Shown piece after piece: positions 1 to 39,131 of a stretch of 39,131 bases of DNA. The notes under the pieces are model-generated. The model was not told where the DNA came from. It did no database searches and saw nothing but the letters and a program-made list of their open reading frames with translations. Both the position numbers and the translations under genes were made by a program. Within the stretch, counting starts at the first letter, position 1; each line of letters opens with the position of its first letter. This DNA comes from Thermoleophilia bacterium (lineage in GTDB: Bacteria > Actinomycetota > Thermoleophilia > BMS3ABIN01). The DNA is taken from contig JACWAM010000068.1 in assembly GCA_014874265.1 (NCBI GenBank), positions 1-39,131 of the forward strand. Reading direction: 5' to 3'.

Positions 1-11
1 ATCTCTACCTC

Positions 12-31
12 CCGTTATATATTGATAACGG
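12..31. promoter_or_regulatory. perfect inverted repeat CCGTTAT-N6-ATAACGG in the AT-rich leader upstream of the rml operon
   Basis: read directly: ccgttat atattg ataacgg; function unknown. Confidence 0.45.
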
Positions 32-319
32 AGTGGATACTATCATATTTAGTACTTATTATCAAGCTATGATTATGGGTATTTTTAGAGGTGCCCATAA
101 GGCTTTCCGGGGTTAGAATTTTTTATTCCAATGCCATGAAACCTGGATGGTCTTGAATAGCGAAGATGGCGAGTGATTTTTTTGTCGCAAGCCTGAAGAA
201 CAGATGAAGACTGTCGGAATGAAACGCAAATCTATTAGACATCAAGGATGACCATAAATATTTGATAGTATATGTTTCTTGTGGTAATAGATGGGGAAGT
301 ACGTTACAAATGTTACAAT

Positions 320-340
320 GGGGTGACAGATTTTCACCCC
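320..340. promoter_or_regulatory. inverted repeat GGGGTGA-N7-TCACCCC upstream of rmlA (hairpin or operator candidate)
   Basis: perfect 7-bp arms in the rmlA leader. Confidence 0.4.
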
Positions 341-467
341 CTATCTCCTAACCCGCCGATCCGCTGGCGCCCCCCTGGCGCCGCTGGTATACTTTCATCT
401 AGCCTGACGCGCAGGGCGGCGCCTGTTTCCGGCCCGGCGCAGGATTATCACAAATGTTTCTATCCGG

Positions 468-1535
468 ATGAACTTAAAAGGCTTAATACTTAGCGGCGGC
501 ACGGGTACCCGTCTGCGCCCAATCACGCACACCAGCGCCAAGCAGCTGGTGCCGGTCGCCAATAAACCGGTGCTTTTTTATGCCATTGAGGCGCTGAAAA
601 ACGCCGGCATTACCGACATCGGCATTATCGTTGGCGATACCGCCGCCGAGATCGAGTCAGCCGCCGGCGACGGCAGCCGCTGGGGAGTCAGGATCACCTA
701 CATCCCCCAGGAGGCGCCGCTGGGCCTGGCGCACGCCGTCCTGACCGCCGAGGAATATCTGGGCGAAGACAGTTTTGTCATGTACCTAGGCGACAACCTC
801 CTCCGGGACGGCATCGAGGGCCTGGTCGAGTCGTTTGTCAAAAACGAGCCGGACGCGCTGATCCTGCTACAGGAAGTTCCCAACCCCGAGGCTTACGGCG
901 TGGCTGAATGCCGCGGGGACACAGTTGTCAGGCTGGTTGAGAAACCGGCAGAACCAAAGAGCAACCTGGCGCTGGTCGGCATCTACATGTTCACGCCGCT
1001 TATCCACCAATGCGCCAAAGAGATCAAACCGTCTGCGCGAGGCGAGCTGGAGATCACCGACGCCATCCAGCGCCTGATCGACGAAGGCAAGCAGGTTGAC
1101 GCGCACGTCGTTCACGGGTGGTGGAAAGATACCGGCAAGCTGGAAGATATGCTGGAGGCTAACCGGCTCATCCTCGACGCGCTGGAAGGCGAGATCCGGG
1201 GTGAAGTAGCAGATTCGGAGATCCACGGCCGCGTCATTGTCGAAGAAGGAGCCCGGGTTAGCAGCTGCACCATTCGCGGGCCGGTCATTATCGGCAAGGA
1301 CGCCGTGGTGCACGATTCCTATATCGGCCCCTACACTTCGATCGACTGCGAGGTCGAGATCAGAAATTCGGAGATCGAGCACTCGATCATCCTGGCGCAG
1401 AGCAAGGTAATCGACCTGCGCCGGCGGATGGAAGGAAGTCTCATCGGCAGAAACGTGCGCATCCTCAGGCTTGACCATAAGCCGGAGGCTTACAGGTTCA
1501 TGCTCGGCGACAATTCCTGGATCGGGATCGTGTAA
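468..1535 (+). CDS. rmlA: glucose-1-phosphate thymidylyltransferase, long form (about 355 aa)
   Basis: N-terminal nucleotidyltransferase motif LILSGGTGTRLRPITHTSAKQLVPVANKPV; YLGDNLL; EKP; C-terminal left-handed beta-helix-like extension; first gene of a complete rml set. Confidence 0.95.
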   Translation: MNLKGLILSGGTGTRLRPITHTSAKQLVPVANKPVLFYAIEALKNAGITDIGIIVGDTAAEIESAAGDGSRWGVRITYIPQEAPLGLAHAVLTAEEYLGEDSFVMYLGDNLLRDGIEGLVESFVKNEPDALILLQEVPNPEAYGVAECRGDTVVRLVEKPAEPKSNLALVGIYMFTPLIHQCAKEIKPSARGELEITDAIQRLIDEGKQVDAHVVHGWWKDTGKLEDMLEANRLILDALEGEIRGEVADSEIHGRVIVEEGARVSSCTIRGPVIIGKDAVVHDSYIGPYTSIDCEVEIRNSEIEHSIILAQSKVIDLRRRMEGSLIGRNVRILRLDHKPEAYRFMLGDNSWIGIV

Positions 1536-1539
1536 AAAA

Positions 1540-1612
1540 GTTTCTCGTTGCTCCAGTTAAAACCTCCAACACTGGAACTGGAAACTGGCAACTCGAAACT
1601 GGAAACTTTTTT
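1540..1612. repeat. imperfect inverted, CTGGAAAC-rich intergenic element between rmlA and rmlC
   Basis: arm GTTTCTCGTTGCTCCAGTT (1540-1558) versus AACTGGCAACTCGAAAC (1583-1599), plus repeated ACTGGAA/CTGGAAAC units. Confidence 0.5.
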
Positions 1613-1624
1613 CGGAGGGTTATA

Positions 1625-2080
1625 ATGATCGATGGAGTCAAGACCAAGAGTTTGCGGGTAATCCCTGATGAGCGCGGCCGGCTGGCGGAGATGCTTCGCT
1701 CTGATGATGATATTTTTATCAAATTTGGTCAATGCTATTTTACAACGACTTATCCAGGCGTGGTCAAGGCATGGCATTACCACAAGATTCAAACAGACAA
1801 TTTCGTTGCCGTTACCGGGATGTTTAAAGTGGCGCTTTATGACACCCGCGATGATTCGCCCACCAAAGGCGAAGTCAATGAATTTTTTCTAGGGGACTTT
1901 AATCCAACACTGCTGCAGATTCCTCCCGGCGTCTATCACGGCTGGAAATGCATTAGCGAGCGGGAAGGCATCGTGGTTAATGTCTCCACGGAAGCCTACA
2001 ACTATAACGAGCCGGACGAATACCGCCTGCCCTATGACACCGGCGAGATCCCGTATGACTGGGACATCAAGATGGGCTAG
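1625..2080 (+). CDS. rmlC: dTDP-4-dehydrorhamnose 3,5-epimerase-like cupin (short form)
   Basis: RVIPDERGRLAEML, KAWHYHK, YDTRDDSPTKGE, IPPGVYHGW; GGAGGG ribosome site upstream; operon position between rmlA and rmlD. Confidence 0.85.
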   Translation: MIDGVKTKSLRVIPDERGRLAEMLRSDDDIFIKFGQCYFTTTYPGVVKAWHYHKIQTDNFVAVTGMFKVALYDTRDDSPTKGEVNEFFLGDFNPTLLQIPPGVYHGWKCISEREGIVVNVSTEAYNYNEPDEYRLPYDTGEIPYDWDIKMG

Positions 2081-2095
2081 GACTGAGGTGACCGA

Positions 2096-2965
2096 ATGAA
2101 AATCCTTGTCATTGGCTCTGCCGGCCAGCTTGGCTATGACCTCAACCGGACGCTTTCCCCGGATCACTCGGTGCAGGGCGCCGATGTGGAACGGGCCGAT
2201 TTTAAAATTGATATTACCGACCCGGAATCGGTGAAGATGGTCCTGTCCAGCTCCGCGCCGGACCTGGTGATTAACTCCGCCGCGTTTACAAATGTGGACG
2301 GCTGCGAAACCCGCAAAGAAGCATGCTGGGCTGTCAACGCGGATGGCGCCGGGAACGTGGCGCGCGCCTGCGCGGCGGCGTCGTTGCCTTTAATCCATGT
2401 CAGCACCGATTACGTTTTCGACGGCACCGCCCGGCAGCCGTACACCGAAGCTTCACCGATCGCCCCCCTGGGAGAATACGGCAAGAGCAAGTACGCCGGC
2501 GAGGAGCAGGTGCGCGAGGCGCTTCCCGGCAGCCACCTGATCGTGCGCACCGCCTGGCTGTTTGGCAGCTTCGGCCACAACTTTGTTAAAACCATGCTAA
2601 AGCTGGGCCGGGAGCGGGATGACCTGGCGGTGGTCAATGACCAGACCGGCGGGCCGACTTACGCCGGCCACCTGGCGGCGGCGCTAAAGACGCTCGCGGA
2701 AACCAGGCTCGGCGACCCGGGCGTATATCACATGACCGGCGGCGGACACTGCACCTGGTATGAATTTGCCTCCGAGATTTTCCGGCTGGCCGGAGTGAAC
2801 GTGAATGTCAGGCGGACTACCACATCAGAGTTTAACGCCCCGGCGCCGCGGCCGGCCTATTCAGTTCTGGCTAACACCCGGGCGCCGGAGATTTTCATGC
2901 CCCACTGGCGCGACTGCTTGATAGAATGCCTGAAAGAAATGGGAGAGCTCCAGGCGGAATGTTAA
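2096..2965 (+). CDS. rmlD: dTDP-4-dehydrorhamnose reductase
   Basis: MKILVIGSAGQLGYDL Rossmann motif; STDYVFDG; YGKSKYAGE; RTAWLFG. Confidence 0.93.
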   Translation: MKILVIGSAGQLGYDLNRTLSPDHSVQGADVERADFKIDITDPESVKMVLSSSAPDLVINSAAFTNVDGCETRKEACWAVNADGAGNVARACAAASLPLIHVSTDYVFDGTARQPYTEASPIAPLGEYGKSKYAGEEQVREALPGSHLIVRTAWLFGSFGHNFVKTMLKLGRERDDLAVVNDQTGGPTYAGHLAAALKTLAETRLGDPGVYHMTGGGHCTWYEFASEIFRLAGVNVNVRRTTTSEFNAPAPRPAYSVLANTRAPEIFMPHWRDCLIECLKEMGELQAEC

Positions 2966-3042
2966 AAAGCATTTAATGTTTATGTAAATCCGGTCAAGCG
3001 GGTGATACTTTTAAACGTTAGACGGCATAAGGAGAGATCCAA

Positions 3043-4038
3043 TTGAAGATACTGGTCACCGGCGGCGCCGGGTTTATCGGCAGCAATTTCATCAGGCTGA
3101 TCCTGGGAAAGTATCCCGATGACGAGATCATCAATCTTGACAAGCTGACATATGCCGGTAATCTCGATAATCTCAGGGACGTCGAGTCAGACGAGCGCTA
3201 CCGGTTTGTCAAAGGCGATATCTGCGATGAAAAGATTGTGAATGAGGTAATGCCGCAAGTCGACGCGGTTGTGAATTTTGCGGCCGAGTCGCACGTGGAC
3301 CGGTCAATTGGCGGACCCGCCGATTTTATCCAGACCGATGTTTTCGGAACTTACGTCCTCCTGGAGGCGGCCCGGCGGCATGAGGTCGGCCGCTACCTGC
3401 AGATCAGCACGGATGAGGTTTACGGCAGCATCCGGGAAGGCTCCTTCACCGAAACGGACAGGCTGGAGCCAAGCAGCCCTTATTCGGCCAGCAAGGCCGG
3501 CGGCGACATGCAGGTGATGGCCTATCACACCACCTACGGATTGCCAACACTGATCACCCGCAGCTCCAATAATTTTGGGCCGTACCAGTACCCGGAGAAG
3601 ATCTTCCCGCTATTTATCACCAATGCCCTGGAAGGGAAGAAACTTCCGCTTTACGGCGACGGCACCAATGTCCGCGACTGGATTTATGTCACCGATAACT
3701 GTGAAGGCATTGACCTGGTGCTCCACAAGGGCCAGATCGGCGAAATCTACAATATCGGCGGCGGCAACGAGCGCGACAACCGCACGATCACCGGCATGAT
3801 CCTGGAAGAACTGAGAAAGGATGAGAACATGATCGAGAGGGTCGCCGACCGGCTCGGGCATGATTTCCGTTACTCAATCGACTGCACCAAGGCGCAGCAA
3901 CTGGGATGGGCGCCGTCTCACAATTTTGAGGACGCTTTGAAGGAAACCGTTGAATGGTACGTCAACAACCGCTGGTGGTGGGAAAAGATCAAGAGCGGCG
4001 AGTTCGAGCAATACTACCGCGAGCACTACGGCAAGTAA
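3043..4038 (+). CDS. rmlB: dTDP-glucose 4,6-dehydratase (TTG start)
   Basis: [71 protein letters not shown] ribosome site before TTG. Confidence 0.97.
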
Positions 4039-4077
4039 CAGATCCTTCGGCACTCTTCGAATGTCTTAGAATGATAA
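4039..4077. repeat. degenerate half-copy of the palindromic element found complete at 25366-25457
   Basis: CAGATCCTTCGGCACTCTTCGAATGTCTTAGAATGATAA aligns with CAGATCCCCTGGCACTCGTCGAGTGCCTCAGGATGACAA. Confidence 0.6.
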
Positions 4078-4124
4078 GTGTACGCGTTTCCACCAAAAGC
4101 TTGCCGGTTCTGCGTCCCGACAGT

Positions 4125-6518
4125 TTAGTATCCCAAAGCTTTGTAACCGCCCGGTTCTTTTCTGATCTGCACTTCCAGAGGAGCCAGCAATTGGGATTCA
4201 AGCGGATCCAGCCGCCGCGCTTTCCTGGTATTTTGAGCCGCTTCATTGATATGGTTCGTTCCCAGATAGAAGGCTCCTAGATCGTAATAAACCTTGTAAT
4301 TGTCCGGCTCTCTGTCAAGCGCCTGATGCCAGAGATTGAGAGCCTGGCTGAACTTCTGGCTCCCCTGCTGAGACTGCCCCTGTTCGCTTAAGAAAATGCC
4401 CTTCTGCTGAATTGCTTCCGCCTCATAGGTGAGTGCGGTGCCGTCCAGCGGATTAAATGTATGCGCCCGGGCGGCCAAAGTTCGAGCGTTGGCAAAAAAC
4501 TGCTGGGCTTCAATGCCTTGCTTTTGTCTCAATAGCTGGCTACCCGTTTGCAGCTGCTGGTTGCTGTCCTCCAGATATCTCTCCGATAGCATGCTAAAAA
4601 TCGTCACTATGCCAATAATGATGCAGCCGGTTGCCACTATGGTCTTCCAATTCAACCAGCTAGGGATGCTGAACCCATTACTTTTTTCTTTACTGGCGGC
4701 CGGCACGCCGTCGCTTGCCGCCAGCCGGCGCGAAATCAAGCCGTAACGCAACAATCCGCCGGCAAAGAAAAAGAAAGGAAGGAAGATTACCGGCATCTGC
4801 CAGTCCCAATCCATCAGCGAGTGCAGGATCAGAACCGTGCAGGCGGCAAAAAAGGCTCCATAGATCTCCCGGTGCCGGCTGCGGCCAAGGAAGCGAAGAT
4901 CCCGGATCGATCCCACAAAAAAGACAACTATAAAAGCAGCCAGCAGGCCCGCGCCGACGATGCCAAGCTCCGCCATAGCATCAAAAAGTATCGAATGGCC
5001 GTTCTTGATCGGTATCTCCCGGACCACGCCATTCGTGGTGAAAGCGGGCCGTTTCTGAAGCCAAGCCACCTGCCAGGTTGCCGCCCCCGTGCCCGTCAGC
5101 GGATGCGCGGCAAAAGTATCCAGGCTGACCTTGTATTCCTGGGGGCGTTGCGTCTCGGTAGAAAAGAGCCGTTGCTGAGCAGTGGCCGCCTGCTGGGACA
5201 CTTTAGTCGACGAAAGATTATCGATCTGCTTGCGGACCAGCGCCACCGGTCCGCCGTCCTTGATCATGAAGAATGTCCCCCCGAGCAGCACCGCGGCGAC
5301 CGCGGCGGCGCCGATCCCGATGCCGACTTTGCGTGAAGCCGCCGGGCTGAGGCTGATTTTCCGGTCGATGCGCCAGGACAGATACTGGGTGACAATGGCG
5401 GCGGCAAAGAAGATCGGCAGCAAAATTCCCAGAGAGTGCGCCTGACTGGCCCGCACCGCGACTGTCGGGCCCGTCGGACAGCTGTTTTTATCGAAATTAC
5501 AAAGAGCATTCATCGCCGGCAGGAAGGCGTAACAGATGGCGACGACGGCGCCCGTCCAGAAAAGCGCGGTTGCGGCGATCAGCAGCGCCCGCAGCCTTTC
5601 CACGGCAAAAAGAACGTAGATGGCAAGCGCCAGCAGCAGCAGGATATAGCCCGCCCTTGAGAAAGTGAAATAAAGCGCGACAAGCAACAGGAAGATGATG
5701 GGCACATTGACCATCCGCAGAATCAAGGAGGCTTTTTTTCGCCCGACCTGGAGCAGCGCCACCGGGACGGCCATGACCATCATCAGGGCAATTGTGTTCC
5801 AGTATGTCAAAGGCCAGCTGATTCGTGCATCAAAATCAAACTGGGCCGGGGCGAAAATCTTGTCGTGTAGCAGCGTCGCCACCGCAACGGTGCCAGCGAT
5901 CATGACAAACGCCTGCCCCAGCCACGGCAGCCATCTTCGCCGCGCCATAAACAGGTAAAACAGGCCGAAACCGCCGAGGTACAGCATGGCCCTCAGAAAC
6001 TCCTGGAAGCTGTTGGTGGGAATGATCGACCAGGTCACCGAAAGAAGAATCCAGAGACCGTAAGCGCCGAACAGGCCTGCCTCCGCCACCGCCAGGCGCG
6101 ACATCCTCCCTTTCACGGAAATGCCAAATAACAAGCCGAGGACGATCAGGTAAAGAACAATCAGTTCCCCCCAACCGCGCCGGATGATGAAATAACCGCC
6201 GGCGGAGAATGAATAGATCAGGAGGACAAGCACCAGCCCGCCAAAGAGAATGCCCAGCTGGCCCCATTCCCGGTTGCCGTAGCCGGCAAGGCTGTTCCCG
6301 CGGAACCAGTTGCCCAGGCTCTTTTCCAGCCGCATGCCCCAGCTGTCATTGCGCCGTTTTGCCGTTGGCGTCGCCATCGGTTTATTCTTCGGTTTTTTCT
6401 TAACCGGCGGGGGCGGCTGTGGCGCCTTGCGTTTCTTCTTCCTGGCCCACAAGACGGGCAGCGCCTCACCGGGCGCGGCCGCAAGCGCCGCTTTTTTAGT
6501 TTGCCAGAACATCTTCAT
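4125..6518 (-). CDS. O-antigen ligase/polymerase-like polytopic membrane protein with C-terminal TPR region and Lys/Pro-rich N-terminus
   Basis: many hydrophobic segments; FTFSRAGYILLL and HPLTGTGAATWQ motifs typical of the Wzy/WaaL superfamily; C-terminal helical repeats (LNLWHQALDREPDNYKVYYDLGAFYLGTNHINEAAQNTRKARRLDP). Confidence 0.85.
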   Translation of the reverse strand: MKMFWQTKKAALAAAPGEALPVLWARKKKRKAPQPPPPVKKKPKNKPMATPTAKRRNDSWGMRLEKSLGNWFRGNSLAGYGNREWGQLGILFGGLVLVLLIYSFSAGGYFIIRRGWGELIVLYLIVLGLLFGISVKGRMSRLAVAEAGLFGAYGLWILLSVTWSIIPTNSFQEFLRAMLYLGGFGLFYLFMARRRWLPWLGQAFVMIAGTVAVATLLHDKIFAPAQFDFDARISWPLTYWNTIALMMVMAVPVALLQVGRKKASLILRMVNVPIIFLLLVALYFTFSRAGYILLLLALAIYVLFAVERLRALLIAATALFWTGAVVAICYAFLPAMNALCNFDKNSCPTGPTVAVRASQAHSLGILLPIFFAAAIVTQYLSWRIDRKISLSPAASRKVGIGIGAAAVAAVLLGGTFFMIKDGGPVALVRKQIDNLSSTKVSQQAATAQQRLFSTETQRPQEYKVSLDTFAAHPLTGTGAATWQVAWLQKRPAFTTNGVVREIPIKNGHSILFDAMAELGIVGAGLLAAFIVVFFVGSIRDLRFLGRSRHREIYGAFFAACTVLILHSLMDWDWQMPVIFLPFFFFAGGLLRYGLISRRLAASDGVPAASKEKSNGFSIPSWLNWKTIVATGCIIIGIVTIFSMLSERYLEDSNQQLQTGSQLLRQKQGIEAQQFFANARTLAARAHTFNPLDGTALTYEAEAIQQKGIFLSEQGQSQQGSQKFSQALNLWHQALDREPDNYKVYYDLGAFYLGTNHINEAAQNTRKARRLDPLESQLLAPLEVQIRKEPGGYKALGY

Positions 6519-7605
6519 AGAGGGCTTCGGTCTGCAAGGCTATTTGATCCCAATTGTTTGCCGTCTTTACGTATTTTCTGCCAGCCGCCGCTTTCTGCTT
6601 CAGCCCCGGCAGATTTTCGAGCGCGGAGCTTAACGCACATTTTAAAGCTACCGTGTCCCCGGCCCGGTACAGATCGCCAAATTCGCCGTCCTTTAGCGCT
6701 TCCCTGGATGAGCCGATGTCCGACGCCAGAATCGGCACCCCGTATGACAGCATCTCCAGAGTTACGATCGGAAATCCTTCCACCATCGAGGGCAGCACGA
6801 ACAAGGCCGCGTGCGCGGAAAGTTGATTTAGCAGCTCGCCCCTAACATTGCCGGTGAACTGAATTCTTCCGTCGCCGGCAGCCATCGATTCCAGGCCTTC
6901 GACGTAACTCTGCGAATGGCTCGAGCCTCCCGCGATCACCAACGGCACGTCCGCTTCCAACTCCCGGTATGCCCGGATTAAATCGTGGCAGCCCTTTTCC
7001 GGCACCAGCCTTCCCAGGAAAAGGATGTAACCGCCCCGTTTTAATCCCAGCGGTTTTAAAAGCGCCGAAGCCCGCGGTTTCGGGATAAACGCCACCCCAT
7101 TGGGAATAAAAACCGTTTCCCGGCCGTACCTGGCGCGAAAGTACTCCTGCAGCTCGCGCGAGACGACGATGGTGCGGTCCGGAAAATGCGCGGCGGCCCA
7201 CTCCCCAGCTTTTAAAACTTTCCTCGCCCCGGCGCCCCACTTGGCGCGCTGCCAATCAAGCGCGTGCACAGTTACGACGGTTTTCGCCCGCTTCAGCTTT
7301 GGCATAAAGCTAAACAGTGACGGTCCGATCCCATGATAATGAATTATGTCAAAACCTTCCCCCAGCAGAAGCGCCGAGCCGGCAGCGGTATGCAAGAAAG
7401 CGTCCAGCCCCTTCTTGTTGATCGTCGGGGCCTGTTTCAGCCGGACGCCCAGATAGGAACCGCCGGCGGGGGAATACCAGCCGCGGACGAATATGGTGAC
7501 GTCGTGGCCACGGTCCGATAGCCGCCGGTACAGCTCCTCGCAATGACGCTCGATGCCACCAAACTGGGCCGGGATGCCCTTGGTTCCCAACACCGCTATC
7601 TTCAC
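6496..7605 (-). CDS. glycosyltransferase family 4 protein
   Basis: MKIAVLGTKGIPAQFGGIERHCEEL; LFLGRLVPEKGCHDLIRAY; FVLPSMVEGFPIVTLEMLSYGVPILASDIG. Confidence 0.9.
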   Translation of the reverse strand: MKIAVLGTKGIPAQFGGIERHCEELYRRLSDRGHDVTIFVRGWYSPAGGSYLGVRLKQAPTINKKGLDAFLHTAAGSALLLGEGFDIIHYHGIGPSLFSFMPKLKRAKTVVTVHALDWQRAKWGAGARKVLKAGEWAAAHFPDRTIVVSRELQEYFRARYGRETVFIPNGVAFIPKPRASALLKPLGLKRGGYILFLGRLVPEKGCHDLIRAYRELEADVPLVIAGGSSHSQSYVEGLESMAAGDGRIQFTGNVRGELLNQLSAHAALFVLPSMVEGFPIVTLEMLSYGVPILASDIGSSREALKDGEFGDLYRAGDTVALKCALSSALENLPGLKQKAAAGRKYVKTANNWDQIALQTEALYEDVLAN

Positions 7606-7612
7606 CGGCTGC

Positions 7613-8617
7613 TCACAACACCTGTTTGCCCTGCCAGACCTTTATCTTGCCGGCAGCTACCCATCCAGCCACTTTGACAGGGTTGCGCTTGATCGCCGTC
7701 CTGGCGGTGCAGACCATCCAGCACCCCATGCCGCACTTGGCGACGCTCCGGCGCGCCGCGGCCGCCCCCGGTGAATTCCAGATCTCCTCAAAGCTTGCTT
7801 CGTGCAGGTTGCCCAACGCCTCATCCAGAACGTTACAAGGATAAATGGTACCAGCGGGACTTAAGAAAAAGAAGTCAGCGCCAGCCAGGCAGGCCAGCGG
7901 GCGGCCGCTGCCGCTGGCAAACTCATAGAGGCCACGGTCAAAATAGGCCCGGGCCCACCGCTTGGGCGACATTGTCGAAAGCTCGCTCGAAGCAACCCTG
8001 TCAAGCTGCCGTCTTAAATCTTCCAGCTCGACGCTGCTGACATTGCTGGCCTGGAAATAGTGCGACGAGCCCTGCGCAACCGCAGACGTGAACTCTATTC
8101 CAAGCTCCTGGGAAAGCTTGTAGACCTCATAAAAATCGCCAACGTTTTCATCAACGGCCGTAAACGCAAGCCGCAGGTTCGTAAATCCATCGGCTTTCAG
8201 CGACTTCGCCAGCCCGACAGCCCGGTCAAACGCGCCGGGAACCCCCCGGATGCGATCGTGCGTCTCGCCAATGCCGTCCAGCGAGATGCCGAGACCGACC
8301 CGGTCGCCGAGCTCTTTCCGGGCCGCCAGCATCGCTTCACTCACCCGGGACTGAGCTACCATCCCGTTGGTAGAGATAATGATCTGCGCCCTGGGACAGG
8401 CCCTGGCCGTCGCCCACACCAGCTCCGGCAAATCCTGGCGTAAGAACGGCTCGCCGCCGCTCAGGTTCACGTATCGGAGGGTATCCGGAAGCCTGGCAAG
8501 CAGCGCCGGGTCGAGATCGCCGGCGTCTTCGGATTTCCAGATATTGCACATCAGGCACCGGGAGTTACAGCGGTAGGTTACCGCGATAACCGCGTCGTAG
8601 GGAAGTTTGATTTTCAG
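7613..8617 (-). CDS. radical SAM/SPASM protein; the listed ORF is 5'-truncated, reading frame continues to a likely non-ATG (CTG) start near 8617
   Basis: in-frame upstream sequence translates LKIKLPYDAVIAVTYRCNSRCLMCNIW, giving CX3CX2C; LSGGEPFLR; C-terminal CLAGADFFFLSPAGTIYPCNVL...CGMGCWMVC. Confidence 0.8.
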   Translation of the reverse strand: MKIKLPYDAVIAVTYRCNSRCLMCNIWKSEDAGDLDPALLARLPDTLRYVNLSGGEPFLRQDLPELVWATARACPRAQIIISTNGMVAQSRVSEAMLAARKELGDRVGLGISLDGIGETHDRIRGVPGAFDRAVGLAKSLKADGFTNLRLAFTAVDENVGDFYEVYKLSQELGIEFTSAVAQGSSHYFQASNVSSVELEDLRRQLDRVASSELSTMSPKRWARAYFDRGLYEFASGSGRPLACLAGADFFFLSPAGTIYPCNVLDEALGNLHEASFEEIWNSPGAAAARRSVAKCGMGCWMVCTARTAIKRNPVKVAGWVAAGKIKVWQGKQVL

Positions 8618-9876
8618 GTCCTTCTTACTTGTTGATAGATATTGATAATTTTATCATAATGTCGAGCCGGAGAATATTTGCTTTCCGTCAGCTGGCGGGC
8701 CTTGACGCCCATGTCACCGAGCACCCTGGAGTCCCAAAGCAACTCGACGGCCCGGCGCAGATCCTGAACATCTCCCGGCTCGAACAGCGCTCCGGTTTCG
8801 CCCTCCTTGACCAGCTCCGGGATGCCGCCGATGCGGGAGCCAAGCACCGGCGTGCCGCAGGCAAACGCCTCAAGGACGGTCATTGGCGCGTTTTCGTAAC
8901 ATTCAGAGGGCATCACGACAAAACGGGCCTCCTGGATCATGCCGCGAACCTCCTCTTCCGGCCGGAAGCCAAGGAAATCAACGTTGCAGGCGCCCAGCTC
9001 ATGGGCCAGGGTCCGGTACTTTCTCTCCAGCATGCCGGAGCCGGCAATTTTCACGGGAATATCGGGCAGCTTCGCCATGGCCCTGATCAGGGTGTCGACC
9101 CCTTTCTCCACCGACAGCCGGCCGGCAAATAAAACATGGTCGCCTTTTTCCGCCGCGGGGCGCCACCTTTCCGTATCGATGAAATTTGGAATGACCTCGA
9201 TCCGCTCCGGGGGAAAGTCGCGGTCAAGCAGTTTATTGGCCAGGAACTGGCTGGGAGAGATAAATCTGTCAATCCTGCCGGTGTAGGCTGAGGTAATGTC
9301 GTGATAGAACATTTCCGTCGCGCACAGGAGGCTGCTCGCCCGCGATCCCTTGACGCATTTACCGGTGATGCAGCGGCCGTAGCGGCGAGGCCGGCACCGG
9401 TCGCAGGGCTGGCCGTTGAAGAACCGGAGGGCGGGACACATCAGCTTGGAATCATGCAGCGTCATCACGATGCCGACGCCGCGCTTTTTAAGCGGCGGCA
9501 GGATCGACGGCGAAAGATGATGATAGATGTTATGGCAGTGGGCGACATCCGGATGGGTGAGGTCGGCCAGCACCGACATGTTGCGTCCGGCTTCGCGGGA
9601 ATGAATGATGCGGGCGGCCGTGGCAATCCTCCCTTTCAAACCCAGCCGGTAGGGATCGGCCAGCTCGACCGGTGACACAAACAGGGACGAATAATCGCTT
9701 GGCTCATTGCCTGGATCCTGCATGGCGAATGGAACAATCTCATGACCATGGTCATCAAGCAGCCGGGACAGCTCGAACACATACCGCTCGCTGCCGCCGC
9801 GGACGCGCCAGAATTTATTTATTTGCAGGACTTTCAAAGCATTATCTCTTGGTGAATAACGTTTCTGGCGAGTCAC
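8614..9876 (-). CDS. glycosyltransferase family 4 protein with Cys-rich insert
   Basis: QINKFWRVRGGSERYVFELSRLL; LHDSKLMCPALRFFNGQPCDRCRP; LFAGRLSVEKGVDTLIRAMAKL; MPSECYENAPMTVLEAFACGTPVLGSRIGGIPE. Confidence 0.9.
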   Translation of the reverse strand: MTRQKRYSPRDNALKVLQINKFWRVRGGSERYVFELSRLLDDHGHEIVPFAMQDPGNEPSDYSSLFVSPVELADPYRLGLKGRIATAARIIHSREAGRNMSVLADLTHPDVAHCHNIYHHLSPSILPPLKKRGVGIVMTLHDSKLMCPALRFFNGQPCDRCRPRRYGRCITGKCVKGSRASSLLCATEMFYHDITSAYTGRIDRFISPSQFLANKLLDRDFPPERIEVIPNFIDTERWRPAAEKGDHVLFAGRLSVEKGVDTLIRAMAKLPDIPVKIAGSGMLERKYRTLAHELGACNVDFLGFRPEEEVRGMIQEARFVVMPSECYENAPMTVLEAFACGTPVLGSRIGGIPELVKEGETGALFEPGDVQDLRRAVELLWDSRVLGDMGVKARQLTESKYSPARHYDKIINIYQQVRRT

Positions 9877-9900
9877 ATGACTTGCGGAGATGACCCGACA

Positions 9901-10953
9901 TTACCCAGCGACTATCTCGGTGACAAATTCATAAATACGCACCGCCATCGCGGCTTCACTGGTCCGTTCGGCTGTCTCGCGGGCCGCCTTTCCCAGACTG
10001 ACCGCCCGGCCGGGATCGTCCCAAAGCGCTTCGACCTGGCGGGCCATTTCACCGGCATCTCCCGGCTCCACCATCAGCGCATCCTTGCCCTCGCTCACAT
10101 AGTTTACGGTGCCGGGCACCCGGCTCACGATCACCGCCTTGCCCATGGCCATGGACTGGAGCAGCGACATCTGCCCGTAAGCAAATTTTTGATAATTCAG
10201 AGGCAGGACCACAAAACGGGCCCGCGCGACGGTCCTTTTGAACTCTTGGATCGGCTTCCAGCCAATGAGTTCCACGCCCGCCGGCAGATTGCCCTGAATC
10301 TGCTTAACACCCAGAATCTTCAGCCGTATCTTTCCTGCAGGCAGCAGCCGCCAGGTTTCCATCAGCGTCCGGTAGTCGCGCTGAAAATGGCCTGTCGCCA
10401 CAACATAATCTTCCGCTTCCTCCCCCGCCGGCTGAAAAAACTCGCTATCGACTCCGAAAGGAACAAAACGGGCCGGCACCCACGGAAGATGCCGCTCGTA
10501 ATAATCCCTCTGCACTGACGCATGATAGATGATTCCGTCCAGGGACCGGGCAGAATACCTGATCGGCGCCAGCTCTGCGTGCTTATCCCGGCCTCCATTA
10601 AAACAGCCGACGTCGATGATAATATGCGGCGGCAGCTTCCGGCCCAGGATGCTCCTTAGCATCGCCAGCGCAACGCCGCTCGGGGCCCCGTGAGAGATGA
10701 TCAGATCGTAGCTCGACGCCCGGAAAAAAGCCCGTAGCGACTGCAGTATGTAAAATTTGACATACTTTTTTTCAACAGTATGCAGCCCGGGAAAGTATGA
10801 GTAATCGAGAACATCAACGTGAACATCCGGGTCGGGCCAATAGCGAAAGAACCAGTACGGCTGACCCCGTACCTGTTTGTCCGGCGGCTGGATATCCAAT
10901 CTGTCATGCTCCAGATCGTTCAGCTTCCAGTTGACAAGCATCAATATTTTCAT
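9901..10953 (-). CDS. GT4-like glycosyltransferase
   Basis: VPFGVDSEFFQPAGEEAEDYVVATGHFQRDYRTL; FVVLPLNYQKFAYGQMSLLQSMAMGKAVIVSRVPGTVNYV. Confidence 0.8.
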   Translation of the reverse strand: MKILMLVNWKLNDLEHDRLDIQPPDKQVRGQPYWFFRYWPDPDVHVDVLDYSYFPGLHTVEKKYVKFYILQSLRAFFRASSYDLIISHGAPSGVALAMLRSILGRKLPPHIIIDVGCFNGGRDKHAELAPIRYSARSLDGIIYHASVQRDYYERHLPWVPARFVPFGVDSEFFQPAGEEAEDYVVATGHFQRDYRTLMETWRLLPAGKIRLKILGVKQIQGNLPAGVELIGWKPIQEFKRTVARARFVVLPLNYQKFAYGQMSLLQSMAMGKAVIVSRVPGTVNYVSEGKDALMVEPGDAGEMARQVEALWDDPGRAVSLGKAARETAERTSEAAMAVRIYEFVTEIVAG

Positions 10954-11028
10954 GTTTTAAAACAAGGCCGTAATTTAATTCCTTCACCCTGAAATTATTT
11001 TATCATCTTGTTGGTCGAGATAAGCGGC

Positions 11029-12177
11029 TCACGGATCTGCCCTATAGACGGTAATGGTTTGCCTGGCGATTCCTTCCCAGGAAAAGCGCGACTCTGCCCG
11101 GGCCATGCCCTCGGTTAGTCGCCGGCGCGAGTCCTCATCCCGGGCCAGCCGCCGCATGGCCACGGCGAGGGCACCGGTATCGCCGGCGGGCGCCAGCAAG
11201 CCGGTCTTCCCGTCTTCAATCACTTCGGACATCCCCCCCACATCCGTCGCCACCACCGGTTTGGCGAACCCCAGCGCCATGTGGGCCACGCCGCTGGTGG
11301 AAGACTCGCGGTAAGGCAGCAGCATAGCATCAGCGGCCTTGACATAAAGCTGAACCTCATCAAAAGGAATATGGCCGATATGCTGGCTGATCCTGCCGGA
11401 CAGCCCCCGCTCCTCAATTAGCCGCCGATAGGGATCCATGCTCCACTCACCGGGATTTCCGGCGACTAGCAGCCCGACTGGCTTGGCGCCATCATCATCG
11501 GGAATCATGTCAAGCGCCTTCAGGGCGACATCCAGTCCCTTGTGGGGCGCGATATGGCCGAAAAAAAGAAACCAGAAACGGTCCGGGTCAAGCCCCAGCC
11601 GCTGCCGCGCCTGCTCTTGGGTAATATCCGGCCGGGTATTGAAAAACCCGTAGTTGCCGTGCGGGATCACCGCCACCTTCTCCGGCGGCAGCCCCATCTC
11701 TCTGACAAGAAATGCCTGTCCGGCTTCCGAGTGGACGATGACGCGGTCCAGGCCGCGATAGTAAATCCGGTAAAGGGCGCGGTGGTAAAACCGGCGATTG
11801 TGGGGCAGCCAGTCATGGGCGGTGTAGACAATCCTGGCGCCGGCCCGTTGCTGCAGCTTAAGCAGCGGCAGCTCGGCCAGCGGATACTTAAGCACGCCCT
11901 GGTAATGGACAACGCGGGGGCGCTCGCGCTTAAACAGCTGCCAGAACCGGATCAGGTCCAGAGGATAACGGCGGGTGCGGCCAAAGATCCGGATGACGGG
12001 AAATTCCGTTTTCAAGGAGCTCAGGTCGCAGTTCTTGTTTGTAACCAGATTGACATCGTACCCGGCCTGGTAAAGCGCAGACGCCAGGCAATAACTGTAA
12101 TGTGTCAGACCGGTGTTGCCGGTAAAGACGACAATCCAGATTTTTGGGTTTCGGGAATTGTCCTGCGTTCCACTCAT
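11029..12177 (-). CDS. glycosyltransferase family 4 protein (start revised from 12291 to ATG at 12177)
   Basis: MSGTQDNSRNPKIWIVVFTGNTGLTHYSYC; LFFGHIAPHKGLDVALKAL; LLPYRESSTSGVAHMALGFAKPVVATDVGGMSEVI; ATG overlaps the upstream gene's TGA (ATGA). Confidence 0.85.
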   Translation of the reverse strand: MSGTQDNSRNPKIWIVVFTGNTGLTHYSYCLASALYQAGYDVNLVTNKNCDLSSLKTEFPVIRIFGRTRRYPLDLIRFWQLFKRERPRVVHYQGVLKYPLAELPLLKLQQRAGARIVYTAHDWLPHNRRFYHRALYRIYYRGLDRVIVHSEAGQAFLVREMGLPPEKVAVIPHGNYGFFNTRPDITQEQARQRLGLDPDRFWFLFFGHIAPHKGLDVALKALDMIPDDDGAKPVGLLVAGNPGEWSMDPYRRLIEERGLSGRISQHIGHIPFDEVQLYVKAADAMLLPYRESSTSGVAHMALGFAKPVVATDVGGMSEVIEDGKTGLLAPAGDTGALAVAMRRLARDEDSRRRLTEGMARAESRFSWEGIARQTITVYRADP

Positions 12178-13457
12178 GCCTGCGACCCCTGCTTTAGCCG
12201 GATAAGGACCCCTTCCAGCTCTGCGGCCAGAATCGGCCAGTCGTAGCGGTCTTCGACCAGCCGGCGGGCATTGCGGCGCAGGGCCGTGCAAAGCTCCCTG
12301 TCTGCAAGCAACCGGCCCACCGCGGCCGCAAAGCTGGCGGGGCGGTCGGCGATCAGCAGATGGATTCCGTTCTCAACTTCGAGCCCTTCCGCCCCCTTGC
12401 TGGTGGAAACAACAGGCATGCCGGCTGCGAAGGCCTCCAGGATCTTCAGCCGCGACCCGCCTCCCTGCCTGAGCGGCACGACCATCACCGAGTTCTGCTG
12501 GTAATAAGGCAAAACATCGGTAACGGCGCCGGTGACGCGAATGCTTTCACCATTATCCAGCGCCCGCACCGGCCCGGCCGGCTCGGCGCCAGCGATCGTA
12601 ATCGCCGCTTTCGGAAAACCGGACCTGATCCTGGGGAAAATTTCATTGATAAACCAGAGAACGGCTTCCGCGTTGGGCTCGTAGCTCATCAAGCCCAGGA
12701 AAAGGAGCCGCGCCTCCGCCGGCCCGGGCGCCGAGAAGAGATCGCGGAAACGGCCACAATCCACGCCATTGCCGACAAGCGCGATCGGCACGTCAGGCGC
12801 CATCCTGGCCAGCGCCCGCCGGTCGGCTTCACTGACGGCGATAACACCGGCAAACGAGCGCAATAGCTTCCGTTCATAAGTGGCGATCCAGGCAGCTTCC
12901 GCCTGTTTCAGCAAGCGGCGCGGCAACGGCGCTGCCGCCGCCAGCTGGGACTCCAGCTGTCCTTCAATATTGTGTTCGGTAATCACCTTCCGGGGATTTA
13001 ACCCAAGGACAAAGCGTGCCATAAACAGGTGTTCAGCGATTGCCATATCAAACGGACGGCTTGCCGCCAGCCGCGAAAGCTCGGTAAAAATAGACTCCTC
13101 CCAGGAAAGAATATAAGGCAGCGGCACGCCGGCAGCCAGCCGGCCGGCATAAGTTAAGAGCTTGTTCTTCAGGCTTAACGCTGGTTTGCCGATCAGCGTG
13201 ACGGACATGCCCGCGGCCTCGATCGCCGCCAGCGCCGCCAGATCAGGGGTGGATCGGCTGAGACAAGCCAGGTGCACCTGATGCCGGCGCGCCAGCTCCC
13301 GGCCCAGGTTAAAAACGCGCACTTTCAGCCCTGAATCCAAAGGATAGGGCAAATCCGGGCAGCAGAACAGCAGATTCAGAGAAGTCTCCGCTGACTTCGG
13401 CGCCGCAGCACCCGTTTCCGGCCCTTCGTGTACCCGGCTCTCGCTCACGCCAGCCAC
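12174..13457 (-). CDS. glycosyltransferase family 4 protein
   Basis: LLFCCPDLPYPLDSGLKVRVFNLGRELARRHQVHL; LFLGLMSYEPNAEAVLWFINEIFP; VPLRQGGGSRLKILEAFAAGMPVVSTSKGAEGL. Confidence 0.9.
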   Translation of the reverse strand: MAGVSESRVHEGPETGAAAPKSAETSLNLLFCCPDLPYPLDSGLKVRVFNLGRELARRHQVHLACLSRSTPDLAALAAIEAAGMSVTLIGKPALSLKNKLLTYAGRLAAGVPLPYILSWEESIFTELSRLAASRPFDMAIAEHLFMARFVLGLNPRKVITEHNIEGQLESQLAAAAPLPRRLLKQAEAAWIATYERKLLRSFAGVIAVSEADRRALARMAPDVPIALVGNGVDCGRFRDLFSAPGPAEARLLFLGLMSYEPNAEAVLWFINEIFPRIRSGFPKAAITIAGAEPAGPVRALDNGESIRVTGAVTDVLPYYQQNSVMVVPLRQGGGSRLKILEAFAAGMPVVSTSKGAEGLEVENGIHLLIADRPASFAAAVGRLLADRELCTALRRNARRLVEDRYDWPILAAELEGVLIRLKQGSQA

Positions 13458-14461
13458 TTGTGCGGGTTGGGACCGAACCGGCCGCGGGCAAAATCAAGCC
13501 AGCCGGCGAACAGGGACAGCAGGTAGGGCCCGGCGCCCGTTCGTCGCGCCCTTAAGGTGCGGCATCCCTGATATACCGCCAGGTGCCAGGACAGTTTCAG
13601 CATCGGGATTGACAGACGGCCACACCCTAGATGCTTTCGATAGGCTTCCAGCAAATTGCGGATCTGGTAGTAATAATAAAGCGGCCGGTAAGCCCCGCCC
13701 ATGGTGCGGGAGATGCGATGATAGATAACCGCGGCCGGCTCGTAGAAGCAGATGAAGCCGGCGCGCCGCGCCCGCAGGCAAAAATCAACCTCCTCCGCAT
13801 ACATGAAGAACCGCTCGTCAAGGAGGCCCAGATCGAGAAAGAGGCCGGCGCGGACAAAGAAAAGGCAGCCGGTGATGTAATCAACCGGACCGGCTGTATT
13901 GAACGCCGGAGCGTCGGTGAGATCCTGACCCCGGTGACCGGTAAACCCGCGGCGGCGGTCAATCGTCCCCCCGGCGAACCAGATCAGTCCAGGGGGATCG
14001 GCGTAGAAAATCTTCCCACCTAAAATACCCGCTTGCGGCGTCGCCGCCGCCCGGTCGATCAGCGGCTCGATTAATCCCGGCTCGACCAGCGTATCGTTGT
14101 TAAGGAGGCAGACGTAATCCGAGCCATGATCAAGCGCGGCGCGAATGCCCGCGTTGCAACCGCCGGCAAACCCCAGGTTCAACTCATTTCGTAAATGTGT
14201 CACCTCGGGGAATTCTTGCCAAAGACGCTCTCCGGAGCCATCGGTAGAGCCATTGTCGACGAGCACGACCCGCAGATTCGGATAGGTGGCCGCCTGCAGG
14301 CTCTTCAGGCAGGCGGCGGTGTCGCCGTATGAATTGTATAGGACGATGACAACCCAGACTGCGGGGCCGTCACCCCCGGCCTCCTTATTCATCGGTTCTC
14401 CTGCCCGGCAACAACTGGCACTCCGGCCCCGTTTCACAACATAAAATTTGCCTAAACTCAA
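13445..14461 (-). CDS. glycosyltransferase family 2 protein (true start may be downstream at MNKEAGG, about 14392)
   Basis: VWVVIVLYNSYGDTAACLKSLQAATYPNLRVVLVDNGSTDGS; NELNLGFAGGCNAGIRAA; LLNNDTLVEPG. Confidence 0.9.
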   Translation of the reverse strand: MSLGKFYVVKRGRSASCCRAGEPMNKEAGGDGPAVWVVIVLYNSYGDTAACLKSLQAATYPNLRVVLVDNGSTDGSGERLWQEFPEVTHLRNELNLGFAGGCNAGIRAALDHGSDYVCLLNNDTLVEPGLIEPLIDRAAATPQAGILGGKIFYADPPGLIWFAGGTIDRRRGFTGHRGQDLTDAPAFNTAGPVDYITGCLFFVRAGLFLDLGLLDERFFMYAEEVDFCLRARRAGFICFYEPAAVIYHRISRTMGGAYRPLYYYYQIRNLLEAYRKHLGCGRLSIPMLKLSWHLAVYQGCRTLRARRTGAGPYLLSLFAGWLDFARGRFGPNPHKWLA

Positions 14462-14512
14462 TCTTCATCGAACAAGCATCTTAACCCAGAATGATCCGGG
14501 ACCCTGCCGTTG

Positions 14513-15973
14513 CTAGCCTTTTTTCAATCTGCGGAAATAGCTGATGTCATCTTTTGACACAATGCGGAATATTAGCAATATTGCCGGATAGCCGGCAACG
14601 CCGGCAGCGGTAATAAGATAAATGGGCAGGCTTTCCATCAACATCATTACGGCCAGAACGGCCCCAGCCGCCAGCGCCGGAAAGACAAACACTTCGAACA
14701 GCCGCACGCGCCGCAAATAATATACGGCAAATCCATAAAAGAATAAAAAGCTGAAAATCTCCGAGAGCAGCGTTGTTACCGCAGCGCCCATGGCGCCGTA
14801 ACGGGGGATTAATAACAGGTTAAAACCCACGTTCACCGCCAGAGACAGGAGCGACCATTTCGCCACCTTGCCCTGGACATTCATAGCCACGAACATGTTG
14901 CCAAACAACGAGCAGCCAACCATCAGCGGCACCGCGAATCCCAGAACTTTCAGCACGTTTACCGCCGGATGATAAACAGGCGGGAGAACCAGCGCCACCG
15001 CGGGACCCGAGAACGCCATCATGAAGATAGCCACTCCCAGACCGGTAATCCAAACATATTTCATCGCCTTCTCAAAAAGGATGAAAAGGCTGTCTCTTGA
15101 TTTTTGATACACCATCGACATCAGCGGCAAAAGCGACTGCACAGCCAGCCAGCCGAACATAGTGATTACTTCGAATAATTTATAAGCCGCGGCATACCAG
15201 CCTACCTCGGCCGATACCCGCATTGCCCCCAGCAGCACGACATCGATCTTGTAATATGCCAGGCTGATGAATTGCCAGTAAAGCATGGGAAACGATTCTT
15301 TGACCAGATTACGGAAGATGCCGCGGTCAAACTTCCAAGAGCTGGGGATGCGCGGCAGCCGACTGTACCACAGACTGGAATAACCAAGCCGGACAACGCT
15401 TGCCCCCAGGTAAACTTCCGTCATCTGAACGACGCCGCCCCCCCGATAGACAATGGCAATGCCGGCAATGGTGAGCGCAACGGAAAAAACCACGTCCGCC
15501 AGGGCGCTTAGGTCCATGCGCTCAAAAGCCTGAAACGCCGACTCGTAAACAGTTGACATCGAAGTAGGAATTATCGACAGCGTCGCGATAAAAAGGGGAA
15601 TGGCTAACTCGCGTGAGAAGCCGCCTAGGAGGATAATTGCTCCCACCGCTGCCGTCACCAGCAAGGTAGTGACAAGCTTCAGCAGGAGCGCCGCAATGAG
15701 AAAAGAATTAGCGCGCTCGCGCCGGCGGCTGACATCACGGATGAGTATATTTGCCGTGCCGAAATCGGCGGCCATACCCGCCAGCATGATAATCACCAAA
15801 ATCAGCGAGTAGCGGCCAAAGCCGGCAGCCAGCAGCCGGCGGGCGAGCACCAGATTCAGCGCCAGGCCCAAAACTCTGCTGACCACTTGATAGGCAAACA
15901 AAAAGGAGATATTGCGGCCGATCCGGCGGATCGGATCGGTTGACGCGCTCAGACCCCCGGTGGACGCGCTCAA
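14513..15973 (-). CDS. Wzx-type polysaccharide flippase (MOP superfamily)
   Basis: polytopic; RNISFLFAYQVVSRVLGLALNLVLARRLLAAGFGRYSLILVIIMLAGMAADFGTANILIRDVSR. Confidence 0.88.
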   Translation of the reverse strand: MSASTGGLSASTDPIRRIGRNISFLFAYQVVSRVLGLALNLVLARRLLAAGFGRYSLILVIIMLAGMAADFGTANILIRDVSRRRERANSFLIAALLLKLVTTLLVTAAVGAIILLGGFSRELAIPLFIATLSIIPTSMSTVYESAFQAFERMDLSALADVVFSVALTIAGIAIVYRGGGVVQMTEVYLGASVVRLGYSSLWYSRLPRIPSSWKFDRGIFRNLVKESFPMLYWQFISLAYYKIDVVLLGAMRVSAEVGWYAAAYKLFEVITMFGWLAVQSLLPLMSMVYQKSRDSLFILFEKAMKYVWITGLGVAIFMMAFSGPAVALVLPPVYHPAVNVLKVLGFAVPLMVGCSLFGNMFVAMNVQGKVAKWSLLSLAVNVGFNLLLIPRYGAMGAAVTTLLSEIFSFLFFYGFAVYYLRRVRLFEVFVFPALAAGAVLAVMMLMESLPIYLITAAGVAGYPAILLIFRIVSKDDISYFRRLKKG

Positions 15974-17532
15974 TCGTCACGCCTTTCATCGCCCTGCCCG
16001 CCCGTCAGCAACTGCTTGTTGCGGATAATGATGGCTTCGATCATCCCCAGCATCAATGCAATTACCGGCACAGTCTGATACTCATAAAACTTGGGGTTAA
16101 CATAATCAGCAACGGCGAGGGTAACCAGCGCCAGCATCATTCCCATCAGGGCAGCCTGTAAAAAGGGGTCCCGAATCTTACTCCAGTTAAACGAGCCGCG
16201 CAGCAGTACGGCCGCCAGCGCCGCGACGAAGGCGGCGAGACCGATCAGTCCGAAATATATCCAGATCCAGGTATAGGCGTCATGATCATACCATCGCAGA
16301 TCATTCGGCATACCAACAACGGGGGGGCGGTACAGCTCATCCAGGGAAATGCCAAAAGCTGGCGAGCTGCGAATGGCGGCCCAGGCAAAATTATCCTCGA
16401 TGTCGCGCTCGGATAAACTCTGGGATGATTCGGTTTGAGAAGAAAAAGTTGACCCGTACCGGGTAATAATGGCGCCGACATACTTCTGCAGGGTCCCCGT
16501 CGCGGTGGCAAACAGCAGCACGGCAACGGTAACAACAACAAATAATGAGATCAGTTTCAGCCTGACATTTTTACGGTTCAGCAACATTACCAGGAAGGCC
16601 AGCACCACGATCGGAACAAAGTAGCTGCGGTTAAATTCAAGCAGCACGCCCGCAAGTGTCACCAGCGTCAGCGGCGCATAGAAAGCCAGCCGTTTCCGGT
16701 TCCACGGCCGGAGCAGCAGATTCATCAGGCCGACCCAGAAACAGGCAAGGTCCAGCGCGCCTCCGGGGGGCCGCACTCTTTGCACCAGGAGCGCCACCGT
16801 CGGCGAATCCGATTGCAGCGATTGTGGCGCGACGAGCGGACCAAAAATGGAATTCTGGGGAAACAAAGCCGTAAAAATAACTGCCGTCGATACAATTGCC
16901 CCCAGGGCCAGAAAGGCGCGCACCATCCACCGCTGCCGCTTAACCGAATTGAAGAATATCAGCGCCGGGATAAACAACAGGTAGAGGGATAACGACCTGT
17001 CGAAAAAGAACGCAGTGAATATCGAGTGGGATGTAAACCGTTCCTGGATGGGGAAAACAAGCGATTTCGCGACCACGATGGAGGCAAACGCGATCAGGGC
17101 GATGGCAACCGGAGAGGCGGTAATTGTTTGGGTAACGGTTGGTTCTCGCCGGCTCAGCAGCGCCCGTCCCACGAGCAAGATTAAAACCATTTCATACGCC
17201 AGATAAACCGTATTGTCACTTGACCATTTTCCGAAATATTCAGGCACGAAAAGCGTGGATGTGAGGATCAGAAAAAATACCATCCCCCAATCCGGCCGCC
17301 TGGCAACCAGGATAAACAAAGCTATGGCCAGCAGCAGTTCCATCGGGATCTTGAAGCTCAGGCTCGGTGAGATCAACCCGATGAGGGCCGTGGTTACCAG
17401 CACAAAAATGGACACCGCCAACAACATGCCCCGGGACAGACGCTTGCCAAAGGCGGCCTCCGATCCCGCGGAGCCGCTCCAACCGATCGATGAAAAATCA
17501 AATGAATCTCTAATCTGGGAAGCCAATCTCAC
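15970..17532 (-). CDS. O-antigen ligase/polymerase-like membrane protein
   Basis: polytopic; LEFNRSYFVPIVVLAFLVMLL; SPAFGISLDELYRPP; YDHDAYTWIWIYFGLIGLAAF; 4-bp overlap with the flippase gene. Confidence 0.75.
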   Translation of the reverse strand: MRLASQIRDSFDFSSIGWSGSAGSEAAFGKRLSRGMLLAVSIFVLVTTALIGLISPSLSFKIPMELLLAIALFILVARRPDWGMVFFLILTSTLFVPEYFGKWSSDNTVYLAYEMVLILLVGRALLSRREPTVTQTITASPVAIALIAFASIVVAKSLVFPIQERFTSHSIFTAFFFDRSLSLYLLFIPALIFFNSVKRQRWMVRAFLALGAIVSTAVIFTALFPQNSIFGPLVAPQSLQSDSPTVALLVQRVRPPGGALDLACFWVGLMNLLLRPWNRKRLAFYAPLTLVTLAGVLLEFNRSYFVPIVVLAFLVMLLNRKNVRLKLISLFVVVTVAVLLFATATGTLQKYVGAIITRYGSTFSSQTESSQSLSERDIEDNFAWAAIRSSPAFGISLDELYRPPVVGMPNDLRWYDHDAYTWIWIYFGLIGLAAFVAALAAVLLRGSFNWSKIRDPFLQAALMGMMLALVTLAVADYVNPKFYEYQTVPVIALMLGMIEAIIIRNKQLLTGGQGDERRDD

Positions 17533-17542
17533 GATGCCAGCC

Positions 17543-18841
17543 TCATGGGTGCTTTAGCTGCGTAGCAGCAACAGAGTCCCGGTTGCCTAAACGCCGGGCT
17601 CGAAGGGCAGCATAGACACGCGCCAACGGCAAAGAAGCAACCACAAACACCAGCGGCAGCAGCGGCACCGAGTAGCGTCCGTCCGCCAGCGTCGCCATGT
17701 GAATCGCCGTGTACGCGATCAGAGTTATGGTTACCATCGAGACAAGGTCGCGGCCGGGGCCGCCGCGGCGCCACATAATCACCACTCCGGCAGCTCCGGC
17801 CAGCAGCGAAAAAGCGTTTGTCAGCGCAAACAGGATGGAACCCTTCGAAGGCGACTTGTCAAAACCGAGGTTAAGCCACATCTGCAGGAAATGCCTGCCG
17901 CTGCCGGCAATAAACGATCCCGGCTTTTTAAAGATTTCTTTGATGCCGAATTTGATCGCCGCGTCATTTCGTTGAGCCGAGGTGCCACTTTTATCGACGT
18001 GTTGATAAATGTTTCTCTGCTCATTTACTGACATGCCGGAAATCAGGGAATTGCCGGCACCGCTTCCCAGGGGAACAAAGGTGTGCTCAATCAACGAATT
18101 GCGAACCACCCACGGAGAATAGACAAACAGCGCCACCAGGCATGGAACCACGGCCCAGCGCAGCGGCAACTTTCGTTTGCGGCCGATAAGCAGGAGCAGC
18201 GGCAGAAATATAACCGCGACAAAAATCCCCTTGAATTTCGTCAACGCCAGCAGCCCCATTGCCAAGCCAAGAAACAAAGCCAGCCTGCCCGTCCATTCCT
18301 GAACAAGCCTTAGACCAAGATATAATATTAATATTAAAATAAATGTAAAAATGGTTTCTGTCAGTAGCTCACTGCTTAATTGCACCAGCGGCAGATAAAT
18401 CGCCACGAGCGCCGCCGCCACGATGCCCGCGACCACATCCGCCACACGGCGGGTAATGTGAAAAACCAGCAGCACCGACACCACCGACAGCAGCAGTTGC
18501 GTCAGCCGGACTACCAGCCAGCTGTTGCCGCTGACAAACAGGATGGCGGCGGCTAAAGCCGGATAGAGAGGACCATGCGTAGTTATCGGCCGGATGCCTT
18601 TGTTTACGACGTAAACCGAAAGCCCCTGATTATGAAGCAGCCGGGTCGCCATCTCGGCATAAGGGTCACCGCCCGCATTTGAAGAAGAGTTGAAGTCAGT
18701 AAATCCAAACAGCATCCCCAGCCGCAATAAAAAAGCGACGGCGAGAATTCCAATCAACAAGTAGCGGCTCTTCCCACCGGTGCCTGCCAGCAAATTGTTG
18801 ACGAGCTTCAATCTAAGTTCCAACTTTGAAAATACGGACAT
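17543..18841 (-). CDS. PMT/ArnT-like (GT39-type) membrane glycosyltransferase
   Basis: LRLGMLFGFTDFNSSSNAGGDPYAEMATRLLHNQGLSVYV; THGPLYPALAAAILFV; many TM helices. Confidence 0.75.
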   Translation of the reverse strand: MSVFSKLELRLKLVNNLLAGTGGKSRYLLIGILAVAFLLRLGMLFGFTDFNSSSNAGGDPYAEMATRLLHNQGLSVYVVNKGIRPITTHGPLYPALAAAILFVSGNSWLVVRLTQLLLSVVSVLLVFHITRRVADVVAGIVAAALVAIYLPLVQLSSELLTETIFTFILILILYLGLRLVQEWTGRLALFLGLAMGLLALTKFKGIFVAVIFLPLLLLIGRKRKLPLRWAVVPCLVALFVYSPWVVRNSLIEHTFVPLGSGAGNSLISGMSVNEQRNIYQHVDKSGTSAQRNDAAIKFGIKEIFKKPGSFIAGSGRHFLQMWLNLGFDKSPSKGSILFALTNAFSLLAGAAGVVIMWRRGGPGRDLVSMVTITLIAYTAIHMATLADGRYSVPLLPLVFVVASLPLARVYAALRARRLGNRDSVAATQLKHP

Positions 18842-18848
18842 ATTCCGG

Positions 18849-18881
18849 TATTCTTTTTCGCTTGTTGCTCTCGAAATGACA
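18849..18881. repeat. possible degenerate half of a TTGTCATTTCGAG...-type palindromic repeat
   Basis: TATTCTTTTTCGCTTGTTGCTCTCGAAATGACA; reverse complement begins TGTCATTTCGAGAGCAACAAGCGAA. Confidence 0.35.
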
Positions 18882-18923
18882 ACCTGAAGCGAGCCAGAGC
18901 CAAATCAACGAGCAGTTAATATT

Positions 18924-20675
18924 TTAAAGCATGCAGTCTTCGTTTGTGACATTTATCGTCGCCCGCCCCGGCCGCCAGGGTCTGACCGACGCATATGCGG
19001 CCCCGACCGCGGCAACCAGCACTAAAGTCGGTTTATCGTCCAGAATCATCAAGTGCCAGCCGTGAAGCATCAGCACCAGCAGGGACATGTACAGCACGGC
19101 GGCCACGCCGCGGGGCTCTTTCCACACCTTAACGCCTTCAAGACCGAACAGGAATGCCAGCCCGGCCACGAGCAGCAATCCGGGCCAGCCAAACTCCATC
19201 ATCCAGGTGAGCGGCAGGCTGTCCACGGCATGATGATCGGTGCCGGGAGAGTTATAGAGACCGACTCCGAGGGGATGAGCCTGAAGCACACTCCAGGTCA
19301 GCGGATACAGATTAATCCTGTTGGAAATCGAGTCCGGCCGGGACAGCCACTGATCGATAACAAGTGAAACGAACCCAAGCTTCCCCTTCTGCACCGAGAC
19401 ATGATCGACGGTAAATTCGTCATCCTGCTCCACGATGCGAAAATCTGCGCCGCCGTTCATCCTGCCGTCAAACCTCGGGTCGGGCAGGTAAAACGCCGCC
19501 GCCGTCCACTGGCGGCTGTCTGTCTTATTGATCGCCGCCGTCTGTTTGTAAATGCCGTTCCAGGAATCATAATCGCATCTGATGATGCCGTTGCCCTTGT
19601 TAAAATAATTGATTGTAATTGTCACCGGTCCATGATCATTGTGAAAGAAGGCTCTGTCCACCTTAAAATAAATGTAGTGATTTAGCGGCTGGATGCCCGC
19701 CGACTCCCCTTTGACGCTGATTACCGGTCCGTCATTGCCCAGGGTCCAGTAGAGCCCCGACTCGCGCATCTGGTAGCCATGCATGTCAATGGAAACCCGC
19801 TCGCGGTCCCAGTAATTGAAGCCAATTACCGCGGCGGGGATTAAAACAGCAGGCACGATCCACTTGATATTGCGTCTGACCCAATACCGGGCCCGGATGA
19901 GCAGCAGCGGCAGCAAAACCAGCGCTCCAATCAGCCATGAGCCGCGGCTGAACGTCAGGAAAAGCGCCGCCGTCATCATCGCCAGGGACAGGGCCATCAT
20001 CAGGCGGCGCCGCCAGAATACCAGTAAGACGAGCGGCATCACGCCCAGTATGATCGCACCGACAAATCCGGGATGGCCGATCAGGGAGCGGATCCGGTAA
20101 AACTGGCTCGAAGCTTCGATCAGCTTGTCCGAGCCGATTACCTGGATCTGAATGGCATCAAACAACGGGTTTGACTTGGCTGCATATTCGATCAGGCCGA
20201 ACGCCGCCAGCACTAGCGCGGCGACAGTTATGCCCGCCAGCAGAATCTTTATATCAGCGACATTCCTGAGGCCGAAGCGGATGAGAAAATACACGCCCGC
20301 CCCAGTGCCAACCCAGTTGACCACGATGCCGAAAGTCTGCGGATCAAACGCTCCTCGAAAAAGAAAAATGGCCGCAACGGCCGCCACCAGCAGGTCGGTG
20401 CGATCCAGTCGCGGCAGGCGGCGCTCTCCGGCCAGCCTGGCAGCCAGAATAATCCAGGAAATCACAAAGAAAAACCGGAAAGGTGTAACCATCGCCGGGC
20501 CGATCATGAGATGGCCGGGTCCGACCAGATTTAAGAGATGAAACAGCCCGGTGGCGACAGTGAGGAGGAGGCTCACCCGCCAGGCCAGATGCAGACGGCG
20601 GGTTAGACGGCTTTCTGTTTTAGATGGCTCTGATTCCAGACGTCCCCGAAAATGTGCCGGCATCGGCCGGTTCAA
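18924..20675 (-). CDS. O-antigen ligase/polymerase-like membrane protein with large extracytoplasmic beta-rich insert
   Basis: TM helices with LFLTFSRGSWLIGALVLLPLLL and HPLGVGLYNSPGTDHHAVDSLPLTWMMEFGWPGLLLV; insert at about aa 289-432. Confidence 0.8.
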   Translation of the reverse strand: MNRPMPAHFRGRLESEPSKTESRLTRRLHLAWRVSLLLTVATGLFHLLNLVGPGHLMIGPAMVTPFRFFFVISWIILAARLAGERRLPRLDRTDLLVAAVAAIFLFRGAFDPQTFGIVVNWVGTGAGVYFLIRFGLRNVADIKILLAGITVAALVLAAFGLIEYAAKSNPLFDAIQIQVIGSDKLIEASSQFYRIRSLIGHPGFVGAIILGVMPLVLLVFWRRRLMMALSLAMMTAALFLTFSRGSWLIGALVLLPLLLIRARYWVRRNIKWIVPAVLIPAAVIGFNYWDRERVSIDMHGYQMRESGLYWTLGNDGPVISVKGESAGIQPLNHYIYFKVDRAFFHNDHGPVTITINYFNKGNGIIRCDYDSWNGIYKQTAAINKTDSRQWTAAAFYLPDPRFDGRMNGGADFRIVEQDDEFTVDHVSVQKGKLGFVSLVIDQWLSRPDSISNRINLYPLTWSVLQAHPLGVGLYNSPGTDHHAVDSLPLTWMMEFGWPGLLLVAGLAFLFGLEGVKVWKEPRGVAAVLYMSLLVLMLHGWHLMILDDKPTLVLVAAVGAAYASVRPWRPGRATINVTNEDCML

Positions 20676-20678
20676 CCC

Positions 20679-21749
20679 CTATCCACCAAATATTTTCTTT
20701 TTTATCAAACGCCGCGGACTCCGGCGCGGCATCAGGTCGACTCTGGCCTTGGCCAGTTCCCGTTTAATCGGGATGTGGTACGGACATTCTCTTTCGCAGA
20801 TACCGCAGTTGTCGCAGTTTTGCAGACCTGGCCTGACGCCGGCATACTCCTCGCGGGCCCATTCCCCGGAATGGTACCGGTCAAAATATTCATACAGCCG
20901 GAGCATCCTTTTAATATCGATGCCCTGAGGACAGGCGACGCAGCTGTCGCAACGCCGGCAAAAAACCTTGAAACATTTGCGCTCCGACGCCGCGATCGCG
21001 TTTATGATCTCATCGCGGGAGACCGCCGCGCCGTCACCGGCGGCGGCTTCCTCAGTGGCGAGATTCTCTTCCAGCTCATCCAGGTTGTACGTGCCTACGA
21101 CGGTGGAATCAGGCTTCGCAGAAAAGACATATCTGAACGCCACCGAGGCGTCGCCGGCATAGCCAAACATCATCGGCTTGATGGTGACAAACCCGATTCC
21201 CCGGGACTGGATCTCCTCGATCATCCCCTCGGCGGCTTCCCGGTCCGCGATATTGAGAGGAAACTCAACCACGTCGAAGGCCGCCATCTCCAGGGCGGCG
21301 AGAATCGTCTCGGGCTGGTGAGCGCTGATGCCGACGTGCCGCACATGCCCGGCGTTGCGCATCTCCTCCAACGCCTGATAGGCGCCGCCCGGGCTCATGA
21401 TCTCCTTGAGCACTCCCATGGTGAGGACATTATGGAGCGAGTAGACATCGATATAGTCAACGCCAAAATTCCGGAGACTCTGTTCAATATCGCGGCGCCC
21501 ATCCGTCTTTTTGCGCTTGTGGGTGCTCGTGCCCAGCACCACCTTGTCGCGGAAGCCCCTGGTGGCCACGCCAATCTTGTTTTCAGAGTCGCGGTACATC
21601 CGCGATGTGTAAAACAAATTAACGCCGCGGTCGTGCGCGGCCTGAATGATTTTACTGCTCTCGGTCTGGCTGATGTACTGGAAGGGAATGCCTCCCAGTC
21701 CCAGGCGGGATACTTCCAGGCCTGTATTTCCCAGTTTATTTGACTTCAT
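20679..21749 (-). CDS. aldo/keto reductase-like protein with C-terminal 4Fe-4S ferredoxin domain
   Basis: MKSNKLGNTGLEVSRLGLGGIP; VDYIDVYSLHNV; CRRCDSCVACPQGI and CDNCGICERECPYHI. Confidence 0.88.
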   Translation of the reverse strand: MKSNKLGNTGLEVSRLGLGGIPFQYISQTESSKIIQAAHDRGVNLFYTSRMYRDSENKIGVATRGFRDKVVLGTSTHKRKKTDGRRDIEQSLRNFGVDYIDVYSLHNVLTMGVLKEIMSPGGAYQALEEMRNAGHVRHVGISAHQPETILAALEMAAFDVVEFPLNIADREAAEGMIEEIQSRGIGFVTIKPMMFGYAGDASVAFRYVFSAKPDSTVVGTYNLDELEENLATEEAAAGDGAAVSRDEIINAIAASERKCFKVFCRRCDSCVACPQGIDIKRMLRLYEYFDRYHSGEWAREEYAGVRPGLQNCDNCGICERECPYHIPIKRELAKARVDLMPRRSPRRLIKKKIFGG

Positions 21750-21825
21750 AAATTCAAGGTTCCGAGTTTAAAGTTCCCGGTTTTGCCGCTAACCAGTATC
21801 CGGTATCCAGGATTGGTTTCCAACA

Positions 21826-22758
21826 TCAACCATCCGCATTTTGCCGTTTGACCGCATATACGGTCATCGCCGACGACCACTCGCGGCCATCGACCATTTT
21901 TTTATAAAGCGAAAGCCCCTTGACCGCCAGGCGGTCAGCCAGACTCGGCGCATGGACAACATCGTTCTTCCTCCCCAGGCGCCGCTCCTTGAAGTACTGC
22001 CAGTTCATTTGACAGTAATACAGAGGCGTTTCATAGACTACTTCGGAGACGCAAAAGCCGCTTAAGGCCAGCAGCCGCGCCAGGCTGGTCCGGTTAAAGC
22101 TATACAGGTGCCGCGGCACTTCATAAATGAACCAGTCCGGACCCAGGAGCCTGGCTTCCGGAGCCGCAGCGTTCTGGGTGTAAATGACCAGCAGCGACTG
22201 CTCGCCGCTGATCCTGCTGATCTCCTCGATTGTCCGCCGCGGGCTCTGCACATGTTCAAGAACGCCCCAGAGAGTGACCACGTCAAAGGAGCCATCCTCG
22301 TAGCCGGCGTCCTCCAGTTGGCCGGCAAAGGCGTTGATGCCAAGTTCGTCCCGGGCCAGATCCACCATCCTCTCGTTATAATCGACGCCGGCGACATCCC
22401 AGCCGTTCTCCTTCATGTAGTAAAGAAAGGACCCGTCGCCAAAGCCGATATCCAGCAGCTTGCCAGGCTGCTGGTAAATTTCAATCCTGTTCTTGCGCGG
22501 TCCCAGGAGCCGGCCCAGCTCATCCATGCTCCGGTCCTTGAGCCCCGCGGCCTTGCCGTAGAGGTCGTAATCTTCCTGGGGATAATAGCTTCCCATTTCC
22601 TCAAATGAGGGGCGGGGACTGACAAAGATTAGGCCACAATCCTGACATTTTAACAACTGAAATGAGCCGGGAGTGCCAAACAGCCGGTCGGAACCGGTAA
22701 ACAGCAGCTCGTGGTAGCCGCCGCCGCAAAGATCGCACTTGCCTGCCGTCACATCCAT
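21826..22758 (-). CDS. class I SAM methyltransferase with N-terminal zinc ribbon (start revised from 22821 to 22758)
   Basis: MDVTAGKCDLCGG...LLKCQDCGLIFVSPRP; KLLDIGFGDGSFLYYMKENGWDVAGVDYN; VVTLWGVLEHV. Confidence 0.87.
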   Translation of the reverse strand: MDVTAGKCDLCGGGYHELLFTGSDRLFGTPGSFQLLKCQDCGLIFVSPRPSFEEMGSYYPQEDYDLYGKAAGLKDRSMDELGRLLGPRKNRIEIYQQPGKLLDIGFGDGSFLYYMKENGWDVAGVDYNERMVDLARDELGINAFAGQLEDAGYEDGSFDVVTLWGVLEHVQSPRRTIEEISRISGEQSLLVIYTQNAAAPEARLLGPDWFIYEVPRHLYSFNRTSLARLLALSGFCVSEVVYETPLYYCQMNWQYFKERRLGRKNDVVHAPSLADRLAVKGLSLYKKMVDGREWSSAMTVYAVKRQNADG

Positions 22759-23711
22759 CCCTTCCCTGGCGCAGGCAGCCACACATTCTTGGTATAAGCC
22801 CAGTAGTTGCAGTCGCGGCAAAGATCGATCTCGTTCCAGCGGCCGTGCTTGTGCAGGCTCCGGTAACGCTTGAGCTCCGGTCCCTTCCAGATTTCCTCGA
22901 TGCTCTGCTGCCTGACATCACCGATTACGCCGAGATGATCGAAGTCAACGTTGCAAAAACTGACCTTGCCGTCCCAATTAATGGAAAAAGAGTTCCACAG
23001 GAAAGAGCACGGATAGCGCCGGGACGGCATTTGCATCAGGCTGCCGACCTCGGGACGGAGCCCGCCCCAGTTGATGGCCGGAATCAGGAGGACGTCAACC
23101 TCGTGCTCTCCCCACTGCTCCTTAAAAAGACTGATCTCATCCTTGGTGTCCTGCATCACGATCAGCTGCACCTTCACCCGCGGCCAGACATAGCCGCGCT
23201 CCCGGCGCAGCCGGAGGAAGCGCTCGATATTCTCGATCACCTGGTCATACTTGGTGGAGCCGCGCACCTTCTTGTAAGTCTCCGCCGTGGCAGCATTAAC
23301 ACTAAACAACAAAATGTCAAGCTTGGAATCGAGAATCCGGTTGGCCTTCTCCTCATCCAGGAGCAGGGCGTTGGTGTCCATGTTAAGCAGCGTGCTGGGG
23401 GCGACGGCCTTGACGTGGTCAATCAGGTCAAAGATATGGGGGTTCTTCAGCGGCTCGCCGTCCTTGTGCAGCCTCACCTCCGCCGGCGCGTGCCGTGAAA
23501 GCTCCTGCGCCAGCTTGTCAAACAGATCCATATCGATATCACCCACCGGCCGGGTAAGATCCTTGCGCGGGCACATGCGGCACCGCAAATTGCACCGGTT
23601 AGTTGGCTCGATGTTGATGCGGGATGGAAAATCCGCCGTTATCTCCGCCGGCCGCAACACTTTTTCCTTGACCAGATTTTTTGTTTTGGATTTGAGTGAC
23701 ATTATTAACAA
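22749..23711 (-). CDS. radical SAM/SPASM protein
   Basis: INIEPTNRCNLRCRMCPRKDL; KDGEPLKNPH; CSFLWNSFSINWDGKVSFCN...LCRDCNYW. Confidence 0.9.
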   Translation of the reverse strand: MLIMSLKSKTKNLVKEKVLRPAEITADFPSRINIEPTNRCNLRCRMCPRKDLTRPVGDIDMDLFDKLAQELSRHAPAEVRLHKDGEPLKNPHIFDLIDHVKAVAPSTLLNMDTNALLLDEEKANRILDSKLDILLFSVNAATAETYKKVRGSTKYDQVIENIERFLRLRRERGYVWPRVKVQLIVMQDTKDEISLFKEQWGEHEVDVLLIPAINWGGLRPEVGSLMQMPSRRYPCSFLWNSFSINWDGKVSFCNVDFDHLGVIGDVRQQSIEEIWKGPELKRYRSLHKHGRWNEIDLCRDCNYWAYTKNVWLPAPGKGWM

Positions 23712-23716
23712 TTTCT

Positions 23717-23782
23717 GCTTTCTGGTTTCTGGTTTCCGGTTACGATCATTTAACTAGAAACTTGCAACTCGAAACCAGAAGC
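23717..23782. repeat. imperfect inverted CTGGTTTC/GAAACCAG intergenic element
   Basis: GCTTTCTGGTTTCTGGTTTCCGGTT ... AACTAGAAACTTGCAACTCGAAACCAGAAGC; shares AACTCGAAAC with 1540-1612. Confidence 0.45.
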
Positions 23783-23787
23783 TTTGT

Positions 23788-25323
23788 TTATGCGATTGGC
23801 TCAAAAGTCTGCTTCTTGAAAGTCTTAAACAGCATCCACTCAAACGGCATGTCGTAATAGTGGTGCCGGGCCCGCGCCTGCGCCAGCGAATGCAACACGT
23901 GATAGGGAATCTTTTTCAGACCTCCGTTATTCAGCTTCATCTGCATGTTTCTGTCCGGGTACGCAAACGGATAGTAAAAGCCGTTGATCTTCTCGATCTT
24001 CTTCCGCTCTTCCGGAGTTACCCAGACGCTCTCTTTGAGCGTCGCCGGGTTGTAATCCGCCCATTCCTCCAGCGACAACGGCTCCGGCATTCCGTATTTT
24101 ACCGACAGATCGTAAAGGGGCGTTCCCGGATAGGGCGTAAAGACAAAAATCTTCGTTCTGATTTCCGGGGAGATCTTCTTGACTTTTTCAATGAAATTTA
24201 GCAGATCCTCGGTGGTCTCTTCCGGCTGCGTCCCCGGTGCATGGGGAAAACCGGTGATAAACGTGAAGGTGCCGCCGATGCCATAGTCACGGCAGGTCTG
24301 GGCGCTCTTTAAATGGTCCTCGGCGGTAGCGCCCTTTGAAATCAGCTGCAGCACCGGCTCGGTGGCGGACTCGGCGCCAACGATAATGCGTTTGCAGCCG
24401 CTCTCGCGGATCAGCTTCAGCACCTCCGGCTTGTACCGGTGGAATGTGTCGGGGCGCGCCGAGGCCACCCAGCGGATCTTCAGGCCGGAATTGATGAACC
24501 CCTCACAGATCGCCTTCACCCGGTTCTGGTTGGCAAAAAAGTTGGCATCGCTAAAATTTACCTGGTCCAGGTTGTATGACTTGACGATATGTGATACTTC
24601 CCGCACGACCCGGTCGGCGTCCAGACCGGTCCAGTGCCGCTGGTAGAGCTGCGCGTCGGCGCAATAACCGCACTTTCCCGGGCAGCCCTGGCTGGAGTGA
24701 AATTCGATCGTGCGGATACTTTCGTGGTTCTGCGTCTGGTTGAGCATGATGGCGCGGTTGACATCAAGCAAATGATAAGGTGCCGGCATGACGTCATTGA
24801 TATTCACCAGGGGCCGGACCGGATTGCTGACGATGCCCTCCGCGGTCCAGTAAACCGAGCCAAGGACGCCCTCGGGGGCCTTGCCGGCTGCCAGCGTCTC
24901 CACAATCTCGGGGAAGGTAACATCACCCTGCCCGACGCAGACAATGTCGCAGGCCTCGGACTGGCAGCATTGCTCTGGAAACAGGGACGGATGATAGCCA
25001 CCCCAGACAATCGGGATTTCGGGGTTAAGCGCCTTCACCTTGCGGGCCATCTCGATGCCGCGCTTGATCTGGTAGCCGGTGATGGAACTGATGCCGACGC
25101 AGACAGCGTCATCCAGATTGGTCAGCACTTCCTGCTCGTAATTTGGAGTGACCCGCTCGTCAACCAGGTGCAGCTCGTACTTGCCCTCCAGCGGCGCCGC
25201 GATCACGGCAATGGCAAGCCCCAGCTCGATCCGGTAATGCCCGAACGCCGGCGTCGGGAAAAACAGCACGACTTTTTTCTTCCCCCGGCGGTCATAATTG
25301 GTCTTTCTGCTCGTAGCGGTCAT
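23788..25323 (-). CDS. B12-binding-domain radical SAM protein (paralog A)
   Basis: VVLFFPTPAFGHYRIELGLAIAVIAAPL; VGISSITGYQI; IVWGGYHPSLFPEQ; SSQGCPGKCGYCADAQLYQRHW; VGAESATEPVLQLISKG; FTPYPGTPLYDL. Confidence 0.92.
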   Translation of the reverse strand: MTATSRKTNYDRRGKKKVVLFFPTPAFGHYRIELGLAIAVIAAPLEGKYELHLVDERVTPNYEQEVLTNLDDAVCVGISSITGYQIKRGIEMARKVKALNPEIPIVWGGYHPSLFPEQCCQSEACDIVCVGQGDVTFPEIVETLAAGKAPEGVLGSVYWTAEGIVSNPVRPLVNINDVMPAPYHLLDVNRAIMLNQTQNHESIRTIEFHSSQGCPGKCGYCADAQLYQRHWTGLDADRVVREVSHIVKSYNLDQVNFSDANFFANQNRVKAICEGFINSGLKIRWVASARPDTFHRYKPEVLKLIRESGCKRIIVGAESATEPVLQLISKGATAEDHLKSAQTCRDYGIGGTFTFITGFPHAPGTQPEETTEDLLNFIEKVKKISPEIRTKIFVFTPYPGTPLYDLSVKYGMPEPLSLEEWADYNPATLKESVWVTPEERKKIEKINGFYYPFAYPDRNMQMKLNNGGLKKIPYHVLHSLAQARARHHYYDMPFEWMLFKTFKKQTFEPIA

Positions 25324-25365
25324 GTGAAATTATTCCTTTGTGGCAATATACAACTCCCCCAAAAC

Positions 25366-25457
25366 TGTCATTCTGAGGAGCGCGAAGCTTGGGCGCAAGA
25401 TCTGTCAGTCTCCGGAAAGCAGATCCCCTGGCACTCGTCGAGTGCCTCAGGATGACA
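25366..25457. repeat. 92-bp palindromic repeat (MITE/REP-like)
   Basis: ends TGTCATTCTGAGG / CCTCAGGATGACA (12 of 13 inverted match); internal GATCTG/CAGATC; perfect hairpin GGCACTC-GTC-GAGTGCC at 25430-25446. Confidence 0.8.
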
Positions 25458-25534
25458 ACCCGCGGAGAAACTTAAAAACCCAGGTAACTCTCCCATTATA
25501 GTAACAGCGGCAGGGTTACTGCCAGCATTCCCTT

Positions 25535-26998
25535 TCAAGTCAGTTTCAGCCGGCGGGCCAGGTGCCATTCCCACGGAAGCGAATAAAATCCCGCCGCCAC
25601 CCGGGCGCGGCAAACACCGGTAAACAGCCAGTACAGCGGCTCAATGACCTTGCTGGCCGATCGCTTCTCCCGCGCCAGCTGGTTGGGATAGGCCCAGGGG
25701 ATGTAAAAATCAGCGATCTGCTTCACCTTGAACTTCTGCTTGCGGCTAATCCAGGGAGTCTCCACCGAACGGGCGTCGTACACCGACCAGCCGGCGAGAG
25801 AGTCCGGCATTTTAAAACCGCTGGCTTCGCCCAGCCGGGTCAGCGCCGTACCCGGATAAGGGGTGAAAAACAGCGTCGTGGTGCGGGTATCGGCATAGAT
25901 CTCCTTGAGTTGCTTCATAAAATCGAGAGTGGTCTGCATCTGCTCCCAGGTCTCGGTCGGAAATCCGAGGATAAAGACGTAAGAAGGCTGGATCTCGTGC
26001 CGGCGGCAGCGGCGGGTGGCCTCCAGCACATCGCTGGCCTCGTTTCCCTTGTTGATCAACTTCAGAACCGTATCATCACCTGATTCAGCGCCCATCATGA
26101 ACTTGGTGCAACCGCTGTCCCGGATCAGTTTCAGGTCATCATCACTAAAAGAAAGCACCTGGGACGGCCGGATGGTCGCGAACCACTCAAACCGGCGCGG
26201 CGCCTCCAGAAAGCCGCGGCAGATTTCCCGCACCCGGCGCTTGGAGGCAAAAAAGTTGTTGTCGTCGAAATAAATTCTCTCGAGGTCGTACCGCTCCACC
26301 AGGCCGTTTACTTCGGAAACCACCCGTTCCGCCGCCAGCCCTTTCCATTTGCGCCCGTAGGCTTCGGGATTGGAACAGAACCCGCATGCGTGCGGGCAGC
26401 CGAAGCTGGAAACGTAACTCAAGCCGCGGCGCCGGTCGCCATGGAAGCGGCGGTTGAACTCCATGTAGCGCTCGACATCCACCAGCCCGTACGGCATCGC
26501 CGGAAACTCGTTGATGTCGGCAACCCGGCGGTCGGGATTGTGGACTACCGCTCCATCCCTGATATAGGAGACGCCGGCGATATCCGCCAGCTCCCGCTTG
26601 CCCTCCAGATAGTCCGCCAGCTCCATCATTGTCTGCTCGCCCTGACCGCGGACAACGATGTCGATGCCGGGATCCCGTATGGTTTGCTCTGCAAGCAGGG
26701 ATGGATGGTAACCGCCCCAGACCACCGGCTTGTCCGGAAATCTTTCCTTTGCCGCTCTTGACACGTCCAGCCCATCGGCGATTTGATATCCAGTCATGGA
26801 GCTGACACCGAAGAGGTCGGCTCCATCCATCGCCGCGACCGCCTTGTCCCGGTAGTCAGGCTCGACGCGGGCGTCGATGACCTTCACCTCCACCCCGCGC
26901 TCCTGAAGCGGCGCCGCCAGCGCCAGCAAGCTTAGCGGCGGGCTGGCCTTGTGTTTGTTGTCCTTGTTTGTCAGTGGAAAGAATAAGACAAATTTCAT
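25535..26998 (-). CDS. B12-binding-domain radical SAM protein (paralog B)
   Basis: FGVSSMTGYQIADGL; VVWGGYHPSLLAEQ; SFGCPHACGFCSNPEAYGRKW; GAESGDDTVLKLINKG; FTPYPGTALTRL. Confidence 0.92.
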   Translation of the reverse strand: MKFVLFFPLTNKDNKHKASPPLSLLALAAPLQERGVEVKVIDARVEPDYRDKAVAAMDGADLFGVSSMTGYQIADGLDVSRAAKERFPDKPVVWGGYHPSLLAEQTIRDPGIDIVVRGQGEQTMMELADYLEGKRELADIAGVSYIRDGAVVHNPDRRVADINEFPAMPYGLVDVERYMEFNRRFHGDRRRGLSYVSSFGCPHACGFCSNPEAYGRKWKGLAAERVVSEVNGLVERYDLERIYFDDNNFFASKRRVREICRGFLEAPRRFEWFATIRPSQVLSFSDDDLKLIRDSGCTKFMMGAESGDDTVLKLINKGNEASDVLEATRRCRRHEIQPSYVFILGFPTETWEQMQTTLDFMKQLKEIYADTRTTTLFFTPYPGTALTRLGEASGFKMPDSLAGWSVYDARSVETPWISRKQKFKVKQIADFYIPWAYPNQLAREKRSASKVIEPLYWLFTGVCRARVAAGFYSLPWEWHLARRLKLT

Positions 26999-27927
26999 GG
27001 CTGCTTTCCCTTGTCTTTCCGCGCATAGACCTCAATCATTATACCTTGACCGGCTCGGGGCAGCAGTCGCGCCGCCGGTTTCACAACCAGCTTGCGAACA
27101 GCCCGGTCCAGGACCGACGAGGGGAAAGTCCGGCCCCGCCGGATTTCAATGCTCCGTTCCGTCACGTAAGCGGCGCCGTAATGAAGCAGATCGCCAACAT
27201 GAAAACCGTTGTTCTTAAGCAGCACCGCCAGGCTGCCGGGCCCGAAATGCCAGACATGGCGCGGCGCCTCCACGTTGAACCAGGCGCCGCCAAAGAAGCG
27301 CGCTTCCCAGGACTCAATGTTATGGGTCTGCACCACCAGCAGGCCGCCGGGAGCCAGGCTTTCCCAAGCGCGCCGCAGGCATGCATTCGGATCGTCAACG
27401 TCTTCGATGACGCCAAACAGCGTGACGCAAGCATACGGTCCGCCCCAATCCACCTCATGCTCGGCGCCCGCGACTACGTCCAGACCGAGGCGGTCGCGCG
27501 CGTAAGCAGCCACATCCTCTTTGAGTTCGATGCCGCGCACCTCCCAGCCACACTGCTGCATCCCCAGCATGAAATAACCGTCACCGCAACCAACGTCCAG
27601 CAGTCGTCCGGGCCGGCGGCGGTGGTTGATCTGGGCGATCTGCGGCGCAAAACGCGCGATGCGCTCCTCGGGCCGGGCCTGCCTCCGCCCCAGAGCCCAA
27701 TCGTAAAGAGGATATTCATCAGCGAAGGCGAGGCGCCGCTCGTCAAACGGCGGCCGCGGGGACATCCTCAAAGCGCCGCAATCAGGGCAGCGAACGATCT
27801 GAAACTGACCGGAAGAACCGAGCAGACTGTCCCCCACCGTCCATGCGGGCAGCTGACCCGCCGATCCGCAGACGGCGCAGTCGACCGGGGAGCTCAATGC
27901 CCCGCCCGCCACTTTTTCAGACGCCAC
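26995..27927 (-). CDS. class I SAM methyltransferase with N-terminal zinc ribbon
   Basis: CAVCGSAG...IVRCPDCGALRMSPRP; LLDVGCGDGYFMLGMQQCGWEVRGIEL; stop overlaps the start of paralog B by 4 bp. Confidence 0.87.
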   Translation of the reverse strand: MASEKVAGGALSSPVDCAVCGSAGQLPAWTVGDSLLGSSGQFQIVRCPDCGALRMSPRPPFDERRLAFADEYPLYDWALGRRQARPEERIARFAPQIAQINHRRRPGRLLDVGCGDGYFMLGMQQCGWEVRGIELKEDVAAYARDRLGLDVVAGAEHEVDWGGPYACVTLFGVIEDVDDPNACLRRAWESLAPGGLLVVQTHNIESWEARFFGGAWFNVEAPRHVWHFGPGSLAVLLKNNGFHVGDLLHYGAAYVTERSIEIRRGRTFPSSVLDRAVRKLVVKPAARLLPRAGQGIMIEVYARKDKGKQP

Positions 27928-29348
27928 TCCAGCGGAGCCCGGAAGTCACGCTTGCGCACCCGCCAGGCAGCCAGCTGATGCATCCCTTTATAGGCGAGCG
28001 CCTTGGGGCCGCCGGCGTTCATTTTTTCCATCAGCTCCGGACCAGGCGAAGCGAATGGCATGTAAAAATCAATAATCATGTCAACTTTTTCCTTGTAAAC
28101 CGGATCCACCCAGGGCGTATGCAGCTCGGTAAGGTCAAAGTCCTCCCAGGCCTCGGTGTAGGGAGGTGGCGCAAAACCCAGCCGCACCGCTTCGTCAAAC
28201 ATCGGCGCCCCCGGGTAGGGAGCAAAGAAAAAGCCATGCACCTCAAAATTCTCGTTAATGGCCTTGATCCCCTCGATCATCTTCATCGTCGCGTCGATGT
28301 CCTTCTGCGGCTCGCCGGGAAAGCCAAACATCGTCGTAAACCGCGCCGTGATCCCCAGCCGGTTGCAAATGCGCGCCACGTGGAACGTATCCTCCACGGT
28401 CGTCTGCTTGCCGATATACTCCAGCGCTTCCTGCGATCCTGATTCGGCGCCCAGAAGCAGCCGCCGGCAACCGGCGTCGCGAACCAGCTGCTGCAAGTCC
28501 CCGGGAAATTCGATGAACTGCTTGGTGCGTACGTCCGCGGCCCATTTCAGGTTCAGCTTCCGCTCGATCAGCCCCTCGCAGATGGCGCGGACCCGCTTCT
28601 TGCTGACAAAGAAGTTCGTGTCGGCAAAATCGATGGCGTTGACGCCGTACTTCTTGACCAGATTCTCAAGGTCGTCCACCACACGCTCGGCGGAGAACGG
28701 CTTCCAGCCGCGGCCATACATGGAAGTCTCGGCGCAAAAACCGCAGCCAAACGGGCACCCCTGCGAAGAAAAGTACTTCATCGTGCGGGTGCCGACATCA
28801 TTGACCATGTACTTTTCTGTATCAATGATATCGTATGGAGTCGGCGGAAACTGGTCCAGATCCACCAGCGCGGGATAGGCGCCGATTACCGGTTTGCCAT
28901 CCTGCTTGTAGCAAAGCCCGGGAATTCCCTCCAGCGAGCCGTCTTCAGTCCCGGCCAGCCGCCGGGCCAGCTCGGTGGCGGCGATCTGTCCCTGGCCGCG
29001 GATAATGATATCTACATACGGCTCCGCCAGCGTCTGCTCCGGTAGCATGCTGGCATGATAGCCGCCCCAGATAACGGGAATATCCGGGTAAGACTGCTTG
29101 ACCGCGCGCGAGATGGCGACGGCGTCGCGGATCTGCAGGCCGGTCATCACCGAGAGGCCGACGTAGAGCGCCCCCCGGGCAGCTTCAAGAATGTCAGGAA
29201 TATGGGGATGGATGACCCGGCCGTCGACGATTTTAATGTCAAAACCGGCTTCCATCAATGGCGCAGCCACCGCCATCAGCGGCAGCGGCGCCCAGACATT
29301 GCTCTCGCGCATAAGGCGCGGAAAAACCAGAGTTACTTTTTCACTCAC
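27894..29348 (-). CDS. B12-binding-domain radical SAM protein (paralog C, GTG start)
   Basis: VGLSVMTGLQIRDAV; VIWGGYHASMLPEQ; SSQGCPFGCGFCAETSMYGRGW; LGAESGSQEALEYIGKQT; FAPYPGAPMFDE. Confidence 0.92.
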   Translation of the reverse strand: MSEKVTLVFPRLMRESNVWAPLPLMAVAAPLMEAGFDIKIVDGRVIHPHIPDILEAARGALYVGLSVMTGLQIRDAVAISRAVKQSYPDIPVIWGGYHASMLPEQTLAEPYVDIIIRGQGQIAATELARRLAGTEDGSLEGIPGLCYKQDGKPVIGAYPALVDLDQFPPTPYDIIDTEKYMVNDVGTRTMKYFSSQGCPFGCGFCAETSMYGRGWKPFSAERVVDDLENLVKKYGVNAIDFADTNFFVSKKRVRAICEGLIERKLNLKWAADVRTKQFIEFPGDLQQLVRDAGCRRLLLGAESGSQEALEYIGKQTTVEDTFHVARICNRLGITARFTTMFGFPGEPQKDIDATMKMIEGIKAINENFEVHGFFFAPYPGAPMFDEAVRLGFAPPPYTEAWEDFDLTELHTPWVDPVYKEKVDMIIDFYMPFASPGPELMEKMNAGGPKALAYKGMHQLAAWRVRKRDFRAPLEWRLKKWRAGH

Positions 29349-29385
29349 GGGACCCCCGGGAAGCGTGAAACATGGAACAATCCAA

Positions 29386-29394
29386 ATTATAGCA
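29386..29394 (-). promoter_or_regulatory. extended -10 promoter candidate (TGCTATAAT) for the paralog C operon
   Basis: minus-strand TTGCTATAATTTGG about 38 nt upstream of the GTG start; no convincing -35. Confidence 0.4.
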
Positions 29395-29478
29395 AGTTCA
29401 GCCGCGCCCTAGCTGCCGACCTGGCTTCTTTATTGCTTGATAGCCGACGAGATTGCGGGAAGAAAGATCTCCTTAATC

Positions 29479-29529
29479 CAATAATAAAAAAGGCTTGCGT
29501 TTGCGTGATCAATTTAAGCGGTCAAGCCT
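29479..29529 (-). terminator. intrinsic-terminator-like hairpin on the minus strand (AGGCTTG-N25-CAAGCCT + T-tract)
   Basis: minus strand reads AGGCTTGACCGCTTAAATTGATCACGCAAACGCAAGCCTTTTTTATTATT; 7-bp stem with a long loop. Confidence 0.3.
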
Positions 29530-29620
29530 GCCTCAAAGCCTGCCGAAAAACCGGATCGAGCCCTGATATTGGTTGATTAAGTTCGAGTAAATCAATAAAC
29601 TTTGTTTAGTCGGCTTTAAT

Positions 29621-31312
29621 ATGGGATCTTCTCAAACCTTGGCTAAAAAAGACAATTCCTCTGTTCGCGGAAGCTTGCCCGGGTTCCTTCTGAGTCCGGG
29701 AGCAGTCCTGTTCATAATCATCGCATTTGCTGCCGCGATCCGCATCTGGGCGGCGCATATTCATCCCTTGATCATGAATGACGAGACGGTTTACGCCCGG
29801 ATGGCCCAAAATCTGCGAGCGGGTCACCTTCCCTGGGACATAACCGGCAATGCCGATACTGTTTGGACTCCCCTGCTGCCAATCACCATGGCAGGGCTGC
29901 GGCCGTTGGTAAACAACATGGTTACGGCCGGCTATATTACCGATATCTTTTTTGGCAGCCTGCTGCTGATTCCCACATATTTGCTCGGCGTCGAACTCGT
30001 GAACAGGCGTGTCGGCCTTCTGGCCGCGGCGCTAATGGGTATCTCCCCGCTCTTTGTTAATTTCTCTTCCATGATTTACAGCGAAAGCGAATATATTTGT
30101 TTCTTCCTGTTTGGACTCCTTTTTGGCTGGCGGCTGTTGACCCGGAAGACGCTTTCGACCGGCATCCTTACCGGCGTTGCTCTCGGTATTGCCTATATCT
30201 CAATTGCGACAGCCGTCATTTATCTGGTCATTTTACTCGTGCTGGGCCTGCTGGTAGCGCATTTTAGCCATTCCTGGAAACAGCTATTAAAGCCGTTATT
30301 GCTGATGGTTGCTGTTTTTCTAGTTATTGGCGCGCCCTATGTTTTCTTCCTGCACACCCAGCTTCATCAATGGACTTTCACCGGCAAGGATGCTTCTGGC
30401 AAATCAGCGGCTCTCGACCGCGGCTGGGATTCCACCGCCGGCTGGAACGACGGCGCCATGGCTCTGACGGCAAATGGCACGGAAACTCAACTTGATCAAG
30501 TAAATCAAAGCTCCAACAATGAAAGTACGCTGGGCGCTTTTTTTCATCATCCTTTGCAGCGGATTAAGACTTTTTACACAGACCTGGGCCAGGCAGAGAG
30601 AAAGATTCCCGATGTACTGTTCATAGGTTTATTGCCGCTTTTCGGCCTGGGCCTGTTCGCTAACTCATGGGATATCTCACGCGCCAAACGGATCGGATAT
30701 ACATTCCTGATGATCACACCCGCAATTCCCATGCTAGCCGTCTGGTTTGACGGCAACACCCGCTTTTTTATGCCCTTCCTGCCGCTGATAATGATCTGGG
30801 TTGCCAACGGCTGGCGGCAACTGGAGGTATGGGGACAAAAAACAGTAACTCAGTTAACAAAGAACAGCGGCCACAGCCGGCTTTACATAAATCTGATACC
30901 CTGGGTTGTTGGGGTGCTTGTTATTCTTCCCATTTTGCCTGTGGACCGCGGTACCGTCCAGGCGGAATCTTATCCGGTAGGAATGGAAGAAGCGGGAAAA
31001 GCAATCCATGGCAAACTTGACCAGAAGAAGCTTATGTGTCTTGAGACTATTCCTGCCTATTACGCGGGAGACGACTGGGTGGAATTTCCGGACGGCACCT
31101 ACAAGCAAATAACGGCATATGCCAGGGCCCACGGGGTGAATTACATGGTCATTGACGCGGGTGAGATGAAAGAATGGCGGCCGCAGCTGGAAATCCTGCT
31201 GCAGGCACAATCAAAACATCCAGAATGGTCGCTTGTTACAATTAAAGACAAGCGCGGCGGAGATGATGAAACCTATGTTTTTCAGCTGCACAGGAATTTG
31301 AGCCAGGTTTGA
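29621..31312 (+). CDS. PMT/ArnT-like membrane glycosyltransferase
   Basis: IRIWAAHIHPLIMNDETVYARMAQNLRAGHLPWDITG; TPLLPITMAGLRPL; multiple TM helices; FDGNTRFFMPFLPLIMIWVANGW. Confidence 0.78.
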   Translation: MGSSQTLAKKDNSSVRGSLPGFLLSPGAVLFIIIAFAAAIRIWAAHIHPLIMNDETVYARMAQNLRAGHLPWDITGNADTVWTPLLPITMAGLRPLVNNMVTAGYITDIFFGSLLLIPTYLLGVELVNRRVGLLAAALMGISPLFVNFSSMIYSESEYICFFLFGLLFGWRLLTRKTLSTGILTGVALGIAYISIATAVIYLVILLVLGLLVAHFSHSWKQLLKPLLLMVAVFLVIGAPYVFFLHTQLHQWTFTGKDASGKSAALDRGWDSTAGWNDGAMALTANGTETQLDQVNQSSNNESTLGAFFHHPLQRIKTFYTDLGQAERKIPDVLFIGLLPLFGLGLFANSWDISRAKRIGYTFLMITPAIPMLAVWFDGNTRFFMPFLPLIMIWVANGWRQLEVWGQKTVTQLTKNSGHSRLYINLIPWVVGVLVILPILPVDRGTVQAESYPVGMEEAGKAIHGKLDQKKLMCLETIPAYYAGDDWVEFPDGTYKQITAYARAHGVNYMVIDAGEMKEWRPQLEILLQAQSKHPEWSLVTIKDKRGGDDETYVFQLHRNLSQV

Positions 31313-31315
31313 TTT

Positions 31316-32800
31316 CTAGTCATCTTTTATTCGTTTCAGGCTCTCGACAACCCACCATTCAGCCGGCATCTGCCAGTATTTTTTTTGGCACCGATATGAA
31401 CTAACTTTTTCCATCATGTCAACATATCGTCTGCGGAGCCGCCTGCCTTTCGAATGTGCGAGCACTGAAGCTGACGGATATCCGAAGGTAAGGTAAAAAT
31501 CTCTCTGCTTCATCCGGTTGGCAAATTTCTGGCTCACCCAGGGAAGGTTGCATTCGAAACTGTTGAATTGTGACCATTCTTCAAACGTGGCCGGCTGCTG
31601 AAAGCCCATATCACATGCCTTTTCATAAAGGGCGTGGCCGGGCATGGGGGCGAAGAAGAACATCGCCGATCTGTACTCCCCGGTTATCTCGGATATCTGC
31701 TGGATCATATCCCAGGTTTCTTCAACTTCCTCAGCAGTTTCACCGGGAAAGCCGACAATGAAGAAAAATGAAACATGAAAACCATGCCTCCTGGCAATCC
31801 GGGCGGCTTCAATCGTCTCCTCCCGCGATATATCTTTCTGCATCACATTCAGCATATTATCAGAGCCGCTTTCAGCACCAACCGAAAGATCTGACAATCC
31901 GCTTGATTTAAATGTCTGGATGGATTCCTCGGAGAATTTGACTATTTGATTCGAACGGGCATAAGCCGTCCATTTAAGATCCAGGCCCCGGTCCGTACTC
32001 AACTGGGCTATTTCTCGAGATCTGTGTTCTTTGACAAAAAAATTTGCGTCCACGTAGGCAACCCCATCGAGATGAAAATGACTCTTGAGAAACTCGACGT
32101 CTGACATCACTCGGTCAGGACTGTAGGAGAGCCAACGCCTGCCGTAAACCAGGGGCTCGGCGCAAAACTGGCATCGATAGGGACATCCTTGACTTGAAAC
32201 GTAATTAATCGCGCGCTTGCCTGCGTTTGGCAAACCGGAAATATAGCGCTCCGGATGATCCAGTTTCTCATAGGGGAGGCGTGGAAAATTATTGATGTCT
32301 TCCATTTTACGGGATGGATTGGAAATGACTTCACCCTGCCGCTGGATGGTAGTGCCGGCAACATCCGCAAAATCTTCACCCTGGCTGAGCAGGCCAGCTA
32401 TTTCCAGGAGCGTCCTTTCACCCTGCCCCCTGACTACGGCGTCAACATACTTATTCTTGCATGTTTGTTCCGGCAGGATCGATGGATGATAACCGCCCCA
32501 TATTATCGGCAGTTCATGGCCCGCCAGACGTACAGCTTTTGCGGCCTCCAGACCATGAAATATTTGCGGCCCGCTCATGCTGCTGATGCCAAGCAAAAGC
32601 GCGTCGAAACAGTTATCCACGACATTTTTCACCGCATCGGCGTCGGCATCGCCATTAATCATGGTGACATCGTATCCTTCCGCCAGTAAGGGAGCCGCAA
32701 GCGCCATTATCGGCAAAGGCACCAGTGCTGAAGACCAAGGCAACCTTTGCTTGAAGTACGGCTTGGGATAAAACAGGACAACTTTGTTTTTTACGTCCAT
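31316..32800 (-). CDS. B12-binding-domain radical SAM protein (paralog D)
   Basis: LGISSMSGPQIFHGL; IIWGGYHPSILPEQ; SSQGCPYRCQFCAEPLVYGRRW; VGAESGSDNMLNVMQKD; FAPMPGHALYEK. Confidence 0.92.
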   Translation of the reverse strand: MDVKNKVVLFYPKPYFKQRLPWSSALVPLPIMALAAPLLAEGYDVTMINGDADADAVKNVVDNCFDALLLGISSMSGPQIFHGLEAAKAVRLAGHELPIIWGGYHPSILPEQTCKNKYVDAVVRGQGERTLLEIAGLLSQGEDFADVAGTTIQRQGEVISNPSRKMEDINNFPRLPYEKLDHPERYISGLPNAGKRAINYVSSQGCPYRCQFCAEPLVYGRRWLSYSPDRVMSDVEFLKSHFHLDGVAYVDANFFVKEHRSREIAQLSTDRGLDLKWTAYARSNQIVKFSEESIQTFKSSGLSDLSVGAESGSDNMLNVMQKDISREETIEAARIARRHGFHVSFFFIVGFPGETAEEVEETWDMIQQISEITGEYRSAMFFFAPMPGHALYEKACDMGFQQPATFEEWSQFNSFECNLPWVSQKFANRMKQRDFYLTFGYPSASVLAHSKGRRLRRRYVDMMEKVSSYRCQKKYWQMPAEWWVVESLKRIKDD

Positions 32801-32972
32801 TTTGCCCCCCTGGCATTAACGATGCGTTTAAGAAATTTCTGATATCGTCCTGCCGCACCGGCAGCACCCCGGCTCACACGCTCTGGCAGGCGCGTGAAGC
32901 TGCGCCGTCCAGTATCAGTCGCGTGCAAAAAAAGGAAATTTAGGTTTGGCCTATTCTTGAAAGTCTGTTTAT

Positions 32973-33009
32973 ATTAGTCATTTAGATAAAATTAGTCAAC
33001 TGGACTAAT
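32973..33009. promoter_or_regulatory. three-part ATTAGTC motif: direct repeat (18-bp register) plus inverted GACTAAT
   Basis: ATTAGTC at 32973-32979 and 32991-32997, GACTAAT at 33003-33009 (perfect 7-bp palindrome arms around AACTG). Confidence 0.4.
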
Positions 33010-33157
33010 TAGATCATATGAAGTATATACGTTGCATCACTTCTGAAACTGCCCAACCTGCGGTTTGCTTTTTTAGCAATCAGGGATTACAAAGCGATGA
33101 AGCCGCTCCGTAAGGAAATAAATTGGCCTTCTGGCGGCCGGTGAGATTGGGGTTTGG

Positions 33158-33202
33158 CGCCATCTTGCCCGGAAGCGCAGCAACCGCTCCCGGGCAATGG
33201 CG
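33158..33202 (-). terminator. strong stem-loop just downstream of the carbamoyltransferase gene
   Basis: CGCCATCTTGCCCGG ... CCGGGCAATGGCG (13 pairs with one bulge region), no U-tract. Confidence 0.5.
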
Positions 33203-33218
33203 TGGGTGTGGTTCGGGT

Positions 33219-34985
33219 TTAGTTGGCTTTTAGCGAATCAGCCTGGGCGATGGCGGCAATTTCGTCATAGTTGGTTTTCTTGGAAACGATGAAATCGCCT
33301 AGCACCAGATAATCAAGGCCGGTGGTAAAGAAACAGCGGATCGCATCCGTGGGAGAGTTGACAATCGGTTCGCCCTTAACATTAAAACTCGTGTTCAGAA
33401 CCATGGGACAACCGGTCAGTTTATAAAAAGACTCGATCATGGCATGATACTTGGGATTCGCGGACGCGCTGACGGTCTGGGGGCGTGCAGTGCCATCCAC
33501 GTGAGTTACCGCCTGAATTGAGCTCCGCTTTTCTTTTCTTACCTTGGGAATAAGCAGCATGTATGGGGAGGGAATATCCAGCTCGAACCATTCACCGGCG
33601 TGTTCCTCCATAACCGAGGGAGCGAAGGGCCGGAACTCTTCCCTGAACTTGATGCGGGCATTGACGATATCCTTGTTTTCCGCAGGTCTGGGATCCGCCA
33701 GAATGCTCCGCGATCCCAGCGCCCGGGGGCCAAACTCGCTGCGGCCCTGAAACCAGCCAATGATAGCCCCGTCAGCCAGCAATTTTGCCACTGTCTCCGG
33801 CGCATTCTCCAAGCGATAACCGGTAAGCCCGCTGTTTTTCAGCTCCCGCTCAATTTCCTCATCAGAGTAACCGCTGCCCCAGTAGGCATGATCAAACTCA
33901 ATCCGCTTTTCGATGCCGTAAATATGATGGCGAGCCAAAAGCGCCGCTCCCAGGGATACGCCCCCATCGTTCGACGCCGGCTGAATGAAAATGTTTTCCG
34001 GCGACAGCTCCCGGTAAATCTGATAATTCATGACTCCATTCAGGCAGACTCCACCCGAGAGGCACAGGTTTCTGGTTGCCGTCAAATCAAACAGATGGCG
34101 CACAATCTCGACGCCGACCTCGTTGAGTCTGGCCTGCAGGCTGCTGGCGATATCCATGTGCACCCTGGTGATATTTTCGCCCTTCCGGCGCGGCGGACCG
34201 AATGTTTTTTCCACCAGGGAAGTCCAGTTATGTCCCTCCTTGCAGTCGGAATACAAATAATACTGGTTGTAATCGGTATTGACATGAAAAATACTATCTG
34301 GGTCAAACCGGAAAATTTTCCTCATTTGATCAAGATATTTCGGCTCACCGTACGATGCCAGGCCCATGACCTTGTATTCATCAAAGATTCCAAATCCTAG
34401 ATAAAGCGTAAAGGCGTCGAAGACCATTCCCAAGGACTCGGGCAAGAAGGATTCGCTGAGCTTCCTGATTCTCGATCCCTCCCCCACGCCGAGAAGGCCG
34501 GTGCTCCACTCGCCGCGGCCATCGATCGAGAGGATGCCGGCACGTTCGAACGGAGAAGCAAAAAAAGCGCTTGCTGCATGGGCCAGATGATGCTCAACAA
34601 ACTCCAGCCGCGCCTTTGGCAAAAGCGTTTGCACTATTTTCCCATCATCCAAAGTTCCAAAATAGAGGTCTCTGAGAAAATTGATTTTCCGGCGAATTAC
34701 CTGAGGTTTTAACGAATCAAAATAAAGAATGCCCAGCCGCTTAAGCAGATTTCCATAGGGAGTCCAGCCAACGATGGCGCAATCGACGCTCTCGTTTGAG
34801 ACGCCGGCATATTCGAGACAGAACTTGATGCTCTCGTATGGGAAGCCGCCATCGTGCTTTATCCGGGTGAGCCGCTCTTCTTCAATCGCGGCAACCAGCT
34901 TGTTCCCCACGATCAGCGCGGCGCTTGAATCGTGCCCACTGGAGCAATTGATGCCCAGGATTACTTTTTCTTTGCCATATGCCAT
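33219..34985 (-). CDS. carbamoyltransferase, NodU/CmcH/TobZ family
   Basis: ILGINCSSGHDSSAALIVGNKLVAAIEEERLTRIKHDGGFP; HHLAHAASAFFASPFERAGILSIDGRGEW; SEFGPRALGSRSILADPR; FREEFRPFAPSVM; VTHVDGTARPQTV; LNTSFNVKGEPIVNSPTDAIRCF. Confidence 0.95.
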   Translation of the reverse strand: MAYGKEKVILGINCSSGHDSSAALIVGNKLVAAIEEERLTRIKHDGGFPYESIKFCLEYAGVSNESVDCAIVGWTPYGNLLKRLGILYFDSLKPQVIRRKINFLRDLYFGTLDDGKIVQTLLPKARLEFVEHHLAHAASAFFASPFERAGILSIDGRGEWSTGLLGVGEGSRIRKLSESFLPESLGMVFDAFTLYLGFGIFDEYKVMGLASYGEPKYLDQMRKIFRFDPDSIFHVNTDYNQYYLYSDCKEGHNWTSLVEKTFGPPRRKGENITRVHMDIASSLQARLNEVGVEIVRHLFDLTATRNLCLSGGVCLNGVMNYQIYRELSPENIFIQPASNDGGVSLGAALLARHHIYGIEKRIEFDHAYWGSGYSDEEIERELKNSGLTGYRLENAPETVAKLLADGAIIGWFQGRSEFGPRALGSRSILADPRPAENKDIVNARIKFREEFRPFAPSVMEEHAGEWFELDIPSPYMLLIPKVRKEKRSSIQAVTHVDGTARPQTVSASANPKYHAMIESFYKLTGCPMVLNTSFNVKGEPIVNSPTDAIRCFFTTGLDYLVLGDFIVSKKTNYDEIAAIAQADSLKAN

Positions 34986-35080
34986 TGAAGCTTCCTTTCG
35001 GGGGAGACAACTTTGTTTCGTAATGCCGTCTGCCTAACCATCTGCTAACAATAAAAACCGTGCCGGCTTCCCAATCGTCA

Positions 35081-36124
35081 TCATTTCTCGCCGACCAAAA
35101 CTACTTCTTCCCCCAAACCCGGGCGTATCTTCAGGAGCAGCCATTCAAACATCTGTATCCCAAATGCTCCCAAACGGTCAAGCAAACCCGGATTGCGCAA
35201 GACATAATATCCTGTTCTTTCAATCGCTTTGTTGGCGAGGTACAGGGGCGCGGCATGACGCACGCTGGTCATGACCTGCAGCTTATTAAAACCTGCTATC
35301 TCCGCCATTCGCTTCAACGAACCGGGTGAAAATACAAACAGGTGCCGGGGTGAATCCATAAACATTACATCTGCGTGCTTGAAAACCCGGCTTCCCAAAC
35401 TTTCAATGTTTGGCGTGATCATCACGAATTTTCCGCCCGGTTCCAGAATGCGATAAAACTCCCTCAGCAAGGAAACAGGGTCATAAACATGCTCGATGAC
35501 ATGATTGCTGATGATGGCTCCGAAATAGCCATCCGGATATTTGATCTCTTCGGGAGTGCCGTGCTTGACCTCCAGGCCTTTGGACCGGGCATGCTCTACG
35601 GCGGAAGGATCCCGATCAGCGCCTTCCACCTGCCAGCCAAGCTCCTTCATGATTTTTAACTGTTGCCCGGCGCCGCATCCGACCTCGAGCAGCCGCTTCC
35701 CCGGGCATGCGGGCAGCAGCATCACGCTCAGGTCACTGGAAGCCTTCCATCCCGGATGCAACAGGATGAGCTTGCTCATCAGCCTTTGCGGGGCGCTTGT
35801 GCCATCGTTCCCGTAACCGTACCTTGTTGATAAATATCCTTTTTTAAGATATTCATAAATTCTCTTGCTTTCATTTCCCGGATTTTCTCCACCTTCATGA
35901 GTGAAGTAATTCTCATAGGCCCGGGAAATATCTTCCTCGATCGGCATGGGATCGAGCCAGACCAGCCCGCAGCTCTTGTTAACACACTTTTTTGAGCTCC
36001 ATGTGCCCGGCGTTTTAAAAAAGAGGTCTGTTAAATCCTGGAATAAAACCCTGCCCTCCCCGCCACAGGCGGGACATTTATGAACAGGCTCGGTCCTGAT
36101 TATTTCCTTGGCATTATCTGTCAT
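35081..36124 (-). CDS. class I SAM methyltransferase with N-terminal zinc ribbon
   Basis: HKCPACGGEG...SKKCVNKSCGLVWLDPMP; RLLEVGCGAGQQLKIMKELGWQVEGAD; ISNHVIEHVYDPVSLLREFYRILEPGG. Confidence 0.9.
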   Translation of the reverse strand: MTDNAKEIIRTEPVHKCPACGGEGRVLFQDLTDLFFKTPGTWSSKKCVNKSCGLVWLDPMPIEEDISRAYENYFTHEGGENPGNESKRIYEYLKKGYLSTRYGYGNDGTSAPQRLMSKLILLHPGWKASSDLSVMLLPACPGKRLLEVGCGAGQQLKIMKELGWQVEGADRDPSAVEHARSKGLEVKHGTPEEIKYPDGYFGAIISNHVIEHVYDPVSLLREFYRILEPGGKFVMITPNIESLGSRVFKHADVMFMDSPRHLFVFSPGSLKRMAEIAGFNKLQVMTSVRHAAPLYLANKAIERTGYYVLRNPGLLDRLGAFGIQMFEWLLLKIRPGLGEEVVLVGEK

Positions 36125-36190
36125 GATATTTCCGCGGAATCAGCGCCTTTGTCAACCATTCCGCCTCTTTTTCGTTAAACCGTCTCTTTT

Positions 36191-37723
36191 TTAATAACCG
36201 CGTAAAGCGTCAATCTGGGAACTTACCCGCCGCATCCGCTTCAGGCGTCCCAGATGCCGGAAGAGCTGCCATTCCAGCGGCAGGCGATAGAAATTAAAAG
36301 CGCACCGTAAAACCGCAGCCCAATGCAAGGGATATAATAGCGGCATCCACTTAATCTGTCGCATGCGTTTGCGCATCGTCTGGTTGGGATACGCGAAGGG
36401 AAAGTAAAAATTATTGCAGCTGCTGACGAAATTCTTGTCATCCTCCGTAATCCAGGAAGTGCTGACAGAGGTCGATTCCCAGTTGGCCCACTCACTGGTT
36501 TTTACCGGCATCCGTAACCGGAGCCGCTCAGCGATCTCAAAAAGTTGCGTTCCCGGATAGGGTGTAACATAAAAAGTGACCGTGACGACATCGGGATGCT
36601 CCCGCCGCAGTTTCTTTATCAGCATCAGGGTTTGCCAGATCTCATCTTTCGACTCCGGCAAGGCCTTGGGGAATCCCACCATGAAAGCATAGACGCCGTG
36701 AATACCGGCATTTTTCAACAGGCGGTTGGAGGCGATAGCCTGGTCCGGTGAAGTCCTTTTGTCGATCAGTTTCAGTACTTCATCGGACCCAGATTCTATG
36801 CCGATCTCAATCGTTCGGCAACCGGCCTTTTTGGCCAGACTTAACGTTTCCGGCTTGACCTTAAATAGCTGGCTGGCCCGTGCTGTCACCGTCCATGTAA
36901 TGCGAATATCCCGGTCGAGCAGCAGCCTGCTGATCTCCTCCACCCGCCTGGGGCTCGCAAAAAAGTTGGCGTCAGCGAAACTGACGTGCTCCAGCCGGTA
37001 CATTTTGTCGAGCTGTTCAATATCGTCAACGACGGTGCTGGCGGCCCGGGCGGTCCACTTGCCAAACACCTTCGGCTCAACACAAAACGCGCATTTAAAG
37101 GGACATCCCTGGCTGGAAAAGTACTGGACCGCGCGCCTGCCCCCATTCAGTCTAAAAAAACGCTCGATGTCAAGAAGTTCATAAGGAGCCCGGGGGAAAT
37201 TATTGATATCCGCCACAGGCCGGCTGGGATTGCTAACGATCTCGCCGGCGCCATCCCTGTACGTGGCGCCCGCCACCCCATCAAAGCCCCGATTCTCTTC
37301 CAGACGCTGAACCAGCTCACCGAACGTGACCTCACCCTGTCCGCGGACAACCGCGTCAACGTAGGGCTCTGAAGCCGCCTGCTCCGGCAGGAGGGAGGGG
37401 TGGTACCCGCCCCATATCACGGGAACCCGGGGATGGCGCTTTTTCACCAGGCGAGACAGATGAATCGCCCTTTTTAGTTGATGACCGGTGATAGTGCTGA
37501 CGCCAACGCACAGCGCTCCCTCTGCCGCCTCTATCAGCTCCTTGTCAACGTCGGGACTGAGGCGCTCGTCGATCAGGACGATCCGGTAACCCTTAGCGTG
37601 AAGAGGTGCCGCCACTGCCAGGATGGACAAAGGCAGCTCCAGAGCGTAGCCCTGCCGCTCCAGCGGGCTCGGGAAGACAAGCACAATCTTGGGTTTACCT
37701 GAATTATTGGAATCGCTTGACAA
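36191..37723 (-). CDS. B12-binding-domain radical SAM protein (paralog E)
   Basis: VGVSTITGHQLKRAI; VIWGGYHPSLLPEQ; SSQGCPFKCAFCVEPKVFGKW; IGIESGSDEVLKLIDKRT; VTPYPGTQLFEI. Confidence 0.92.
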   Translation of the reverse strand: MSSDSNNSGKPKIVLVFPSPLERQGYALELPLSILAVAAPLHAKGYRIVLIDERLSPDVDKELIEAAEGALCVGVSTITGHQLKRAIHLSRLVKKRHPRVPVIWGGYHPSLLPEQAASEPYVDAVVRGQGEVTFGELVQRLEENRGFDGVAGATYRDGAGEIVSNPSRPVADINNFPRAPYELLDIERFFRLNGGRRAVQYFSSQGCPFKCAFCVEPKVFGKWTARAASTVVDDIEQLDKMYRLEHVSFADANFFASPRRVEEISRLLLDRDIRITWTVTARASQLFKVKPETLSLAKKAGCRTIEIGIESGSDEVLKLIDKRTSPDQAIASNRLLKNAGIHGVYAFMVGFPKALPESKDEIWQTLMLIKKLRREHPDVVTVTFYVTPYPGTQLFEIAERLRLRMPVKTSEWANWESTSVSTSWITEDDKNFVSSCNNFYFPFAYPNQTMRKRMRQIKWMPLLYPLHWAAVLRCAFNFYRLPLEWQLFRHLGRLKRMRRVSSQIDALRGY

Positions 37724-37828
37724 TCTCTGTTAATCTCCCGCCGGATAAGATCGGCTCCCGACAAGAAAGAACGACCGCCTGCCGGACCGGAAAAGTTTCT
37801 CGAAAAAGAGGGAGCGGGGAAGCGTTAA

Positions 37829-38842
37829 TCATCCAGTCCGTTTAGCCAGCACGCGTTTGGCGCCATTTCTCATCTGCTCAAAAACGGGCAGCTCAGCCAA
37901 TACGGAAAGTTTCGGGTGCTTCATCAACCAAAGACCCCGGCATCTGGCGCACAGCTCCAGTTCCTCGTACCGTTTTTCCTTGAGCAGTCGACGGTACCTT
38001 CTCATCTCGGCGCCGTTCCAGATTTCCATAATCGATTCCTTGTTTAAATCGCCCAGGATATACCTGGCGTCCAGGTCGGCGCTGCAGCCAACGACCCTGC
38101 CATCCCAAACGATGCTGATCGCCGACCAGAAAAAAATGCATGGATAATAGCCCATGTCGGATTTCTTCGGGTCAAAACCGGTATCTTCCCGCCAGTAATG
38201 GGGGTTTCCCATAAAGAATTCATCTACCGAAAGCCCTTCAAAGCGGGCGATAAAACCGGGGTCTATTCTCTGGCCGGGATGTTGCTGTGTTTTCAGGATC
38301 TGAATAGTTACCTCGGGCCGGCGCCGCCCTCTTGCCGCCCTCAGACTTAAAAAATTGGAGACGTTTTCAACAATCGTGTCAAAAAGGGCTTCCTTGCCCT
38401 GCTTTTCGTAGTCTTCCCGGAAATCACTCTCCATCCTGACCCACATCTTGTCCAGCCCTGCGTCCAGCAGCTGTTTTCCCTTCTCTTCATCAAGCAGAGA
38501 CCCGTTGGTCACCAGCCAGGCTTCCAGGCCTTTGGAAACGACATACTCCACCATCTCCGGCAGACTTTCATGCAGGATGGGCTCGCCATCAAGAAACAGG
38601 GTGACTTCACGAACGCCGGCGGCGGGTGCCTGGTCGATAATCTTGTGGAAGAGATCCATGTCCATAAAGCCTTTCGGGCGCGATCCATCCTTGCTGCCGT
38701 CCGGTTCTTCGAGGTTGCTGACATTGGTCGGCTCCACCTTGATGAAAAGCGGTCCATTAGGGGTCTCTTCATTGAGGCGAAACCAGTGATAATGACGTCT
38801 GTAGCTCGCCCATTTCTTTGCTATTTCTTGTGAATTTGCCAT
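37829..38842 (-). CDS. radical SAM/SPASM-fold protein lacking the canonical CX3CX2C motif (candidate pseudoenzyme)
   Basis: FIKVEPTNVSNLEEPDGSKDGSRPKGFMDMDLF aligns with paralog INIEPTNRCNLRCRMCPRKDLTRPVGDIDMDLF; retains LDGEPILHE and SPASM-like CIFFWSAISIVWDGRVVGCS...LCARCRGLW. Confidence 0.85.
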   Translation of the reverse strand: MANSQEIAKKWASYRRHYHWFRLNEETPNGPLFIKVEPTNVSNLEEPDGSKDGSRPKGFMDMDLFHKIIDQAPAAGVREVTLFLDGEPILHESLPEMVEYVVSKGLEAWLVTNGSLLDEEKGKQLLDAGLDKMWVRMESDFREDYEKQGKEALFDTIVENVSNFLSLRAARGRRRPEVTIQILKTQQHPGQRIDPGFIARFEGLSVDEFFMGNPHYWREDTGFDPKKSDMGYYPCIFFWSAISIVWDGRVVGCSADLDARYILGDLNKESIMEIWNGAEMRRYRRLLKEKRYEELELCARCRGLWLMKHPKLSVLAELPVFEQMRNGAKRVLAKRTG

Positions 38843-38950
38843 GTCTTAAGCCTAAAAAAAACCAACCGTTCAGAAACAAAAACCTTTCCAAATCTGACTG
38901 ACATAATCAGATACGAACAAAAAAATTTTACACTAAAAGGAATAGGCACG

Positions 38951-38994
38951 GAAGCGGCCAGAGCGCCTGATATTTCCTATCGTCAGGCCGCTTC
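38951..38994. terminator. strong inverted repeat GAAGCGGCC ... GGCCGCTTC (terminator-like) downstream of the truncated minus-strand CDS
   Basis: perfect 9-bp arms at 38951-38959 and 38986-38994. Confidence 0.45.
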
Positions 38995-39030
38995 ACGTCA
39001 CCGCCACTGACAGCGTCTGGCTTTTCCACC

Positions 39031-39131
39031 CTAGCCTCTGATGCGCCTGATGACCTTGCCGAGTCTTCGCTTCGCCACTTGTTTAGGCGTGGGAGACAGC
39101 TCGTTGTGCGCTTCCTTGAGCATCTGCCGGA
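39031..39131 (-). CDS. C-terminal fragment of an uncharacterised protein truncated by the window edge
   Basis: minus-strand open frame ...RQMLKEAHNELSPTPKQVAKRRLGKVIRRIRG followed by TAG. Confidence 0.45.
   Translation of the reverse strand, partial: RQMLKEAHNELSPTPKQVAKRRLGKVIRRIRG

Follow-up and report, generated by a model that had tools for sequence, protein, structure and literature searches.

A probable non-catalytic twitch-type radical SAM paralogue in a surface-polysaccharide locus of a Thermoleophilia bacterium

The stretch of DNA analyzed here (the window; 39,131 nucleotides) is the entire contig C53 of a 2.0-Mb, 126-contig, 97%-complete genome of a Thermoleophilia bacterium. Its genes belong to a surface-polysaccharide locus encoding Wzx/Wzy-type proteins, glycosyltransferases, dTDP-sugar genes, methyltransferases, and a carbamoyltransferase, together with five B12-binding radical SAM proteins (within 23788-32800 and at 36191-37723) and three twitch/SPASM proteins (Table 1). 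In radical SAM enzymes, a CX3CX2C motif binds the [4Fe-4S] cluster that holds SAM, and this cysteine triad is required for SAM cleavage. The listed start codon of one ORF, 7613-8551 on the reverse strand, lies inside the motif; because the frame extends upstream (7613-8620) and there reads TYRCNSRCLMC, its true start is further upstream, the triad is present, and the triad-less reading of this ORF was rejected as a start-codon artefact.

Table 1. Genes and protein features at and around the pseudo-radical-SAM/twitch gene (window coordinates)
Feature	Position	Strand	Basis
Pseudo-radical-SAM/twitch protein, 337 aa	37829..38842	-	Intact ORF; PF13186 and sub-threshold PF04055
SNLEEPDG replacing CX3CX2C, residues 42-49 (C42S, C46E, C49G)	38696..38719	-	Alignment with homologues
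GEP motif, residues 86-88, kept	38579..38587	-	Alignment
SAM-strand SxDG...R.G changed, residues 136-151 (S136R, D138E, G139S, R149G, G151E)	38390..38437	-	Invariant in 13 homologues
Twitch domain, residues 213-305; C235, C253, C298, C301 kept	37928..38206	-	Pfam, alignment, BtrN spacing
B12-binding radical SAM protein, triad SQGCPFKCAFC intact, next gene downstream	36191..37723	-	
Methyltransferase (Methyltransf_23)	35081..36124	-	Pfam
Twitch paralogue with triad, 35% identical to the 37829-38842 protein	22749..23711	-	
Aldo-keto reductase 3' end, cut by contig end	39031..39131	-	Overlap with contig C58

The gene at 37829-38842 has an ATG start and an unbroken frame of 337 codons, and its product is homologous to radical SAM/twitch enzymes. 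PF13186 clears its Pfam threshold (54.8 bits; cut-off 21.5), while PF04055 falls narrowly below (29.2 bits; cut-off 29.5), with a match that begins at profile position 22, i.e., past the cluster motif. Where CX3CX2C would stand, the protein has S42, E46, and G49: residues 41-50 read VSNLEEPDGS, the string given in an earlier note made from the DNA alone, which placed it at 38687-38728, two codons too many on each side of its actual position (38693-38722). Opposite SNLEEPDG, CN(L)(K/Q)CxxC is found in all of the eight full-length orthologues, which are 44-56% identical to the protein; a paralogue in the same genome (53%) is one of them. These orthologues are the informative comparison, rather than the 22749-23711 protein that the note had used as a close one, given its identity of only 35%. 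Since the aligned stretch is gap-free and equally long in the orthologues (VEPTNACNLKCYTCSLDGT vs VEPTNVSNLEEPDGSKDGS), the triad was lost by substitution and not by frameshift or deletion; several motif codons differ at two or three positions, and the change at residue 46 (TGC/TGT to GAA) involves all three bases. None of the other five frames of the region contains a Cys triad at the motif, which, with the equal length, rules out a frameshift or double frameshift. An origin of the new loop by tandem duplication of DGS(K/R) was also ruled out, the copies being too dissimilar in DNA. Both the absence of all three cluster cysteines and the exclusion of a frameshift, as claimed before, are thereby confirmed.

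The loss was found in one genome. CX3CX2C is present in 80 of the 83 homologous ORFs collected, and the three triad-less ORFs are the 37829-38842 gene and two fragments truncated by the start of their contigs, a pattern beyond chance. No second complete triad-less copy was detected in the other 18 of the 19 family genomes sampled, nor in 398 genomes of the phylum; a scan of named genomes with the 37829-38842 protein as single query returned no relative, and an alignment-based scan returned 20 loci with no complete triad-less homologue among them. Because the triad-less gene occurs in one genome only among these 19 family and 398 phylum genomes, conservation of the loss across species is unsupported. 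The homologue search proposed in the earlier note thus shows that the Cys loss is not conserved in related loci, this copy alone being degenerate.

The damage to the SAM site extends beyond the triad. Across 13 triad-bearing homologues, 86 residues are identical, and 17 of these are altered in the 37829-38842 protein: 9 of 16 within the SAM motif segments, compared to 8 of 70 elsewhere (P = 3e-4; P = 0.007 without the three Cys), values that serve as guides because the choice of segments, based on what is generally known of the radical SAM fold, was made with the alignment already in view. The nine are the triad, L89, S136, D138, G139, R149, and G151, the last five located on or after the fourth strand. 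Thus, among canonical SAM contacts, the SxDG strand and the following Arg/Gly are gone, whereas the GEP motif is intact, as had been noted, and the TN pair of the old SAM pocket is likewise kept. The best explanation of this pattern is that the protein, as predicted from its residues, cannot make the 5'-deoxyadenosyl radical.

The other end of the protein has been preserved. Its only four cysteines lie at residues 235, 253, 298, and 301, with a spacing (17/44/2) identical to that of C169/C187/C232/C235 in BtrN, and 28 of the 31 invariant residues of the domain are kept. SPASM domains have seven Cys and two clusters and twitch domains have one cluster, that of BtrN being fully ligated by four Cys (PMC6231123, PMC9012708). 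Since four cysteines with the exact BtrN spacing are present, and four is the total for the whole protein, the C-terminal domain is, by its ligand pattern, a one-cluster twitch and not a full SPASM; the earlier note was right that these cysteines are kept, but not in assigning them to a SPASM domain. An auxiliary [4Fe-4S] cluster would be expected to be bound by them. The AlphaFold model, built from a 40-sequence alignment and superseding a poor model from 9 sequences (pLDDT 69), has a pLDDT of 89.1 and a pTM of 0.88, and its best structural matches in the PDB are BtrN, followed by DesII and BlsE. Together with the nesting of the protein in the family tree, these matches are in agreement with a partial TIM barrel. 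BtrN (2-deoxy-scyllo-inosamine dehydrogenase; PDB 4m7s/4m7t) is also the closest solved protein by sequence and shares both barrel and twitch, although at ~17% identity it differs in having CX3CX2C and cleaving SAM, whereas the 37829-38842 protein lacks the triad and the SxDG/Arg residues. BtrN, DesII, and BlsE act on sugars or cyclitols; therefore, the fold matches fit a polysaccharide locus.

The 37829-38842 copy was compared to its relatives by a tree and a purpose-written branch codon model. In the tree, with a caveat for long-branch effects, the three remaining copies from its genus form its sister group, and the branch of the 37829-38842 copy measures 1.29 changes per site compared to ~0.2-0.3 for the sisters, i.e., protein evolution ~4x faster. 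Because synonymous sites are saturated, all dN/dS values are rough. With branch length free, dN/dS is 0.077 against a background of 0.063 and dN/dS = 1 is rejected (2dlnL 46); the reading of this model as "no relaxation" was abandoned once the branch was tied to the synonymous time of the sisters. Under that synonymous clock, dN/dS is 0.162 versus 0.062, above background (2dlnL 45) and far below 1 (2dlnL 175), with the rise concentrated in the barrel (0.195 versus 0.051; 2dlnL 39) rather than the twitch domain (0.107 versus 0.068; 2dlnL 4.0). Outside the motif, any terminal neutral phase can have lasted at most ~0.1 substitutions per codon; because this tail is short and the motif block is too diverged to have arisen within it by point mutation (C46E alone takes three bases), the loss of the triad is old. 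By these codon comparisons, the gene is not a pseudogene: it is kept by purifying selection, with constraint released mainly where SAM was once handled. An open frame under purifying selection after catalytic loss is the pattern of a functional pseudoenzyme, saturation of synonymous sites being borne in mind, and the earlier proposal of a pseudoenzyme that retains the ligands of one auxiliary cluster is supported. That note had also held that a lone degenerate copy under relaxed selection would speak against its reading, and here the outcome is divided: the copy is the sole one and its constraint has loosened, yet it is not evolving anywhere near neutrally, and most of the loosening is in the barrel.

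An active paralogue probably lies close by, across the contig break. Contig C58 ends in 144 bases (16008-16151) that match 38986-39129 of the window end to end at 96% (138/144), and this overlap falls within the 3' end of the aldo-keto reductase gene upstream of 37829-38842. Gene order on C58 is asparagine-synthase-like, two B12-binding radical SAM genes, a twitch paralogue, membrane glycosyltransferase, a second asparagine-synthase-like gene, aldo-keto reductase, flippase, the active twitch paralogue (14004-15047), and aldo-keto reductase, where the asparagine-synthase-like and membrane genes were named from reading of their translations. The junction fits synteny, because relatives keep the order twitch, asparagine-synthase-like, and the same B12-binding radical SAM gene, or parts of it. 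The pseudoenzyme gene is thus probably located one aldo-keto reductase gene downstream of the active 53%-identical paralogue, an adjacency that is likely and not proven because the overlap is 96% with six mismatches, which may reflect strain variation or a second reductase copy. In relatives, the asparagine-synthase-like amidotransferase gene adjoins the twitch gene or immediately precedes the B12-binding radical SAM gene (L042:15006-17060, reverse strand; L047:3432-5309, reverse; L041:3985-5862, forward); in the window it is absent between the pseudoenzyme and B12-binding radical SAM genes.

These observations suggest a scenario in which the surface-polysaccharide cluster held a BtrN-like gene for a twitch radical SAM enzyme, and this gene was duplicated in tandem. 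One duplicate would then have lost the SAM-binding [4Fe-4S] site along with other SAM-contact residues, while purifying selection would have preserved its barrel fold and its four ligands for a single auxiliary [4Fe-4S] cluster. The product is probably a helper protein and not an enzyme: a non-catalytic, cluster-bearing partner subunit that may hold substrate or relay electrons to a catalytic subunit. That this tandem-duplicate pseudoenzyme is maintained as a partner, most likely of the active paralogue and less likely of the adjacent B12-binding radical SAM enzyme, is given an even chance; cluster binding, partnership, and electron relay can be inferred by analogy with several precedents. BtrN deprived of its three RS cysteines by mutation continues to bind its auxiliary cluster (PMC9012708). 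In the TrnC-TrnD complex, the twitch protein TrnD can do without its RS cluster, and double mutants of its auxiliary Cys are inactive (PMC12093266). Electrons can move between radical SAM molecules, likely via an auxiliary cluster (PMC10470005), and inactive methyltransferase paralogues commonly partner active ones (PMC10908127). A narrower form of the proposal, put forward tentatively and as an unlikely one, is a natural heteromer for sugar biosynthesis in which only one side performs radical SAM chemistry: a catalytic BtrN-like twitch enzyme would be joined by a tandem duplicate that lacks the SAM cluster and contributes nothing but its auxiliary [4Fe-4S] cluster, to accept or relay electrons.

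Alternatively, the protein may have been neofunctionalised, with its barrel now put to a use that involves no Fe-S radical chemistry (binding a sugar, for example, or regulation, or catalysis by a non-radical route); the twitch cluster would then be only structural. The acidic loop EEPDGSKD, which is new sequence and not mere loss, the shifted constraint on a barrel whose dN/dS nevertheless stays below 1, and the sugar-enzyme relatives (BtrN, BlsE, DesII) of a protein encoded in a polysaccharide cluster would all suit this possibility; however, GEP and TN of the old SAM pocket are retained and no positive sign of another active site was seen, and it is regarded as rather unlikely. A decaying duplicate, with function lost and the sequence drifting in a frame not yet broken, is improbable. 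The long branch, a synonymous-clock dN/dS 2.6x background, and the absence of the triad-less form from any other genome are what decay would predict, but dN/dS = 1 is strongly rejected, the neutral tail is short, all twitch ligands are retained, and in simulations only 1.5% of frames were still open after ~100 neutral substitutions.

Still less probable is that the protein serves specifically as electron-transfer or scaffold partner of the adjacent B12-binding radical SAM enzyme (36191-37723), as the earlier note had proposed. The genes are adjacent on the same strand, but in relatives orthologues of the enzyme either neighbor a twitch gene that has the triad, frequently separated from it by an AsnB-like gene, or have no twitch neighbor at all. 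Because relatives pair it with a triad-bearing twitch protein or none, the enzyme in general needs no such protein, and the specific partnership is unsupported. An assembly or sequencing artefact, conceivable for a gene 289 bases from the end of a MAG contig, is very improbable given the lack of any indel, gene-wide changes with a codon-position bias (0.32/0.25/0.54), syntenic neighbors, and multi-base codon replacements in the motif. Separately, in genome G003 (contig C42), which belongs to the same genus, the gene directly upstream of the 36191-37723 orthologue (L128:181-1647, forward strand) encodes a B12-binding radical SAM protein that reads CPYACPYY, its third triad Cys replaced by Tyr, which is a second, independent loss of a triad Cys in this lineage's cluster.

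Set against known systems, the non-catalytic partner proposed here has parallels but no exact counterpart among those compared. Pseudo-radical-SAM/SPASM proteins are already known from Haloarchaea (TIGR04347, an NCBI pseudo-SAM/SPASM name) and show the same kind of loss in a different lineage and context; the 37829-38842 protein scores 51.2 bits against this model (cut-off 525) and is not a member, and because the score is so far below the cut-off, the two losses are independent. The twitch variant is new, so far from a single genome, and no description of a pseudo-radical-SAM twitch protein turned up among the papers searched under the phrases used. TrnD of thuricin CD is a twitch radical SAM protein complexed with a catalytic SPASM paralogue, but unlike the 37829-38842 protein it retains its RS cluster, cleaves SAM, and works on peptides (PMC12093266). 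Dph2, one half of the Dph1-Dph2 heterodimer, is the product of duplication of a radical enzyme subunit, and its Fe-S cluster is termed regulatory and not catalytic; it differs in belonging to a non-canonical radical SAM family of unrelated fold, with the cluster kept in the enzyme domain (PMC11048331).

If true, the heteromer would be a bacterial, canonical-fold analogue of Dph1-Dph2. The finding also bears on annotation: with PF13186 positive and PF04055 borderline, homology alone would label the protein an active enzyme. The role of the auxiliary cluster in twitch/SPASM enzymes is still debated, and a natural protein that carries only that cluster and sits next to an active paralogue would allow the two roles to be told apart with no need for mutagenesis, and could reveal auxiliary clusters working across subunits.
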